Shown: one piece after another, positions 1 to 64,000 of the stretch
How the letters are laid out: every line of letters starts with the position of its first letter
Position numbering within the stretch: position 1 is the first letter of the stretch
DNA from: Moraxella lacunata
GTDB lineage: Bacteria > Pseudomonadota > Gammaproteobacteria > Pseudomonadales > Moraxellaceae
Length of the DNA: 64,000 bases
Direction: 5' to 3'
Assembly: GCF_900453205.1 (NCBI RefSeq)
Contig: NZ_UGQU01000004.1
Coordinates: forward strand, 186,001 to 250,000
Notes under the pieces: model-generated
The model's database searches: none
Seen by the model: only the letters and a program-made list of their open reading frames with translations
What the model was told of the DNA's origin: nothing
Position numbers and translations under genes: made by a program

Positions 1-563
1 GTGCCGTCATCGTTAGGTTTGGCGGATGTTTTCATTTGGTTTAGGTCGGTACCGCACTGGGCTTCGGTCAGACACATGGTGCCAGACCACTCGCCAGTAA
101 CGAGCTTGGGCAGGTATAAGTCTTTTTGCTCGGTCGTGCCGTATTCCAAAATGGTATTGACCGCCCCAAGCGATAGCCCCGGATACATGGCAAATGACCA
201 GTTGGCGGTGCCAAGCATCTCTGATTTGATGAGATTGAGAGACATTGGCAGAGCCATACCGCCATACTGTTCAGGGTAAGCAATGCCTTGCCAGCCCCCT
301 TGGGCGAACTGCTCGTACGCTTCTTTAAAGCCTTTGGGCGTGGTAACCTCGCCGTCCTTAAAATGACAACCTTCGGCATCGCCTGACTGATACAGGGGGG
401 CGATGACGTTTTCGGCTAAGTCGGCAAAGCCTTCTAAAATCATGCCAACCGTTTCGCTGTCGGCATTTTTGCCATGCTCAAAGGTTTTGTAGTGGCTTGG
501 ATAATCAAAGACTTCATTGATGAGAAATTTGATGTCCCGTAAGGGGGCTTTGTACGTTAGCAT
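1..563 (-). CDS. Acyl-CoA dehydrogenase, N-terminal part (runs off window)
   Basis: Reads from an ATG at 563 leftwards to the window edge without a stop, giving about 187 residues. The start MLTYKAPLRD, then a segment with QGGWQGIAYPEQYGGM and later MCLTEAQCGTDL, is the N-terminal and middle pattern of FAD-dependent acyl-CoA dehydrogenases of the long FadE-like bacterial type, which catalyse the first oxidation of fatty-acid beta-oxidation. A purine-rich RBS (GGAGC) lies just upstream of the ATG. The catalytic and C-terminal domains are outside the window, so chain-length specificity cannot be judged. The fadD gene at 23.6 kb is functionally related but not linked. Confidence 0.9.
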   Translation of the reverse strand, partial: MLTYKAPLRDIKFLINEVFDYPSHYKTFEHGKNADSETVGMILEGFADLAENVIAPLYQSGDAEGCHFKDGEVTTPKGFKEAYEQFAQGGWQGIAYPEQYGGMALPMSLNLIKSEMLGTANWSFAMYPGLSLGAVNTILEYGTTEQKDLYLPKLVTGEWSGTMCLTEAQCGTDLNQMKTSAKPNDDG

Positions 564-712
564 AAGACAGCTCCTTTGTGATAAAAATAAGATAAGGGGA
601 AATGTGTGAAAACATCATTTCCCTACTATACCTTATTTTGTGATTTATGCTAGGGGTTTTGTGTTAAAAATAACTATTTTTCATAAATTTTAATTATTTT
701 TATAAAAATAAA

Positions 713-1504
713 TTATAAATCCAACACCACCTTACCCAAATCCACCGTCTGACCTGTCCACAGCTCAAACGATAAGCGAGCTTGATTAATAAGCATACCC
801 ATGCCGTCTATCTGTTTGGCGGTGTTAAAGTGGTTTAAGAAAGCAGATGGCTTGCCATACATCATGTCATACGCCACATCAGCCGACACACCACCCAAAT
901 CCAGACTTTGCCCTGTGGTCGTGGTGGATGTGGCGTTGATAATCACGTCAAAATGCCCTGTGAGTTCATCTAAGCCGTGAGCGTGAATGTGAATGCCTTG
1001 CGTGGCAAACTCTTGGGCGAGTGTTTGGGCTTTGGTCAGTGTACGGTTAAACACCGACACCACCGCACCGCTTTGGATAAGCGGTAAAATCGCTCCCCGA
1101 GTTGCCCCACCTGCCCCGAGTATGGCGACTGTTTTGCCGTGTAAATCCACGCCATGCCCCACCAAATCTGCCACCAGCCCCCGACCGTCCGTGTTATCGC
1201 CATAGAGTTTTCCGTCCTTTATGGCGAGCGTGTTTACCGCCCCTGCGTTTTTGGCGTATTCGCTTAATGTACCGACTTCTTGGCAGATGTCAAACGCCAT
1301 TTCTTTAAAGGGCAAGGTTACGTTCGCCCCCACGCCCCCACCATAAAAAAACGCTTCAATGACCGCCTTAAAACTGCCAAAATCATCAGGGCAAAATTGG
1401 CGGTTGTAGCTGATGTCAAGCCCCACAGAGTGAGCAAAGGCGGTATGAATGGCAGGGCTTTTGGAGTGGCTAATTGGGTTGCCGATGACGATAAAGTGGT
1501 GCAT
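713..1504 (-). CDS. aroE: Shikimate dehydrogenase (NADP+) AroE
   Basis: 263 residues, normal length for AroE, which reduces 3-dehydroshikimate to shikimate in aromatic amino acid synthesis in the cytoplasm. Visible family motifs are the substrate-binding start VIGNPISHSKSP, the catalytic-lysine segment NVTLPFKE, NTDGRGL, the nucleotide-binding GAGGATRG (around residue 130) and the C-terminal GMGMLINQA. The start ATG at 1504 precedes VIGNPI by only four residues, as expected. It stands alone, transcribed leftwards, with a MITE-like repeat behind its promoter region. Confidence 0.95.
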   Translation of the reverse strand: MHHFIVIGNPISHSKSPAIHTAFAHSVGLDISYNRQFCPDDFGSFKAVIEAFFYGGGVGANVTLPFKEMAFDICQEVGTLSEYAKNAGAVNTLAIKDGKLYGDNTDGRGLVADLVGHGVDLHGKTVAILGAGGATRGAILPLIQSGAVVSVFNRTLTKAQTLAQEFATQGIHIHAHGLDELTGHFDVIINATSTTTTGQSLDLGGVSADVAYDMMYGKPSAFLNHFNTAKQIDGMGMLINQARLSFELWTGQTVDLGKVVLDL

Positions 1505-1588
1505 ACATTGTCCTGATGAATTTAAAATAAAAACTGTTAAAATGAACCAAAAACGGCTACAATAATCGCCATTATTTTCCCATATATG

Positions 1589-1795
1589 TAGGGCGTGCCT
1601 GCCATTGATAACATTGTCATAGGATATGACAAAGATTTGATGATTTCAATCCATTTTTGCATGAAAAATGGCTAAATCTGGTTTTTCTGCGTCAAAATCC
1701 TTGTTGATATTGCAATATCAACTGCGGACTTTTCCTTGAAAAACGGGTGATTTCCCCTATTTTTCATTGCAAATACCAAAGGTAGGCACGCCCTA
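1589..1795. repeat. MITE-like element, family A, copy 1 (about 207 bp)
   Basis: Bounded by the inverted ends TAGGGCGTGCCTGCC (1589-1603) and GGTAGGCACGCCCTA (1781-1795), which pair with one mismatch. The interior is AT-rich and non-coding and includes AAAAATGGCTAAATCT and TTTTTCATTGCAAATAC, both also found in the copy at 37047-37267. A shorter version lies at 44918-45059. It has no coding capacity and fills the aroE upstream spacer. Confidence 0.8.
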
Positions 1796-1838
1796 TCATT
1801 AACACAAGCCATTTTACCATTTACCGTTTATATCAGCC

Positions 1839-2435
1839 ATGACCGACACCAATTCTGCCCCTGCCAAAAAATCCTTTAAAACCCCCATCATCTGGGCGGT
1901 CATCATCGCCTGTGCTGTGGCATTGGCGTTGTTTTTTCGTCCTGCCACGCACAAGGACGTGGTGCAAGATGACGGCGAGCCAAAGGTTTATGAAAAAGTG
2001 GTCTATGACGTGGCAAATTGGCAAGCAAGTCCTGCCATCAATGAGACAGGGCAGGGCAGGTTTGAGCGTGCCAAAACGCTGATAGCCCCCACCGCCACCA
2101 AGTCGGACGCCTTGGATTTTCATGGGGCTATGGCGGACAAATACAGCTATACATCAGGACACGAACCGCCCCTATATGTCATCGAGTCGGATAAGCTCTT
2201 TGAGCTGGCATGGTACTACGCTCACCCCAAAGACAGCGATACCATCAAGCAGGTAAGCCACGCCCATGCCCAAAAAGCCCACGCCCTTGCCACCGCTTTA
2301 TATGGCGATGACGGCAAAGCGGTGTTGGAGCAAATGCTGACAGAGCAAATGGTCGGGGCAGAAATGCTACAAGGACATGGCATATTAAAGGCAGAATGTG
2401 CCAATTACACCTGTCAGCTTATTATGAAAAAATAG
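1839..2435 (+). CDS. Hypothetical single-pass membrane protein
   Basis: 198 residues. A short lysine-containing N-terminus is followed by one hydrophobic span (about residues 16-34, PIIWAVIIACAVALALFF), then a hydrophilic domain of about 160 residues that would face the periplasm. The C-terminal domain is Ala/His-rich, with HAHAQKAHALATALYGDDG, and ends with a Cys pair (AECANYTCQLIMKK). I recognise no family. The ATG at 1839 was chosen because it puts the span close to the N-terminus. Confidence 0.7.
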   Translation: MTDTNSAPAKKSFKTPIIWAVIIACAVALALFFRPATHKDVVQDDGEPKVYEKVVYDVANWQASPAINETGQGRFERAKTLIAPTATKSDALDFHGAMADKYSYTSGHEPPLYVIESDKLFELAWYYAHPKDSDTIKQVSHAHAQKAHALATALYGDDGKAVLEQMLTEQMVGAEMLQGHGILKAECANYTCQLIMKK

Positions 2436-2480
2436 GGAAGTGCTTCATTCTTGGTCTTATGTAAGTGATTGATTTATCAA

Positions 2481-2561
2481 GGGCGTGTTCAACACGCCCC
2501 TACAACCCGAAAAATAATCACCTAAAATCAATAAGTAACCGTAAGGTGCGTAACACGCACC
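2481..2561. repeat. Two small palindromic repeat units
   Basis: GGGCGTGTTCAACACGCCC (2481-2499) and GTAAGGTGCGTAACACGCAC (from 2541) are short self-complementary units in the spacer. The second is the same unit that forms the arms of the larger palindrome at 21398-21455. Such units recur through the window and probably form hairpins in RNA. Confidence 0.6.
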
Positions 2562-2695
2562 GCTTATTGGACTGATATTTTAAAAATCACCCAAATTGGC
2601 TTTACCACCACCAATAAGGACGGTACGGATAGCCATACCAACCGCCATAACCATAATGCATGCGGGTCATGCGTTCGCTCATCTGATGTTGCTCT

Positions 2696-2828
2696 GGTAT
2701 TGTTAAATAAAGATAGATTTTAAGGTTTTCCGTTCGGACTGAGCTTGTCGAAGTCTAGGAAAACCGTTATGGTTCGACAAGCTCACCACGAACGGCTTTC
2801 TAGAAAAGTATACTCAATTAACAATACC
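2696..2828 (+). mobile_element. 133-bp MITE, copy 1
   Basis: Begins GGTATTGTTAA and ends TTAACAATACC, a perfect 11-bp terminal inverted repeat. It is flanked by the 8-bp direct repeat GTTGCTCT (2688-2695 and 2829-2836), the expected target-site duplication. The interior carries a REP-like palindrome with TGAGCTTGTCGAA and TTCGACAAGCTCA arms. It encodes no transposase, so it must move in trans. Near-identical copies lie at 29970-30102, 31416-31548 and 47511-47643. This copy sits inside the 3' end of the neighbouring lipoprotein gene. Confidence 0.93.
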
Positions 2829-3204
2829 GTTGCTCTAAGCCCATCATGTTGGCACGGTGTAGCTCTTCTAGGGTCTTGCTGTCGCCGACATCACACACGC
2901 CTTGTAGGGTGTAGCCCATTCGCCCCATGTTGTAGGCGTTGTCTATGGTGCAGTAGGATTTTAACCCTGCTTGGCGACCTTGCTCCCATAACGCTCGGTC
3001 AGGCGTGGCAAGTCCTTGACAGGTTTTGGCATGGCGTAATATCTCTTGACTGCTTGCCCCGCGCAGACCGTCAGCACGACCCACCTGCTCCCAGTTGGCA
3101 GATGAGCAGTCGGCTTGTTTTAATGTGGCAGTTGTAGCACAGCCTGTGAGTGCGAGCATGGGTAGGGCGGTGAGTAGGAATGCTTTTTTTGTGATAGGCT
3201 TCAT
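2818..3204 (-). CDS. DUF2799-like lipoprotein, C-terminus replaced by MITE
   Basis: 128 residues from ATG at 3204. It has a lipoprotein signal (LLTALPMLALTGC, lipobox LTGC), then a domain with CSSANWEQVGRADGLRG and repeated G-R-x-x-G/GxQ patterns resembling DUF2799 outer-envelope lipoproteins. The last residues RYC and the stop come from the inserted 133-bp element. If the element and one 8-bp duplication are removed, the frame continues to a stop at 2602, adding 25 residues ending in a Tyr/Trp/Gly-rich tail, for 153 in all. The truncated protein may still be made and lipidated. Function unknown. Confidence 0.8.
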   Translation of the reverse strand: MKPITKKAFLLTALPMLALTGCATTATLKQADCSSANWEQVGRADGLRGASSQEILRHAKTCQGLATPDRALWEQGRQAGLKSYCTIDNAYNMGRMGYTLQGVCDVGDSKTLEELHRANMMGLEQRYC

Positions 3205-3297
3205 GGTAAATTGCCTTTTATTGTTGATTAAAAAACGCACAAGCGTGGCTTATGCGTTTGTTACGACTAAGACAGCCGACTCGTTCAACGAATGTCA

Positions 3298-3771
3298 TTA
3301 GTGGGCGTGGTTGTGCATGGGACGAGTACCTTCGCATTTTAGGCTGTATACGGTGCCATCAGCAGTGGTTATGTCCAACGCACCAAATTTGTTTTTGGTG
3401 TGCCATTCGTATTTTGACTCAGGATTGACATCATTAACAAACAGCATGCCAGAGGCGGATTTGGCAGGTTGCATTTCAACATCAACACTTTCTAACCCAA
3501 GGCTAGGGGCGGTGATAGTTAGCAGGGCATGACCTGCATCAGGGTTGTATTTGGCGGTGACTTTACCGTCTTTTTCGCACAGGTATTTTTCGGTTATCTC
3601 GCCATGATGATGTTTTTTGCCGTGCTTATGCTCATGTTTGTCGCCATGTTTGTGGGCGTGCTTGCCTTGCATTTCTTGGGGTTTGGGCTGTTTGATGGTT
3701 TGGCTGTTATTCGTGGTACAGCCTGTCAATACCAAGGCACCCACAGCAGTCGCAATCAATAATTTTTGCAT
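3298..3771 (-). CDS. Histidine-rich lipoprotein with MliC-like domain
   Basis: 157 residues. The signal peptide ends in a lipobox (ALVLTGC), predicting attachment to a membrane on the periplasmic side or surface. Residues about 35-58 form a His/Lys/Asp-rich stretch with repeated HKHGDKHEHKHGKKHHH, a probable Zn or other metal-binding region. The C-terminal part (YLCEKDGKVTAKY, then SASGMLF, and a final Cys in LKCEG) resembles the small beta-barrel of membrane-bound C-type lysozyme inhibitors, including the conserved SASG loop and a Cys pair. The lysozyme-inhibitor assignment is an inference; the metal-binding segment is plain from composition. Confidence 0.7.
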   Translation of the reverse strand: MQKLLIATAVGALVLTGCTTNNSQTIKQPKPQEMQGKHAHKHGDKHEHKHGKKHHHGEITEKYLCEKDGKVTAKYNPDAGHALLTITAPSLGLESVDVEMQPAKSASGMLFVNDVNPESKYEWHTKNKFGALDITTADGTVYSLKCEGTRPMHNHAH

Positions 3772-4041
3772 GACAATCTCCTTAAAAGAAAAAAATAAAA
3801 TCAGTTATCATTTAAATGATATATTTATTATAAATGAAATCCCCACTGCCGTGTGTAACAAATTTTTTCAAAATAAGAGTAAACTTGTAAAAACTTTAAC
3901 ACAACTTTTATCGTGAAAAACTGATGTGATAAAAGATAGGTATGTCCTAATCATCATTTTCTTTTAAAATAGCCATCATGCCTTGACTTTATTTTATTCA
4001 AAAGCTATATTTTAAAGAAATCTTTATCAGGAAACATCATC

Positions 4042-5076
4042 ATGACCATCTTATCATTACAATCCCATCTTGCTCTATCCACGCCCATCGTCCAAGCCCC
4101 CATGGCAGGGGCGAGCAATGCCGATTTTGTCGTGGGGGCGTGTCGTCTTGGTGTGCTAGGCTCGCTTGGGGCAGGCATGATGTCGCCTGCCCGAATCCAT
4201 GATGAGATTACCAAAATCAAGGCAGGGACGGATAAGCCCTTTAATGTCAATCTCATGATTTTGGATAAAAGTTTGACCCAAACATATAGCCAGACCATGC
4301 CTGATTGGCTTGATAATTTTTATCAAACATTGGGCGTTACGCCTGTGCTAGATGACAAACCTGCCCATGACTTTGCCGAGCAATTTGCCGTATTGCTTGA
4401 TAACCCTGTGCCTGTGGCGAGCTTTACTTTTGGTATTTTAAATCTGCCCCAAGTGGACGCTTTGCATGCTGTCGGTACGCTTGTCATCGGTACGGCAAAC
4501 ACGGTGGCAGAAGTGTTGGCATGGCAGGATGTGGGAGCGGACGGTGTGGTCGTGCAAGGCGTGGGGGCAGGCGGTCATCAAGGAGGCTGGCTTGGTGAGC
4601 AGGGCGATAGATTATCTACGTTAGAGCTGTTAAAACTTGCTAAAAACGCAAGTACTATCCCACTTATCTCGGCAGGGGGCATTGCCAATCGTGAACAGGT
4701 TACTCTTATGCTAGATAATGGGGCGGACATGGTGGCGGTGGGGACGGTATTTTTGACCACGCACGAATCGCCTATCAATCCGCTTTGGAAAAAGCGTTTG
4801 CTAAGTGCGACAGGTAACGACACACGTCTGACACGACTATACTCTGGCAAATGGGCAAGGGGCGTGGTTACGGGCTATATGCAAGATTTTGCCCAGTTGG
4901 ATAATGATGATTTACCAAATTATCCGACATTAAACGCCATGACAAAATCCCTGCGAGCCCATGGGGCGACCACTCAAAACAGCGAGCTGATGAGCCTATG
5001 GAGTGGTGTGGGCGTGGCGGACTGCCGTGATGAGTCTATGAGTGAGCTTGTGGCAAGGCTAGCAGGCATGCCCTAA
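4042..5076 (+). CDS. Nitronate monooxygenase family flavoprotein
   Basis: 344 residues, a TIM-barrel FMN enzyme of the 2-nitropropane dioxygenase/nitronate monooxygenase family. The N-terminus has the family signature PIVQAPMAGASN; QGVGAGGHQGGW (around residue 175) carries the conserved His of the active site; SAGGIANREQV and NGADMVAVGTVFL form the phosphate-binding loops. Such enzymes oxidise alkyl nitronates and may detoxify propionate 3-nitronate. It ends convergently with the following gene, their stops overlapping by 4 bp. Confidence 0.9.
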   Translation: MTILSLQSHLALSTPIVQAPMAGASNADFVVGACRLGVLGSLGAGMMSPARIHDEITKIKAGTDKPFNVNLMILDKSLTQTYSQTMPDWLDNFYQTLGVTPVLDDKPAHDFAEQFAVLLDNPVPVASFTFGILNLPQVDALHAVGTLVIGTANTVAEVLAWQDVGADGVVVQGVGAGGHQGGWLGEQGDRLSTLELLKLAKNASTIPLISAGGIANREQVTLMLDNGADMVAVGTVFLTTHESPINPLWKKRLLSATGNDTRLTRLYSGKWARGVVTGYMQDFAQLDNDDLPNYPTLNAMTKSLRAHGATTQNSELMSLWSGVGVADCRDESMSELVARLAGMP

Positions 5077-5405
5077 TCGACCAAATACACCACGTTATCG
5101 CCGTCTTTTTTGATGACATGGTTAAGCTCTAAACGCTTGATGATGTCATCGATATCAGCATTTTGACCGCCCCGAAAGCTAAAAATCGCTTCCAAAAATG
5201 TCCGTAGGGCAGGCAGGCGATTGGGCTTACTTTTTAGCACTCGCTCCAAGCAATAGTCATAATCGGCAGAGGGTGGCAGTTTTTGGGTAGGAGTGGATGA
5301 TGAGCTTGGGGCGAGTATGAGTTGCCCGAGCAGATGATGAGCCAGTTTTAGCTTGTCCGCATCGGACAAGGCAGACGCCAAATCAAGGACGGTGTGATAA
5401 GACAT
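5073..5405 (-). CDS. Hypothetical protein
   Basis: 110 residues, soluble, no signal peptide. The N-terminal half is helical (LDLASALSDADKLKLAHHLLGQL), then a Ser/Thr/Pro linker, then FRGGQNADIDDIIKRLELNHVIKKDGDNVVYLV, which looks like a small winged-helix-type tail. No family recognised. Its stop codon overlaps the end of the convergent monooxygenase gene. Confidence 0.65.
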   Translation of the reverse strand: MSYHTVLDLASALSDADKLKLAHHLLGQLILAPSSSSTPTQKLPPSADYDYCLERVLKSKPNRLPALRTFLEAIFSFRGGQNADIDDIIKRLELNHVIKKDGDNVVYLVD

Positions 5406-5475
5406 GGGATTTCCTTAGGTGGTGGGATTGGCTTTATTGTATGACAAACACGGATAAATGAAAAGAGCAGATAAC

Positions 5476-5503
5476 AAAAAGCGGACATGTTGCCCGCTTT
5501 TTT
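5476..5503 (-). terminator. Rho-independent terminator after nhaA
   Basis: AAAAAGCGG and CCGCTTTTTT flank a short loop just downstream of the nhaA stop; on the minus strand the stem is followed by a T run. Confidence 0.75.
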
Positions 5504-5516
5504 ATTTTTGGTGTGA

Positions 5517-6746
5517 TTAATGTTTGGGCGGTTCGCCAACACCCAGATACATCTCATCGTTTTTGGCAAGGGTGGGATGGTCAGCGTCTTTGATGTTGGC
5601 ACGCAAGACAAGATAGCCCACAATACCTGAGATAAGCGAGCCTAGGATAATGCCTAAACGTGGGTCATAATCCTCAGGAATACCGCCAAAGGCAAGCCCC
5701 GAGATAAAGAGCGACATGGTAAAGCCGATACCGCAAAGCAGAGAGACGCCATAGATTTGCATGAAGTTTGTGCCTGTGGGCAGTTTGACCAAACCCAATT
5801 TGACGACCAAAAACACAGGAATCATCACGCCAAGCTGTTTACCGATAAACAAACCTAGGGCAATACCCATGGGTACGCCGTGCATGAGCTCGCCCATGTT
5901 AGTCCCCGCCAGCGAAATCCCTGCATTGGCAAAGGCAAATAGGGGTAAGATACCAAAGGCAACCGTGTTATGTAAATCGTGTTCTAGCTCTTCTAGGGGC
6001 GAATGCTCAGGGTCGGCGTTGTTTTTTAAAGGAATAAAAAATGCCAAAAGTACGCCTGCTAAGGTTGCATGCACGCCTGATTTTAGCATGGCGGCCCATA
6101 GGATAAGCCCGATAAGCAGATAAGGCGTGAGACGGGTGACGTTTAGGCGATTTAGTAAGAATAAAAAGGGCAAACACACCGCTGCCACGCCCAGTGATAT
6201 CAATGATAATTCAGATGTGTAGAACAAGGCAATGATGATAATCGCCCCGATGTCATCAAAGATGGCAATGGATACCAAAAATACTTTTAAGGCATTGGGG
6301 ACTTTGTTGCCGAGCAAGCTAAGCACGCCAATGGCAAAGGCGATGTCCGTGGCGGCAGGGATTGCCCAACCTTTTAGAGCCTCGGTATCACCATAATTTA
6401 GTCCATAATAGACCAAAGCAGGGGCAGTCATGCCACCGATGGCACAGATGGCAGGCAGGACGATTTGCTTGACATCGGACAGCTCACCTATCAAAGCCTC
6501 ACGCTTTAATTCTAGCCCCACCAAAAAGAAAAAAACCGCCATCAGACCGTCATTAATCCAATGATGAGCGTCTTTGGCAATCTCAAATTGACCAATTTGC
6601 ACCACGACAGGAGCATGAATAAAAGCATTATAAAGTTCAGATAAAGGTGAGTTTGCAACAATCATTGCAAGAACAGCAGCTAAGGCAAGGATGATGCCCC
6701 CAGCGGCTTCTAAGGCAAAAAAGGCTTTTATGCGACTCATCGACAT
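5517..6746 (-). CDS. nhaA: Na+/H+ antiporter NhaA
   Basis: 409 residues with about 12 hydrophobic spans, the usual NhaA size. It exchanges cytoplasmic Na+ for periplasmic H+ and supports pH and sodium homeostasis in the inner membrane. The segment [18 protein letters not shown] and the following [18 protein letters not shown] carry the two adjacent aspartates of the ion-binding site; [23 protein letters not shown] and [16 protein letters not shown] are also diagnostic. Transcribed leftwards from an AT-rich spacer and closed by its own terminator. Confidence 0.96.
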
Positions 6747-7725
6747 GACTATCTTTTCCTATAAATATAAATGAAGGAACAAAACCCATAATTATAAAAA
6801 TTAGTTATAAATAAAAATTAACCAATCTTGTGAATATATCACAAAAATTAATAATACGAAAGCAGTTTTGTGATTATTTGTGTAAGTTTTCTTTCTGTGG
6901 GTTTGCCAAATGCAATCAGTGGTGTGATGGTGGATACAGCTAACAAAATTGAATTATGCTACAAAAAACCGTTCGCTCTGAGCCATGTCTGTGGGTCGGT
7001 TGTTGTTATGGTTCGACTCATTTTTTGCTACGAACGGAAAAACATAATAGTTTTTCATCGTGTAGAGTGTAGCGACTTATTTTTTGATTTATCAAGGATG
7101 AATTGCAATTAGCTTTGGGCAAATCAGTTATTTGCACAAAGCTGAGAATCGGATATTAAGTAGTTGTATAAACATTTTTTATGAAAAAACATCATTTTAT
7201 TCCCAAGATGCTTCTATAATTTTAAATAGTATCATAAAGGTTTAATGCGTCCTAATAATTTCATCTAAAACAAATGATGAATTTGGTGTGATTGTATTGC
7301 AAAATAGTATTGCTTATTTATGTATAATATTTCACAAAAAATAATATGATGTCTATATAATAACAAACTGTTAATTATTGTGAAAAATAAACGGTTGTTT
7401 ATTAAAAAAATAATCATAAAAATCAATTCATTAAAACATTATTTGTAAACATAATATTATATCATTCTGTAGGTACTGGACAATAAACCGCCATTAATTT
7501 ACAATTTGCAAACCTTATATTTAAGGTAAACATTCTTTTATTGCTTTGTAGTACCATGCTTCATGGCGGTAAATGACAGTGGATTTAAATGTTTTAATTT
7601 CATATTTATGATGGATAAATTGTGATATCATCAAGATTTGTGTTTGATAACTGGTTTTGGTATCAGGCTTATTCTTGTTGTTTATCACTTATGTTTTATC
7701 ATAAACACAAACACAAGGGTGTAAT
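6747..7725. other. Long AT-rich non-coding region with decayed repeats
   Basis: About 980 bp with no credible gene. 6968-7036 has CCGTTCG and CGAACGG arms and GTTATGGTTCGAC, a worn relative of the 133-bp MITE interior. About 7165-7241 (AAAAACATCATTTTATT, then TATCATAAAGGT) matches the right half of the family A repeat at 44918-45059. The rest is very AT-rich and must hold the promoters of nhaA and of the autotransporter; I could not fix a single convincing -35/-10 pair. Confidence 0.6.
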
Positions 7726-10700
7726 ATGTCATTACAAAATAAACCTACCAAGAAAGGGTTCTATGTTAAGCCTTTAAGTATGGCTTGCATGCTGGTAATT
7801 GGTGCTAGTAGTACGGTAAGTTATGCCAATTCAGCTCCAATGATTGTTGATTCGGAGTATAACAACTCCAAATACTCTTTCTACGATTACTATCTGGATT
7901 TCCTTAACCGTTTTAGACCAACCCCAACCCCAGCCCCAACTCCAGTGCCAAGCCCTGTGAGACCGGCTCCTGAACTTGTTCACCCAACTCCAACCCCGAC
8001 CCCGGCTCCAACGCCTGTGCCAACACCGGCGCCGATTAGTGGCGGTATATCAGGTAGCTATGTTGCTCCAGTATCACCATCAGAGGTGAGACAGCCTGAT
8101 TACACAAGACGCGTTCAAGCTAACCTAAAACGCAACCAACCTGCACCAAGTGCTGGCACGCGTACGGGCTATAGTGTCATGGATACGTCAAATAATTCTA
8201 ATTTGACATCCAAATTTTACGACACAACCGAAGATGGTTATGCCGAGCGTCTTGACAACCTGAAGAACACCATTGATACACGTCAAGCCAAAGTAGGTGT
8301 GATTGATACAGGTATTAACCGCTTCAACCGAGACATGGTTGGTGCCAACGTCAACAACACACAAGTAAAATGTGTGTCTGCAGGACGCTCCACTTGCTTC
8401 ACTCCGGAAAATGACTCTGGTATCATCGAAGTGGCAACTACGTCTGCCAGTGGCGACCATGGCAACCAAATGGCGGCTGTTATCGCTGGTAACAACGGCA
8501 TGACCAACGCCAAAATTTACGGTAGTGACAGTATTGATCGACGTTCAAATGGTGGTAACCAGTTCTTGATGATGCGTAAGCTGAACCAAGACCATGGCGT
8601 TAAGATTTTTAACAACTCTTGGGGTTCTAACAACACTGACCAATGGTACTACGATGCTCAGCGCCTCAATTACAATCCTACTACAGGACAGATTAATCCA
8701 AATCCTTACAGAACCAGTATTACCAATGCTGAAGTGACTTTGCCCGTCATTCATGATCTTATCATGAATCGTGACTCGCTTATCATTAAAGCAACAGGTA
8801 ACGAAGGCTTGAACGATGCTCATGATGAAAACCTAGCACCGCTCATGAACAGCAACTTCAAAAAAGGTTTCATTACAGTATCATCGCCACGTGAAGATTT
8901 TAGCCATGCTAACGACTGTGGTCGTACGGCCGAATGGTGCGTATCTGCAACATCATCTACCCAAAATTACGCCAACGATGGCAGACTGAGTAGCTATAAG
9001 GGTACATCACCTGCAACCGCTCGTGTGGCCGGCACGGCAGTGCTTGTGCAATCTGCTTATCCTTGGATGAAAAATGAAAATATCTCTCAAACCATTTTGG
9101 GTACTGCCAAGGATTTTTCAGAGATTACTGCCAATTCACCTAATGGCTACCAAGGACTAAGAAAGGTTAGTAGATTGCCATCCGGTTATTACGGCTCTTA
9201 TTACACTGACAATCAGGGTAATTTCTATGTTCCTGGCAATGTCAATTGGGAAAACCGTCGAATTGTCGCTAATCATAACGGCAAGAACATTACATGGGAA
9301 GATGGTTGGGGTTTGTTAGATCCAGAAGCGGCCGCTAAAGGTTATGGTGGTTTCTATTGGGATAATGTGGAATTAGACACTAAAGGCGCGCCTTTATCTG
9401 TATTCTACAATGACCTAAAAGGTGATAAAGGCTTTACCAAAAAAGGTGAAGGTAAGCTTGTCTTTACTGGTAATAACAGCTATAAAGGCGACTCTGTCAT
9501 CGAAGGTGGTTCACTAGAAGTAAATGGTAACAACGGTGGTTCAACCATGGTTGTTAAAGGTGGTGAACTAACAGGTTATGGTAATGTAGCTAATGTTCGT
9601 CAAACAGGTGGTTGGGTTAACAACGAAGGTAACCTAAACATCAGAGGTGACTACAACATCAACACTCAACGTGGCGTGGATGCTGGTCTAAAAGCTCAAT
9701 TTGGCAACATGCTTACCGTGGACGGTAAGGCCAAACTAGGTGGTACACTAAATCTAACTGGTGAGACCAAAGATGGCATCATCAGCAAATCAGGTAGCCG
9801 TAGCACTGTACTTCGTGCTAAGCGTGGTCTTGAAGGTCAATTTGACAATTATCGTTCAAGCAACCCATTATTTGAAGTAACAAATGTTGAATATACGCCA
9901 GAAGTAGACAGAAATGGCAGAGTGGTAGGTGGTTCACGCACGAACAATGACGTGCAAGTAACTGCCAAACGTCTAAGTGCAGGCAATGTTGTTTATGGCA
10001 TCAGCATGAATGACAGTGGTAGCCGTGTTGCACAAAACCTAGACAAAGTACTTAATGATTTAGATAAAAAACAAGAAACACAAGGTTCACTGACCAGTGA
10101 TGAGAAGCAATTTGCTAACCGTGTATTCACTGGTTTTGAAAACATGAATTCTGGTGCAGAATCTAAACTTTCTACAGTAAGCACCAACCGTGAGCTATAC
10201 AAGCTTGACCCAACTTTCTATGCTGACAGTGCATTAAACGCAGTAGAAGACAGTGCTAACCATGCAACCGAATTTGGTAAGCGTGTTAGCACCCCAAGAG
10301 GTGTTTGGGGTAATATCAGTCACCATGATTATGATGTAGAACTAGAGCATGCCACAAGTGCACGTAAAGGCAACAACATTAGTGTTGGTGCAAGCACTCA
10401 AACCGCAGCCGACATTAGTGTTGGTGCACAACTTGATGTAAGTAAACTTGACTTGGAAGAATCTGTTTATGGTATTGGCAACAAAACCAAAACTGACAGC
10501 ATTGGCTTGACTGTTGGTGCTTCTAAGAAGTTGGGTGATGCCTATCTATCAGGTTGGGTAAAAGGTGCCAAAGTTGATACAGAAGCCAGCCGTGGTGAAA
10601 ACTCTAACAAAGTTGAGTATAATGGTAAGCTATATGGTGCTGGTATCCAAGCGGGTACAAACATTGATACTGCATCGGGCGTGAGTGTACAGCCTTATGC

Positions 10701-11082
10701 CTTTGTTAACCATCAGCAGTACAAAAACGATGGTAGCTTCAATGACGGTCTTAACGTTGTTAACGACATCGAAGCAAAACAAACTCAGGTAGGTGTGGGT
10801 GCTGATATGGTGTTCCAAGCAACACCTGCTCTACAGCTTACTGGTGGTGTACAAGTTGCACACGCTGTTAGCCGTGATACCAGTCTAGACACTCGCTATG
10901 TTGGTACAGCGACTGATGTGGAGTATGGTACTTGGGATACTGACAAAACCAAATGGTCAGCCAAGGTTGGTGCTAACTATAATGTGACACCAAACAGCCA
11001 AGTGGGTCTAAACTACAGCTACACAGGTAGTGGCGATTCAGATGCTTCCCAAGTGGGTGTGAGCTTCGCCAGCAAGTTCTAA
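7726..11082 (+). CDS. S8 (subtilisin-like) serine protease autotransporter
   Basis: 1118 residues. A long N-terminal signal region ends near AVSYAN-type residues (SSTVSYANS). Residues about 65-110 are a Pro/Thr-rich linker of PTPTPAPTPVP units. The subtilase domain follows, with catalytic Asp194 (VGVIDTGI), His245 (SGDHGNQMAAVIAG) and Ser428 (GTSPATARVAGTA), and oxyanion-type ATGNEG between them. A beta-helix passenger with GNNSYKGDSVIEGGSLEVNG-like repeats leads to an autotransporter beta-barrel (about 840-1118) ending in the canonical terminal Phe (FASKF). It is therefore a type Va secreted protease, like NalP or SphB1, acting on the cell surface or released. All three catalytic residues are present. 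It stands alone behind a 1-kb non-coding region. Confidence 0.95.
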   Translation: MSLQNKPTKKGFYVKPLSMACMLVIGASSTVSYANSAPMIVDSEYNNSKYSFYDYYLDFLNRFRPTPTPAPTPVPSPVRPAPELVHPTPTPTPAPTPVPTPAPISGGISGSYVAPVSPSEVRQPDYTRRVQANLKRNQPAPSAGTRTGYSVMDTSNNSNLTSKFYDTTEDGYAERLDNLKNTIDTRQAKVGVIDTGINRFNRDMVGANVNNTQVKCVSAGRSTCFTPENDSGIIEVATTSASGDHGNQMAAVIAGNNGMTNAKIYGSDSIDRRSNGGNQFLMMRKLNQDHGVKIFNNSWGSNNTDQWYYDAQRLNYNPTTGQINPNPYRTSITNAEVTLPVIHDLIMNRDSLIIKATGNEGLNDAHDENLAPLMNSNFKKGFITVSSPREDFSHANDCGRTAEWCVSATSSTQNYANDGRLSSYKGTSPATARVAGTAVLVQSAYPWMKNENISQTILGTAKDFSEITANSPNGYQGLRKVSRLPSGYYGSYYTDNQGNFYVPGNVNWENRRIVANHNGKNITWEDGWGLLDPEAAAKGYGGFYWDNVELDTKGAPLSVFYNDLKGDKGFTKKGEGKLVFTGNNSYKGDSVIEGGSLEVNGNNGGSTMVVKGGELTGYGNVANVRQTGGWVNNEGNLNIRGDYNINTQRGVDAGLKAQFGNMLTVDGKAKLGGTLNLTGETKDGIISKSGSRSTVLRAKRGLEGQFDNYRSSNPLFEVTNVEYTPEVDRNGRVVGGSRTNNDVQVTAKRLSAGNVVYGISMNDSGSRVAQNLDKVLNDLDKKQETQGSLTSDEKQFANRVFTGFENMNSGAESKLSTVSTNRELYKLDPTFYADSALNAVEDSANHATEFGKRVSTPRGVWGNISHHDYDVELEHATSARKGNNISVGASTQTAADISVGAQLDVSKLDLEESVYGIGNKTKTDSIGLTVGASKKLGDAYLSGWVKGAKVDTEASRGENSNKVEYNGKLYGAGIQAGTNIDTASGVSVQPYAFVNHQQYKNDGSFNDGLNVVNDIEAKQTQVGVGADMVFQATPALQLTGGVQVAHAVSRDTSLDTRYVGTATDVEYGTWDTDKTKWSAKVGANYNVTPNSQVGLNYSYTGSGDSDASQVGVSFASKF

Positions 11083-11100
11083 TTCATTAATAAGGCAACA

Positions 11101-11133
11101 AAAAACAGCACAATTTCGGTTGTGCTGTTTTTT
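11101..11133 (+). terminator. Terminator after the autotransporter
   Basis: AAAAACAGCACAA pairs with TTGTGCTGTTTTT across a 6-base loop, followed by a T run. Confidence 0.85.
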
Positions 11134-11153
11134 TGATTTTCAAATATCAACAA

Positions 11154-12434
11154 TCAAGAATCCCACACTTCTTTATCCAACGTATTTTCTTGTTTGGCAA
11201 CAGTTACCACCCCTGCGATGTCACCCCCAACGTTTAGGGCGGTGCGTCCCATATCAAGCAAGGCATCAATGCCCAAAATCATGCCATAGGCAATCGCCAC
11301 CGCCGAGCCAGCTTCCACAGGCAAGCCAATGGATTCTAGTACCATAAGTAGCATAATCGCCCCTGCCCCTGGCACACCTGCTGTCCCAATCGCCTCAAGC
11401 ACGGCAGTCATCGTAATGGTGAGCATTTGCGAGCCGTCAAGCGGTACACCCACCGCATTGGCGATAAAAATCGCACACACGCCAAGATACACGGTAGTGC
11501 CGTCCATGTTCATCGTCGAGCCGACAGGTAAGCCAAAGCTATAAATGTTCTTAGGCACGCCCATGTTTTGCGATGACTGGATAGACACAGGTAAGGTTGC
11601 CCCTGATGAACGGGTTACAAATCCTGTGATAAGGGCAGGGCGAGCTTTTTTCAAAAAGACAAGTGGGGAGAGCTTCATCAACGCACAAATCACGCAGTAC
11701 ACCAGTAGGATTTGCATGATAAAGCCGACATAAACGGTTGCCGTAACGCTTGCCAAAGAACCAAAAGCGGTTGCCCCATTTTTTGAAAAAACAATAAAAA
11801 TCAACGCAAACACGCCAATCGGAGCGTACTGCATGACCCAACCGACAATCTTAAACATCGCTTGGCTAACCCCGTCCACAAAATAAAACACCGTGTCCGA
11901 GCTTTTTTTGACATTCTCATCATCGCTATCACGCCCAAAGGCGAGGGCGATGCCAAATATCAAACAAAAGAAAATCATGGGCAAAACTTGACCGCTACTA
12001 ATCACGCCGATTGGATTGGTGGGGACGATTTCAAGCAGGATTTGAAGCATGCTTGGGGCTTCGGCAGTTTTGCCTTCGCTTGCGGTGTCGGCGATGAGTT
12101 CTAGCCCCAAGCCAGGGTTAAAGAGCTTGCCCACACCAAGCCCGATGATGATTGCAAAAATGGACGTAATGGTATAATAAATGAGCGTTTTTATGCCGAT
12201 ACGCCCAAGCTGGGCAGGCGTGATTGAGCTTGCCCCCACGATGAGCGTGGACGCAATGACAGGAATGACAATCATCTTTAACAGACGAATGAACAGCTCG
12301 CCAATGGGCGATAAAATGTTAATGGCGGTTTGGGCATTTTGAAAAATGATACCGCAGATTGAGCCTAGGATTAAGCCGATTAGGATTCTTAATAATAAGT
12401 TTGGCTTAAAATACCATGAAAAAAATTTTGACAT
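11154..12434 (-). CDS. Dicarboxylate/amino acid:cation symporter
   Basis: 426 residues with about eight transmembrane spans plus re-entrant loops, the DAACS (GltP/GltT/SstT) architecture. The signature GSTMNMDGTTVYLGV (with the NMDG cation-binding motif) and GVPGAGAIMLLMVLESIGLP are clear. It imports glutamate/aspartate, serine/threonine or C4-dicarboxylates coupled to H+ or Na+; substrate cannot be fixed from sequence. Divergent from the TSUP gene at 12562, the 127-bp gap holding both promoters. Confidence 0.92.
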   Translation of the reverse strand: MSKFFSWYFKPNLLLRILIGLILGSICGIIFQNAQTAINILSPIGELFIRLLKMIVIPVIASTLIVGASSITPAQLGRIGIKTLIYYTITSIFAIIIGLGVGKLFNPGLGLELIADTASEGKTAEAPSMLQILLEIVPTNPIGVISSGQVLPMIFFCLIFGIALAFGRDSDDENVKKSSDTVFYFVDGVSQAMFKIVGWVMQYAPIGVFALIFIVFSKNGATAFGSLASVTATVYVGFIMQILLVYCVICALMKLSPLVFLKKARPALITGFVTRSSGATLPVSIQSSQNMGVPKNIYSFGLPVGSTMNMDGTTVYLGVCAIFIANAVGVPLDGSQMLTITMTAVLEAIGTAGVPGAGAIMLLMVLESIGLPVEAGSAVAIAYGMILGIDALLDMGRTALNVGGDIAGVVTVAKQENTLDKEVWDS

Positions 12435-12561
12435 TGAAATGCCCTATGTGAATGATAACTAAAAATAACAAAAATTTGCGTATTTTAACATAAAAAGGAT
12501 TTTTTGGGACAAATTATGATAAAATAAGTTTTTGTGATAAAACTTAAAATAAAGGCAATTT

Positions 12562-13311
12562 ATGGAACTCACCATTCAGATTATCTGCATACTCTTTTTT
12601 GTGGCGTTATTTGCAGGCTTTATTGATGCCATTGCAGGCGGGGGCGGGCTTTTGACCATTCCTGCTTTGCTTTTGACAGGCATGAATCCTGTGGCGGTGC
12701 TTGCCACCAACAAATTACAAGCGTCTGCTGGGTCATTCTCGGCAAGCCTTGCAATGATAAAAAAGGGACTCATTCACCCCAAAATGATGAAAATTGCTTT
12801 ACTCTTTGCCTTTATTGGCTCAGGCGTAGGGACGATTTTGGTACAGCTCTCACCCCCTGATTTTTTAAAAAAAGCCTTGCCCTTTGTCATTGGGCTGGTG
12901 GGGCTTTATACGCTGTTTTCGCCCAATTTAGGCAAATTACAAACCACCCCCAAAATGAGCCAAAAAACTTACGAGCGTACCATTGCCCCTTTGATTGGCT
13001 TTTATGATGGCTATTTTGGACCTGCGACAGGGACATTTTTTAGTCTGTCGCAGGTGGTTTTGCGTGGACGAGAATTGATACAAGCCACCGCTCGGGCGAA
13101 ACTGTTAAACTTTGCCACCAATTTTGCCAGTTTGATATTTTTTATCATTGGTGGGCAGATTGTTTGGGTGGTTGGGCTTGTGATGATGGTCGGGCAAATC
13201 ATTGGGGCATTTTTGGGCAGTCATTTTGTGGTCAAAGGCGGGGCAAAATTTATCCGCCCTGTGATTGTGGTGGTGTGTTTTTGTATGGTGGTAAGGTATG
13301 TTTTCTTTTGA
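12562..13311 (+). CDS. TSUP family (TauE/SafE) anion permease
   Basis: 249 residues with about eight hydrophobic spans and the characteristic GFIDAIAGGGGLLTIPALLL start with LATNKLQAS, repeated in modified form in the second half (GFYDGYFGPATGTFF). TSUP proteins move sulfite, taurine-derived or organosulfur anions across the inner membrane. Full length. A second TSUP gene lies at 15771. Confidence 0.9.
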   Translation: MELTIQIICILFFVALFAGFIDAIAGGGGLLTIPALLLTGMNPVAVLATNKLQASAGSFSASLAMIKKGLIHPKMMKIALLFAFIGSGVGTILVQLSPPDFLKKALPFVIGLVGLYTLFSPNLGKLQTTPKMSQKTYERTIAPLIGFYDGYFGPATGTFFSLSQVVLRGRELIQATARAKLLNFATNFASLIFFIIGGQIVWVVGLVMMVGQIIGAFLGSHFVVKGGAKFIRPVIVVVCFCMVVRYVFF

Positions 13312-13370
13312 TTGGATTGATATTGGGGGAAGGTGCGTAATAGGCAATCTTTAAAATCCAAATAACACCA

Positions 13371-13769
13371 TTATTCAAGCAGCTCAAAATTCAAATGCTT
13401 AGACGCTTTTTTATCAAAAGTCATCACGGGTAAATTATTTGCTGATTGGCAACGACAAGCAATTAACAAATCGGATAAATCATAAGTATTGGTTTTGGCG
13501 GATAACAATACTTGTTCTAATTTGGTTTGACTTTCAAAACAAAAAACAGGATTTTCCATTAACTCCAATAATTGCTCAATAATATCAATGCGAGTGATTT
13601 TATAACGAAAAGATAAAACCCAATTCACTTCCAAAACCACCAATAAAGGAATGTAGGCTTGGGCGTTTTTGTTTTCCAAATTCATTAAAAAATTGAGTAC
13701 GGTTTGATATTGGTTTTCATCGTCTTTTACCAAAAATCGCACAAGTACATTGGTATCCAAAGAAACCAT
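13371..13769 (-). CDS. PIN-domain toxin, VapC-like
   Basis: 132 residues. The four acidic positions of PIN ribonucleases are visible: Asp5 (VSLDTNVLVRF), Glu in LLVVLEVNWVL, Asp in YDLSDLLIACRC, and Asp in MTFDKKASKH. Such proteins cut tRNA or other RNA and arrest growth when the antitoxin is lost. The ATG directly abuts the stop of the upstream small gene (TAA then ATG with no gap), the usual antitoxin-toxin order. Assignment as a type II toxin is strong from domain and context; the RNA target is unknown. Confidence 0.85.
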   Translation of the reverse strand: MVSLDTNVLVRFLVKDDENQYQTVLNFLMNLENKNAQAYIPLLVVLEVNWVLSFRYKITRIDIIEQLLELMENPVFCFESQTKLEQVLLSAKTNTYDLSDLLIACRCQSANNLPVMTFDKKASKHLNFELLE

Positions 13770-14045
13770 TTAAATCTCCCTGCTTGCATATACTTCGGCA
13801 ATACTCTCATTCATTTCTTCAACGGTTGCTACCACTGTTGTTTTATTGGCAAGTCCACCTGCCAATTCTTGAATGGATTTGCGTGCTTTGATAGGCTTTT
13901 TGGCAACTTTTAATTGCATAAGCATTTCCAAAAAACTTTGGTCAAATTCAATTATACCGTGATTGTCAGCATAAGGGGCTAACTGCGACAAATCGACATT
14001 AGGAATGATTAGGGTATTATTTTGAATAATAGCGGTAACTTGCAT
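13770..14045 (-). CDS. Probable antitoxin partner of PIN toxin
   Basis: 91 residues from the ATG at 14045 (MQVTAIIQNNTLIIPN). An upstream in-frame start would add an unlikely extension. The N-terminal beta-strand pattern (AIIQNNTLIIP) resembles swapped-hairpin DNA-binding antitoxins, and the C-terminal half is acidic and helical (TVEEMNESIAEVYASREI), as expected for a region that wraps the toxin. Translationally coupled to the toxin. I do not recognise a named antitoxin family, so the call rests mostly on gene order. Confidence 0.65.
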   Translation of the reverse strand: MQVTAIIQNNTLIIPNVDLSQLAPYADNHGIIEFDQSFLEMLMQLKVAKKPIKARKSIQELAGGLANKTTVVATVEEMNESIAEVYASREI

Positions 14046-14139
14046 TGTCTGCTCCCAAAAATTCATTCCATTATAAATAAAATTCCCCAAAATCGCAAAT
14101 TATGCTAAAATGCCCCATTTAATTTTTGAAAAGCCCACA

Positions 14140-15360
14140 ATGACCCCAAAAAATATCCTACTTGCCTTAACTGGCGGTATTGCCTGTTATAAATCCGCCA
14201 TTTTGGCACGCCTGTTAATCAAGGCAGGGCATAGCGTGCGAGTGATGATGACGGACGGAGCGTGCCAGTTTATCACGCCTTTGACCTTGCAAGCCTTGAC
14301 AGGCAACGAAGTGCATACCAAACTGCTTGATGAAACCGCCGAAAGGGGAATGGGGCATATACAGCTTGCCAAATGGGCGGATTTGGTCGTCATCGCCCCA
14401 GCTTCTGCCAACACCATCGGCAAATTGGCAAACGGCTTGGCGGATAACCTTGTAACCACCGTCATTGTCGCCACCACCGCCCCTGTGTGGGTCTATCCTG
14501 CGATGAATCAGGCAATGTGGGGCAATGCCATTGTGCAGGATAATCTAAAAAAACTTACCCAATTTGGCTTTAAAGTTGCAAACCCTGACAGCGGTGAACA
14601 AGCGTGTGGCGATATTGGTATGGGGCGACTGCCAGAGCCTGAGGCGATTTGTGGACAAATTTTGGCGTTTTTTGAGCAACAAGAGACCGCCCAAACTTTG
14701 GCAGGCAAAACGCTCGTCATCACCGCAGGGGCAACCCTTGAGCCCATTGACCCTGTCCGCTATCTATCCAACCATTCCACAGGCAAAATGGGCTATGCCT
14801 TGGCAAGGGCGTGTGTGAATGCAGGGGCGAAGGTCATCATCGTGGCAGGCAGTAAGGTCAGTTTGTCCACACCAATGGGTGCGGATAAAATTACCATCGG
14901 CACGGCTGATGAGATGTTACAGGCGTGTTTGGAGGTTTGTAAAAGGGCGGATATTTTTATTGCCACCGCTGCCGTGGCGGATTTTAGAGTGGCAAATGTT
15001 GCCAGCCAAAAACTCAAAAAAACCGCCGACAATGACGGCTTGACCTTGCACCTTGTCAAAAACCCTGATGTACTGGCGACAATTTCCACCACTTATCCGC
15101 ACCTTTTGACCGTTGGTTTTGCGGCTGAAACACAGGACATTGAAAATTATGCCAAAGGTAAACTTGTTGCCAAAAATTTGGATATGATTGCGGTCAATGA
15201 TGTTTCAGATAAAAGTATTGGCTTTGGCAGTGATGACAATGCGATGACGGTGTTCTTTGCCGAAAAATATGGGCTTGATAAGGTCAATTTGGCAAAAATG
15301 AGCAAGGATAACATTGCCAAGAATTTGGTGGGGTGTATTGGGGAAATTTTGTCTAAATAA
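14140..15360 (+). CDS. coaBC: Bifunctional phosphopantothenoylcysteine decarboxylase/synthetase CoaBC
   Basis: 406 residues from ATG at 14140 (MTPKNILLALTGGIACYKSA); an in-frame ATG at 14110 would add a non-conserved leader. The N-terminal CoaC half has the flavin-binding start, APASANTIGKLANGLADN, the PAMNQAMW motif and the catalytic-Cys loop EQACGDIGMGR. The CoaB half has ITAGATLEPIDPVR, HSTGKMGYALA, AAVADFRV and VGFAAET. It makes 4'-phosphopantetheine from phosphopantothenate and cysteine in CoA synthesis. Divergent from the toxin pair. Confidence 0.95.
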   Translation: MTPKNILLALTGGIACYKSAILARLLIKAGHSVRVMMTDGACQFITPLTLQALTGNEVHTKLLDETAERGMGHIQLAKWADLVVIAPASANTIGKLANGLADNLVTTVIVATTAPVWVYPAMNQAMWGNAIVQDNLKKLTQFGFKVANPDSGEQACGDIGMGRLPEPEAICGQILAFFEQQETAQTLAGKTLVITAGATLEPIDPVRYLSNHSTGKMGYALARACVNAGAKVIIVAGSKVSLSTPMGADKITIGTADEMLQACLEVCKRADIFIATAAVADFRVANVASQKLKKTADNDGLTLHLVKNPDVLATISTTYPHLLTVGFAAETQDIENYAKGKLVAKNLDMIAVNDVSDKSIGFGSDDNAMTVFFAEKYGLDKVNLAKMSKDNIAKNLVGCIGEILSK

Positions 15361-15382
15361 GGGATTATTAGGGGTAATCATA

Positions 15383-15733
15383 ATGAATGACAATGACAAT
15401 GACAATATAGATTTTAAAAAAGAATATTGGCGTTTATTAGAATTGCCATTAATGGTAATTTCTATTTTTTATTTTGTCTTGATGATGGTATTTAGAGAGT
15501 CGGTTCGTAATTTTTTAAGGGCAAATGGCGAATTTCCTTTTATCATTATGATACTGCTTGCTTTTATGGCGTTTGTTGTTATCATTCATTTTATTGGTAA
15601 AAAATTGATGCTTGGCTTTTGTCTTAAAAAGCAATTTTCACGCCAGCAATTAGACCACTATAATCGCATTGCCAAAATTGTCCACGCCATTGCAATGATA
15701 ACGATGATGGCGTGGTTATTTGATTTGTGGTAA
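15383..15733 (+). CDS. Hypothetical small membrane protein
   Basis: 116 residues starting MNDNDNDNIDFKKEY at 15383. Three hydrophobic spans (about 22-40, 50-72, 97-113) separated by basic loops. No family recognised. It follows coaBC by 22 bp and may be cotranscribed. Confidence 0.65.
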   Translation: MNDNDNDNIDFKKEYWRLLELPLMVISIFYFVLMMVFRESVRNFLRANGEFPFIIMILLAFMAFVVIIHFIGKKLMLGFCLKKQFSRQQLDHYNRIAKIVHAIAMITMMAWLFDLW

Positions 15734-15770
15734 TTTTTTTTAGATAATAGGGTGGATTTTACAAGGACTG

Positions 15771-16530
15771 ATGATGAAATTTGAACTTTGGCTCATTCCC
15801 TTATTTGTCATTGCCAGCGTACTTCATGGTATTGCAGGTATGGGCTTTCCGCTGATTACCATTGGGGCGTTGTCGGGGGTCTATGGGCTGACAACCGCCA
15901 TTGTGTTGGTGCTTGTACCAACGGCGGTGCTTAACTTGATTGCGTGGGTCGGTGGCACAGGCGGTGTGTGGCACAACACCACCTTTTATCTCAAAAAATA
16001 TTGGTCGCTCGTTTTAGTCTCCATTTTGGGGCAGTGCGTTGGGGGCATATTTGCTTTTGGTGGTTAATTCTGCTTATCTGATGCTTGCCTTGGCGGTGGT
16101 GGTGCTGTGGTATGCGACTACGAGTCTGATGGGTAAAAAAATCGTCTTACCCAATACCACCACATCGCTTGTTGTCATCGGCTTTGTGGCAGGCGTGGTC
16201 GGTGGGGCAACCAATGCCATGTCGTCCGTGCTTTTGATGTACTTACTTTCAATGACCGATGATAAGGACACGATTATCAAAGTGGGGAATTTGTGCTATT
16301 TTGTCAATAAAATCGTGCAAGCCATTGTGTTAAAAGAATTTTTGTTGGAAGTACCCATTCAAACTTGGGCGATGATACTTGGGCTGACCGTTTTGTCGGT
16401 GCTTGGTATCATCATCGGGGCAAAACTTGGCAAACACCTGCCGTCCGCCAAATTTCGCACACTTATCCTGTGGGTGCTGGTCGGGCTTGGGGTGAAGGTG
16501 GGTTGGCAGGGTGTACAGGGGGTGCTGTAA
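15771..16530 (+). pseudogene. TSUP family permease, single-base frameshift
   Basis: Two frames together make one TauE/SafE-type permease of about 252 residues. The first runs from 15771 (start ATG-ATG) through GIAGMGFPLITIGAL to a stop at about 16067. The second carries VNSAYLMLALAVVVLWYATTSL onwards to 16530. Removing one G from the G5 run at 16041-16045 restores continuous reading (GQCVGAYLLLVVNSAYL). The gene is therefore broken by a +1 indel, or is intact and misread, or is switchable; the rest of the sequence shows no other damage, which favours a recent change or a sequencing error. Confidence 0.85.
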
Positions 16531-16603
16531 GACAAAGGGTTGTAAGGTGTGTAATGCCACTATTTTTATATATGCTGATAAGTTAAATGCAATGGGAGTT
16601 TAA

Positions 16604-16912
16604 ATGCTTAATTTATTTAACCTTGAACATCTGAATAAACATAAAAACCTTAAAAGCACCATCGCTTCTATTTGGGTGTGTGGTGCGATTGCGTTTACTA
16701 ATTGGCTTTATATCACCTACAAACTCACCTTTAATCCTTTTTTACTCATCGTAGGGATTGCATTATCTTATTATGTCATTTGTTTTTTGGTAAATCATTA
16801 TCTTGGCAAAAAGACCGTATCGCCCAAACAATTAAAAACAATCAACTACCTTGCTTGGGTTGTTTGGGCTATGCAATTAGTATTCATCATTTGGTTTTTT
16901 ATGATAAGATAG
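16604..16912 (+). CDS. Hypothetical small membrane protein
   Basis: 102 residues, about three hydrophobic spans (IWVCGAIAFTNWLYITYKL, PFLLIVGIALSYYVICFLV, WVVWAMQLVFIIWFFMI) and a basic loop HYLGKKTVSPKQLK. No recognised family. Standalone, followed by a repeat-filled spacer. Confidence 0.6.
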   Translation: MLNLFNLEHLNKHKNLKSTIASIWVCGAIAFTNWLYITYKLTFNPFLLIVGIALSYYVICFLVNHYLGKKTVSPKQLKTINYLAWVVWAMQLVFIIWFFMIR

Positions 16913-17060
16913 GTTTTTTAAAATATTGGTTTGAAATCAACTTTTAATCTCCCCCCAACTTACCCCAAACTTCCCCAAATATTCCTTAAAGCGCAAGGCG
17001 TACATCACGCACTGTCTTAGGTTTATTTTCCTAAATGGTGTGTGACACACGCCTACGAAT

Positions 17061-17206
17061 TATACTAACCGAACGATAAATTTGATACGGTTTTGTAGGG
17101 GCAAATCACATTTGCCCAATCAAGGTTTTAAACAAAAGGGCGAATATCATTCGCCCCTAAAATTCAATGGTGAATTTTGTAGCAGTTTTTAAATTCGGTT
17201 GGTATA
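17061..17206. repeat. 146-bp element with imperfect terminal inverted repeats
   Basis: Ends TATACTAACCGAA (17061-17073) and TTCGGTTGGTATA (17194-17206) are inverted with one mismatch. Inside are two small palindromes, GGGGCAAATCACATTTGCCC and GGGCGAATATCATTCGCCC. Just to the left, around 16985-17055, lie more short palindromes (GGCGTACATCACGC and GTGTGTGACACAC). The roughly 300-bp spacer 16913-17216 has no gene. Confidence 0.55.
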
Positions 17207-17216
17207 AAATAACAAT

Positions 17217-18011
17217 TTAGTCAATGCGTTTGCCTGCTTTATCTATATAAAAATACTCGCCATTCATTCTAACTAAAGCTTTGCCTTTTTCAAAATTATC
17301 AGGAAAATCATATTGAACAGGAATAACTATTTTTCCTGTCTTATTTATAAAACCATATTTACCATCGCGTTTTATGTGCGCTAATCCTTCTGTAAAATTT
17401 CCAGCATAATCAAATTGAAGGGGAATAATTACTTTGCCTGTTTTATCAATAAATCCCCATTTACCATTTTGTTCTACGCTTGACAGGTTTTCTGAAAAAT
17501 TGGACGCCCAGTCATAATCGGCAGGAATAACCACTTTGCCTGTTTTATCAATAAAGCCATGTTTGTCATTTTGTTTGATAACTGCCAAATCTTCTGAAAA
17601 ATCCCAAACATCATCATATTGAATGGGGATAACTGCTTTGCCTGTTTTATCAATAAACCCCCATTTGTCATTTTGCTCCACCCTTGCTAACCCATCTTCA
17701 AAATGAAAAGAAAAGTCATATTCAATGGGAATGATGATTTTGTCCGTTTCATCCACAAAACCAAATTTGCCGTTTTGTTCTACGCTCAATAAACCTTCTG
17801 AAAATCTCCCAATACCGTCATATTTAACAGGAATAACCACCTTACCTGTTTTATCAACAAAGCCATATTTGCCATTTTTTTTAACTTCCGCCAATCCATC
17901 TGACAAACAGTGAACATCATCATACCCTGCCACTTGCGGTATTTCGCACGCCAAAGCGGATATTGATGATAAAGATAGGGTAAGAATTAGGGGCTTTAAA
18001 AGTGATTTCAT
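17217..18011 (-). CDS. WG-repeat protein, exported
   Basis: 264 residues. A signal peptide (LILTLSLSSISALA) is followed by seven tandem units of about 32-34 residues built on KYGFVDKTGKVVIP-x-YD-x(2)-x-F-S/E-GLA. The repeats are typical WG beta-repeats, which form extended surfaces for binding; enzymatic function is not expected. The units are at about residues 35-265 and differ in a few positions, so the array is not a recent amplification. Likely periplasmic or outer-envelope. It lies just downstream of rtcR on the same strand but a link is not shown. Confidence 0.85.
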   Translation of the reverse strand: MKSLLKPLILTLSLSSISALACEIPQVAGYDDVHCLSDGLAEVKKNGKYGFVDKTGKVVIPVKYDGIGRFSEGLLSVEQNGKFGFVDETDKIIIPIEYDFSFHFEDGLARVEQNDKWGFIDKTGKAVIPIQYDDVWDFSEDLAVIKQNDKHGFIDKTGKVVIPADYDWASNFSENLSSVEQNGKWGFIDKTGKVIIPLQFDYAGNFTEGLAHIKRDGKYGFINKTGKIVIPVQYDFPDNFEKGKALVRMNGEYFYIDKAGKRID

Positions 18012-18079
18012 AAATAATCCTTATTTGATAAATTGACATTCATTTTATAAAAATTTTGGACAAATCACAAGTCATTAAA

Positions 18080-19663
18080 TCACCCCTTAATCTCCCCCCA
18101 ACTAATCCCAAACCTCCCCAAATATTTCCTTAATCTATCACTATCATTACTGACCTTTTTATCCAATCTTGACTGATTAAATAACGCCCGTCCTGCGCTT
18201 GCCATTGTAGGGTGGGATTGGCAAATTTGAATGACATTTAATAATTGCATTTTATCAAATTCATCTAAATGTTGGGCATTGATTTTGGTAAGCAAAGCAG
18301 GATTGATACCGACATCGTCTTTTATATCATCGTCCGCCCATAATTCTTTTAAACGCCCAATTTCATCATCAACCAATGTTTCATTGATTTTGCCATCATT
18401 TGCCAAAGTCGCAAGGCGTAAAATACTCGCCGACAAATCCCGAAAATTGCCCCGCCAAACCGCCCCATCGCTCATACAAAACGCCAAATACCGCTCATAC
18501 GCCCCCTTACCAAATCGCACTTTCCGCCCAAGCTCAAAGCCTGCAATGTCAAGCTGATAGGCGATGTTGGGGGCGATGTCTTCCTTGCGGTCTTTTAGGG
18601 CGGGCAGGGTGTATTGCCAAACATTGATACGGGCGTACAAATCTTCCCGAAATGTCCCCGCCCGCACACACGCCTTCAAGTCCTTATTTGTCCCTGCAAT
18701 CAGCCAAAAATCACTGTGTACAGGCGTATCCGACCCCATCGGATAAAAGCGTTTGTCTTCCAAAGCCGTCAAAAGCATCGCCTGCTCGTCCGCCCCAAGC
18801 TCGCCAATCTCGTCCAAAAACAGTACGCCCTGATGAGCAGTCAAAAGATAGCCATCCCGTGCCGTCATCGCTCCTGTAAACGCCCCTTTTTTATGCCCAA
18901 ACAGAGCCGAATACGCCATATCGCCCCGCAAAGTCGCACAATTAACTTCCACAAACCGCCCCGCCACCAGATGCCGAGCCTTTTTAAGCTCATAAATTCG
19001 CCGTGCCAGTTGCGATTTGCCCGCCCCAGTCGCCCCCATAATCAGCATTGGCGACTTTGAGCCCATCGCCACTTGTTCAATTTGCCCGATTAGGGCGTTA
19101 AAAGTGGGGTTTTGGGTGGCAATGTCGGTTTTCAAAAACCGCACCGCATCGTCCTTGACCTTGCTTAGGCGACTGGCTAGGGCATCATAACGAGCCAAAT
19201 CCAAATCAATCGTCTCCACTTGGCAAGGGCTGTCTTTGGGCGGGGCGGTCTGCAAAAGCAGGCTTGGGATTTGGCGGTTTTCCACCAGTAAAAACAGGCA
19301 AATCTGGGCAACGTGCGTGCCTGTGGTGATGTGGGTAAAATAATTTTCTTGTTCAATATCAAAAGGATAAGCGTCCGCCCAACTGGCAAGTTTTTCATAC
19401 ACTTCGCCAAAATCCCACGGATTATCAAGGGGCATATCCACCAAATTGACTTCTGTTTCTGGGCGAATCTCCTTAATGTCCGCCACCACTTGCTGGGCGA
19501 GTCGTTCGTATTTTGGCGAAATAAACAGCTCCACACGGTCAAACGTCATCACTTTATGTACATTGACATTGGGTCGCCATTTGGCGTGCCGTCTTTGGCT
19601 AAAACCATCGTCCAGCACCGTACCCAAAAAGCCAAGCATTACGGATTTTTTATGGTATCTCAT
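18080..19663 (-). CDS. rtcR: RtcR, sigma54-dependent RNA-repair transcription activator
   Basis: 527 residues, the usual RtcR length. Residues 1 to about 185 form the RtcR-type (CARF-like) sensor domain, with MLGFLGTVLD near the start and THITTGTHVAQICLFLLVE. The AAA+ domain has Walker A GATGAGKSQLARR, the sigma54-contact loop GAFTGA (in GHKKGAFTGAMTARDG) and Walker B VLFLDEIGEL. A C-terminal helix-turn-helix follows. RtcR senses RNA-derived signals, thought to be cyclic-phosphate RNA ends, and switches on RNA-repair genes. It is divergent from the kinase-ligase gene, with a sigma54-like site in the 209-bp gap. No rtcB or rtcA is in the window. Confidence 0.95.
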   Translation of the reverse strand: MRYHKKSVMLGFLGTVLDDGFSQRRHAKWRPNVNVHKVMTFDRVELFISPKYERLAQQVVADIKEIRPETEVNLVDMPLDNPWDFGEVYEKLASWADAYPFDIEQENYFTHITTGTHVAQICLFLLVENRQIPSLLLQTAPPKDSPCQVETIDLDLARYDALASRLSKVKDDAVRFLKTDIATQNPTFNALIGQIEQVAMGSKSPMLIMGATGAGKSQLARRIYELKKARHLVAGRFVEVNCATLRGDMAYSALFGHKKGAFTGAMTARDGYLLTAHQGVLFLDEIGELGADEQAMLLTALEDKRFYPMGSDTPVHSDFWLIAGTNKDLKACVRAGTFREDLYARINVWQYTLPALKDRKEDIAPNIAYQLDIAGFELGRKVRFGKGAYERYLAFCMSDGAVWRGNFRDLSASILRLATLANDGKINETLVDDEIGRLKELWADDDIKDDVGINPALLTKINAQHLDEFDKMQLLNVIQICQSHPTMASAGRALFNQSRLDKKVSNDSDRLRKYLGRFGISWGEIKG

Positions 19664-19820
19664 TAACTTATTTACCTATATTTTTAGATATAAATCTATC
19701 CAATATTATAGAATTTTTCCAAAAATCTAACAAGTAAATTTTAAATTTTCCCCAATATTAAAAATTTAATCCATTAAAAATCAATATCTTAAAAACGATT
19801 TTCCCCAAAATTGCCCAAGT

Positions 19821-19836
19821 TGGCACAAGATTTGGA
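19821..19836 (+). promoter_or_regulatory. Sigma54-type (-24/-12) promoter
   Basis: TGGCACAAGATTTGGA fits TGGCAC-N5-TTGCA/T, with the -24 GG intact, correct spacing, and one departure at -12 (TTGG for TTGC). It lies about 37 bp before the ATG of the kinase-ligase gene and beside divergent rtcR, exactly where an RtcR-activated promoter would be. Confidence 0.75.
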
Positions 19837-19872
19837 TAATAAAAAGTGTAAAAATCCAAAAAGGAAACACCA

Positions 19873-21387
19873 ATGCAAAAATTTATCCTAATTCGTGGTC
19901 ATCAAGGCTCTGGCAAATCCACCTTTGCCGAACAAAAAATCGCCGAATTTAAAACACAATTTCCAAATGGCGAAATCGTCCATATTGAAAATGACAAACT
20001 GTTGATTGATGAAAATGGCGTTTATCATTGGACGCCAGAGCGTATTGAAAAAGCGGTGCAAATCGGTCAAACCGCAATGAAAACCGCCTTTGAAAAAGCC
20101 AAAGCAAATCCTAATTTGGATATGCTTGTTATTAATTCAAATACCAACCAAAAATCATCGTCTTGCATTCATCTTTTACAATCGGCTCGTAAAAAAGGAC
20201 TGGTTACAGAAATTTATCGTTTGCATAATTTTTTTGACAATGTGCATAATGTCAAACGAGCCGATGTATTGTCTGCTTATATCAAATTAAACAATAATCA
20301 ACTTCGTGATGAGATTCATATTGAACCAATCCGCCCAATGAGCGATGATATTAAAACCGATATTGAAAAAATGAGCCAATTTGATAACAAAAAAGAATTG
20401 CCCTTTGACGAAAACCGCCAAAGCTATATTAGCGATGAGTATTTACAATATGGCAAAAGAAATTTTATCATCAAACAATCCAAAACTTATCCAGAATTGT
20501 TTGTATTAAAATATAAAAGAGAAATATTTTTTAATAATCGCTTTGATAATGCCTTACTTGAAATGCGTGGAACGGTGATTGATAAATACAACAATATTAT
20601 TGTTCGCCCATTTAAAAAGGTGTTTAATTATAGCGAGCGAATTTCCAAAAACAGCAAATATCCCATTAAGATAAGTGATGATACTTTGGTAGATGCGGTA
20701 TTAAAAGTCAATGGCTTTTTGGGGTTATGTACTTATGTAGAATTAGATGAAAGCCACCCAAGTTACCAAGCCAGTTTTAATAAAAAGGTGCTGTATTCCA
20801 CCACAGGGTCATTAGACAGCGACTTTGCCAAAATGAATAAAACCCATTGCCAAAAGTATGAGCCACTTTTTAAACAATATCCCAACCATACTTTTTTATT
20901 TGAAATCACCGATGAAAAAGATGTGCATATTATTAAAGAAATATTTGGCGAAACTTTGATTGGGATGATTGATGTGGCGAGCGGGCGACAATTTGACGAA
21001 GATGAGATTAATGCCATTGCCGATAAGTTTAATGCCGAGCAAGAAAAATTAAATACAGGCATAAAAATCACACGCCCACAAATCATTAAATCCATACCCT
21101 TTGGCGAATTAAAGATATTATTAAAAACCGTAGAACACGAAGGTTTTATGGTCTTTGATAGTGCAAGTAAAGAAATGCTTTTTAAACTTAAATCGCCGTA
21201 TTATTTGATTTCTAAATTTTTGGGGCGGAGTAAGGCAAGCAATCTTGGGCGAAAACTGGATAAAAGACAAGTTGATGAAGAATATTATCCTTTGATTGAT
21301 TATATCAAAGATAATCAAGAAAATTTTAATCAGTTATCAGAACTTGATAAAATTGCGTTTATTCAAGAGTTTTTGGGGCGATTGTAA
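19873..21387 (+). CDS. Polynucleotide kinase-RNA ligase fusion
   Basis: 504 residues. The N-terminal domain (about 1-165) is a P-loop kinase with Walker A GHQGSGKST (residues 9-17) and IENDKLLID. The rest resembles nucleotidyltransferase RNA ligases of the T4 Rnl1 type: motif I Lys278 in LKVNGFLGL (K-x-x-G), an upstream LEMRGTVID segment, a motif III-like HTFLFEITD, motif IV EGFMVF (Glu423), and motif V LFKLKSPYY (Lys438 and Lys440). It would phosphorylate 5'-OH ends and seal RNA using ATP. The likely start has an AAGGAAACACC RBS. Control by RtcR is inferred from the divergent gene and sigma54-like site. The exact ligase family needs a profile search. Confidence 0.8.
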   Translation: MQKFILIRGHQGSGKSTFAEQKIAEFKTQFPNGEIVHIENDKLLIDENGVYHWTPERIEKAVQIGQTAMKTAFEKAKANPNLDMLVINSNTNQKSSSCIHLLQSARKKGLVTEIYRLHNFFDNVHNVKRADVLSAYIKLNNNQLRDEIHIEPIRPMSDDIKTDIEKMSQFDNKKELPFDENRQSYISDEYLQYGKRNFIIKQSKTYPELFVLKYKREIFFNNRFDNALLEMRGTVIDKYNNIIVRPFKKVFNYSERISKNSKYPIKISDDTLVDAVLKVNGFLGLCTYVELDESHPSYQASFNKKVLYSTTGSLDSDFAKMNKTHCQKYEPLFKQYPNHTFLFEITDEKDVHIIKEIFGETLIGMIDVASGRQFDEDEINAIADKFNAEQEKLNTGIKITRPQIIKSIPFGELKILLKTVEHEGFMVFDSASKEMLFKLKSPYYLISKFLGRSKASNLGRKLDKRQVDEEYYPLIDYIKDNQENFNQLSELDKIAFIQEFLGRL

Positions 21388-21397
21388 AAAATAATCC

Positions 21398-21455
21398 GTA
21401 AGGTGCGTACCACGCACCAATAACACTCAATAACGGTGCGTAATACGCACCTTAC
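21398..21455. repeat. Palindrome between ligase and phosphoesterase genes
   Basis: GTAAGGTGCGTACCACGCACC and GGTGCGTAATACGCACCTTAC are inverted around a 16-bp loop, and each arm is itself palindromic. It could act as an mRNA hairpin that tunes read-through into the next gene. The same unit occurs at 2541-2561. Confidence 0.7.
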
Positions 21456-21471
21456 AATTTAAGGAAATACG

Positions 21472-22125
21472 ATGATTTATTTTACTTCCGATTTACATTT
21501 TCATCATCAAAATATCATCAAATTTTGCCCAACTTTTCGTCAAAACTTTGGCGATAGTCAAACGATGAATAAAGAGCTGATTGCCTTATGGAATGAAACG
21601 GTAAAGCCTGATGATATTGTTTATAATCTGGGCGATGTGTCATTTAGCCATCATCTAAACGAGATTGAGGTAGTATTAAAAGAGTTAAATGGCAAACATC
21701 ATCTGATTTTGGGTAATCACGATAACCTTATCGCCCAAAATCAAGAGCGTTTTTTAACAAAGTTAAAAAATGACGGCAATCCCATGTTATCATCGGTGCA
21801 GGATTATTTAAAATTAAATTTGAAAGAATTAAAACGCACGCTGATTTTATTTCATTATCCCATTGATGAATGGGACGGTTGTCATAAAGGCTATTATCAT
21901 TTGCATGGGCATATTCATGACCGCATGGCAAAGGTCAAAGGCAAGATTTTAAATGTCGGTTTTGATTTGCATGGGCGGTTTTTGACGCTTGATGATATTG
22001 ATGAGTTTTTAAAGAATTTGCCCAATGTGTCGCATTTTGGCGGTGATGATGAGATTGTGCTTTGTGATGATGTTTGTAAAAATGCCAAAAGGATAAAAGA
22101 TGAATTGTTAAAGACAAATACTTAA
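21472..22125 (+). CDS. Calcineurin-like metallophosphoesterase
   Basis: 217 residues with all metal-binding blocks: DLHFHHQN (residues 7-14), YNLGDVSF, LGNHDN, FHYPIDEW and HLHGHIHD. This is the compact phage/bacterial metallophosphoesterase type. Because it follows the kinase-ligase by 84 bp on the same strand, a plausible role is removal of 2',3'-cyclic or 3' phosphates from broken RNA before sealing, as the phosphoesterase module does in Pnkp-type repair enzymes. That role is inference; the family assignment is firm. Confidence 0.85.
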   Translation: MIYFTSDLHFHHQNIIKFCPTFRQNFGDSQTMNKELIALWNETVKPDDIVYNLGDVSFSHHLNEIEVVLKELNGKHHLILGNHDNLIAQNQERFLTKLKNDGNPMLSSVQDYLKLNLKELKRTLILFHYPIDEWDGCHKGYYHLHGHIHDRMAKVKGKILNVGFDLHGRFLTLDDIDEFLKNLPNVSHFGGDDEIVLCDDVCKNAKRIKDELLKTNT

Positions 22126-22216
22126 ATACAAATACTTGAATTTAAGTATTGAATTAAATTTTTATTTTTGGTATTATAGCGATAGTATTTTTAAATTGAT
22201 TTAAGAGGATTTTATT

Positions 22217-22585
22217 ATGATAAGCCAAGAATTAACCCATAAACTATTAACCAAAAACCCTTATTTTAATGTATCAGGTTTGACTTCATCAGAAGCCAAC
22301 TATATCTGTGAGCGTATCAAAGAAACCCTAAAACCAATCCAAGATGAGATTGTCAATCTAGAAACGCACACATCGAGCCTTGACGGTGAAGCATTGGATA
22401 ATTTTAAAAAGGTTAATGATATTGACGGCAAACTTGCCAGAATTGGTGAGCTGTATGCCATTTCTGCTTTTTTTAGAAGTGCCATTAAAGAAAAAGACAA
22501 TCGCCTTGATATGATTAACACTAAAATCAAACAAGTGCGAGATGAACAAGATACATTATTGGCAGGCATTGATATGGTAGAATGA
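22217..22585 (+). CDS. Hypothetical helical protein in RNA-repair island
   Basis: 122 residues, soluble, mostly predicted helix with coiled-coil character (ETLKPIQDEIVNLETH, then IKEKDNRLDMINTKIKQVRDEQD). No family recognised. RBS AAGAGG before the ATG. The 91-bp gap from the phosphoesterase includes TATTATAGCG, so it may have its own promoter. It is followed after 15 bp by another unknown gene on the same strand. Confidence 0.65.
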   Translation: MISQELTHKLLTKNPYFNVSGLTSSEANYICERIKETLKPIQDEIVNLETHTSSLDGEALDNFKKVNDIDGKLARIGELYAISAFFRSAIKEKDNRLDMINTKIKQVRDEQDTLLAGIDMVE

Positions 22586-22600
22586 CAACGCCTAATCAAT

Positions 22601-23092
22601 GTGGATATGGAAGATTATCTTTTAACATTGCCATTATCTGATGTGATGGCTTACAAAACTGCCGAAGCCAAAGCGTCTCATATTGGCAAATTTATCCATA
22701 ACTTTGATAAAATCCGCACGAGTCTTACCAAAAAAGAACGCATTAGTTTTAAAGAAGTGGGTGAGCAGGTATTTAAAATTCATCATACACCATTATATGA
22801 GTTAGATGAATTACAGCAATTACAAAACTATCTATTAGCCGAGCATAGAGAATATGAAAGCACGGTCAATGCCTATAAAGCCAAATTCCGTGAATTTCAA
22901 AATAAATCGTTTGTAACTTATGAAGAAGAGTATAATAAACGCTCTCACGAACGCCAAATGCTGTTAAACGAAAAAGTAAAAGCCGAAACCGAAAAACTCA
23001 TCGCTATAAAAAACGAGATTGCCAATTTTAAAATCATCGTGCCAAATGAATTTAAAGCAATCATTGATGAGTTATTGACCGTAAAACCATGA
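22601..23092 (+). CDS. Hypothetical coiled-coil protein in RNA-repair island
   Basis: 163 residues from GTG at 22601, or 161 from the ATG at 22607. Strongly helical and charged, with long coiled-coil segments (YNKRSHERQMLLNEKVKAE). No recognised domain. Probably cotranscribed with the preceding gene, 15 bp away. Its role next to the RNA-repair genes is unknown. Confidence 0.65.
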   Translation: MDMEDYLLTLPLSDVMAYKTAEAKASHIGKFIHNFDKIRTSLTKKERISFKEVGEQVFKIHHTPLYELDELQQLQNYLLAEHREYESTVNAYKAKFREFQNKSFVTYEEEYNKRSHERQMLLNEKVKAETEKLIAIKNEIANFKIIVPNEFKAIIDELLTVKP

Positions 23093-23148
23093 TAACCGAT
23101 TTTGGGGAAATGGGTTTTGACCTATAAAGCCCATTTTACCCAAAACCC

Positions 23149-23379
23149 AAAGTAGCACAAGGCAAAAAGAGAAGTGAGAGTCGCCTTAATAGGCACTCAC
23201 TATAATCTATCATACCAACTGTAAATTGGTCATAATGTTTCGCCCTATTTTTATCCTTAATGTTTGCCAATTTTGAAAAAATTGGAAAAATGTTAAGACT
23301 TTATCTTTGTCGTTGACTTTGCAAAAATAGGGGTCTTTGCTTTTGATTTTGGCTTGGTCTGCGTGCCTTGTGCTACTTT
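23149..23379. repeat. 231-bp candidate element with 16-bp perfect inverted ends
   Basis: AAAGTAGCACAAGGCA (23149-23164) and its exact complement TGCCTTGTGCTACTTT (23364-23379) bound a non-coding segment. No flanking direct repeat was evident. The spacer 23093-23623 has no gene; just after the 23092 stop there is also a loose hairpin built on AAATGGG and CCCATTT that could stop transcription. Confidence 0.55.
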
Positions 23380-23623
23380 ATCTTTTTATCTTTTATTTTC
23401 TTATCAATCACTTATCAAGCACTTCCCAAATACCCCGCAAACAACATAATCACTACAAAAATTTTGCCCTTTCAAACAAAAATCATTTGGCAATTTGGCA
23501 AAAATGGTGTATTTTATAGCGTAATATTTGCTTACATTTAAGCGTCTGATTGTGATTAATTTTTGAGCAATTTGACCGATTTTACTGCTAATACATTCCA
23601 TTTTAGAATATTAAGGAAGAATC

Positions 23624-25327
23624 ATGCAAAATTTTAGTATTCCTGCCGACCGTCCTTGGGTCAAAACTTATGCTGATAAAGGGCTTGATATTAATGTCAA
23701 AGTGCCAGACGGTGTCAATTCACTGCTTGACAGCTTTGAGCAGAACTTTGCCAAACATGGCAACAAAGTCGCCCTAACGTGCATGGGAGCATCCATCACT
23801 TACAGCGAGCTTGACACATACAGCCGTCAGATTGCCAGTTATTTGCAGTCGCTTGGGCTTGACAAGGGCGATAAAGTGGCGGTAATGATGCCAAATATTT
23901 TGCAGTATCCGATTGCGATGATGGGTATTGTGCGAGCAGGGTTTACACTTGTAAACGTAAACCCGCTTTATACACCGCATGAGCTAGAACATCAGCTCAA
24001 TGACAGCGGGGCAAAGGCGTTGTTCATCGTGGAGAACTTTGCTCATACCTTTGAAAAGGTCAAAAACAAAGGGCAAGTCAAGCACGTCATCGTGGCGAGC
24101 ATTGGCGATATGATGGGACTCAAAGGTATTTTGGTGAATTTGGTCGTCCGCCATGTCAAAAAAATGGTGCCAAGTTGGAACATTCCCAATGCCGTGAGTT
24201 TTAAAGATGCCCTAACGGCAGTATCGGCAAGTCGCTATGTCCGCCCCGAGCTGTCGCTTGATGACATTGCGGTGCTACAATACACGGGCGGTACGACAGG
24301 CGTGGCAAAGGGGGCGATGCTCACGCATAAGAACCTTGTGATTAACGTTGAGCAGTGCATGACATTTGTCAATAAGGTCTTTCCTGCCGATGAAGATTTG
24401 ACGGGTAAATACATCGCCACGGCGTTGCCTTTGTATCATATTTTCTCATTTACGGTATCCATGCTTGGTTTGAAGATGGGGTTTAGCTTGCTACTCATAA
24501 CCAACGCCCGTGATTTTGATGCCTTAACCAAAGACTTTGCCAAATATCGTCCCGTGTTTTTCCCTGCGGTCAATACTTTGTTTAATGCGTTGGCTCATCA
24601 TGAAGGCTTTAAAAACCTTGACCACACCAACCTACGTCTATCGCTTGGCGGGGGTATGTCGGTGTTACCAAGCACGGCAGAAGCGTGGGAGAAGCTCACG
24701 GGTACTTATATCGTTGAAGGCTATGGGCTGTCTGAGACATCGCCTGTCGCCACGCTAAATCCCCCAGGGAGCTACACGGGCAAAATTGGTATCCCATTTC
24801 CTAATACTGACATTATCCTATTAGACGATGACGGCAAAGAAGTGGCAATGGGTGAGCCGGGCGAGATTGCCATCAAAGGACCGCAGGTCATGGCAGGCTA
24901 CTACAACCGTCCTGATGAGACCGAGAAGGCCATGACAAAGGACGGCTACTTTAAGACGGGCGACATCGGTGTGATGGACGAGCAGGGCTTTGTCAAAATC
25001 GTTGACCGCAAAAAGGACATGATTTTGGTGTCGGGCTTTAACGTCTATCCTAACGAAGTCGAAGAAGTCATTACTGCTCACCCCAAAGTGCTAGAATGTG
25101 GCGTGATTGGTGTGCCTGATGAACATAGTGGCGAGTTGGTCAAAGTCTATGTGGTCAAAAAAGACGACAGCCTAACGGATAAAGAAGTCATCGCATGGGC
25201 AAAAGAGAATCTAACAGGTTATAAACGCCCCAAATATGTTGAGTTTATTGATGAATTGCCAAAATCTAATGTGGGCAAAATCTTGCGTAAGGATTTGCGT
25301 AAATTAGAAGAGGATAAAAAGGCGTGA
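23624..25327 (+). CDS. fadD: Long-chain fatty acid-CoA ligase FadD
   Basis: 567 residues, typical of FadD. The AMP-binding P-loop YTGGTTGVAKGAMLTHKNL, the linker/second signature VEGYGLSETSPVA and the C-terminal DRKKDMILVSGFNVYPNEVE are clear; the catalytic Lys lies in PKSNVGKILRKDLR. It activates fatty acids to acyl-CoA at the inner membrane for beta-oxidation or lipid synthesis. RBS AAGGAAGAATC before ATG. Monocistronic. Confidence 0.95.
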   Translation: MQNFSIPADRPWVKTYADKGLDINVKVPDGVNSLLDSFEQNFAKHGNKVALTCMGASITYSELDTYSRQIASYLQSLGLDKGDKVAVMMPNILQYPIAMMGIVRAGFTLVNVNPLYTPHELEHQLNDSGAKALFIVENFAHTFEKVKNKGQVKHVIVASIGDMMGLKGILVNLVVRHVKKMVPSWNIPNAVSFKDALTAVSASRYVRPELSLDDIAVLQYTGGTTGVAKGAMLTHKNLVINVEQCMTFVNKVFPADEDLTGKYIATALPLYHIFSFTVSMLGLKMGFSLLLITNARDFDALTKDFAKYRPVFFPAVNTLFNALAHHEGFKNLDHTNLRLSLGGGMSVLPSTAEAWEKLTGTYIVEGYGLSETSPVATLNPPGSYTGKIGIPFPNTDIILLDDDGKEVAMGEPGEIAIKGPQVMAGYYNRPDETEKAMTKDGYFKTGDIGVMDEQGFVKIVDRKKDMILVSGFNVYPNEVEEVITAHPKVLECGVIGVPDEHSGELVKVYVVKKDDSLTDKEVIAWAKENLTGYKRPKYVEFIDELPKSNVGKILRKDLRKLEEDKKA

Positions 25328-25460
25328 TAAGGTAAAAACCTATAACGCTTAAAAATCCGTCCAATCTGAATATTGCCAATGGGGATATTCTGGGTTGGGC
25401 GGTTTTGTTTTGGGGCAAAAACTGTTACAATAGTCCAAATTTTACTTTATAAGGCACATC

Positions 25461-26177
25461 ATGCGACACGACAACCGTGAATTATCCCAATTACGTCCCA
25501 TCAGCTTTATCCGCAACTACACCAAACACGCCGAAGGTTCGGTATTGGTGTGTTATGGCGACACCAAAGTGCTATGCAACGTCAGCATAGAGCAGGGCGT
25601 GCCACGTTGGTTAAAGGGGCAAGGTCAAGGCTGGCTTACCGCCGAATATGGCATGCTCCCACGAGCCACAGGCACCCGCACCCAACGTGAAGCGACTAAG
25701 GGCAAGCAGTCGGGACGCACCCAAGAGATACAGCGTCTTATCGGTCGCTCGCTCCGTGCCATGCTTGATTTGTCAAAACTGGGCGAGAACACCATTTATG
25801 TGGACTGCGATGTCATACAAGCAGACGGTGGCACACGCACGGCAAGTATCACAGGTTCGGCAGTGGCACTCATTGATGCCCTAGAGAGCCTACAACGAGA
25901 CAAAAAGCTGACCACAGACCCGCTCATCGGACTGGTGGGGGCAGTGTCGGTCGGTATCAAGGACGGACGGGCGTATTTGGATTTGGATTATGGTGAAGAC
26001 TCGACCTGTGATACGGATTTGAACGTGGTCATGACCCAAGCAGGTGGGTTTATCGAGATTCAGGGGACGGCAGAAGACAAGCACTTTACCCGTGATGAGG
26101 CAAATGCCATGCTTGACCTTGCCGAGTCTGGGATTAAAGAGATTTTTGAACTCCAAAAACAAGCGTTGGGCTGGTAA
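25461..26177 (+). CDS. rph: Ribonuclease PH
   Basis: 238 residues, the standard length. The start [16 protein letters not shown] and the conserved [35 protein letters not shown] and [14 protein letters not shown] segments are diagnostic. It trims tRNA 3' ends phosphorolytically. Its stop overlaps the next start (TAATG), so the two are coupled. Confidence 0.96.
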
Positions 26178-26629
26178 TGCTAAAAGTCATTGATGATGGC
26201 GTGTCTATCACGCTAAATGGCACCGAGTCGAACCCTGTCTTTGTCATGGCAGGGGTGCTTGTTGTGTTGGCGATATGTGTGGCGGTGGTTGCCATGACCG
26301 CTCCTGTACAGATTACCATTGGGGTGATGGCAGTGTTTGCGGTGCTGATTTTTGGTTTTAATATTTACAAAAACCGCCTAAAATACCAAAGCCGTATCGC
26401 CACAGGGGTGATTATCATCAAAAATCGTGCCTTTATCGCACAGGGGCAAAATGTCAAACTGAGCGAGAATGCTCGTATTGAGCTGATAAATGACACCTTA
26501 GTCATCACTGACCTAGGGAGAAGCTGGCATATCTTGGGCTTTGATAATGACAAAGAACGCCACGTCGCCAAATCGGTGCTAGAAGGCAAGGCATTAGAGA
26601 AGCGAGAGCAGGCGATACGGATTTTGTAA
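26177..26629 (+). CDS. Hypothetical membrane protein with PH-like tail
   Basis: 150 residues, translationally coupled to rph by a one-base overlap. Two hydrophobic spans (about 20-41, 45-62) are followed by a beta-rich domain with one C-terminal helix, suggesting a bacterial PH-like fold; the domain call is weak. No named family. A shared terminator separates it from the convergent gene to the right. Confidence 0.65.
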   Translation: MLKVIDDGVSITLNGTESNPVFVMAGVLVVLAICVAVVAMTAPVQITIGVMAVFAVLIFGFNIYKNRLKYQSRIATGVIIIKNRAFIAQGQNVKLSENARIELINDTLVITDLGRSWHILGFDNDKERHVAKSVLEGKALEKREQAIRIL

Positions 26630-26657
26630 ATTGGTTTATAAATTGATAAATCAAAAC

Positions 26658-26696
26658 CAAAAACAAAGCCCAACATCGTCGGGCTTTGTTTTTGGT
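26658..26696. terminator. Bidirectional terminator
   Basis: CCAAAAACAAAGCCC and GGGCTTTGTTTTTGG flank a short loop between two convergent genes; A and T runs sit on either side. Confidence 0.85.
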
Positions 26697-26702
26697 GGGT
26701 GC

Positions 26703-27770
26703 TTACTGTCCACTGGCGGGAGCGGTCGTCTCGGTGCTGTTTTTTTGGTTTTCAAGCTCAGCGATTTGGGCTTCGAGTAGGGCGATTTGCTCGGCTTTGG
26801 CGGTCGTCAAATCTTCCATTAGAGTCAGCTGATCTTGGATGAGTTTTTCTTGTTCAGCGATTTGGGCATCTTTGTCTGCCAAACGGTCAATCTCTTCTTT
26901 GATGAGTGCAGGGTCGCTTGGAATCTCAGCATTTAGAATTTCATCGGGATTAACCACAGGTTTGATGTCTGGCAGAATGCTGTCAGCAGAATCAACAGCT
27001 GGGGTCTCTGCCGGTGTTGTTTCTACCTGCTCTGGGGTGGGTTCAGGGGTGCTTGATTGGGTAGGGGCTGTGCTAACGGCAGGCGTGGGGGTATTAACAG
27101 TGCTACTGTCATTACCACTCATTGCCATGTAGAGTGCCACGCCAATCAGGGCTAGGGCAATCACACCGCCCAAGATGAGCTTGTTGAGCTTTTTGGGGTC
27201 GCTAAGTAGCCCTGTCAAGTCGCTTTTGTCGCCACTATTTTTGGCAGGCTTTGGAGTTTTAGAGGCTTTGGGTTTAGTCATTTTTGGGGTTTTGGGCGAG
27301 CCATCTTTTTTGCCAAACAATCCTTTTTTAGCAGGCTTATCTTTGGCGACTTCGCTTTGCCCGAGGCCACTGGCGACACTTGCTCCTGCGACTGCTCCTG
27401 CACCCAGTAGGGCGGTATCGACGTTGCTGTTTGCCACGTCAGTGGGGGCATTGGCTTGGTTTAGGTCATCTAGTTGATTGAAAAAATCGTCTTGGGCGGT
27501 GTTATTGGTAGCGTGGGTCAAATCAATGCCAGTGGCATTATCAGCCACGGTTACATCGGATAGGGCGATGTCCACAGGCTCATTGATGGTTAAGTCAATG
27601 TCAGAGCTAGCGGTGTTGGCAGTGTTTTGGTCAAACAGCTCGTCAAATTCGGCACTTAAATCGACATCAGCAGTCGTGTCGGTGCTGGCATTGAGATCGG
27701 CATTGCCAAAATCAATGTCCAAAAATTCATCATCAAAATTAATCTCGTTCGGGTCTTTTTTCTCTGACAT
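26703..27770 (-). CDS. Hypothetical acidic single-pass membrane protein
   Basis: 355 residues. The first 130 are acidic and Asp/Thr/Ala-rich; 140-195 are Lys/Pro-rich (KKGLFGKKDGSPKTPKMTKP); one hydrophobic span near 196-217 (LILGGVIALALIGVALYMAM); then a Thr/Pro/Glu-rich linker and a C-terminal coiled coil (about 285-345, LADKDAQIAEQEKLIQDQL). This suggests a cytoplasmic N-terminal half and a periplasmic coiled-coil tail, as in FimV-like or envelope-organising proteins, but no domain is recognised. The 226-bp spacer to the next gene shows nothing clear. Confidence 0.7.
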   Translation of the reverse strand: MSEKKDPNEINFDDEFLDIDFGNADLNASTDTTADVDLSAEFDELFDQNTANTASSDIDLTINEPVDIALSDVTVADNATGIDLTHATNNTAQDDFFNQLDDLNQANAPTDVANSNVDTALLGAGAVAGASVASGLGQSEVAKDKPAKKGLFGKKDGSPKTPKMTKPKASKTPKPAKNSGDKSDLTGLLSDPKKLNKLILGGVIALALIGVALYMAMSGNDSSTVNTPTPAVSTAPTQSSTPEPTPEQVETTPAETPAVDSADSILPDIKPVVNPDEILNAEIPSDPALIKEEIDRLADKDAQIAEQEKLIQDQLTLMEDLTTAKAEQIALLEAQIAELENQKNSTETTAPASGQ

Positions 27771-27996
27771 GGGAAACCTATCTTATTGGCTAAATGGGGC
27801 TAATGAATGGCAGGGGCGTTCATCGGGCTTTGACTGACTTTGATACAAGTCGGGTCTGATGGTGCCAATGAGACGCTTACCAACAAATATTGCTGTACTA
27901 TATCAAAATTTACAAGAATTTTCAGCTTTTTACAACAAAATTAAGACAAAAAGCACAAATTTTGACTCAAATTCATGGTAGGGCGACATCTGATGG

Positions 27997-28251
27997 CTAT
28001 TTTATAAAACGCACCACGCCCACGCTCTCTGTCATCGCCCCTTCGGTGGTGGCTTGGATTTGGGGTAGGTCGTCTGCGGTGGGTCGGCGTGCTGTATGCC
28101 CACATGCCACGCACTCAATGTACTCATCAGGCTCTGGCGTGAAAATCTGCACCTGCACGGTGGTATCGGTCGCTTTGCATTGGGTGCATTTGACCCCTGC
28201 AAGAAATTGGCGTTTTGGGCGGGTGGATTGGTATCTCATGGTGTTTTTCAA
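27997..28251 (-). CDS. YheV-like zinc-ribbon protein
   Basis: 84 residues from 28251, or 80 from the second in-frame ATG at 28239 (MRYQSTRPKRQFLAGVKC). Two CxxC pairs, KCTQCKA and ECVACGH, form a zinc ribbon of the YheV/DUF2387 type. In other gammaproteobacteria YheV genes often lie next to prlC. Here prlC lies about 3.6 kb away on the same strand and the toxin locus occupies the space between, suggesting insertion of that locus at this junction. Confidence 0.8.
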   Translation of the reverse strand: MKNTMRYQSTRPKRQFLAGVKCTQCKATDTTVQVQIFTPEPDEYIECVACGHTARRPTADDLPQIQATTEGAMTESVGVVRFIK

Positions 28252-28633
28252 TAAAAATAGGGGTAGATTTTACCCCCATTTGTGCATTTGTGCAATGGTT
28301 GGTTGTTTTTCTAACATCTCGTCTATCATCAAAAACATAGCGAATGGCACTTAAATGACTGCCTGTATAAGCAGGGTATTTTTGTATTTTGATATAAGGG
28401 GGTAGGCTTCGTTTTGGCTTTGTATCCCAGTTGTTGTCATGGGCATAAATGTATTCTAAAAAATACTCTTTGCTGTCGTATTTTTGGATACGAGCATATA
28501 GGTCTTTTTTATCTACCAGTTTTTTATAGCTCCAATCCCGAAAGGGCAGTCTACAAAGCGACTCTTGGGTTAGGGCATAAGCGTTTTGTATTGACAATAG
28601 TAGGACTAAGAAAAAGATAAGTGATTTAAACAT
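28127..28633 (-). CDS. Candidate orphan immunity protein (C-terminus uncertain)
   Basis: Starts at ATG 28633 with a clear signal peptide (FFLVLLLSIQNAYA), then a Lys/Tyr-rich domain (LCRLPFRDWSYKKLVDKKDLYARIQKYDSKEY). The frame runs on into the yheV gene in another frame, and its last 40 or so residues look like chance coding, so the natural C-terminus is probably lost. It follows a decayed zincin-toxin fragment, the same order as the intact-looking pair to the right, which suggests a periplasmic immunity protein. No family recognised and no clear similarity to the neighbouring immunity candidate. Confidence 0.5.
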   Translation of the reverse strand: MFKSLIFFLVLLLSIQNAYALTQESLCRLPFRDWSYKKLVDKKDLYARIQKYDSKEYFLEYIYAHDNNWDTKPKRSLPPYIKIQKYPAYTGSHLSAIRYVFDDRRDVRKTTNHCTNAQMGVKSTPIFIEKHHEIPIHPPKTPISCRGQMHPMQSDRYHRAGADFHARA

Positions 28634-28637
28634 GTTA

Positions 28638-28923
28638 TTAACCTCTTTGGATGATGTCCCACTGCCATTTAGATAATGATAACATGGTATCCATTCTTGG
28701 GCTGTCATTTTCTGGCTTTTTGGTTGTTGGATTTGCACGCCATTTATCAATGATGTCTTGGGGTAATTGAAAAGACTGATAATCCATGATGTTATCGGTA
28801 TACCCTCGAAAAAAGGTATGGGGGACTGTTGATGGATAATTCGCTTTGTATAAAAGTATGATATAGATCATAACTGTGCCCCAGCTCATGTAAAATCGTC
28901 CGAGTTTCATTGTTAAAACTCAT
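28638..28923 (-). pseudogene. Orphan zincin toxin fragment, frameshifted
   Basis: From 28923 the frame reads SFNNETRTILHELGHSYDLYHTF, nearly the same as the active-site region of the effector at 29541 (DETRTILHELGHSLGLEH). It ends in TDNIMDYQS and MLSLSKWQWDIIQRG, matching TDNLMDY and KYQWDII there. A T6 run (A6 on the plus strand, about 28811-28816) carries one base too many; with T5 the two halves join as PYLFRGYTDNIMDY. There is no N-terminal delivery domain, so this is a displaced C-terminal toxin cassette. Confidence 0.8.
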
Positions 28924-28932
28924 TGCTATTCA

Positions 28933-29544
28933 TCAATATTTATAATTACCAATAAAAAAAATGTCAATACTATGCCGATTTTTTGGGTAGTTTTGTAAAA
29001 TATTTCTTTCATCAATTTTGCCATGCAAATCAATGTCTTTATTTTCGTATTGTATCGTTACGGATATGGGGCAATATTGTTTGCATTCAGGCAAATCTTT
29101 TAGTTTCTCATATCTTTCTAGATAAGCCAAGTGCAACTCTTCAAATAATTGTTCAGCTTTTTGTCTATCATCTGTGATGGTACTGATAAGAATGATCATC
29201 TTTTCTTTATCTGAGTTGGTCATAATATTGACTTTATCTGGATCGTGTCTGTCCATCCATAATCGCCAATCTACTTCGTCTGTATAACGCAGTCCCAACT
29301 CTAATCTAAGAAGCTCTACCTTGTTGTTAAATAAAATAAATTCATCAGGAAAGTTATAATGAAATTGACCAGTTGTTTTATCATAAGTCTTAGAATATTT
29401 TACAAATTTTAGCGTATCATATTTATCAAGACGCTTTGCCATTTGTTCATTGGTTAGCATGACCTGATAATAACCGCCACTGGCAAAACAAATGGTTGTA
29501 TTAAAAACTAATAAAATGCCAATAAAGAATTTTAATAAGTTCAT
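28933..29544 (-). CDS. Candidate immunity protein for zincin effector
   Basis: 203 residues with an N-terminal signal peptide (FFIGILLVFNTTICFAS), thus periplasmic. The mature part is hydrophilic, with a Cys pair (PECKQYC). It overlaps the end of the effector gene by 4 bp, the tight coupling usual for toxin and immunity genes, and a periplasmic location would suit protection against a peptidase delivered to the periplasm. No family recognised; the role is inferred from position and export signal. Confidence 0.6.
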   Translation of the reverse strand: MNLLKFFIGILLVFNTTICFASGGYYQVMLTNEQMAKRLDKYDTLKFVKYSKTYDKTTGQFHYNFPDEFILFNNKVELLRLELGLRYTDEVDWRLWMDRHDPDKVNIMTNSDKEKMIILISTITDDRQKAEQLFEELHLAYLERYEKLKDLPECKQYCPISVTIQYENKDIDLHGKIDERNILQNYPKNRHSIDIFFIGNYKY

Positions 29545-29969
29545 TTATTTTTCTCCTGTAAAGTAATGATATTTTTATCATTATAGATAATATCCCATTG
29601 GTATTTATTAAGTGTAATGCCTGAGTTATAATCCATAAGATTGTCTGTGTGGGATTCTTGGAATACAAAATGATTTGGTTCCTTATGGTTAAAACTATGT
29701 TCTAACCCCAAACTATGTCCCAGCTCATGTAAAATCGTCCGAGTTTCATCATTAGCATTATAAATATTTCTGTAGATAATGACATGATTACCCCAATAAT
29801 TGCAGTTTCTTGTGATTTTACATTGATGTTTTTCATCTTCATCAGGCTCTTTTCTATGAGCTATACCCAATGTGAATTTATCATTCTCCTCTACAACATA
29901 GTCGGTTAAAATAAGATAAGTAACATTTGTGCTATTGTTGGTTTCATACTGAGTGATATTTAAAACTTT

Positions 29970-30102
29970 GGTATTGTTAATTGAGTATACTTTTCTAGAA
30001 AGCCGTTCGTGGTGAGCTTGTCGAACCATAACGGTTTTCCTAGACTTCGACAAGCTCAGTCCGAACGGAAAACCTTAAAATCTATCTTTATTTAACAATA
30101 CC
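29970..30102 (-). mobile_element. 133-bp MITE, copy 2
   Basis: Same 11-bp inverted ends as copy 1; flanked by the 8-bp repeat AAAACTTT (29962-29969 and 30103-30110). Inserted in the middle of the effector gene, in the opposite orientation to copy 1. Element plus duplication is 141 bp, a multiple of three. Confidence 0.93.
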
Positions 30103-31415
30103 AAAACTTTTAATAGATTGATGGCATCATTAAAGGCTTCTCTGCTACTCTCTCCATTCAAAGGAGTCAAATTGACATTTTTCACATTATTCACTGCATG
30201 TTGATATTTTTTAGAAAAATTATCAATCGCCTGTTGTTGCTGTAACTGGTGGCTACTGATGGTGGTGATTGTGTCTTTACCGTCTTTATTTTTGTGAAAA
30301 ATTTGCTTATTTATTAAATTAATACCAATGCTTTCTTTGACTTCTGCTATCACGCCTACTTGGCTAAAAAGTTTGCTTTGGATGGCATTTGGGTAATCTT
30401 GTGGATAAGCATTTGTAGCAGAAAATGGATGAGCCACCAATTCAATGGGTTGTATCATAGCTTTTCTTCTTTTTGCATTTGGGTAAACACACAGCAGTCC
30501 GACTCGTTTTTCTGTGCCATTCTTTTTGACAAACACTTCTATGGTGCCAAGTTGGCTTAAAGCACTATTACAAGTGACAGTAATTATGGGATGATTGCTC
30601 TTGTAATAAATAATGGTTTTGGTTACAGATGTCGGCACATCCTTTGATGTATACACGGTTTTTCCTTGTTGATAAGCTGACTGCTCCATAATAAGATTGA
30701 TGCTTTCTTTGGTCATGTTGGACAATGCGTCGCCTATTGCTAAAGTGGGCTTATCCACCGTTAATCCATCACTACATTTAAATAACAGTAACGTCTCATC
30801 ATCTGTCAAGGGCGTATCTTGGTCTGACTGCTCAAAATGCAGATGTAGCTCCACACTACTAAGTCTCATGTCTGATTGATTGGTTGGTGAAAATAAATTT
30901 AACCAAGCAGGTGTATATTCATTGGGTCTGCCATATTGGATAATCTCTGATAGATTGACTAACTCTTTTCTTTGGTAGCTACGGTATTCTTCCATCAAAT
31001 TTTCTATTGTACCGAAATATATCTTTTTGCTTTTATCGGTACCATAAAGATACTCATCTCTTAACCAATCAAACCCATATCCTCCTTGATAATCATCAGG
31101 ACGTCTAAAATGCACGGTAAAGTTTGGCAATTCATCGTTAGTCTTGGTGCTGGTTAGATTGTTTTGTAACTTTGCTTGATGATACTGTGCTTGTGCTTGG
31201 CGATATTGGGCAAGTCTATTATCATCAATAATCTCTTTAAAACTGGTTTGAGAATTGATAAGTTTGGGTGGTGGATTGCATTTGCACAGACACAAATCAT
31301 CATTTAAGGCAGGCATTGCCCCACCCAAAGAAAAGGACAGTCTTGGACCACTAGGAACGATTTGCCCCATAGACTGACAAGCAGGACACCAGACATCATC
31401 GCCGATACAGCTTTG

Positions 31416-31548
31416 GATATTGTTAATTGAGTATACTTTTCTAGAAAGCCGTTCGTGGTGAGCTTGTCGAACCATAACGGTTTTCCTAGACTTCGACAAG
31501 CTCAGTCCGAACGGAAAACCTTAAAATCTATCTTTATTTAACAATACC
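31416..31548 (-). mobile_element. 133-bp MITE, copy 3
   Basis: Ends GATATTGTTAA (one mismatch to the other copies) and TTAACAATACC; flanked by CAGCTTTG (31408-31415 and 31549-31556). Inserted after about 36 codons of the effector gene, just before the PAAR cysteines. Confidence 0.92.
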
Positions 31549-31789
31549 CAGCTTTGTTTTTTGCCATCTACATCAAAAACAATGGGATTGGTGGTTGTCT
31601 GGACGATACCGCCTGCTGTGGTGGTGTCGTTTTCTAGGATGTAGTAACGGGTTAGGGGCATTTTTATTTCCTTGAGGTGAGGTTAAATGTGATTATAGAT
31701 GATTGGAGCAAGCGAATCAATCAGATATGCTTTGTGTATCATCACTTACTGTTACCGACACAAATCATTAATGAGTTATCAAGGAATCA

Positions 31790-31830
31790 TAAAATAACCA
31801 CATCCATACTGGCGGATGTGGCTATTTTAT
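31790..31830 (-). terminator. Terminator after prlC
   Basis: CCACATCC and GGATGTGG stem, extended by AAAATA and TATTTT, downstream of the prlC stop on the minus strand. Confidence 0.7.
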
Positions 31831-31874
31831 GGTTATCGTATGGTCTGATACACTACTTGGTTGTCATGATTTGG

Positions 31875-33962
31875 CTATTTGACAAACCCACTATGACGCA
31901 GTAACGCTCCCATGTCAGCGTCTCGCCCCATAAAGGCGACAAAGCTGTCTTTGGCAGGGCGAGAACCGCCCATTTGTAGGATTTCGCTTTTAAAGGCATT
32001 ACCAATGGCAGGGTCAAATACGCCATGCGTGGCGGTGTTTTGATCGCTTTCAAATTTGCCAAAAGCGTCCGCCGACAACAGCTCCGCCCATTTATAAGAA
32101 TAATACCCTGACGCATAGCCCCCTGCAAAAATATGGCTAAACGTGTTGGCAAATCGGTTATTGGCAGGGGGTTTGATGACGGCTATTTCATCACGCACGC
32201 CGTCCAGCACCGCCAAAATCTCATCATAATCCGCCAAATCTTTGCCATGAATGCGTAAATCAAACAGCCCAAACTCTATCTGGCGTAAGGTTTGTAGTCC
32301 GCTTTGGAAGTTTTTGGCGTTGAGTAGTGCAGTTAGCTTGTCTTGGGGTAGTGGCTCGCCTGTCTCTACATGGCGACTGATAAGAGCAATGCCGTCTTTG
32401 TCAATGGCAAAATTTTCCATAAACTGACTGGGCAATTCCACCGCGTCCCACTCCACGCCACTGATACCTGCCACGTCCGAGAGCGTGATTTTGGTCAATA
32501 AATGGTGCAAGCCATGCCCGAACTCATGAAACAGCGTGGTAACTTCATCAAAGGTCAAAAGGCTTGGCAAATCGCCCACCGCAGGCGAGAAGTTACCCAC
32601 GATAAAGCCGACAGGGAGCTGTTCAATCTGGCTATCTTTATGCTTTTCTTGAAAGCCAGACAGCCACGCCCCGCCACGCTTGCCTGTACGAGCAAATAGG
32701 TCAAGATACAGCCCGCCTATCAAGCCGTTTTTGTCATGTAGCTCAAAAAACTGCACGTCCGTATGCCAGCGTGGTATGTCTGCCGTCCGCTCATTAAAGG
32801 ACACGCCAAAGAGTTTGCCGATGATGTCAAACAGACCACTAAGCACCACAGGGAGCGGAAAATAAGGGCGAATCTCATCGCTGTTTAGGTTGTATTTTTC
32901 AAGGCGGATTTTTTCGGCTAGATAAGGCGTATCCCACGGCTCAACCTTGTCAAGCCCAAGCGTTTTGCCCAAAATCTCCATGTCCGCCAAATCCGCCTTA
33001 GCAAAGGGTGTGGCGTGATGAGCGAGCATTTTTAAAAAGGTTTCAATCTCATCTTTATCATTTGCCATTTTGCTTGCCAAGGATACTTGGGTGTAGTCAT
33101 CAAAGCCGAGTAGTTTGGCTTTTTCTTGGCGTAGGGCGAGTATTTCGCTCATGATGTCGCCATTGTCAAATTCGGTGTGTCCATAGCTAGACACGGCACT
33201 GGCACGGGTGTTGTAGGCGTGATAAAGCGTCTCACGCAGGGTGCGGTCATCGGCGTACTGCATGACCGCCAGATACATGGGGATATCAAGCGTGGCGACA
33301 TAGTCGGTGGCAAGTACGGTGTTTGGGTGCTTGGCTTTATAGGTGTCGCCTGCTGATTTTAGTAGGGCAAGACCGCTTGGGGTAATGCCTGACAGTTGGG
33401 CTTGGGTTAAGGGCAGGGCGAAGGCTTGGGTTGCGTCTAGGGCGTTGTCTGAGAATTTGGCGGACAGTACCGACAAGCGAGCCGAAATCTCGGCAAAGCG
33501 TGCTTTTTTGTCATCATCTAAGGCAACCCCAGACAGCGTAAAGCCTTGCAAGGCAAGCTCTACCGCTCGTCTTAGGGCGTTGTCTGCTCCTAGCTTTTCT
33601 AAATTATCATTGACAAGTTTATAAAGCTGATACAACCCCACTGATTGCCCTGTTTTGGTAGAAAAGGCGGACAAAGCAGGCAATACGTCATGATGAGCGG
33701 TGCGAATCTTTTGGCTAGATACCACGCTGTTTAGGTGCGAGAGTATCCCAAAACTGCGGTTTAGGTTAAGATTTAGGCGGTTAAACCGACCGATGATGTC
33801 AAGGGCTGTCGTTGGCTCATCGGTGCTTGGCAAATTATCCAAAAACTCATCGGCAACTTTTAAGTCTTGCTCCACTAAGGCTTTTAGTGTGCTTGCGTCT
33901 GTTTTGTCAAAATCCACAAGGCGTAAACGCTCATCTAGGGCTTGTGTGTGAAAATCAATCAT
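31875..33962 (-). CDS. prlC: Oligopeptidase A (M3 family)
   Basis: 695 residues from ATG at 33962 (MIDFHTQALDERLRLVDF), preceded by AGGAACACACC; an in-frame upstream start would add 23 unlikely residues. The zinc site TLFHEFGHGLHHLLT (HExxH) and the downstream FQSGLQTLRQIEFGLFDLRIH and FAGGYASGYYSYKWAELL segments are typical of the OpdA/PrlC group, cytoplasmic peptidases that degrade signal peptides and other oligopeptides. Confidence 0.95.
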   Translation of the reverse strand: MIDFHTQALDERLRLVDFDKTDASTLKALVEQDLKVADEFLDNLPSTDEPTTALDIIGRFNRLNLNLNRSFGILSHLNSVVSSQKIRTAHHDVLPALSAFSTKTGQSVGLYQLYKLVNDNLEKLGADNALRRAVELALQGFTLSGVALDDDKKARFAEISARLSVLSAKFSDNALDATQAFALPLTQAQLSGITPSGLALLKSAGDTYKAKHPNTVLATDYVATLDIPMYLAVMQYADDRTLRETLYHAYNTRASAVSSYGHTEFDNGDIMSEILALRQEKAKLLGFDDYTQVSLASKMANDKDEIETFLKMLAHHATPFAKADLADMEILGKTLGLDKVEPWDTPYLAEKIRLEKYNLNSDEIRPYFPLPVVLSGLFDIIGKLFGVSFNERTADIPRWHTDVQFFELHDKNGLIGGLYLDLFARTGKRGGAWLSGFQEKHKDSQIEQLPVGFIVGNFSPAVGDLPSLLTFDEVTTLFHEFGHGLHHLLTKITLSDVAGISGVEWDAVELPSQFMENFAIDKDGIALISRHVETGEPLPQDKLTALLNAKNFQSGLQTLRQIEFGLFDLRIHGKDLADYDEILAVLDGVRDEIAVIKPPANNRFANTFSHIFAGGYASGYYSYKWAELLSADAFGKFESDQNTATHGVFDPAIGNAFKSEILQMGGSRPAKDSFVAFMGRDADMGALLRHSGFVK

Positions 33963-34119
33963 GGGTGTGTTCCTAAAAATTTTGGGCTTAGAATTTGGGT
34001 TTATAATAAGGATAGCAACGCACTTTTGCAAGGAGTAGCATGGGCGTGGGGTAGGTTGCTTTTGTCATAAAAGCGTGGTATGTTTGTCTTTTATTGTTTG
34101 AATTTTTGAAAGCAAAAAC

Positions 34120-34869
34120 ATGACTCCCATTCACGTTGTTTCTTATAATATCCATAAAGGCATGTCGCCCTTAAACCGCCTTGTCAAGCTCCAACGCATG
34201 GGGCAAGCGTTGGCGGATTTGCCCATTGATGTGTTGTGCTTACAAGAAGTGCAAGGGCAAAACCTAAAACGAGCCGTCTCTTTTAATGAATACCCCGACC
34301 AGTCGCACCATGAGTGGTTTGGCGAATATCTGTCGCTGTCGCACAGCTATGGCGAAAACGTCCGCTATCCGCACGGCAATCACGGCAACGCCACGCTCTC
34401 ACGCCACCGACTAGACCCCAAGCATAACGTCAATATTACCGTCTCTCGCCTAGAAAAACGGGGCGTTCTGCACAGCGAGATAACCCCTGACGGCTGGGGC
34501 GTGCCTGTGGTTGTGCTAAATGCTCATCTTAACCTGCTAGAAGCCGACCGCACCAAGCAATACAAGGCAATCAGCGACTATATCAACAGTGAGATTGATA
34601 AGGACAAACCACTCATTTTGGCGGGGGATTTTAATGATTGGGCGAAAAAATCGGGGCGGTTTATGGCGGATTTGGGACTGTCTGAAGTCTTTTATACCAA
34701 GCACGGCAAGCACCCTGCGACTTTTCCTGCCAAGTTTCCCATGATAAGCCTTGACCGCATTTATGTACGGCATTTGACCGTACTGTCCGCCCAAGTGTAT
34801 GGCGGTGTGCCGTGGTCTGATTTGTCCGACCATTTGCCGATAGGGGCGAGGGTGGTTTTGGATAATTAG
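34120..34869 (+). CDS. Endonuclease/exonuclease/phosphatase family protein
   Basis: 249 residues. The EEP fold motifs are present: YNIHKGMSP, CLQEVQGQ (catalytic Glu), LNAHLNL, AGDFNDW and the terminal SDHLPIGA His. Members act on DNA ends, RNA or lipid phosphates; the substrate here is not clear. No signal peptide, so cytoplasmic. Confidence 0.88.
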   Translation: MTPIHVVSYNIHKGMSPLNRLVKLQRMGQALADLPIDVLCLQEVQGQNLKRAVSFNEYPDQSHHEWFGEYLSLSHSYGENVRYPHGNHGNATLSRHRLDPKHNVNITVSRLEKRGVLHSEITPDGWGVPVVVLNAHLNLLEADRTKQYKAISDYINSEIDKDKPLILAGDFNDWAKKSGRFMADLGLSEVFYTKHGKHPATFPAKFPMISLDRIYVRHLTVLSAQVYGGVPWSDLSDHLPIGARVVLDN

Positions 34870-34882
34870 ATGAGCAAACACC

Positions 34883-35482
34883 ATGAATGATATGATTGTT
34901 TTAACTCGTGATAATTTTGACGAAGTTTTAACCCAAATCAAACATTGTGATAATCCAGAAAATTTACCGATTATCCAAATTAACCTAATTCGCCCAAAAA
35001 TGACTTTTCGGCTATTTTGGTCTTTAATGATTTGTTTAGGTGGTTTATTTGTTTTATCAGCCAATATGGTAAAAGGAAATTTTGATATTTCTCTGATTGT
35101 ATTTTTTATAACATGGATTTCCATGTGGGGTTTAGGTTTAACTTATGAAGTTAAATCCTATAAAATAAAATTATTTTTTAATAATTCTGACGATATTTTT
35201 TATTGCCGATTAACACCCACGCATTTTATTTATCATTTAAATGGTGATGAATTAAAGTTGGATTGGGAAAAGGTGGCGGACATTTCTTATGTTTGGGGTG
35301 GGCAAATGAACCAAAATCATATTATGATAACTCAAAGAAATGACGATTTACTGCGTATTTTTAAAAGCCAAACCACTTTAAATATTAAAGAATTGGAAAA
35401 ACCATTAACCGCCTATTTTCACAAATGTCGCACCTTTAATTCTGACAACAAGTCCGTTTCCCTGTTTGCCATTAAACTTTAA
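34883..35482 (+). CDS. Hypothetical two-span membrane protein
   Basis: 199 residues. A soluble N-terminus of about 50 residues, two adjacent spans (LFWSLMICLGGLFVLSANMV and ISLIVFFITWISMWGLGLTY), then a beta-rich domain of about 110 residues. The layout resembles bacterial PH-domain membrane proteins, but no family is certain. 13 bp after the EEP gene, so likely cotranscribed. Confidence 0.65.
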   Translation: MNDMIVLTRDNFDEVLTQIKHCDNPENLPIIQINLIRPKMTFRLFWSLMICLGGLFVLSANMVKGNFDISLIVFFITWISMWGLGLTYEVKSYKIKLFFNNSDDIFYCRLTPTHFIYHLNGDELKLDWEKVADISYVWGGQMNQNHIMITQRNDDLLRIFKSQTTLNIKELEKPLTAYFHKCRTFNSDNKSVSLFAIKL

Positions 35483-35538
35483 ATTATAAAAAATTTAAGC
35501 TATAATACCCCCAATTTCCCCTTTAAAAAGAGAATTTT

Positions 35539-37044
35539 ATGGCATTTTCAAAAGTCCGCACCCGCATTGCCCCAAGCCCCACAGGCTTTCCCCACGTTGG
35601 CACGGCTTATATTGCCTTGTTTAATATGGTTTTTGCCAAATCGCAAGGGGGCGAGTTTATCCTACGCATTGAAGACACCGACCAAGTCCGCTCTACTGCC
35701 CAATCCGAACAGATGATTTTAAACGCCCTAAAATGGGCAGGTCTGACATGGAGCGAAGGCCCTGATGTGGGCGGACAATTCGCCCCCTATCGCCAGTCGG
35801 AGCGTTCCGAGATTTACAAAAAATACGCCAATGAGCTACTAGATAAAGGTCACGCCTTTCGCTGTTTTTGCACGACAGACGAGCTAGACCAAATGCGTAA
35901 AGAGCAAGAAGCCCAAGGCTTGCCCGTGCGTTATGACGGGCGTTATGCCAATCTAAGCCGTGAAGAGAGCGACAAACTTGCCGAGAGTGGCAAGCCCTTT
36001 GTCATTCGTATGCGTGTGCCGACAGACGGCGAATGCGTGATTCATGATATGCTTCGTGGCGAGATTAGCATTCCTTGGGAAACGGTAGATATGCAGGTGC
36101 TTTTAAAAACTGACGGCTTGCCGACTTATCATCTTGCCAATGTCGTGGACGACCATTTAATGCAAATCAGCCACGTCATTCGTGGCGAAGAGTGGATTAA
36201 CTCCGCCCCCAAGCACAAACTTTTGTATGAGTATTTTGGTTGGGAAATGCCTGTATTGTGCCACATGCCCCTACTGCGTAACCCCGACAAATCCAAACTC
36301 TCAAAACGCAAAAACCCCACATCAATCACCTATTATAAGGACGCAGGCGTACTGCCTGAGGCCTTGATTAACTACTTGGGGCGTATGGGGTATAGCTTGC
36401 CAAATGAAGCCGAGAAATTTAGCCTAGATGAGATGATTGAGAGTTTTGATATTAAGCGTGTGTCGCTTGGCGGCCCTGTGTTTGATATTGAAAAACTCTA
36501 CTGGCTCAATGGCGAATACCTGCGTGCGATGAGTGCGGACGAGTTAAAGGCGAAGATTTTGGCGTGGGCAAGCGATGATGATAAGCTGACCGCCATAGCC
36601 AAAGCCATTCAGCCACGCATTAACGTGTTGTCCGATGCAGTGAACTGGGCGGGCTTTTATTTTCAAAACTTGCCAAATGTTACCCCAGACGATTTTGCTC
36701 ATAAAACGCTGGATAATGATAAATTACTTGAAATTCTCTATCTTGCCACATGGCAACTAGAAGCCTTGCCCGAGTGGAGCGAGAATAACATTTATCAGAC
36801 CCTAAAAGGCTTGGCAGGGCATTTTGAGATTAAATTAAAAGACTTTATGCAACCGTTTTTTGTGGCGATTGCAGGCTCAACGTCTAGCACGCCTGTCATG
36901 AACTCCATGTATGTCATCGGTGCGGACATGACCTTATCACGCCTACGCCATGCCTGTGAAGTTTTGGGCGGACTTGGCAAAAAGAAACTCAAAAAATTGG
37001 AAGAGACAAATAAGGCTTTGCCGAATTTTTTAAATCAAGAATAA
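35539..37044 (+). CDS. gltX: Glutamyl-tRNA synthetase
   Basis: 501 residues. Class I synthetase with the HIGH-type motif [15 protein letters not shown] at the N-terminus, [10 protein letters not shown], and the KMSKS-type loop [12 protein letters not shown] (about residues 255-266). Charges tRNA-Glu; a tRNA-Glu gene lies about 480 bp downstream. Full length and intact. Confidence 0.97.
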
Positions 37045-37046
37045 TA

Positions 37047-37267
37047 TAGGGCGTGCCTGCCCTTTATAGCACAATTTAAATTTTAAAAATTTGTGAAAAT
37101 AAAAGAATGTTTTTGTATGAAAAATGGCTAAATCTTGTGGCTCGAAGGCAACAACTTGCTTGATAGGATAACTATCAAACTATGTGTTTTCCTTGAAAAA
37201 CGTGCGATTCCCCTGATTTTTTAAACAGGTATTTTTCATTGCAAATACAAAAGGCAGGCACACCCTA
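37047..37267. repeat. MITE-like element, family A, copy 2 (about 221 bp)
   Basis: Inverted ends TAGGGCGTGCCTGCC (37047-37061) and GGCAGGCACACCCTA (37253-37267), one mismatch. Interior blocks AAAAATGGCTAAATCT and TTTTTCATTGCAAATAC are shared with 1589-1795. It starts two bases after the gltX stop. Confidence 0.8.
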
Positions 37268-37270
37268 AAT

Positions 37271-37307
37271 AAAAACCGATAATTTTCAATAGGTTATCGG
37301 TTTTTTT
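37271..37307 (+). terminator. Terminator after gltX
   Basis: AAAAACCGATAA and TTATCGGTTTTT stem with an 11-base loop and T run. Confidence 0.85.
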
Positions 37308-37328
37308 AAAATTTTTTAAAAAAATTAT

Positions 37329-37357
37329 TTGACAAAGCACAGGCTCTTTTATATAAT
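37329..37357 (+). promoter_or_regulatory. Sigma70 promoter of the tRNA pair
   Basis: Consensus TTGACA (37329-37334) and TATAAT (37352-37357) with a 17-bp spacer, 17 bp before tRNA-Ala. A strong promoter as expected for tRNA genes. Confidence 0.85.
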
Positions 37358-37374
37358 ACGCCCACCTTAACAAA

Positions 37375-37450
37375 GGGGCTATAGCTCAGTTGGTAGAGCA
37401 CTTGCATGGCATGCAAGGGGTCAGCGGTTCGACTCCGCTTAGCTCCACCA
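37375..37450 (+). tRNA. tRNA-Ala (GGC)
   Basis: 76 nt with encoded CCA. Acceptor GGGGCTA pairs with TAGCTCC; D-loop AGCTCAGTTGGTAGAGC; anticodon stem CTTGC/GCAAG around loop ATGGCAT, anticodon GGC; T arm GCGGTTCGACTCCGC. Confidence 0.96.
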
Positions 37451-37527
37451 CTTCTTTTTAGAAGTAGAAAACACAAGCACCTAGGCATGCTCTTTGAGCA
37501 ATCTTGTGTTGGTTCGTTAGGTTTTAC

Positions 37528-37603
37528 GCTCCATTCGTCTAGAGGCCTAGGACACCGCCCTTTCACGGCGGTAACAGGGGTTCGAATCCCCTATGGAGTG
37601 CCA
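37528..37603 (+). tRNA. tRNA-Glu (TTC)
   Basis: 76 nt with encoded CCA. Anticodon stem CCGCC/GGCGG around loop CTTTCAC, anticodon TTC; D-arm TCGTCTAGAGGCCTAGGA; T arm AGGGGTTCGAATCCCCT. The first acceptor pair is G-T. Probably cotranscribed with tRNA-Ala, 77 bp upstream. Confidence 0.95.
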
Positions 37604-37609
37604 AATTCT

Positions 37610-37637
37610 AAATCCCCAAGTTACGGCTTGGGGATTT
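37610..37637 (+). terminator. Hairpin after tRNA-Glu
   Basis: AAATCCCCAAG and CTTGGGGATTT with a 6-base loop; the T run is weak (TTTGTTGTT). Likely ends the tRNA transcript. Confidence 0.75.
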
Positions 37638-37665
37638 GTTGTTATGTCGGTAGGTTTTTCGCTTT

Positions 37666-38364
37666 ATGGCAAATTTCACCACGCATTTGACCGTTGCTGC
37701 CATTGCCAGTACTGCCCTTGCCACGTTTGGCTTTGTGGGTGGGTTATTTGGCTTTGGCACGGCGGTTTTTTGTTTGGCGATAGGGGTTATTGGTGGGCTG
37801 TTGCCTGATATTGACCTTGAAACATCCATTCCTGCCAAGCGGTTCTTTACGCTCATGTCGTTATTTGTCGCCACGCTCACCGCCATTTTGTACACCGCCT
37901 ATCAGACCACAGGCACACAGCTGGTGGAGCAGGCACTCATGGTGTGGGGTGGGGCGTTCGTGGTTGTGCGTTATGGCGTGATAGGGCTGTTTAGTCATCT
38001 CACCGTTCATCGGGGCATGGTGCATTCGGTGCCATACATGGCGATGTGTGGACTGTTTGCCATCTATGGGGCGTTTTATGGCTTTGGCATGACCGCCAAA
38101 GTCAGCTGGCTGTTCGGGGGATTTTTGTTCATCGGGTCGTTGGTGCATTTGGTGCTAGATGAGATATACAGCGTCAATGTACTGGGACTTAAACTCAAAA
38201 AATCATCAGGCACGGCATTAAAGTTTTTTGAACGCAAAAAATCCCTGCGATATGTCATGCTCTACATCATCGTGCTCGCTTTGTTTTTATATGCCCCTGA
38301 TTATCAGCCTGCCCTAAATGGCATTCATGCATTGGTACAAAAATTTGCCACTGGCACCATTTAG
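37666..38364 (+). CDS. YdjM-type inner-membrane hydrolase
   Basis: 232 residues with about five to six spans. The pattern HLTVAAIAST, GGLLPDIDLETS, HRGMVHSVPYMA and LVHLVLDEIYSVN matches the YdjM/DUF457 metal-dependent hydrolase family, whose His and Asp residues are probable metal ligands. In Escherichia coli ydjM is LexA-controlled; I see no LexA box here. Confidence 0.85.
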   Translation: MANFTTHLTVAAIASTALATFGFVGGLFGFGTAVFCLAIGVIGGLLPDIDLETSIPAKRFFTLMSLFVATLTAILYTAYQTTGTQLVEQALMVWGGAFVVVRYGVIGLFSHLTVHRGMVHSVPYMAMCGLFAIYGAFYGFGMTAKVSWLFGGFLFIGSLVHLVLDEIYSVNVLGLKLKKSSGTALKFFERKKSLRYVMLYIIVLALFLYAPDYQPALNGIHALVQKFATGTI

Positions 38365-38409
38365 CACGCTTTTATTAATTTTACCAATCATTGTCATTAC
38401 ATCCCACTC

Positions 38410-39426
38410 ATGTCCGCCATGATGACAAACCTGTCATCAGATGATAAAATGCATGATATCCAGACAGATGAGTTTATCATGAATAATAATACCGACATTA
38501 ACTATTATCCTGCACGCACCCTAGCCGCACCCATCACTGCCACTGGCATAGGGCTACACAGTGGCAAGGAAGTCACGCTCACCTTGCGAGACGCTCCCAT
38601 CGGCACGGGTATTGTGTTCGTACGCACTGACCTTGAGAACGCCCACATTCCCATGAATGCTACGCTTATCCAAGATACAATGATGTCGTCTAACTTAGTG
38701 GCGGGCGATGCACGAGTTGGTACGGTAGAGCATTTGCTCTCAGCGGTGTCAGCGTGCGGTTTGGATAACCTATATATAGAAGTCAATGCCCCTGAGATTC
38801 CGATTATGGACGGTTCGGCAGCACCGTTTTTGTTTTTGATTGATGAAGCAGGCGTGGCAGAACAGCCCGCTCCCAAAGCCTTTTTAAAAATCAAAAAAAC
38901 CGTGCGTGTGACTGATGAAGACAAATGGGCGGAGCTTGCCCCTTATGATGATGGTTTTTTGATGCATTTTGAGATTGATTTTAATCATGCTGCCATCAAA
39001 GCGACCGAGCAGACCACGTCGCTTGATTTTAGTACCGCCAATTTCGCCCGTGAAGTGGGGCAGGCTCGCACGTTCGGCTTTTTAAAAGACTTAGAGATGC
39101 TCAAAAAGCACAACCTTGCCTTAGGTGGTAGTATGAATAATGCCGTAGTGCTGGATGAGACATCGGTGGTCAATGGCGAGTTACGTTATCCTAACGAATT
39201 TGTCCGCCATAAAATGCTAGATGCGGTGGGCGATTTGTTCGTCATTGGGCATAATATCATCGGTAAATTTAACGCCTATAAATCAGGTCATGCCCTAAAT
39301 AACGCACTCATTCGAGCGGTATTGGCAGATGACAGTGCCTATGAAATTGTAACAAATTATGACAAAAACAGCTGTCCGATAGCCTTCATTCCGCCCAAAA
39401 ATCCCCTAAAAAATGAAGGATTTTAA
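38410..39426 (+). CDS. lpxC: UDP-3-O-acyl-N-acetylglucosamine deacetylase LpxC
   Basis: 338 residues from 38410, or 315 from the ATG at 38479 just before DINYYPARTLAAPI; the latter fits the usual length better, but no RBS decides. Conserved blocks GIGLHSGKEVTL, VEHLLSAVSACGLDN (zinc His), YPNEFVRHKMLDAVGDL and SGHALNNALIRA are present. It commits UDP-acyl-GlcNAc to lipid A synthesis, placing the organism among LPS/LOS-bearing Gram-negatives. Confidence 0.96.
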   Translation: MSAMMTNLSSDDKMHDIQTDEFIMNNNTDINYYPARTLAAPITATGIGLHSGKEVTLTLRDAPIGTGIVFVRTDLENAHIPMNATLIQDTMMSSNLVAGDARVGTVEHLLSAVSACGLDNLYIEVNAPEIPIMDGSAAPFLFLIDEAGVAEQPAPKAFLKIKKTVRVTDEDKWAELAPYDDGFLMHFEIDFNHAAIKATEQTTSLDFSTANFAREVGQARTFGFLKDLEMLKKHNLALGGSMNNAVVLDETSVVNGELRYPNEFVRHKMLDAVGDLFVIGHNIIGKFNAYKSGHALNNALIRAVLADDSAYEIVTNYDKNSCPIAFIPPKNPLKNEGF

Positions 39427-39519
39427 GTCAAAAAATTTGGGCGATTTAAATTTCGGCAAACTGACTGAAAAATTAGTGTAATAAAGCTAAAAATTAATCA
39501 AAATGGCGTGTAACAAAGT

Positions 39520-39547
39520 AAAAGCGAGCTGACAGTAGCTCGCTTTT
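39520..39547 (+). terminator. Terminator after lpxC
   Basis: AAAAGCGAGCT and AGCTCGCTTTT stem with a 6-base loop. Confidence 0.8.
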
Positions 39548-39679
39548 GTGTTTATGGGGGTTTTGGGGGATTTGTGCAGGGCTTTTATGAGAGTTTTATG
39601 GAAATTTTGTGAAAATGGGCGGATTTCTTTACATAAGATTACAAAAAGACCGTAAAAGTCCCAAATTTAAGAATAATTA

Positions 39680-40195
39680 TCATTCTTTGGTGGTGGCGGT
39701 CTGAATAAGCTTGATAAGGGACGCCTGTAAACTTGGATTTTTGATGACAAGTTTGGCAGTCTGTGTTATAGTTCGCACCGTGTTTTCGCTTAATGGTTTT
39801 TCTAAGGTGGTTTGGGCGGTAATTTGACCGCTACCACGCTGATGAATTTTGTGATTGACAATGACCCCCATTTTTGAAAACTGCCCAAATGCTGGATGTT
39901 CATGCAGTGCCGACAGACATTCTTGATGTAGATAACGTACATGATTGGCGGATGTGATGGTCGGTAGTGCTAAGGTGATTTTATCATCATGAGCATACGC
40001 CACTTGTACCTGACTACTAAGCTCGCCCAACACACCTGACAGCAGGGGGATGGACAGATGGGTCAAGTGAGTAAAGTAGGCAAGTCGTCTGCTTAGGTCT
40101 TTGGGAAGTTTCGCCCCTGCCGCCGCCTGTTTTTCGGTGCGATTGGCAAGGTGGTTTGGAAAATGGGTTTTTAGATATAAGTCATCACTCATCAT
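39680..40195 (-). CDS. dciA: DUF721/DciA-like replicative helicase loader
   Basis: 171 residues from the ATG at 40195, chosen because AAAAGG stands just before it; an earlier in-frame ATG at 40246 lacks an RBS. The pattern LSIPLLSGVLGELSSQVQVAYAHDDKITLALPTITSANHVRYLHQECLSALHEH-like strand/helix order (shown here only as LSGVLGEL and SANHVRYL) matches DUF721 proteins. In many gammaproteobacteria this gene adjoins lpxC, as here. DciA loads DnaB at the origin. The family call is good by context, moderate by sequence. Confidence 0.75.
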   Translation of the reverse strand: MMSDDLYLKTHFPNHLANRTEKQAAAGAKLPKDLSRRLAYFTHLTHLSIPLLSGVLGELSSQVQVAYAHDDKITLALPTITSANHVRYLHQECLSALHEHPAFGQFSKMGVIVNHKIHQRGSGQITAQTTLEKPLSENTVRTITQTAKLVIKNPSLQASLIKLIQTATTKE

Positions 40196-40334
40196 AATAC
40201 CTTTTAAAAACTGACGGACATGGTGTCCAAGAGCTAAGTTTATCACGCCACTTGCTCAATGCCAATGCCTTATTGAGCCAAAAAGTACGTTCGGATGCGT
40301 ATGGCATAAACCCAAGCTTTAACAAAACTAACCC

Positions 40335-40419
40335 ATCTGACATCACTCATGTAAACAGGGGGCGACCAACCCACAGACAAACGCTGTGTCGTCGTGCATG
40401 ATGGATGCGAGGCAATCTT
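40335..40419 (+). promoter_or_regulatory. Possible structured leader of CHAP-protein gene
   Basis: The segment before the ATG at 40420 has a GC-rich stretch (AGGGGGCGACCAACCC) and two small hairpins, CACAG/CTGTG and GCAT/ATGC. Leaders of cell-wall hydrolase genes are sometimes regulatory RNAs; I cannot assign it to a known class. Confidence 0.3.
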
Positions 40420-41124
40420 ATGAAAAAACTCTTTTGGTTAATGTCGGCAATTACCTTGACGACAGTCAGTGCAAATGCAGAAAGTGGCAGAATCACCATC
40501 TCATCTGCCAATGGCGAGCGTCAAGTAAACATCATCGCACCACCCATGCCTACCCAAACGCTAAGCAATGCTGAGCTTGACAGTGCCATCAATGAGCTGA
40601 TGGGAGCGTCACAAGGTAATTCTCGTCTGACCCAAGGGTTTAGTACCAACACCCAAACACTCACTAACTTTTCAGCAAGCAATAATACAGGCAGTACAGT
40701 CGCCGCTCTAAATGGCTCTGCCCCTGCCACGGCTGCCCGTTTGGCTGCCCGTGCCGCTCACGGCAAGAGCGTGGGTCGCTGTGCCATGTATGTGCGTAAG
40801 GCACTACAATCCGCTGGTTATAGCTTCACACCACAAGCTTCTGCTTATATGTATGCCAACGGCACGCTTGCCAGTGCAGGTTTTACCCGTATTAGTAATG
40901 ATAACTACGTACCACAGATTGGTGATGTGGCGGTCTTTAATCGTACCAGTAAAAATCCACACGGTCATATCCAAATCTATGATGGCAGTCAGTGGGTATC
41001 AGATTTTCGTCAGCCTAATTTTAGCCCGTATCGTAACCACAACGGATACAGCGTATGGCGTGACACTCGTTACCTAGATGCCACGGCAAATACAGGTACG
41101 ATGCTTGCGATGAACGAGCAATAA
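40420..41124 (+). CDS. Exported CHAP-like cell-wall hydrolase
   Basis: 234 residues from ATG at 40420. Signal peptide FWLMSAITLTTVSANA. After a Ser/Thr-rich linker the C-terminal domain (about 110-225) has GKSVGRCAMYVRKALQSAGY with the catalytic Cys, and GDVAVFNR and HGHIQIYDG with the His, the Cys-His layout of CHAP/NlpC-like amidases or endopeptidases. Expected to act on peptidoglycan in the periplasm. Standalone with its own terminator. Confidence 0.8.
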   Translation: MKKLFWLMSAITLTTVSANAESGRITISSANGERQVNIIAPPMPTQTLSNAELDSAINELMGASQGNSRLTQGFSTNTQTLTNFSASNNTGSTVAALNGSAPATAARLAARAAHGKSVGRCAMYVRKALQSAGYSFTPQASAYMYANGTLASAGFTRISNDNYVPQIGDVAVFNRTSKNPHGHIQIYDGSQWVSDFRQPNFSPYRNHNGYSVWRDTRYLDATANTGTMLAMNEQ

Positions 41125-41146
41125 TTTGATAAAGACAGATAAAGAC

Positions 41147-41173
41147 AAAAGAGCGATGGATTCGCTCTTTTTT
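41147..41173 (+). terminator. Terminator after CHAP-protein gene
   Basis: AAAAGAGCG and CGCTCTTTT around a 7-base loop, then T run. Confidence 0.85.
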
Positions 41174-41212
41174 GCTGAGTGTTTGTTTTAAAAGCAGGCG
41201 TGCCACGCACAA

Positions 41213-41238
41213 AAAAGGGCGTATTTGGTACGCCCTAG
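41213..41238 (-). terminator. Terminator after ribF
   Basis: On the minus strand AGGGCGTACCAAATACGCCC is followed by a T run, 10 bp past the ribF stop. Confidence 0.8.
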
Positions 41239-41247
41239 ATATCATGG

Positions 41248-42213
41248 TTATAAAGCATTGTGCCACGCCACAAGCTCGTCCACGTCCCTTTTTATGCCGT
41301 CTTTTAACTGTGCCAAACTCTCATAATGACGCTCGCCATGTAGGTATTTTTTAAAAATCACACTCAACGTCATGCCGTACAAATCGCCTGTAAACTTCGG
41401 CAAATGCACTTCTAGGCGATAATCCGTACCGTTTACGCTTGGGCGTTTGCCGACATTGACCGCCCCAAATAGACTGCTTGCGGTTTGCCCTTTGATACCG
41501 CCCCCTAAGGCATATAAATCAACCGCCACACCGTCCCTAACTGCTAAAATATCCGCCCCAAAAATCCCCTGTATGGCAGGTTTTAGCCTATCTAAGGCAA
41601 CGTTGGCAGTGGGAAAATCAAGCGTTCGTCCGATTTTGTCGCCATGTACCACTTGCCCTGTCATGGTATAGTCTCGCCCAAGCATGATTTTAGCGGTGTC
41701 CAAATCGCCCTGTGCCAACGCACCACGCACCGCCGTGGAGCTAACTCGCACCTTGTCATGGGCGATAGTGGCAAGGCTATCCACGCTAAACCCTAGCCCC
41801 TGCAAAAACGCCTTATCGCCTGTGCGGTCATGTCCAAAACGAAAATCATCGCCCAGCACCAGATGCTCTGCCCCCAAAGTGGTCAAAAGCGTGGCAAAGG
41901 CATGAGCAGATAGGTGGCGAAAATCGTCATTGAAATTTGCCTTGATGACAAAATCCACGCCATGACCGTCTAACAAGGCGACTTTTTCGGCAAAGTTTGT
42001 CAAGCGGGCAGGGGGGCTTTGTGGGCTAAAAAATTCCCTAGGCTGTGGCTCAAACACCATGACGGCAGTGGCAAGTGATTGCTTGGTGGCGTCTTTGATT
42101 AGGGCGTTAAGCATTGCCTGATGTCCCAAATGCACCCCATCAAAGTTGCCAATGGTCAAGGCGTGTGGGGGCAGGGCGGTGGGGGCATGTGGGTCTAAGT
42201 TGATGATTTGCAT
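41248..42213 (-). CDS. ribF: Bifunctional riboflavin kinase/FAD synthetase RibF
   Basis: 321 residues from ATG at 42213 (MQIINLDPHAPTALPPH). Longer in-frame starts run into the divergent VanZ-like gene and are unlikely. FAD synthetase domain: LTIGNFDGVHLGHQAML and LVLGDDFRFGHDR. Riboflavin kinase domain: GDKIGRTLDFPTANV, with the PTAN motif. It makes FMN and FAD in the cytoplasm. Confidence 0.95.
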   Translation of the reverse strand: MQIINLDPHAPTALPPHALTIGNFDGVHLGHQAMLNALIKDATKQSLATAVMVFEPQPREFFSPQSPPARLTNFAEKVALLDGHGVDFVIKANFNDDFRHLSAHAFATLLTTLGAEHLVLGDDFRFGHDRTGDKAFLQGLGFSVDSLATIAHDKVRVSSTAVRGALAQGDLDTAKIMLGRDYTMTGQVVHGDKIGRTLDFPTANVALDRLKPAIQGIFGADILAVRDGVAVDLYALGGGIKGQTASSLFGAVNVGKRPSVNGTDYRLEVHLPKFTGDLYGMTLSVIFKKYLHGERHYESLAQLKDGIKRDVDELVAWHNAL

Positions 42214-42324
42214 GAAAATGAACAATGGACGGACAAAGGGCATATTATAGGCGAAATTCATCATTTTTTCATAAAAAATTACCATAAAATTTGTTATGAT
42301 GACCGCTTTGTGTGGTGATGATTG

Positions 42325-42705
42325 ATGATGATAAAATTTTCTGTCAAATGGCTGTGGTTTGCCATATTGGTGTGGTTTGGGCTGTCCTGCTATGGACTTT
42401 TTTTGCGTGTGCCAAGCGGTCAAGTGCCAAGCGTGAGCCATTTGGATAAAGTGGCTCATTTTGTGATGTTTTTTGGGCAGTTTTATCTGCTATCGCTGTT
42501 ATTTAACATCAATACCAAAACCAAAGCGCTCTACCTGTGGGCGGCGGCTTTGGGCTGGGCGGTGGCAAGCGAGCTGATACAAGGCTATTTTACCACACGC
42601 ACCATGGATGTATGGGACGGCGTGGCGGATATGGTAGGGGCGAGTTTGGCGGTGGGGTGGGGGTATTTATGGCAAAGGGGGTGTTTTAAAGGTATTGTTA
42701 ATTGA
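42325..42705 (+). CDS. VanZ-like membrane protein
   Basis: About 126 residues, starting at 42325 or 42328 (adjacent ATGs). Four hydrophobic spans with HLDKVAHFVMFFGQFYLLS and a final DVWDGVADMVGASLAVGWGYL, the VanZ-like family pattern. Function not defined. The last four codons and stop (GIVN) lie in a MITE-like repeat, so the original 3' end may have been slightly longer or different. Confidence 0.8.
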   Translation: MMIKFSVKWLWFAILVWFGLSCYGLFLRVPSGQVPSVSHLDKVAHFVMFFGQFYLLSLLFNINTKTKALYLWAAALGWAVASELIQGYFTTRTMDVWDGVADMVGASLAVGWGYLWQRGCFKGIVN

Positions 42706-42808
42706 CCGTGCTTTTAGATGCATTTGCCCTATAAACGCATTGATTTTTGGATGAATAAATTACCCTGCACGTCTAAATTTTAAAAACATCTCTTTATTGA
42801 ACAGTACC
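42691..42808 (+). repeat. Divergent 118-bp relative of the 133-bp MITE
   Basis: Left end GGTATTGTTAATTGA is identical to the MITE end, and the right end CTTTATTGAACAGTACC differs by two bases. The interior is unrelated to the REP-like core. No target duplication is visible, consistent with an old insertion. It supplies the stop of the VanZ-like gene. Confidence 0.65.
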
Positions 42809-42835
42809 TATTTCAAATGTGTGTACCCTGTCCAC

Positions 42836-43315
42836 TCACGCCCGATGATAAGGGTGATTATTAATGATACTCATCGCCCGATAGAGTTGTTCTATCAGCA
42901 CCACTCGCACCAAAGGGTGGGGCAGGGTCAAATCCGACAGCGACCATTTAAAATCCGCCTGCGTTAGTACGTCCGCCGACACCCCGTCCGCCCCGCCAAT
43001 GACCAAAGCGATGTCGGTGCCGTCCGTCATGGCAGTCTGCAAGCGGTCGGCAAGGCGTTCGGTAGAGAGCATTTTGCCTTTGACTTCTAGCACCCAGAGC
43101 TTTTCTTTGGGTAGGCGAGCGGACAAAATGGCTTGTCCCTCTTGGGTTTTGTATTTTTCTATTTCGGCAAATGATGGATTTTTGGCACGTTTGGCAGGGG
43201 GTATCTCCACAATCTCGGTACTCATCATTGGCTGTATGCGTTTGGCGTATTCGTCCACGCCTGTCTGTACCCATGCAGGCATTTTGTGTCCGACACTTAG
43301 GATTCTTAATTTCAT
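42836..43315 (-). CDS. rlmH: 23S rRNA (pseudouridine-1915-N3) methyltransferase RlmH
   Basis: 159 residues. SPOUT fold with the SAM-binding VIGGADGVSADVL and LSDLTLPHPLVRVVLIEQLYRA (given here as LTLPHPLVRVVLIEQ), and the conserved C-terminal HPYHR. Cytoplasmic, modifies helix 69 of 23S rRNA. Confidence 0.95.
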   Translation of the reverse strand: MKLRILSVGHKMPAWVQTGVDEYAKRIQPMMSTEIVEIPPAKRAKNPSFAEIEKYKTQEGQAILSARLPKEKLWVLEVKGKMLSTERLADRLQTAMTDGTDIALVIGGADGVSADVLTQADFKWSLSDLTLPHPLVRVVLIEQLYRAMSIINNHPYHRA

Positions 43316-43416
43316 GGCGATTTATCAAAAGCAAAAAGCGTATTATAAATAAAAACCACAAATATTGGTAAAGTTTTATAAAATTTGTTATGCTAGCCCA
43401 TTTGAGTGAGTACGCC

Positions 43417-43875
43417 ATGAGAACTCTTGGAGATCATTATGAACAGCTCGCCCAAGCGTTTTTGAGACAGCAGGGGCTGACCATCATCACGATCAACTAC
43501 ACCGCACATCGCACAGGCGAGATTGACATCATCGCTTATCATGACGAGCCACAGAAGGCAGGCGGGGTGTGTCCGACGCTTGTGTTTGTGGAAGTCAAAA
43601 TGCGTAAGATAAGCCCCAATGCTTACTATGGGCAGGCGGTGGAGACGGTAACACGTGCCAAACAAAACAAAATCATCAAGACGGCTGAGCATTTTTTGGC
43701 GTATGGCGATGAGTTTTTGCAAAATCTTGGACTCACTACCAGCCAAAAGCAAGCCTTGGCATACCGATTTGATGTGATTGCCTTTGATGTGCCACCAATA
43801 GGGCAGGCAGGACAAAAAAGTAATGAAAGTCAGACAAAAACCCATTGGCTAAGAAACGCCTTTTTGGTAGAATGA
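43417..43875 (+). CDS. YraN/UPF0102 family nuclease-like protein
   Basis: 152 residues from ATG at 43417 (MRTLGDHYEQLAQAFL). Endonuclease-like core GEIDIIAYHDE and LVFVEVKMRK, with the D-ExK pattern of restriction-type nucleases. The loop after IIAYHDE is slightly expanded. Biochemical role in most species is undefined. RBS TTGAGTGAG is weak; an in-frame start at 43390 exists. Confidence 0.9.
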   Translation: MRTLGDHYEQLAQAFLRQQGLTIITINYTAHRTGEIDIIAYHDEPQKAGGVCPTLVFVEVKMRKISPNAYYGQAVETVTRAKQNKIIKTAEHFLAYGDEFLQNLGLTTSQKQALAYRFDVIAFDVPPIGQAGQKSNESQTKTHWLRNAFLVE

Positions 43876-43903
43876 GAGCCAAACCGATTATTAGGAAGCA
43901 TCC

Positions 43904-44899
43904 ATGTCGTCTTTACCATCCATTAAAGTGCTTGTGGGCGTGATTGCCACCGCCATGCTCATGACTGCCTGTGCCACCCAAAACGCCAATACCAGCACCA
44001 ACGCCAGCACAGGCTATTATGGCGTGCCTGCCATGTACCGCACCATCCCCGAGCGTATCAGCGATGAAGCCATCGAACGCACCAGTTATAAGAATCTGAC
44101 CAACATTAGGGATGTGAGTGAGAACAATGTACGCATTGCCATTGACAGTTTTCGCCGTGAAGTACTGCTGACAGGCGAAGTGCCAAGCCAGCAGGTCAAG
44201 GCAGATGTGGCGAATATGGTGGCGTCGATTAATGATGTCAAGCAAGTGTATGACAATCTGACCGTAACCAATACGCCCAAGGCTCAAAGCCACACCCTGC
44301 ACGAAAACTACCTAAAATCAAAAATCATCGCCAAAATCGTGAGTGCAGGCGGTATCAGGTCGTCGCAGTACAAACTGGTGGTGCGAGACAACATGGCGTA
44401 TGTGGTCGGGTTTTTGACCGCTCAGCAAGAGCAGACGATTGTTAATATTATCTCATCGGTGCAGGGCATAGAAGGGGTGCGAATGCTCGGCACACGCATA
44501 GATGGCGATACATCAGCTCTGCTTGCTTTGACAGGCGAGAATGTCGCCATTGATGATAATCCCAACGCGGGGGGCATGGTCTATGGCGGTAATGCAGTCG
44601 TCAATACACCTGCCAGCCCTGTTTATCCGAACGTGCCTACTAACTCTGTACCAACCACGAGCTATCCGCAGAGCATGTACCCTAACACGCAAATTGCATC
44701 GACTGTGCCAACTCAGCCAAATACGGGTTATGCACCTGTCAATAATTATCCCATTAATGCCCCTGCAAATAACTATCCTACAAATAATTACCCTGTGAAC
44801 AATCATGGCACACAAAATCGTGATGTTCCTGTGATCAGAATGGAAGGTAACCCAACATCAAGCTATGTGAATTTGTACAATAATACCAGCAAGCCCTAA
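43904..44899 (+). CDS. BON-domain lipoprotein with Asn/Pro-rich tail
   Basis: 331 residues. Lipobox MTAC (residue 22-ish Cys) after a hydrophobic segment. Two BON-type domains, around residues 70-125 (VRIAIDSFRREVLLTGEVPS) and 140-205 (YKLVVRDNMAYVVGFLT), as in DolP/YraP, which maintain the outer membrane. The last 110 residues are low-complexity, with repeated NYP and NNYPxNN units. DolP-like proteins often lie next to yraN, as here. Confidence 0.88.
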   Translation: MSSLPSIKVLVGVIATAMLMTACATQNANTSTNASTGYYGVPAMYRTIPERISDEAIERTSYKNLTNIRDVSENNVRIAIDSFRREVLLTGEVPSQQVKADVANMVASINDVKQVYDNLTVTNTPKAQSHTLHENYLKSKIIAKIVSAGGIRSSQYKLVVRDNMAYVVGFLTAQQEQTIVNIISSVQGIEGVRMLGTRIDGDTSALLALTGENVAIDDNPNAGGMVYGGNAVVNTPASPVYPNVPTNSVPTTSYPQSMYPNTQIASTVPTQPNTGYAPVNNYPINAPANNYPTNNYPVNNHGTQNRDVPVIRMEGNPTSSYVNLYNNTSKP

Positions 44900-44917
44900 C
44901 CAACAAATTTTAACAAT

Positions 44918-45059
44918 GGGGTGTGCTGCCTTTTGCATTTGTAATAAAAAATGCCTGTTTAAAAAAGCAGGTAATTGCTCATTTTTCATGCAAAAACATC
45001 ATTTTATTTTTATAATATTTCTAAATTTTAAATTGTGTTATAAAGGTTCGCACGCCCTA
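44918..45059. repeat. Family A repeat, short copy
   Basis: Ends GGGGTGTGCTGCC and GGTTCGCACGCCCTA, imperfectly inverted. The interior shares TTTTTCATGCAAAAACATCA with other copies and a relic at 7165-7241. It is about 140 bp, so probably an internally deleted version. Confidence 0.65.
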
Positions 45060-45158
45060 CTGTAAAAGCGGGAAATTTGATATAATGACCCGTTTTTACT
45101 TTTTTATCAGTAACATGATTTGACGGTGATAATACCGCCCAAAATATAGAGATTTTTT

Positions 45159-45401
45159 ATGAATGCAGATGACCTAATCGCCTTATTACGCCCCCATTTT
45201 CCAAGTGCTGAGATTCAAGCGGTCAATCAAGGCAATAAATTTGAAGTGCTTATCGTGGATGACAGCTTTGACGGTAAACGTCTGGTGCAACGCCAACAGG
45301 CGGTATATGCCATTGCCAATCCACACATCCAAAGCGGAGCGATGCACGCCTTGACCATTCATGCCTTGACACCTGCCGAATACGAAGCCAAAAAGGGATA
45401 A
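45159..45401 (+). CDS. ibaG: BolA family protein (IbaG/YrbA-like)
   Basis: 80 residues. BolA fold with [26 protein letters not shown] shortened here to [16 protein letters not shown] and the final [13 protein letters not shown]. It lies 2 bp before murA, the conserved ibaG-murA arrangement. Likely interacts with glutaredoxin in Fe-S handling and acid response. Confidence 0.9.
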
Positions 45402-45403
45402 TC

Positions 45404-46666
45404 ATGGATAAGTTTAAAATCATCGGCAAAACCCGTATCGCAGGCGAAGTTGCCATTTCTGGCTCAAAAAACGCTGCCCTGCCCCTATTGGCAGGTATGC
45501 TACTGCCCAATGATGAGACGGTGCTACACAACGTCCCTACCCTAAAAGACACCGACACACTCATCAAGCTTATCGCTGGCATGGGCGTTGCCATCAAAAA
45601 AGAAGGCAACACCGTCATCGCAGACGCTCGCCACGTTGCCAACTATTATGCTCCGTATGAGCTGGTGCGTACCATGCGTGCGTCTATCTTGGTGCTTGGG
45701 GCGTTGCTTGGGCGGTTTGGTGAAGCCGAAGTCTCCTTACCAGGGGGCTGTTCTATCGGTTCACGCCCTGTTGATCAGCACCTAAAAGCCTTTGAAGCCA
45801 TGGGAGCAAGCATTAGTGTAGAAAATGGCTATGTCAAAGCCAAAGCCCCTGCTGGCGGACGTCTGATAGGTTGTGATTTTACCTTTGACATGGTAACCGT
45901 TGGCGGTACAGAGAATGTCATCATGGCAGCGTCTCTGGCTCGTGGTACAACTCGCCTTGAAAACTGTGCCTGTGAGCCAGAAGTGGTGGATTTGGCAAAT
46001 ATGCTTGTCGCCATGGGAGCAAAGATTGACGGCATTGGTACGCCGACCATGATTATTGAAGGTGTGGAGAGCTTGCACGGTTGTGAATACAGCGTGATTG
46101 CTGACCGCATTGAGACAGGTTCATATCTGGCTGGGGCTTTGATGAGTGAAGGCGATGTCTTGACCACCAACACATCGGCTGAGCTGTTGCACCCTGTCTT
46201 AAAGAAATTTGAAGCCATGGGGGCAACCATTACCACAGGCGATGACTGGATAAGAGCAGTAATGAAGGGCAGACCCAAAGCGGTGGACATTCGCACCCAA
46301 GTCCATCCCGGTTTTCCCACCGATATGCAAGCCCAGCTCATGGCGGTGTGCTGTTTGGCGGACGGCACCAGCACCATCATTGAAAACATCTTTGAAAACC
46401 GCTTTATGCACGTCCCTGAGCTAAACCGCATGGGGGCAAATATCCGCATTGACGGACATACCGCCATTGTAACGGGCGTGGATAGCTTTATGCCTGCTCC
46501 TGTCATGGCAACCGATTTGCGTGCGTCCATGTCGCTTGTCATGGCGGCGACGTGTGCCGATGGCGAGAGTATTATTGACCGCATTTATCACATTGATAGA
46601 GGTTATGATAATGTGGAGAGCAAACTTAAATCGCTTGGGGTGAATATTGAGCGGATTAAGGGTTAA
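45404..46666 (+). CDS. murA: UDP-GlcNAc 1-carboxyvinyltransferase MurA
   Basis: 420 residues. [14 protein letters not shown] with the conserved Lys, the catalytic-Cys loop [16 protein letters not shown], and [12 protein letters not shown] are diagnostic. First committed step of peptidoglycan synthesis; the loop Cys indicates fosfomycin-sensitive type. Cotranscribed with ibaG. Confidence 0.97.
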
Positions 46667-46812
46667 AAACTGTAATTGCTAACAACTTTATTCTCAACTT
46701 AAAATAGTAACTTTTTGATTTTTCGGTAATTATTTTTTTGGTTGTAGGGGTGAATTATATTCGCCCTTGATAAATCAATCACTTATACAAAGTTGAGAAT
46801 GGCGTAATAATA

Positions 46813-46850
46813 AAATAAAAGGGCGGTCTTGATGATTGCCCTTTTATTTT
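46813..46850. terminator. Bidirectional terminator between murA and dus
   Basis: AAAATAAAAGGGC and GCCCTTTTATTTT around a 12-base loop. Just before it, 46690-46805 holds short repeat units including GTAGGGGTGAATTATATTCG and inverted TTCTCAACTT/AAGTTGAGAA. Confidence 0.8.
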
Positions 46851-46861
46851 GGGTTTGTCAG

Positions 46862-47977
46862 CTAAGCAGGCACCGACTGGGATAAGTGCGAGATAATCTG
46901 TGCCTTGCCCTTTTCTTTTTTGACAACATCCCACAGTTTATCTGCTTCATCATAGCCTTTGGTGAGCATACCGAGCCATTGTTTATAGCGACCGATGAGT
47001 CCGCTTTGGTTGTCGGTGGTGTCATTCAAAAAAGCGATTTGGTGGGGGATTAGCTCCACCCATGTCAAGGTTTTGTCGGTGTTTTCAATATTTGCCACAA
47101 GGTCAGGGCGAGTGACCGCCCCACGCCCAAGCATGAGATGGGGCGTGTTTGCTTGACTGATACAGTCGTGGGCGTGAGCAGCGTTCCAAATCTCGCCATT
47201 GGCAATAATGGGCAAACCAAGCTCGGTAAAGGGGGCGATTTTATCCCAATAGGCAGGTGGCTTGTAGCCTTGCACTTTGGTTCGGGCATGGATAGTAAGC
47301 CAGCTTGCGTTTGCCTGTTTGACCGCTTGCCCGATGTCGCTCATTTTGCCCATGTCAGTATAGCCCAAACGGATTTTTGCCGATACAGGAATATGAGCGG
47401 GGACAGCCCCACGCACGGCAGAGATGATGTCGTACAGCGTATCAGGTTCATCAAGCAGTACCGAACCACCTTTGTGGTTATTGACCGTTTTGGCAGGACA
47501 ACCAAAATTTGGTATTGTTAATTGAGTATACTTTTCTAGAAAGCCGTTCGTGGTGAGCTTGTCGAACCATAACGGTTTTCCTAGACTTCGACAAGCTCAG
47601 TCCGAACGGAAAACCTTAAAATCTATCTTTATTTAACAATACCCAAAATTTAAATCTATCGCACACGCCCCAAGCGATACCGCTGTAACGGCACTTTGGC
47701 TCATGGTGTCAGGGTTGTTGCCCAGTAGCTGAACATGAATGGGCGTGCCACTTGCTGTCTTACCGTCCGTGAGTAGCTCTGGCACATATTTATAGAACAC
47801 ATGGGCAGGCAAGGGATAATGCGTGACACGAATAAACTCACTCACTGACCAATCATAAGGGTGACCCAAATCATGAGCAATCTGTGTCAAAATCTGTCTC
47901 ATGAGTGGGTCGGTTAAGCCTTCCATCGGGGCGAGCAGGCGAACAGGATGGGCGAACAAATGGGCAAAAGCACTCAT
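46862..47977 (-). pseudogene. tRNA-dihydrouridine synthase (DusC-like), split by MITE
   Basis: Begins MSAFAHLFAHPVRLLAPMEGLTDP (written in parts: VRLLAPMEGLTDP), with GTPIHVQLLGNNP and CAIDLNFG; then the 133-bp element. Beyond it come CPAKTVNNHKGGSVLL with the catalytic Cys, then HARTKVQGYKPPAYW and IIANGEIWN. Removing 141 bp restores a 324-codon frame with no other damage. The insertion falls between NFG and CPAKTVN, separating the FMN site from the active-site Cys, so activity should be lost. It overlaps pth by 4 bp. Confidence 0.92.
47511..47643 (-). mobile_element. 133-bp MITE, copy 4
   Basis: Perfect 11-bp inverted ends; flanked by CAAAATTT (47503-47510 and 47644-47651). Inserted in the dus gene, same orientation as copies 2 and 3. 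Confidence 0.93.
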
Positions 47978-48552
47978 GTTGGCAGTTTAAACCCATTGGC
48001 AAGACTGATGGCTTTTTGTTTATCGCCTTTGATGAGTAGCTCTAAGGCATCCATGCCACACTCTATCGCACTGTCTATATTGGTGCGGTCATCGGACGTG
48101 GGTTTTGACAGCACCCAACCGCTGACCTGTGATGAGTGAGCAGGTCTGCCAATGCCAACACGCAGTCGCCAAAAGTCCGCTCCGATATGGGGGACGATGT
48201 CCTTTAAGCCGTTGTGTCCGCCATGCCCACCGCCTTTTTTTAGGCGTAGGCTACCTGCCGAGATGTCAAGCTCATCATGAACGATGAGTATCTCGTGGGG
48301 GGCGATGTTATAGAATTTGGCAAGGGGAGCGACCGCCATTCCTGAGCGGTTCATGAATGTATCAGGGGTCAGTAGGCGGACATCTTGCCCGTATATCGTG
48401 CCACGCCCGACACTGCCATGGAATTTTTTGTCATGGGTGAGCGTGATACCAAATTTGTCGCACAAAGCGTCCACAAACCAAAAGCCTGCGTTATGGCGAG
48501 TGTCTTTGTATTCTGCACCGACATTACCCAGACCGACGATGAGTTTTATCAT
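47974..48552 (-). CDS. pth: Peptidyl-tRNA hydrolase
   Basis: 192 residues. IVGLGNVGAEYKDTRHNAGFW carries the conserved Asn and catalytic His (written as GLGNVGAEY and TRHNAGFW), with VHDELDISAG (Asp) and GGHGGHNGLKDI. It releases tRNA from stalled peptidyl-tRNA. Follows rplY on the same strand, the common rplY-pth pairing. Confidence 0.96.
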   Translation of the reverse strand: MIKLIVGLGNVGAEYKDTRHNAGFWFVDALCDKFGITLTHDKKFHGSVGRGTIYGQDVRLLTPDTFMNRSGMAVAPLAKFYNIAPHEILIVHDELDISAGSLRLKKGGGHGGHNGLKDIVPHIGADFWRLRVGIGRPAHSSQVSGWVLSKPTSDDRTNIDSAIECGMDALELLIKGDKQKAISLANGFKLPT

Positions 48553-48579
48553 GATTGTCCCATAGATGATGAAATAAAC

Positions 48580-48612
48580 AAAAAGCCAATAGATGACCCA
48601 TTGGCTTTTGTT
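48580..48612 (-). terminator. Hairpin between rplY and pth
   Basis: AAAAGCCAAT and ATTGGCTTTT with a 10-base loop, T run on the minus strand. May end or attenuate rplY transcripts before pth. Confidence 0.8.
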
Positions 48613-48624
48613 AAGAGTGATGGT

Positions 48625-49245
48625 TTATTCAGCGTCTGTGCTCTCTTCGCTTGCACTTTCTTCACTGTCAGCAGAAACAGTTGGTGCTTGTACGCTAACC
48701 ACAACACGGTCGGTGGCGTTGCTGTCAAGCTCAACGATGGTAATGCCATCGGCAAGTTTGATGTCAGAGAAGCGTAGTAGGTCGCCGATTTCTAGGTCGG
48801 TCACGTCCACTTCGATGGCTTCTGGCAGTTGGCGTGGCAAGCAGTTGATGTGTAGCTCAGTTACGTTGGTTTGTAGGATACCGCCTGCTTTAACACCTTC
48901 GGCAGTGCCAGTGAAATGTACAGGCACGGTAAAGTGCATGGTTTGACCACGAACAACACGTTGGAAGTCTACGTGCAGTGGCGTGCCTTTTGAAGGGTGG
49001 CGTTGTAGAGCCTTAATGATGACTTCTTGGTCGTTACCATCGATGGCAAGTGTGGTCACGCTTGAAAAGAAGCTCTCGTCTTGTAGGGCTTTGACCAGTT
49101 CGTTTAGCTTAACGCTCACAGATAGTGGCTCAGCATCACCGCCATAAACGATGGCAGGGATAAGATTGGCTTTACGCAGGCGGCGGCTCGAACCTTTGCC
49201 CTGCTCGTCGGCAGCACGTGCTACCGTAGTTAGAGTATAGCTCAT
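48625..49245 (-). CDS. rplY: 50S ribosomal protein L25 (CTC/TL5 form)
   Basis: 206 residues, the long general-stress-protein form. N-terminal 5S-rRNA binding domain (GKGSSRRLRKANLIPAIVYGG) and the C-terminal TL5-like domain (HVDFQRVVRG, VTDLEIGDLLRFSDI). The last 25 residues are Ser/Glu-rich (SADSEESASEESTDAE). Confidence 0.95.
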   Translation of the reverse strand: MSYTLTTVARAADEQGKGSSRRLRKANLIPAIVYGGDAEPLSVSVKLNELVKALQDESFFSSVTTLAIDGNDQEVIIKALQRHPSKGTPLHVDFQRVVRGQTMHFTVPVHFTGTAEGVKAGGILQTNVTELHINCLPRQLPEAIEVDVTDLEIGDLLRFSDIKLADGITIVELDSNATDRVVVSVQAPTVSADSEESASEESTDAE

Positions 49246-49384
49246 AAGGATTTCCTATGTTAAAAGGCTACAAAAATGATGATTTTCGACCAATCATCAT
49301 ACAAAAGTGCAAAATAGCGAACTATTATAAGCCAGTTTGGGCGATATGGCAAGTGGTTTTTGCAAATCAGCCAAAGCATTTGTT

Positions 49385-49440
49385 GGTACTCATTGACTTC
49401 CTCCCCTCCCTATCGTTCGGGGGATTGCTTCTACAAGACG
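49385..49440 (-). other. IS200/IS605-type right-end hairpin
   Basis: Just past the TnpB stop, minus-strand AATCCCCCGAACGATAGGGA then GGGGAGGAAGTCAA forms the CCCCC/GGGG hairpin typical of IS605-type right ends, where the 3' part of the reRNA/omega RNA is encoded. Confidence 0.6.
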
Positions 49441-49714
49441 GTCAAGCCCGACCGCAAGAATGTTCCGACTGGCATTGATATCTCTATCATGCCGTGTGCC
49501 ACACTTTGCACAAGTCCATTCTCTTATTCCAAGACCTGCTCTACCTTTGGGACTACTGGACATATCGCCACAGCACGAACAGGTTTGGGTAGTGTATTTT
49601 TCATTCACGATTTCAAAACAACAACCTGCATTCTTGCATTTATAGGTCAGTTGCCGTTTGAGTTCAAACCAGCTAGCATCGTAAACCGATTTGGCGAGTT
49701 TGCCTTTTTTATTG
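49390..49714 (-). pseudogene. TnpB C-terminal fragment (IS200/IS605 family)
   Basis: About 108 residues homologous to the TnpB C-terminus: KLAKSVYDASWFELKRQL, then the zinc finger TCSCCG-x-CAKCG and HDRDINASRNIL with the last RuvC-type Asp. The N-terminal RuvC-I and bridge-helix parts are missing; upstream sequence is an IS30 remnant. Not functional alone. Confidence 0.85.
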
Positions 49715-49723
49715 CTTGAATCA

Positions 49724-50229
49724 TCAAACCAACTGCAACACTTCATCAAAATAAACCTCATAAGGTGTTTTCCAGTTTAAACACTTTCTGGGTCTATGAT
49801 TAAGTTCATTCACTTTACTGATAATATCGCTTTCATGCCACTTGCTTAAATCTTGATGCTTAGGGAAATATTCTCTAAGCAGTCCATTGGTATTTTCATT
49901 ACTTCCCCTGCCCCAAGGATGTCTTGGTGGAGGAAAGTAAAACTCTACATTTAACTGCTGACTGATTTTTTCATGATAAGCAAACTCTTTTTCTCTATCA
50001 GGGCAATCGCACCACCCCTTACCAAATAACAACTGTTCAAGATAAGACTTATTCTGTGAAGCTCGTAGGCTGGGTTAGCGACAGCGTAACCCAGCATTTA
50101 TGGTTTAACCAATTGAATTTATTGGGTTTCGTGCCTCAACCCAACCTACGGGCTGGGTTTTATGCCTTGTGCAAGCATTAACATTATCTTTTCTCGTTCA
50201 TTTATGCTAAGATGTTTGTGGGTGTTCAT
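49724..50229 (-). pseudogene. IS30 family transposase remnant, internally deleted
   Basis: N-terminal stub at 50229 reads MNTHKHLSINEREKIMLMLA (helix-turn-helix start). The C-terminal part (50032-49724) has KEFAYHEKISQQLNVEFYF, PPPRHPWGRGSNENTNGLLR with the catalytic Glu, and NHRPRKCLNWKTPYEV. Most of the middle is gone and a 95-bp dispersed repeat (50064-50150) occupies the junction. Confidence 0.85.
50064..50150. repeat. CGTAGGCTGGGTT dispersed repeat, copy 1
   Basis: Outer arms CGTAGGCTGGGTT and AACCCAACCTACG; inner block AGCGACAGCGTAACCCAGCA. Nearly identical copy at 52217-52307 and a cut copy at 54977-55034. All are non-coding. Confidence 0.8.
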
Positions 50230-50327
50230 GGTTACTTTTTGATTTGTGTGGTAACAATATTATAAGTAATTATGAACATCTTTTCATTTGTTGCGGTTGG
50301 ATTGTATGTTTAAGGGTTTATCAATTA

Positions 50328-50606
50328 ATGACGAGTAAGAAAAGGCGTGCAGAGAAGATGAGAAATGCAACTTTGCAATTAAGAAAACTGATTAACAGTG
50401 GGGCGATTGACAAAAAATTGTTTACACAAAAACAGCTCAATGACATTAACACAGATGTGGGTGGAAAAGCCAAAACCAAAATACATGGTTATGCTTGGCA
50501 TCATAACGCTCAGTCTAGTCCCAATAATATGCAACTCATTCCAGATGAAATACACAACAAAGCTGTAAGACATACTGGCGAAGGCTCTTTAAGTGAAGGT
50601 AGATAA
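50328..50606 (+). CDS. Orphan WHH-type HNH nuclease toxin cassette
   Basis: 92 residues from ATG at 50328 (MTSKKRRAEKMRNATLQLR). The C-terminal half has GYAWHHNAQSSPNNMQLIP and DEIHNKAVRHTGEG, the WHH-type HNH/EndoVII nuclease signature of polymorphic-toxin tips. No secretion or delivery domain is attached, so it is an orphan C-terminal cassette. A SMI1-type immunity gene follows after 3 bp. Confidence 0.75.
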   Translation: MTSKKRRAEKMRNATLQLRKLINSGAIDKKLFTQKQLNDINTDVGGKAKTKIHGYAWHHNAQSSPNNMQLIPDEIHNKAVRHTGEGSLSEGR

Positions 50607-50609
50607 ATC

Positions 50610-51086
50610 ATGAAACAATTAAAAATTATTGATGACAATGGTCAAGCAGATATTCAATTAATTAGAGATTTTGAGAAAGAGTATAATATTACCCTTCCAA
50701 ACTCTTATGTTGAGCTAATATCAAAACATAATGGCTTAAGGCTTTATAATAATAGGTTTGATTTTATAAATTTAGATGGTTTAATAAGTTCAACTGATAT
50801 ATATTTTTTAAGCTTTGGTGATGATTTTTCTGAAAACATGGCGGACTTTTAATGGTGTGGTGATTCTTACTCATACGAAAATCTTGTGCTATTTGGTATT
50901 AGTGCTTATGGAGATAGTATTTGTTTTGATTACCGTCCAGATTTAAGCACAAACAACCCTCCAGTTCGTCTAATGAGACACGAAGACACCTTTATCAATC
51001 AATACGGTCAAGACAAAAACATTGTTTTTCCTATCGCTAACAGCTTTGATGAGTTTTTAGATATGCTTTATGAAGAAAGTGAATAA
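50610..51086 (+). pseudogene. SMI1/KNR4-type immunity protein, internal stop
   Basis: One frame of 158 codons interrupted by a TAA at 50850-50852. Family features: DFEKEYNITLPNSYVELISKHNG near the start (shown as YNITLPNSYVELISKHNG), YFLSFGDDF, then GDSICFDYRPD and IANSFDEFLDMLYE. Immunity of this family usually protects against nuclease tips such as the upstream WHH cassette. The stop is a point change, not an indel. Confidence 0.8.
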
Positions 51087-51104
51087 TCCCATAAATATCT
51101 AAAA

Positions 51105-51147
51105 TGTAAAACATACTGGTGAAGGTGCTTTAAGTGAAGGTAGATAA
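51105..51147 (+). repeat. Duplicated toxin-cassette tail
   Basis: Reads VKHTGEGALSEGR then stop, 12 of 13 residues like the end of the WHH cassette (VRHTGEGSLSEGR at 50568-50606), immediately before a second immunity gene. A scar of a second, lost toxin cassette. Confidence 0.75.
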
Positions 51148-51149
51148 TT

Positions 51150-51609
51150 ATGATTAAATTAAATATTGGTTATGATTATGGTATTTCTGATATTGAATGG
51201 ATAAATGATTTTGGAAAAAAAATATAATATTTCTTTTCCAAAATCATATTGTGATTTAATGCTTAAACATAATGGCGTTAGATTTGAACAGGATACATTT
51301 CGGTATTTTAAAAATAATCAGTACTGGGTGGAAAGTAATATTTCTTTTCTTGCATTTGGCAACCCTATAGGTACCGAATTGATAAATGACAGTCAATATT
51401 ATAGCGAAAAAAATCTAATTGCTTTTGGCTTAAATGAATTTGGCTATCTTATATGCTTCGATTATCGTCAAGACCGTATGACAAATGACCCGCCAGTAGT
51501 CATTATGTATCATGATGAATTTATGACTAATGAACACGGTCAAGAAAAGATGGTTATTTTTCCAGTTGCTAACAGCTTTGATGAGTTTTTAGATATGCTT
51601 TATGAATAA
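51150..51609 (+). pseudogene. Second SMI1/KNR4-type immunity gene, frameshift at A8
   Basis: Starts MIKLNIGYDYGISDIEWIND at 51150. The frame breaks in the A8 run at 51215-51222; with A7 it reads NDFGKKYNISFPKSYCDLML onward to 51609, ending VANSFDEFLDMLYE like the previous gene. 152 codons when restored. Could be switchable by slippage. Confidence 0.8.
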
Positions 51610-51721
51610 ACTGAATAATCTCATAGCAAGTAAAAACCTATTTAGTTATAAATCCATTTCTAGAATTAACATCAAAGTTGCTGACAACAATCAAACCAAA
51701 AGTGAGACCAAATATGAATGA
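51602..51721 (+). CDS. Short frame, possible third toxin-cassette tail
   Basis: 39 residues (MNKLNNLIASKNLFSYKSIS, then RINIKVADNNQTKSETKYE). It overlaps the previous gene end and the next gene start by 8 bp each. By analogy with the scar at 51105 it may be the tail of another lost toxin; evidence is positional only. Confidence 0.3.
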   Translation: MNKLNNLIASKNLFSYKSISRINIKVADNNQTKSETKYE

Positions 51722-52058
51722 TTTAAGCAATGCCTATTATGAGGTTTTAGACGACCTACTATATACTTATTTTGCATTTTGTAGGGATTTTCGTTCCGAA
51801 GAAAAAAATCATTTGGAGATTATCTATATACTAGATGATGATTTTGTAAGTATGGAACATCATCCGCTAGAGCTGTTGATACACTATACAGGTATATTGT
51901 CTTTATGTTCCAGTTGGCATCCAGATGCCAGCAATTATTTTTTAGGGAAAATCAATGAGATTATTTCTAATCATAATATCAATGATTTATTATCTCTGCT
52001 TAATGAAGGGTATTATGAATTCAAAAGGGACTTAAAATCATTTAATATTATAAGTTGA
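51714..52058 (+). CDS. Hypothetical small protein, likely immunity
   Basis: 114 residues from MNDLSNAYYEVLDDLLY. Acidic and helical, cytoplasmic, with a central SWHPDASNYFLGKINEI. No family recognised. Its place at the end of an orphan toxin/immunity array suggests another immunity gene. A strong hairpin ends the cluster at 52088. Confidence 0.55.
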   Translation: MNDLSNAYYEVLDDLLYTYFAFCRDFRSEEKNHLEIIYILDDDFVSMEHHPLELLIHYTGILSLCSSWHPDASNYFLGKINEIISNHNINDLLSLLNEGYYEFKRDLKSFNIIS

Positions 52059-52087
52059 TATTATTTTACTTTTTTCCATAAACCCAT

Positions 52088-52126
52088 AGTTTGGATTAAG
52101 ATACCCCCAACATCTTAATCCAAACT
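52088..52126 (+). terminator. Hairpin ending the orphan-immunity array
   Basis: AGTTTGGATTAAGAT and ATCTTAATCCAAACT form a perfect 15-bp stem with a 9-base loop, 30 bp after the stop; T run is weak. Confidence 0.75.
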
Positions 52127-52216
52127 TTAACTTTACCACACACCCCATCCCTCATCACCCCTCCCAACAAACCCCAATCGCTCCAATATCGGACGATAAA
52201 AACTGGCTCTGTTTAG

Positions 52217-52307
52217 CCCGTAGGCTGGGTTAGCGACAGCTTAACCCAGCATTTATGGTGTAACCAATTGAATTTGTTGGGTTTCGTGCCTCAACCCAAC
52301 CTACGGG
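52217..52307. repeat. CGTAGGCTGGGTT dispersed repeat, copy 2
   Basis: Arms CCCGTAGGCTGGGTT and AACCCAACCTACGGG; nearly identical to 50064-50150. From here to 52764 I see no gene or recognisable element. Confidence 0.8.
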
Positions 52308-52764
52308 CTTTGTTAAGGCGTTTAAAGACATTGCCAAAGGTGTCATGTGAGGGTATGCCATGAGTTAAGTCAAGAAATGTGGCAAATCATGTTTTGTTTT
52401 CATTGCCAAAGTCTTCTATATCTACCCAGTCATGATAACCACAGATAACTGCGGTTAAAGCAATGGTTAGAATGTTTTTAAGTGGGTGTAGCAGGCTTTT
52501 GTTTTGACGCCTTGGGTCATGAACCTGTGATAAATAGTCAATGGGGTTTGTGAGCATAAAGAATGTCCTTTTTGCTCACATTTTAATGATTTATTGTGGG
52601 TTTGTCGATGGTTGTAGTGCGATTGCTCTGCACAACAACGCACTTGCACGTCCACAAAAGTTGTGCTATGATTAAGATGTGTTACTTTATTGTAACAATC
52701 GTTGCATTTAGTACTCATCACACTTTTACTACCAATATTGGTGTTTTTTTAATAGGTATCTTTT

Positions 52765-53835
52765 ATGACTATGTTCACCCCTCCCCTGCTAAATTTCAAT
52801 AAATTAAATCAGCGAACTCATAAATTTAGCAAATCCATCCTAACCATCGCCATCTTGTCTAGCCTTGCCTTGGTCGGCTGTGGTGATAACAATAGCAACA
52901 AACCTGCCGAACAAGCCACTGCCCAAAGCACAAACACAGCTGACACCGCCAGCACGCCTCCCGACACACCCACTCAGCAAACCACCGATGCCACACAAAA
53001 ACTCAACGCCTACATAGACTGTGGTAACCAAAACCAAATGGTACAACGCTCTTATCATCATTATAGTCGCTGGGTCAAAGATATGAATGCAGGTCCAACA
53101 GGCAAAGAACCTGTCATTAACGGCACACTAGAAATCATCGCCCCTATCATTGAACGCTGTACAACCAAGCTCACCGAAGCAGTCGCCCTTACCCCCGCCT
53201 TGCCTGAACTTGACAAGGCAGCCAGCGAACTTGCGACAACATTCACCGCCTTTACCGAGATTAACAACAAAGCCTATACTTATTATGAACAGCAGAATTA
53301 CAAGGACGATGATTTTACCCAAGGCAAGGCGATGCACCCAGAATTTGTCAAAGCTTATGAAGCATTCAAGACTGCCAATGACGCATTCAATGTCGCCCTA
53401 GATGCCGAAAATAATAAAGTCCAAAACGCCGAACTTGCTAAGATTGAACAAACCGAAGGCAAAAAGTACGCTTATTGGTCGCTGGCGACATCAATGAAAG
53501 CTAAAACAATGGTTGATATGATTAGCCAAGAAAGCTTTGATGCCGAAAAAGCAAGTGCGTTACTGACCGAGTACGAAACCAGTATGACCGAGCTAAAAAA
53601 TCAAATCAGTGCCAAAGGGGCGGATGTGCCTGCCAATGCCGATATTATGGTCTCTGATTTGGATGAACTGCTGAGCGCCGCCAAAAAACGCATCCGCCGT
53701 GTGCGTAACAACGAAGCCTACACCCAAGCTGAAATTCATCAGCTAAACGCAGGCAGTCCAATGGTAGATGGCTCAGAAGCCAATGTGGTAGAGATGTACA
53801 ACCGCTTTGTCCAAAAAGCCAATATCGTCCAATAA
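52765..53835 (+). CDS. YiiG-like DUF3829 lipoprotein
   Basis: 356 residues. Signal ILTIAILSSLALVGC with lipobox LVGC after a long n-region; then a Thr/Ala/Gln-rich linker and a helical domain with LNAYIDCGNQ and KKRIRRVRNNEAYTQAE, matching YiiG-like DUF3829 proteins. Probably periplasmic-facing outer-membrane lipoprotein; function unknown. Followed by a membrane protein gene 9 bp later. Confidence 0.82.
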   Translation: MTMFTPPLLNFNKLNQRTHKFSKSILTIAILSSLALVGCGDNNSNKPAEQATAQSTNTADTASTPPDTPTQQTTDATQKLNAYIDCGNQNQMVQRSYHHYSRWVKDMNAGPTGKEPVINGTLEIIAPIIERCTTKLTEAVALTPALPELDKAASELATTFTAFTEINNKAYTYYEQQNYKDDDFTQGKAMHPEFVKAYEAFKTANDAFNVALDAENNKVQNAELAKIEQTEGKKYAYWSLATSMKAKTMVDMISQESFDAEKASALLTEYETSMTELKNQISAKGADVPANADIMVSDLDELLSAAKKRIRRVRNNEAYTQAEIHQLNAGSPMVDGSEANVVEMYNRFVQKANIVQ

Positions 53836-53844
53836 GGTGTGCTA

Positions 53845-54303
53845 ATGCAAAGCAAAGCGACTTATTTTATCTGTGCCTTAATCGCCATTGGCGTAGGGTT
53901 GTTTGGCGGTTGGTTTGCTTTTAATAAGTATTCACTACACAATCGCTATCCAAGCGAAGGCAAAATCGCCGAAGCCTATCCCACAAGCGACCACTACACC
54001 GAAACTCGCAAACGCTTTGGTATCAGGTCCTATGACACGGATTTGGCGTTTACGGCTGATGGCGGTCAAACCATCCATCTAAAAAATGCCAATATCAGTA
54101 AAGATGAATTGGCAATCTTACAAACAGGTAAGCCGATTGAGCGTGAATACTTGCCTGACGACCCACAAAATACCGCCCGTGCTAAGGGCGATATGATGGG
54201 GATTCGGATTGGTTTGGCACTAATGCTGGTTGGGCTTGGTATTGGCATTTATTATATGATGATTGCCCTTGCAAAAGCCAAGCCTGACAACCCATCTGAT
54301 TGA
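53845..54303 (+). CDS. Hypothetical membrane protein, two spans
   Basis: 152 residues from ATG 53845 (a GTG at 53839 is too close to the AAGG). Spans at about 5-25 and 120-143 bracket a periplasmic domain with RFGIRSYDTDLAF. No family recognised; probable operon with the upstream lipoprotein. Confidence 0.65.
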   Translation: MQSKATYFICALIAIGVGLFGGWFAFNKYSLHNRYPSEGKIAEAYPTSDHYTETRKRFGIRSYDTDLAFTADGGQTIHLKNANISKDELAILQTGKPIEREYLPDDPQNTARAKGDMMGIRIGLALMLVGLGIGIYYMMIALAKAKPDNPSD

Positions 54304-54335
54304 TTGTCTTCATTGTCTTTTTAAGAATTTACATC

Positions 54336-54368
54336 AATGCACCGACCTTGCCGTGGGTGCATTTTTTT
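54336..54368 (+). terminator. Terminator
   Basis: AATGCACC and GGGTGCATT stem then T7, after the membrane protein gene. Confidence 0.85.
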
Positions 54369-54641
54369 GAGCCAAGAAAATTATAAACAATTGTAAATAT
54401 TTTGCCATAACAATTTGCAAGACTACAAAAACTTTGTTATGATGGTCTGACGCTTGTAAAATTTTATTTTCACTGTACAAATGATTTCCAAAATCGCACT
54501 TTGACAATAAAATCACAACCGTGTATGCTAAGCATCTTTTCGGCATCTGCCACCAAAAGGGAAATTTTATTTTATGTCATATCTAGCTCCCCTGCGTTCC
54601 CACGCAACACCCTAATCCACAATTCCACCCCCATTGTCAGT

Positions 54642-54671
54642 CTGCCAAACGCTGTGTTGGCAGGCTTTTTT
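54642..54671 (+). terminator. Terminator-like hairpin before prpF stump
   Basis: CTGCCAA and TTGGCAG with an 8-base loop and GCTTTTTTG. No gene is seen between 54369 and here, so it may end an unseen small RNA or be a leader attenuator of the prpF fragment. Confidence 0.6.
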
Positions 54672-54720
54672 GTGCCTGTTTGTCGTGTCTTTGACCGCTA
54701 AGCGATAAGGAAAAACCACG

Positions 54721-54993
54721 ATGAACCTAACCATTCCCGCCACCCTTATGCGTGGTGGCACAAGCAAATGCTGGGTGTTTGAACGAGAAGTTCTTAACAA
54801 TCAGCCCCTTTCAATGGACGACATTTTGCTCCGCAATTTTGGCTCGCCTGATATCCGCCAGTTGGACGGTGTCTGCGGTGGCACTTCTACCACGAGTAAG
54901 GCCGTTATTTTGCACCTCTTGCACGGTCAAGAGATTGACGGACAAGCATTTGATGTCAATTATCTGTTTGCCCAAGCCCGTAGGCTGGGTTAG
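54721..54993 (+). pseudogene. PrpF (2-methylaconitate isomerase) N-terminal stump
   Basis: MNLTIPATLMRGGTSKCWVF is the PrpF family start (catalytic-region RGGTSK); the frame follows the family through SPDIRQLDGVCGGTSTTSKA to YLFAQ, then enters the dispersed repeat at 54977 and stops. Family proteins have about 390 residues; here only about 85 native ones remain and no downstream part follows. Confidence 0.88.
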
Positions 54994-55034
54994 CGACAGC
55001 GTAACCCAGCATTTATGGCGTAACTCATTATGGG
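54977..55034. repeat. CGTAGGCTGGGTT dispersed repeat, truncated copy 3
   Basis: Shares CCCGTAGGCTGGGTTAGCGA and the following block with the copies at 50064 and 52217, but the right arm is missing. It marks the deletion edge of prpF. Confidence 0.8.
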
Positions 55035-55143
55035 TTTTAAAACCAGCAGACAGATAAATCCTGCGTAAGCCATCAGCTGAGCATTGGCTTGGCTGGTGGT
55101 TTTTTATTTGCGGTTAGGTGAGGGGGTGTGGGCAGAATTATCC

Positions 55144-55563
55144 ATATATGGAAAGAAATACGGTTCACAACCGCCTAAAAAAACCAAATACTCCGATATG
55201 TGGAAATATTTACAGTCTTTTTGATTAAATTAACGCACATGCCACTGATATGTGAAAGAAAATACGGTTAAAACACCTAAAATCCGAGCAAAAACAGTAA
55301 AAATCTTCCAGTTTAATTAAAATTTATCCATTTTTATCAAAAAAACCACAAAAAGACCGTATTTTTTACCACATATAAAACTTAAAATCGGCATAAATGA
55401 GCTTTAATATATGGAAAGATTTACAGTTCTAAGGGATTTTTTGACGCCAAAGAGGTCATAAAAACCCTTAAAATTCATCAAAATAGCCCCTTATATGGAA
55501 AAAATATGGTTAAACTCGCCTGCAGATCCTGTAATTATTGGATATATGGAAAGATTTACGGTT
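55144..55563. repeat. Cluster of eight iteron-like motifs upstream of putP
   Basis: Motif TATGGAAAGATTTACGGTT and variants at 55144-55165, 55196-55216, 55248-55269, 55407-55428, 55492-55511 and 55542-55563 on the plus strand, and inverted at about 55293-55311 (weak) and 55356-55376. Spacing is irregular (about 50, 50, then 40-80 bp). The surrounding DNA is AT-rich and non-coding. Probable binding sites for one protein. Confidence 0.75.
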
Positions 55564-55676
55564 CTGAGATCTTAAAAATAACAAGTGTTTAAATGAGATA
55601 CACCCCATTTGCAAATGAATTTAATTTTGTTATAATCGCTTGTTACTTTTTTGTTAAACAATGTAAGGAGTGTGTC

Positions 55677-57185
55677 ATGGACGCTGTAACATCAGGCGGG
55701 GCGGGCGTATGGATTTCGCTGTCAATTTATTTTTTGGGCATGATTGCCATTGGAGTGTATGCCTATTTTAAACAAAAAAAAGATGTCGAAGGCTATATGC
55801 TCGGTGGGCGTAACTTATCGCCTGCGGTGACGGCACTCTCGGCGGGGGCGTCCGACATGTCAGGCTGGCTACTGCTGGGGTTACCTGGTTATATGTATGC
55901 GTCAGGCATTGTGAGTTTGTGGATAGCAGGAGGACTGACGATAGGGGCATTTGCCAACTACCTGCTCGTTGCCCCACGTCTGCGTGTGTATACCGAAGTG
56001 GCAGGCAACGCCATTACTTTGCCCGACTTTTTTGCCAATCGCTTTGATGATAAAACGCACCTACTTCGTATGGTTTCTGCCATTGTGGTCATCATGTTCT
56101 TTACGGTCTATACGGCGGCAAGTCTGGTTGGGGGCGGTAAGCTTTTTGAAAGCTCGCTCGGGCTTGATTATGGCTTGGGTCTGTGGGTGACGGCAGGCGT
56201 GGTCGTGGCGTATACGCTCTTTGGCGGATTTTTGGCGGTGTCCTTGACCGACTTTGTCCAAGGGGTGATTATGCTCATCGCCATGCTGCTGGTGCCGTTT
56301 GTCGCCTTTAATGAAATCGGCGGTATCAGTGCCGGCATGGACGTGGCACGTTCTGTGAACCCTGAGCTGTTTAACATCATGAGTGGCGTGAGTGTCATGG
56401 GAGCGATTTCGCTAGCAGCGTGGGGTCTGGGCTATTTTGGACAGCCACACATCATCGTGAGGTTTATGGCGATTCGCTCAGTCAAGGACGTGCCTGTGGC
56501 GTGCGGTATTGGCATGGGTTGGATGATATTGAGCTTGATTGGGGCTCTGCTTGTTGGCGTGTCGGGCGTGGCATATATCCATAATAAGGGCATGAGCCTA
56601 GATGACCCTGAGACGATTTTCTTGGTGTTCTCACAGCTTTTGTTTCATCCGCTCATCGGTGGCTTCTTGCTGGCGGCGATATTGGCGGCGATTATGAGTA
56701 CCATTTCTAGTCAGCTACTGGTGGTGTCAAGCTCGCTCACTCGTGATGTGTACAAGCTGTTTTTGGACAAAGAAGCATCCGAATCCCGCCAAATCATGGT
56801 CGGGCGTATCTCGGTGGTACTCGTGGCGGTGCTTGCGATTATGCTGGCAGGGGACAAAGACAGTTCGGTGTTAAAGATGGTGTCGCACGCGTGGGCAGGC
56901 TTTGGGGCGGCGTTTGGTCCGTTGGTGCTACTCTCGCTCATGTGGAAACGCATGAACTACCAAGGGGCTTTGGCAGGCATGATTGTCGGGGCATTGACCG
57001 TTATCGTTTGGGTGTATGGGGGTATTACGATTGGCGGACAGCCTGCTAATGACGCCATTTATTCCATCATGCCTGGCTTTGTGTTTAGTGCCATTGCGAC
57101 GGTGGTTGTCTCACTTTTGACCCCACCGCCCAGTGCCAAGATTATGGGTGAGTTTGATGAGATGGAACGCCAGTTAAAGGCTTAA
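55677..57185 (+). CDS. putP: Sodium/proline symporter PutP
   Basis: 502 residues from ATG at 55677, with RBS TAAGGAG ten bases upstream; an in-frame ATG at 55593 is not supported. Sodium:solute symporter family, about 13 spans, with GYMLGGRNLSPAVTALSAGASDMSGWLLLGLPG (key part SAGASDMSGWL), GYFGQPHIIVRFMAI and ILAAIMSTISSQLLVVSS. Imports proline with Na+. Preceded by the repeat cluster. Confidence 0.95.
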   Translation: MDAVTSGGAGVWISLSIYFLGMIAIGVYAYFKQKKDVEGYMLGGRNLSPAVTALSAGASDMSGWLLLGLPGYMYASGIVSLWIAGGLTIGAFANYLLVAPRLRVYTEVAGNAITLPDFFANRFDDKTHLLRMVSAIVVIMFFTVYTAASLVGGGKLFESSLGLDYGLGLWVTAGVVVAYTLFGGFLAVSLTDFVQGVIMLIAMLLVPFVAFNEIGGISAGMDVARSVNPELFNIMSGVSVMGAISLAAWGLGYFGQPHIIVRFMAIRSVKDVPVACGIGMGWMILSLIGALLVGVSGVAYIHNKGMSLDDPETIFLVFSQLLFHPLIGGFLLAAILAAIMSTISSQLLVVSSSLTRDVYKLFLDKEASESRQIMVGRISVVLVAVLAIMLAGDKDSSVLKMVSHAWAGFGAAFGPLVLLSLMWKRMNYQGALAGMIVGALTVIVWVYGGITIGGQPANDAIYSIMPGFVFSAIATVVVSLLTPPPSAKIMGEFDEMERQLKA

Positions 57186-57231
57186 AATAAAAATACCCTA
57201 ATATTCTGTTGGGCATCTTGTGGTGTGATTT

Positions 57232-57281
57232 ACCCAAAACCTAAAAAGTTTATCAGCTTTTGGGGTTTTGGGTATTTTTTT
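57232..57281 (+). terminator. Terminator after putP
   Basis: Long stem ACCCAAAACC/GGTTTTGGGT with inner AAAAG/CTTTT, followed by T7. Confidence 0.85.
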
Positions 57282-57439
57282 GGCAAAATGGCAGGCGAGC
57301 TTAATAAGTTTTGCCCTTAGATGACATGCGTTAAAAAATGTTACAATATTTTTATAAAAATTTTTAAAAAAATGATTATACTAAAAGTATTTCCCAAAAA
57401 ATAAACAGCCAACCACAAACAACCATAAAAAGGTATTCT

Positions 57440-58150
57440 ATGCCCCAAAGACCTTATAACAAACCAATCAGTCGTGAACAAAAAGTTCGTACGTCATCAG
57501 GGCTTATCAGCCTGCTTTGGATGTTTGTGGGGGCGGTGATTGCGGTGATGATAGGATTTTTCTTATACTTATCGCCTTTGTTTGATGGTTTTAAGACAGA
57601 GGTAGAAGTCAATCCGCCTACCAAAGTTGAGCCATTGCCACAAAAAGAGCAAGCAAATAACTATGAGTTTTATGAAGTGCTACCAACACGAGAATTTCAT
57701 ACAGGGGAAAATGTGGCGGGGGGTGAGCCGGTGACGGATGAGGCGACCATAACTGAGCAACCTGAGGTTAAGCCTGATGCGGTGGTCATTTCTGACAGTC
57801 ATCAAGAGAATGACAATGTAAGTGGTACTAACGAGATGGAAATAGCCATCACCGAAGAAGATGCTACCTATGAAGGTGAGTCAACTTCTGGCAATATTGA
57901 GATAACGGCTCATAAGAATACTTATATCTTACAAATTCGCAGTTATGACAACCCCGATGAGGCTGACCGCATGCGTGCTGAGGTCATGATGTCGGGTATA
58001 GATGCTCGGGTCATCAAGCGTGTGGATGACGGCATGGAGCTGTATCAAGTCATCTCCAATACCATGAACTCTAAGGAAGAAGCACTGTCTGCCAGCAGAA
58101 GATTGAGTAATAACGGCATTGATTCGCTTGTGGTGGAGCAAAGACGTTAA
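57440..58150 (+). CDS. SPOR-domain membrane protein
   Basis: 236 residues. Basic N-terminus, one span at about 24-45 (LISLLWMFVGAVIAVMIGFF), an acidic linker, and a C-terminal SPOR-like domain (YILQIRSYDNPDEADRMRAE, then NNGIDSLVVEQ) expected to bind denuded peptidoglycan at septa. FtsN-like in layout. Confidence 0.88.
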   Translation: MPQRPYNKPISREQKVRTSSGLISLLWMFVGAVIAVMIGFFLYLSPLFDGFKTEVEVNPPTKVEPLPQKEQANNYEFYEVLPTREFHTGENVAGGEPVTDEATITEQPEVKPDAVVISDSHQENDNVSGTNEMEIAITEEDATYEGESTSGNIEITAHKNTYILQIRSYDNPDEADRMRAEVMMSGIDARVIKRVDDGMELYQVISNTMNSKEEALSASRRLSNNGIDSLVVEQRR

Positions 58151-58170
58151 GTTTATAAGAGAATGCCATA

Positions 58171-58205
58171 AAAATACCGCCTGCTTGTGACAGGCGGTAT
58201 TTTTA
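58171..58205. terminator. Bidirectional terminator
   Basis: AAAATACCGCCTG and CAGGCGGTATTTT with a 7-base loop between convergent genes. Confidence 0.88.
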
Positions 58206-58208
58206 TGA

Positions 58209-58607
58209 TTATTGTTTGGTTTCGGTGTCGGCAGGGGTGGTCTCTTCTGCTGTCGGTGCCTCAGTGGGGACAGGGGCTTCGGCAACAGCCATGGTCTCTG
58301 TTGTCTCTGTGCTTGCTGGCTTCGCCGTTTCTGTCGTCTCAGGAGTGGCTGTGGTGGTTTCTGCTACATCAGTAGTTGCAGTGTCGGTTGTGGTGGGGGC
58401 GACTGCACCTGACGCTCCACCAGCACCGCCCATTGTGGGCTGTCCGTGGTCATCAAATTTCACTTCTTCTGCTTTTGGGGCATTGGCTTTGGCATTTGCC
58501 TCGGCTTCTTCTAGTTTGTCCACGGCTTTTGGATGGGCGTGGTCGCCTCCGCAGGCACTAAGTAGTAGGCTCGTGCTGATGATGGCGGTAAATAATTTGG
58601 CTTTCAT
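58209..58607 (-). CDS. Thr/Glu/Ala-rich lipoprotein
   Basis: 132 residues from ATG 58607; lipobox LSAC at residue 18 or so. The mature part has DHAHPKAVDKLEEAEANAKA and a long low-complexity ATTTDTATTDVAETTTATPE-like tail. Low complexity suggests a flexible surface spacer; function unknown. Confidence 0.75.
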   Translation of the reverse strand: MKAKLFTAIISTSLLLSACGGDHAHPKAVDKLEEAEANAKANAPKAEEVKFDDHGQPTMGGAGGASGAVAPTTTDTATTDVAETTTATPETTETAKPASTETTETMAVAEAPVPTEAPTAEETTPADTETKQ

Positions 58608-58711
58608 GAGAACTCCTAACGGATGACTATTCAAATAATGCTATTATGCCACAAATAGCAGGGAATTGACAATTTATAATCTTGCACTCTGCCATTTGTG
58701 GTTTGGCTTTA

Positions 58712-60013
58712 TTATTCTAAACTTTCTAGGCGGATACGCACCACAGGCTCGGTGACCGCCCCAAGGACTTCTATCTCTTTGATGGCTTTGTTCATCTGTG
58801 ATTCTAGTACGGGCAAGGTCAAGATGATGACAGGTACGAGTCCTGATTTGTGAGCGTCACGTTGCATGATGGCGTCAATGTTAATGCCGTTTTCACTCAG
58901 AATGCGAGTGGTGTCAGCCAGTACGCCCAGCTCGTCTTTGACCGTCAAGCGCAGATAGTAGCCACAGGTCATCTCATCGCTAGATAGGATGCGAGTGTCG
59001 GACAGCTCTTCGGGGACGAACGCCAGATGTGGTACGTCGCTTGGGGTGTTGGCATTGATGACATAAATCAAATCCATGACATCCGCCATGACTGCCGATG
59101 CTGTCGCTCCCGCTCCTGCCCCATCGCCATAATACAACGACTGCCCCAGCGGGTGAGCATCTACCATGACGGCATTTTTTACGCCATTGACATTGGCAAG
59201 TAGGGTGCTGTTGGGGATAAGCGTGGGATGGACACGTAGCTCAAAGCCGTGTTCACGGCGAAACGCAAAGCCGAGGTGCTTGATGATGTAGCCAAGCTCT
59301 TTGGCGTAGACCACGTCTTGCAAGTTAATTTTGGTGATGCCTTCACAGTACACTTTGTTAAACTGCAAGGGAATGCCAAAGGCAATCGATGCCAACAAGG
59401 ACAGCTTATGAGCGGCGTCAATACCTTCAACATCAAAGGTGGGGTCAGCTTCGGCATAGCCTAGGGCTTGGGCTTCTTTTAGTACGTCACCAAAACGACG
59501 GTTTTTTTGTTGCATTTCGGTCAGGATAAAGTTGCCCGTACCATTGATGATGCCTGCCACCCAGTCCACTTTGTTGGCGGCTAGGGCTTCACGGATGATT
59601 TTGATGATGGGAATGCCACCTGCCACCGCCGCTTCGTAACGCACCTGCACGCCATGCTCTTCGGCAAGCCCAAAAATCTCATTGCCATGTTCGGCAAGTA
59701 AGGCTTTGTTGGCGGTGACGACGTGTTTTTTGTGTTTGATGGCGTGGATGATGACGTCTTTGGCGACGCTCTTACCGCCAATCACTTCGATGACGATGTC
59801 CACATCATCATCGGCGGCGATTGCCATCAAATCATCGCTTTGTTTGATGGTGGGGTCAATGTCATCTCGCTGCCTCCTTGTGCCGACGTGAGTGATATAG
59901 ATGTCATGACCGCTACGGCGAGACAGCTCAACGGCGTTGTCTTTTAGTAGGTTGACCACGCCCGTACCAACTGTTCCCAGACCCAAAACCGCAATGTTAA
60001 TTTTATCTTTCAT
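58712..60013 (-). CDS. hom: Homoserine dehydrogenase
   Basis: 433 residues. NAD(P)-binding LGLGTVGTGVVNLLKD, catalytic region with GIINGTGNFILTEM and AEADPTFDVEGIDAAHKLSL (shown as DPTFDVEGIDAAHKL), and a C-terminal ACT domain (DELGVLADTTRILSENGINI) for threonine feedback. Produces homoserine for Thr and Met synthesis. Lies after dsbC on the same strand. Confidence 0.96.
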   Translation of the reverse strand: MKDKINIAVLGLGTVGTGVVNLLKDNAVELSRRSGHDIYITHVGTRRQRDDIDPTIKQSDDLMAIAADDDVDIVIEVIGGKSVAKDVIIHAIKHKKHVVTANKALLAEHGNEIFGLAEEHGVQVRYEAAVAGGIPIIKIIREALAANKVDWVAGIINGTGNFILTEMQQKNRRFGDVLKEAQALGYAEADPTFDVEGIDAAHKLSLLASIAFGIPLQFNKVYCEGITKINLQDVVYAKELGYIIKHLGFAFRREHGFELRVHPTLIPNSTLLANVNGVKNAVMVDAHPLGQSLYYGDGAGAGATASAVMADVMDLIYVINANTPSDVPHLAFVPEELSDTRILSSDEMTCGYYLRLTVKDELGVLADTTRILSENGINIDAIMQRDAHKSGLVPVIILTLPVLESQMNKAIKEIEVLGAVTEPVVRIRLESLE

Positions 60014-60198
60014 GAATGCCCCAACTGGTTATCTATAACAAAAATTAACGGTAAAACCGAACTGCTTAACTTATCATAAGTTCATGGCTTATGCTAGGGG
60101 TTTGTAAAAATTTTTATGGGTTTTGTCAAAATTTTTTGTAAAAATTGTAACAGGTGATGGGACTTGATGAGTGTGGTGATTTGTTTTTAAAATCTTAT

Positions 60199-60228
60199 AA
60201 AAAAGGGCTAAAAACCGAGCCCTTTTGT
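60199..60228 (-). terminator. Terminator after dsbC
   Basis: On the minus strand AAAGGGCT and AGCCCTTT with T6, between dsbC and hom. Confidence 0.8.
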
Positions 60229-60249
60229 TTGTTATTTATAAATTAACCA

Positions 60250-61089
60250 TCAACGATTGGCAATAGCCTCTTTGGCAAGCTCAGCCGATGGCAAATAGCC
60301 CCCAAGCTGTTGTCCGTTTTCGGCAAAGATGGCAGGCGTGCCTGACACACCCAGCTTGTGACCGAGTGCCATGTGTTTTCGCACGGGGTTGTCACAGCTT
60401 GGGGCGGTGACGTCTTTGCCTTGTTTGGCGTTGGTCAGGGCGGTTTGGCGGTCACTGCTGCACCACACGCTCTCGGTCAGACCTATCATAGACTCGCCAC
60501 GGGGCCATGCCAGATAGCGAACTTCGATGCCAGCGGCGTTGGTTCGGTCAATCTCTTTGTGCAGAAGTTGGCAATAATGACAGGTAGGGTCTGAGAAAAC
60601 ATAGATGGACGCTTTGGTCTCGCCTTTGGCAGGGAAGATAATCATCTCGGATTTGTCCACGGCTTGCAGCTCGGAGACGACCGCTTTTGACATCATGGCA
60701 CTACTGATGTCCACAGGTCTGCCATCGCCTAGCTTCATGACCGCACCTTGAATGACGTACGTGCCAGTTTTATCAACAAAAAATGGCGAAACACCATCCA
60801 AAGTCGCCCAGTACATCTCGGGCATGTCGGTTGGGATGACGGACTGAACCTGAGCGTTAAGACCTGATTTGTTTAGGTTGTTTTGTAGGGCAAGGGCGAC
60901 ATCGGGCTGATGGTTGGGGTCGTCATTTTGGGCAGGGATATTGTCCACTGGCTCGGTGTTTGTTTCTTGGGTTTGGTCAGTGGCAGTTGCCGTGCTGCCT
61001 GTTTTTTTGTCTTGGTTGCACCCGACCAGCAGTAGGGCGGTCATGGCAACAGTCAAAGCGGTGTGTGATAGGGTGGGTTTGATGGTCAT
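60250..61089 (-). CDS. dsbC: DsbC-like thiol:disulfide interchange protein
   Basis: 279 residues from ATG 61089; an earlier in-frame ATG would bury the signal peptide. Lipobox LLVGC, so a lipid-anchored form rather than a soluble one. N-terminal dimerisation domain, then thioredoxin domain with active site FSDPTCHYCQLLHKEI (CHYC) and the cis-Pro GVSGTPAIF. Isomerises wrong disulfides in the periplasm. Confidence 0.92.
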   Translation of the reverse strand: MTIKPTLSHTALTVAMTALLLVGCNQDKKTGSTATATDQTQETNTEPVDNIPAQNDDPNHQPDVALALQNNLNKSGLNAQVQSVIPTDMPEMYWATLDGVSPFFVDKTGTYVIQGAVMKLGDGRPVDISSAMMSKAVVSELQAVDKSEMIIFPAKGETKASIYVFSDPTCHYCQLLHKEIDRTNAAGIEVRYLAWPRGESMIGLTESVWCSSDRQTALTNAKQGKDVTAPSCDNPVRKHMALGHKLGVSGTPAIFAENGQQLGGYLPSAELAKEAIANR

Positions 61090-61281
61090 GATGATAAATG
61101 ATAAAAGGAAAAATGAGCTATTATACCAAATTTTGCCATGATTTCCCAATACTTTTATACAAATGTTCAAAACAATCGATGATGAGATGGGTGGATGATG
61201 GGGTTTGTGATTGTCAAAAAATTTTAATATTGTTGTGTTAAAATATACCTTTTATTTGAACAAATCAAAAGCAGGGCAATC

Positions 61282-62193
61282 ATGGCAAGTTTACTTATTC
61301 TATTAGATGATATCGCAACGGTGCTAGATGATGTCTCGGTGCTGACCAAAGTCGCCGCCAAAAAGACGGCAGGTGTGCTGGGCGATGACTTGGCATTAAA
61401 CGCCCAACAAGTAACAGGCGTGCGTGCCGACCGTGAGCTTGCGGTGGTGTGGGCGGTAGCAAAGGGGTCATTTATCAATAAATGTATCCTTGTGCCGGCA
61501 GCCCTCGCCATCAGTGCGGTGGCGGCGTGGCTAATTACGCCTTTACTTATGATTGGCGGACTATTTTTGTGCTATGAAGGCTCGGAGAAGGTCATTCATA
61601 AATTTGCCCCCAAACTCTTGCCCCATGACTTAGATGATGAAGACGCTCATCAGGCACGCCTAGAAGCCAACGCCAACGATGAAGATTTGGTGGTATTAGA
61701 GCAAGACAAAATCAAAGGAGCGATTCGCACCGACTTTATTTTGTCGGCAGAGATTGTGGTTATCTCGCTTGGGGTGATGACGGCGACGACCTTTATGACC
61801 AAAGCCTTAGCACTATCTGCCATTGCCATTTTGATGACAGTGGGGGTGTACGGACTGGTGGCGATGATTGTCAAAATGGATGATGTGGGTATGCATTGGG
61901 CGGCACAGTCTGACCCCACCAAACAAAAAATGGGTAACCTGCTCCTTGCCTTTGCCCCCAAACTCATGAAATTCCTATCTATCGCAGGTACGCTTGCCAT
62001 GTTCTTGGTTGGTGGTGGGATTTTGGTGCATGGCGTGGACATGCTACATCATCAAGCTGAGCATTTGTCGCACTTGTCGGGCATGTTTGGCGGTCTGACC
62101 GAGACCATTTATAATGGCGTGGTGGGTTTTATCGCAGGCTGTCTGGTTGTGGCGGTGGTGGTGATGTTTAAAAAGATAAAATCTGGGGCATAA
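61282..62193 (+). CDS. DUF808/YedI-family inner membrane protein
   Basis: 303 residues; MASLLILLDDIATVLDDVSV start and GVLGDDLALNAQQVTGV are the DUF808 signature. About five or six spans. Function unknown. Standalone. Confidence 0.9.
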   Translation: MASLLILLDDIATVLDDVSVLTKVAAKKTAGVLGDDLALNAQQVTGVRADRELAVVWAVAKGSFINKCILVPAALAISAVAAWLITPLLMIGGLFLCYEGSEKVIHKFAPKLLPHDLDDEDAHQARLEANANDEDLVVLEQDKIKGAIRTDFILSAEIVVISLGVMTATTFMTKALALSAIAILMTVGVYGLVAMIVKMDDVGMHWAAQSDPTKQKMGNLLLAFAPKLMKFLSIAGTLAMFLVGGGILVHGVDMLHHQAEHLSHLSGMFGGLTETIYNGVVGFIAGCLVVAVVVMFKKIKSGA

Positions 62194-62197
62194 CGGC

Positions 62198-62226
62198 TTG
62201 TTTTTGTGGTTAATATCTGCTATAAT
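62198..62226 (+). promoter_or_regulatory. Sigma70 promoter of rpsU
   Basis: TTGTTT (62198-62203) and TATAAT (62221-62226) with a 17-bp spacer, giving a leader of about 115 nt before rpsU. Confidence 0.65.
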
Positions 62227-62349
62227 CGGCAGGTTTTGTAAAAAACACCTTGTTCCAATTTGAGCTGATGCCTACGCCAAGACCGTACCAGCTAATTATA
62301 ATATACAGCCAAATTGATGTCTTAGTTGTCTTGATAATCGGAGTAAACC

Positions 62350-62565
62350 ATGCCCTTAGTAAAGGTCAAAGAAAACGAACCTGTTGATATTGCGATTCGT
62401 CGCTTCAAACGTGCTTGCGAAAAAGCAGGCGTTCTGGCTGACGTACGTAAAAAAGAATTTTACGAAAAACCAACCCAAGAGCGTAAGCGTAAAAAAGCCG
62501 CTGCGGTCAAGCGTTATAAGAAAAAAGTATGGCGTGAACAAGCACGCACCGTGCGTAAATACTAA
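62350..62565 (+). CDS. rpsU: 30S ribosomal protein S21
   Basis: 71 residues, standard length. [20 protein letters not shown] and a basic C-terminus ending RTVRKY. RBS CGGAG. Stands outside the usual rpsU-dnaG-rpoD order. Confidence 0.97.
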
Positions 62566-62580
62566 TCGGTATTTCGCCAC

Positions 62581-62613
62581 GAAAAGCACTCATATTTGGG
62601 CGCTTTTCTTTTT
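62581..62613 (+). terminator. Terminator after rpsU
   Basis: GAAAAGC and GCTTTTC with a loop of about 14 bases, then T5. Confidence 0.7.
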
Positions 62614-62759
62614 GGAAAAATTGGGAAGGGCTTATGGTTATAGAATAGAAAATTTTACAATTTGTTACATCTTAATTAAATTAACGACAGTTGTACTTTG
62701 TATAATAATCATCTTTAATTTGCTTAATTCCTATATTTTATTTTTCTAATGAGATTATC

Positions 62760-63110
62760 ATGAAAACTTTTTTCTCCTCTGCTGTTATTTTATTAGCTTT
62801 ATCATTATCTGCTTGCGTGACACCCATTGATGCCACTCATACGGGGGCGGTCATTGTACCTGTACCTGTGAGCGTACCCGTATCTGTACCTGTATCGGTT
62901 GGAGTGCCTGTGCTTGTCAAAGAAAATCCCGAGCCTGTCAAAGAAAATAGCAGTGTTCATGTCTGCAAGGTCAAAGCGTTTACTGACACCTACCGTTCTG
63001 AAAATACCAGCCGTGGCAAGGCTCGCCTTGATGTCTTAAAGCAGTGCCAAGCCAAGCACCATGAAATGTTTTGCCGTGATGAAGATGTTGAATGCACCCA
63101 ATATAATTAA
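62760..63110 (+). CDS. Small lipoprotein with Val-Pro repeats
   Basis: 116 residues. Lipobox LSAC; then a VPVPVSVPVSVPVSVGVPV stretch (about residues 34-55), followed by a small domain with four Cys (VCKVKAF, KQCQAK, FCRDEDVEC). The repeat would form an extended arm holding a disulfide-bonded domain away from the membrane. No family recognised. Confidence 0.7.
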   Translation: MKTFFSSAVILLALSLSACVTPIDATHTGAVIVPVPVSVPVSVPVSVGVPVLVKENPEPVKENSSVHVCKVKAFTDTYRSENTSRGKARLDVLKQCQAKHHEMFCRDEDVECTQYN

Positions 63111-63120
63111 GCGGTAAATC

Positions 63121-63148
63121 TAAGCCCTGATTATCAGGGCTTTTTTTA
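63121..63148 (+). terminator. Terminator
   Basis: AAGCCCTGA and TCAGGGCTT stem, T7. Confidence 0.85.
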
Positions 63149-63214
63149 TGGGGAAATTTTCCAATCAGGGGTAATTTTAGGTATAATACCCCAAATTTTT
63201 ACAAAAATCACATC

Positions 63215-64000
63215 ATGACCTACACCGACATCCCCAACCTTGCCACTTTTGACACGTCCGCCATTGACAAAGACCGCCCGCCCGTCATTCTGGTGGACGG
63301 CTCGTATTATCTGTTTCGCTGTTTTCACGGCATGCCCCCCTTATCCAACCAAGACGGCTTGCCCACCAATGCCACTCGTGGCGTGCTAAATGCCTTGGGC
63401 AAGCTCATCAAAAAATACAAGCCCACCCACATGGCTGTCGCTTTTGACACCAAAGCCCCCACTTTTCGCCACGAATTATCGGACGCTTACAAAGCCCACC
63501 GCCCTCCTATGGATGATGATTTGCGAGTACAGATTCCTTATATTCATGACTTGATTGAAAAATTGGGCATTTCCCTCATCAAAATTGACGGTTTTGAAGC
63601 GGACGACATCATTGGCACGCTTGCCCGTAACGCCTGTATGCAGGGCTACCCCGTGGTCATCTCCACAGGCGACAAGGACATGGCACAGCTGGTTAATGAC
63701 TGTGTGATTTTAGAAGACAGCTTTAAGGACAAGATCACGGACGTACAGGACGTATTTGACAAATTTGGCGTACACAACACCCAAATCGCCGATTATCTCA
63801 CGCTCATGGGCGACTCATCGGACGGCATTGCAGGTATCCCAAAAGTTGGGGCGAAGACGGCAAGTAAGCTCTTGACCGAATATGGCGACATTGACGGCAT
63901 TTTGGCAAATCTTGCCAATATCAAAGGCATGGTCGGGCAAAAAATATACGAACATCAGGGCGAAATCCCCCTAAATCGCACCCTTGCCACGATTGTTACC
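63215..64000 (+). CDS. polA: DNA polymerase I, N-terminal part (runs off window)
   Basis: 262 residues to the window edge without a stop, from ATG 63215. 5'-nuclease domain with ILVDGSYYLFRCFHGMPPL, VAFDTKAPTFRHELSDAYKA (shown as FDTKAPTFRHEL), GFEADDIIGTLA, STGDKDMAQLV and GDSSDGIAGIPKVGAKTA (helix-hairpin-helix). Acts in Okazaki fragment maturation and repair. Confidence 0.95.
   Translation, partial: MTYTDIPNLATFDTSAIDKDRPPVILVDGSYYLFRCFHGMPPLSNQDGLPTNATRGVLNALGKLIKKYKPTHMAVAFDTKAPTFRHELSDAYKAHRPPMDDDLRVQIPYIHDLIEKLGISLIKIDGFEADDIIGTLARNACMQGYPVVISTGDKDMAQLVNDCVILEDSFKDKITDVQDVFDKFGVHNTQIADYLTLMGDSSDGIAGIPKVGAKTASKLLTEYGDIDGILANLANIKGMVGQKIYEHQGEIPLNRTLATIVT

Follow-up and report, generated by a model that had tools for sequence, protein, structure and literature searches.

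RtcR beside a kinase–ligase fusion and a metallophosphoesterase: a predicted RNA repair operon in Moraxella lacunata

Introduction

In Escherichia coli and Salmonella, RtcR stands divergent from operons of RNA repair enzymes under sigma54 control, rtcBA or rsr-yrlBA-rtcBA. In Moraxella lacunata, rtcR lies beside a different set of genes, at 18080–23092 of what we call the window (the whole 64,000-nucleotide stretch analysed, positions 186,001–250,000 of contig NZ_UGQU01000004.1, forward strand), which raises the question of what the activator controls there. An earlier, sequence-only reading proposed that this locus heals and seals broken RNA under RtcR control. Ligase profiles, conservation of the proposed catalytic lysine and gene neighbourhoods, any of which could have overturned that proposal, all leave it standing, and we consider that the locus is very probably an RtcR-controlled RNA heal-and-seal operon, as predicted from its gene content.

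Results

Organization of the locus

The open reading frames lie at the coordinates first assigned to them (Table 1). Two statements about the genes needed correction. They had been placed all on one strand; rtcR is on the minus strand and only the remaining genes share the other. Two coiled-coil genes had also been counted, at 22217–22585 and 22601–23092; these pieces share a reading frame and form a single gene, CC, with an in-frame TGA. A tblastn search with the CC protein of a congener (L015) matches 22217–23089 at 94%, and CC is intact as a single open reading frame in five of the six congeners bearing the kinase–ligase gene KINLIG (L014, L015, L016, L017 and L018). In the window strain CC probably yields no working product, or a truncated N-terminal product alone, and the window therefore carries a reduced form of the system. 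The protein has no Pfam family at the curated cut-off and none in PADLOC or the PHROGs at 0.01; the model of the L015 protein is all-helical (mean pLDDT 75.8), with no Foldseek match at or below 0.001. Without a family or fold match, we propose no function beyond that of a coiled coil.

Table 1 Features of the rtcR locus in the window
Feature	Position	Strand	Description
rtcR	18080..19663	−	sigma54-dependent activator: CARF-like sensor, AAA+ (GAFTGA) and C-terminal DNA-binding region
sigma54-like −24/−12 site	19820..19836	+	TTGGCACAAGATTTGGA; 53 nt upstream of KINLIG start
KINLIG	19873..21387	+	predicted P-loop polynucleotide kinase (~1–170) fused to T4-Rnl1-type ATP-dependent RNA ligase (~200–500)
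MPE	21472..22125	+	calcineurin-like metallophosphoesterase; predicted activity: removal of 2',3'-cyclic phosphate/3'-phosphate
CC	22217..23092	+	coiled-coil gene, ~300 aa; in-frame TGA at 22583–22585

A broken CC could also betray a decaying, non-functional island under relaxed selection. CC is disrupted in L013 as well, by a different frame break, and the window has no counterpart of three elements present in some relatives, namely ORF260 (which has no Pfam family), an N-terminal extension of MPE and a tRNA-like RNA. However, KINLIG, MPE and rtcR are open over their full length, are 88%, 82% and 95% identical to their nearest relatives, respectively, and keep their catalytic motifs, which makes decay of the whole island quite unlikely.

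Predicted repair enzymes

KINLIG and MPE occur together in all 21 distinct loci of our sample, which come from Moraxella, Neisseriaceae, Cardiobacteriaceae, Pasteurellaceae and Campylobacter, and MPE lies downstream of KINLIG in every one. The sample omits repeats with identical DNA (L040–L044 and L056, which duplicate L013, L014, L016, L018, L019 and L017, respectively), a KINLIG cut at a contig edge (L052), two N-terminal fragments (L059 and L060) and partial matches in G040 and G137. Alignments of both proteins have 19 rows, one for every locus except L051 and L057 (the KINLIG of L057 is broken).

The claim of a kinase fused to a ligase held up in both halves. Residues 231–444 of KINLIG match the Pfam family RNA_lig_T4_1 (PF09511) at 32.8 bits, above the curated cut-off of 28.3, so that the C-terminal half does have a ligase profile, and the PHROG families agree (Rnl1, phrog_562, 9.8e-33). 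The P-loop half matches the polynucleotide kinase family phrog_505 at 7.8e-6; its Pfam matches are weak, the best (0.002) lying under the cut-off. Sequence comparison of KINLIG with the PDB, singly or as a profile, gave nothing useful. Foldseek placed T4 Rnl1 (2c5u, 8.7e-8) first and T4 polynucleotide kinase (1ly1, 5.7e-4) at rank 13 for a low-confidence model with a mean pLDDT of only 59. In the alignment, the P-loop GxxGSGKxT (G14, K15) and D41 are invariant in the kinase half, and K278, E344, HEGF (E423/G424), K438 and K440 are invariant in 19 of 19 rows of the ligase half. Lys278 had been singled out in advance as the residue whose conservation should be checked. We take K278, E344, E423/G424, K438 and K440 to be ligase motif residues, with K278 as the nucleotidyl lysine, and from this predict ATP-dependent sealing through Lys278.

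The assignment of MPE as a metallophosphoesterase is likewise confirmed by profile, as it matches the PHROG phosphoesterase family phrog_547 at 5.1e-45, and its 19-row profile finds the PDB entry 1xm7 at 6.8e-12; the match to Pfam Metallophos_2 (17.4 bits) falls under the cut-off of 27. The motifs DxH, GD, GNHD, H and GHxH, which are those of calcineurin-like metallophosphoesterases, are invariant in 19 of 19 sequences.

RtcR and the candidate promoter

Consistent with the initial assignment, RtcR belongs to the NF038308 equivalog family (724.8 bits over residues 5–526; cut-off 650), combines the RtcR/CARF domain PF06956 (1.2e-62) with the sigma54-activator AAA+ domain PF00158 (1.2e-48), carries GAFTGA in its translation, and matches the PADLOC profile RtcR CARF_AAA_HTH at 1.1e-230. 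We compared it with seven RtcBA-linked loci (L067 and L069–L074, five of them from the window's family), all of which encode both RtcB and RtcA; an eighth RtcR genome without KINLIG (G096) was left out of this set. In the resulting tree, all 14 RtcRs from KINLIG genomes separate from the seven RtcBA-linked ones with a branch support of 100/100.

RtcR is encoded in the retrieved stretch around KINLIG in 11 of the 21 loci, in line with the expectation that homologues of the downstream genes should recur near rtcR, and somewhere in the genome in 14. It was not found in the remaining 7 of the 21 genomes, several of which are draft or metagenome assemblies, so KINLIG and MPE may do without it. Among 22 genomes of the genus, the carriers of KINLIG and of RtcR are exactly the same (seven each).

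The sigma54-like site reported upstream of KINLIG is present and its −24 box is canonical; the −12 box is unusual, reading TTGG rather than the consensus TTGC. Counting this site, the relaxed motif turns up five times when the 64-kb window is scanned on both strands, and the site by itself is therefore not significant. Nine of the 11 RtcR-bearing KINLIG loci (the window, L013–L018, L048 and L053) have the same pattern upstream of their leading gene, with a canonical TTGCA −12 box in Alysiella (L048) and Neisseria elongata (L053); by this pattern L045 and L047 have no such site. The gene for sigma54, rpoN, was found in all seven genomes searched. Palindromes upstream of the promoter were set aside as uninformative because of the A+T richness.

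Proposed pathway

The operon reading draws on gene content, family membership, catalytic residues, the promoter-like site and co-inheritance with RtcR; from these we infer each enzymatic step, the RtcR ligand and the order of steps. Cleavage of a tRNA, or of some other structured RNA, by an endonuclease would produce 2',3'-cyclic phosphate and 5'-OH termini, and the CARF domain of RtcR would bind the 5' half of the broken tRNA. Salmonella RtcR is reported to bind 5' tRNA halves with 2',3'-cyclic phosphate ends (PMC7790460). RtcR would then activate sigma54 RNA polymerase at 19820–19836, leading to synthesis of KINLIG and MPE. MPE would open and then remove the cyclic phosphate to give a 3'-OH, the kinase half of KINLIG would phosphorylate the 5'-OH, and its Rnl1-type half would seal the break with ATP through Lys278. 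MPE would also be expected to destroy the RtcR ligand and thereby switch the system off.

RtcB and RtcA

The locus had been described as using these enzymes instead of RtcBA. This stands for the operon, as the window contains no rtcBA operon; it does not stand for the genome, which retains an unlinked rtcB on another contig (contig 5 of G000). RtcA was found in none of 12 genomes of the family, the window genome included. A search of 23 genomes found RtcB encoded in 13, including 9 that carry a full-length KINLIG, and the RtcB of the window genome could itself be the true repair ligase. RtcR might act mainly in trans, on the unlinked rtcB or on other genes, with its adjacency to KINLIG incidental. 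Several observations argue against such an arrangement: the relaxed sigma54 pattern is missing from the 522 bases upstream of the window genome's own rtcB, the congeners G003 and G006 have rtcB without RtcR, and in Cardiobacterium hominis RtcR and KINLIG occur with no detectable RtcB (RtcB went undetected in 5 of the 10 KINLIG genomes of that search). Together with the exact coincidence of RtcR and KINLIG across the genus, they render action mainly in trans very improbable indeed.

In E. coli, RtcAB is reported to be necessary for RtcR activation (PMC9650030), a requirement that could not apply unchanged here, since RtcA was found in none of the 12 genomes. This result and the C. hominis case suggest that RtcR in KINLIG genomes probably works without RtcAB. 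RtcR-bearing genomes without detectable RtcB, such as that of C. hominis, would offer a direct test of whether activation needs RtcAB, as reported for E. coli, or the broken-RNA ligand alone.

Phage relatives and origin

KINLIG and MPE may have begun as a tRNA-repair cassette of phages that counter anticodon nucleases, domesticated, linked to RtcR only secondarily and used mainly against the host's own tRNA-cutting defences or toxins. A tblastn search with KINLIG matched 665 of 50,697 phage records, and 18 of the 20 matches listed begin at residue 163 or later, in the ligase half. The PHROG families matched are Rnl1, phage RNA ligase, polynucleotide kinase and phosphoesterase, and a PIN-domain gene pair is inserted between rtcR and KINLIG in M. 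caprae (L013). That gene pair is the one observation bearing on the earlier suggestion that toxins such as PIN or WHH nucleases may cut the tRNAs to be repaired. However, at least 80% of KINLIG is covered in only 1 of the 665 records, and all are below 60% identity. The RtcR and KINLIG trees, moreover, both split Moraxella from Neisseriaceae and Cardiobacteriaceae, as expected if the two had travelled together for long. On this evidence we regard a domesticated phage cassette as possible but doubtful; it concerns origin and is compatible with the heal-and-seal function. Among plasmids, KINLIG finds five records, in each case from residue 209 onward, in the ligase half; seven pattern matches in viral contigs included no relative.

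Relation to known systems

Like the E. coli and Salmonella systems, the M. lacunata locus combines RtcR, predicted sigma54 control, a divergent operon and RNA repair enzymes, and some KINLIG relatives keep Rsr and YrlA, as rsr-yrlBA-rtcBA operons do. Its ligase differs, being of the ATP-dependent Rnl1 type accompanied by a kinase and MPE rather than RtcB with RtcA. Ro60/Rsr and YrlA (at the Rfam cut-off), both known RNA-repair partners, accompany the module in 7 and 6 of the 21 loci, respectively; both occur in loci of Neisseriaceae and Cardiobacteriaceae. TROVE (Rsr/Ro60) was found in none of 12 genomes of the window's family, and YrlA gave no match up to E 1 at 13000–26000 of the window.

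With T4 tRNA repair by Pnkp and Rnl1, the locus shares a polynucleotide kinase and an Rnl1-type ligase, the T4 enzymes being among the best structural matches. In T4 the phosphatase is fused to the kinase; here kinase and ligase are fused, the phosphatase would be the separate calcineurin-like MPE, and the genes are host-encoded and adjoin rtcR. Bacterial Pnkp/Hen1 also unites P-loop kinase, metallophosphoesterase and ATP-dependent ligase activities (predicted for the window) in a kinase–MPE–ligase architecture, whose domain order and ligase family are unlike the window's, where MPE is a separate gene rather than part of one polypeptide.

A 2010 paper (PMC2904730) describes neighbourhoods in which Thg1 is linked to genes for a polynucleotide kinase and an RNA ligase, and Neisseria elongata is among the organisms it lists; its text makes no mention of RtcR. 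Thg1 is encoded in 3 of the 21 KINLIG loci and is absent from the window. RtcR-family proteins control genes other than rtcBA in CoCoNuT and restriction superoperons, according to PMC11090510 and PMC4012209; those are nuclease or restriction systems, whereas the target here would be a repair ligase.

RtcR thus appears coupled in Moraxella to a second, chemically different repair route. If so, one sensor of broken tRNA would serve two chemically unrelated routes, one through RtcB without healing and the other through kinase, phosphoesterase and ATP-dependent ligase. Titles and beginnings of abstracts in our literature search described no RtcR–KINLIG–MPE operon and no tRNA-like RNA of the kind below; the 2016 survey by Burroughs and Aravind lay outside its scope. 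The abstract of that survey, in Nucleic Acids Research, reportedly refers to diverse kinase/ligase systems and to a new tRNA-like molecule, so it may already contain the operon or the RNA.

A tRNA-like RNA in relatives

Where some relatives have Ro60/Rsr with YrlA, others encode a tRNA-like RNA of about 223–242 nt without an Rfam match. It has a 7-bp acceptor stem, an encoded ACCA, D-like and T arms and a long structured insert, and its six sequences show 26 compensated pairs. It opens the operon in three loci of Moraxella and in one each of Conchiformibius and Eleftheria; in a sixth genome it sits between the rtcB and rtcA genes, and it stands beside rtcB in two genomes overall. Just upstream there is a sigma54-like site, found by pattern in the three Moraxella loci and Eleftheria and by eye only in Conchiformibius.

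We propose tentatively, with somewhat less than even confidence, that RtcR/sigma54 repair operons have a non-coding tRNA-mimic partner, a scaffold, decoy or sensor ligand replacing Rsr/YrlA, whichever ligase they carry (KINLIG or RtcB), and that RtcR paired with KINLIG needs neither RtcA nor RtcB. If true, the presence of this RNA beside both ligase types would point to an RNA cofactor common to these bacterial repair systems.

A search of 398 Pseudomonadota with the RNA model R1 returned 151 genomes at 1e-5; the stricter filters of the search tool may have lost weak matches. Among the matches listed, G104, whose sequence went into the model, is the only one above 36 bits, and most others have the size of a tRNA, so R1 does not serve as a general finder. 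The RNA had no match among phage sequences. Identification as tmRNA or YrlA was rejected (21.8 and 17.5 bits against cut-offs of 47 and 69, respectively), and short plasmid matches, some 30 bases long and found in Nocardia and Rhizobium (five of six records), were set aside as T-arm fragments.

Genes of the predicted repair operon

The KINLIG operon lies on contig 3 of a 2.83 Mb genome. The sequence-only reading had proposed an rtcR gene, a kinase-ligase fusion (KINLIG), a metallophosphoesterase (MPE) and two coiled-coil genes, and the first three identifications are borne out by the profile searches. KINLIG is recognised by PHROG profiles of both RNA ligase and polynucleotide kinase, in addition to the Pfam match, and its P-loop, D41, K278, E344, HEGF motif, K438 and K440 are all retained in an alignment of nineteen homologues, including the lysine (Lys278) whose conservation had been proposed as a test. 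In a structure search with the low-confidence model of KINLIG (mean pLDDT 59), T4 Rnl1 comes first and T4 polynucleotide kinase thirteenth. Although the Pfam score of MPE falls below the cut-off, its other profile matches are clear and the calcineurin-like motifs are kept in 19 of 19 homologues.

Features of the operon and copies of the tRNA-like RNA
Feature	Location	Strand	Remarks
rtcR	window 19663 to 18080	- (leftward)	passes NCBIfam equivalog cut-off
KINLIG	window 19873-21387	+ (rightward)	residues 231-444 pass Pfam T4-type RNA ligase cut-off
MPE	window 21472-22125	+ (rightward)	clear PHROG and PDB profile matches
CC	window 22217-23092	+ (rightward)	single gene with in-frame stop
tRNA-like RNA	L016:9698-9927	+	Moraxella, before KINLIG
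tRNA-like RNA	L017:10473-10706	-	Moraxella, before KINLIG
tRNA-like RNA	L018:10390-10623	-	Moraxella, before KINLIG
tRNA-like RNA	L049:3121-3362	+	Conchiformibius, upstream of ORF260-KINLIG
tRNA-like RNA	L066:8003-8233	+	Eleftheria terrae plasmid, just upstream of rtcB
tRNA-like RNA	L067:9758-9980	-	G104, between rtcB and rtcA

The two supposed coiled-coil genes turned out to be one (CC): both reading frames coincide and are separated by an in-frame stop at window 22583-22585. CC is a single open reading frame of about 290-309 amino acids in five of the six KINLIG-bearing congeners (L014-L018), while in the nearest relative, M. caprae (L013), it is broken by a different lesion, which suggests either repeated loss in this lineage or sequence error. 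The L015 protein is modelled as a long, helical coiled coil, for which the structure search gave no significant hit. Among 21 KINLIG loci CC is restricted to Moraxella (7/21, counting the window's interrupted and L013's broken copies).

By eye, a short inverted repeat of the GGTGCGTA..TACGCACC type lies in the KINLIG-MPE gap (window 21388-21471), the position occupied by an extra gene, ORF260, in L014 and L015. A WG-repeat protein with seven repeats (window 17217-18011) adjoins rtcR, and has relatives near rtcR in L013 and L015. The genes that flank the operon in L014, L016, L017 and L018 correspond to window 58209-61170, some 35 kb away, so the region has been rearranged.

Distribution of the KINLIG-MPE module

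Among the 145 relatives searched, 9 have full-length KINLIG, counting the window's own genome, and 11 have any match, those in G040 and G137 being partial. KINLIG was scarce in a sample of 398 genomes of the phylum, the window's own being the single one with a full-length copy; in six others the match was confined to the kinase half. A scan of genome contigs returned 21 loci. Pooling of both locus sets, with same-genome repeats and fragments dropped, gave 21 distinct loci (the window, L013-L020, L045-L051, L053-L055, L057 and L058; L013 is identical in DNA to the M. caprae record L040). MPE follows KINLIG in all 21, and RtcR is encoded within the fetched stretch in 11 and somewhere in the genome in 14. 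Ro60/Rsr accompanies seven loci from Neisseriaceae and Cardiobacteriaceae (L045, L046, L047, L048, L051, L053 and L057), six of which, all but L048, also carry YrlA at the Rfam cut-off. Thg1 occurs in three of the 21 (L045, L046 and L057); ORF260 is also present in three.

In M. caprae, a PIN-domain gene and a small upstream partner are inserted between rtcR and KINLIG (L013:11399-12080); a relative of this PIN protein (35% identity) is encoded at window 13377-13769.

RtcR as the candidate regulator

Four results favour RtcR as the probable regulator of KINLIG. Both genes are carried by the same 7 of 22 genomes of the genus, which are related and thus do not amount to 22 independent tests. In an unrooted tree with long branches among the RtcBA-linked proteins, one branch (100/100) parts all 14 RtcRs of KINLIG genomes from seven RtcRs that have both RtcB and RtcA at their loci. 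A sigma54-like site is present at 9 of the 11 RtcR-bearing loci, the window among them, and RpoN was found in 7 of 7 genomes searched. Finally, C. hominis has RtcR and KINLIG, with RtcB undetectable in the genome search. Against RtcR control, RtcR was undetected in 7 of 21 KINLIG genomes, no sigma54-like site was seen at L047 or in C. hominis itself (L045), and in a Cardiobacteriaceae MAG (L050:4371-7946) the genes ahead of KINLIG encode a histidine kinase and a response-regulator sigma54 activator in RtcR's stead.

Salmonella RtcR is described as binding 5' tRNA halves with a terminal 2',3'-cyclic phosphate (PMC7790460), and RtcR activation in E. coli reportedly needs RtcAB (PMC9650030). RNA with such ends would be a direct substrate for RtcB; in the KINLIG system end-healing would come first, with MPE and the kinase half generating 3'-OH and 5'-phosphate ends that the Rnl1-type half may then seal with ATP. 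RtcA would have no part in this chemistry, and none of the 12 genomes searched yielded it. The system predicts that the E. coli-type requirement for RtcAB is not general.

Operons for RNA repair that combine kinase, phosphatase, ligase, Ro60 and Y RNA in modular fashion are a known kind of system; the combination of RtcR with KINLIG and MPE was not met in the literature searched, which lay outside the main 2016 survey. Control of other systems by RtcR relatives has been described (PMC11090510, PMC4012209). A 2010 paper that lists N. elongata among its organisms (PMC2904730) pointed out neighbourhoods of Thg1 with kinase and ligase genes.

A tRNA-like RNA at some loci

In L016, L017 and L018, a sequence of 230-234 nt lies between the sigma54-like site and KINLIG and ends in a T arm, an acceptor stem and an encoded ACCA. 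Six copies of about 223-242 nt were collected. Their structure, derived from the tested alignment itself, which favours pairing, has 62 predicted pairs, 26 of them changed on both sides, and 94.8% of cells pair versus 37-54% with a slid partner; of 500 shuffles, which ignore relatedness, 143 did at least as well in further pair types, and 0 did so in the other four of five measures. The copies searched against Rfam (L016-L018 and L049) had no match at the cut-off. In the window, L013, L014 and L015 the RNA is absent, the sigma54-like site lying about 50-57 nt from the start codon, and the window's best score with the RNA's own model is 7.7 bits, at an unrelated place. With the same model the six sequences score 169-248 bits and all else in 31 sources at most 22.8. 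The RNA is rare: 3 of 96 relatives carry it in full, and it is present at 4 of 21 KINLIG loci; among the matches listed for the 398 genomes, G104 alone exceeds 36 bits.
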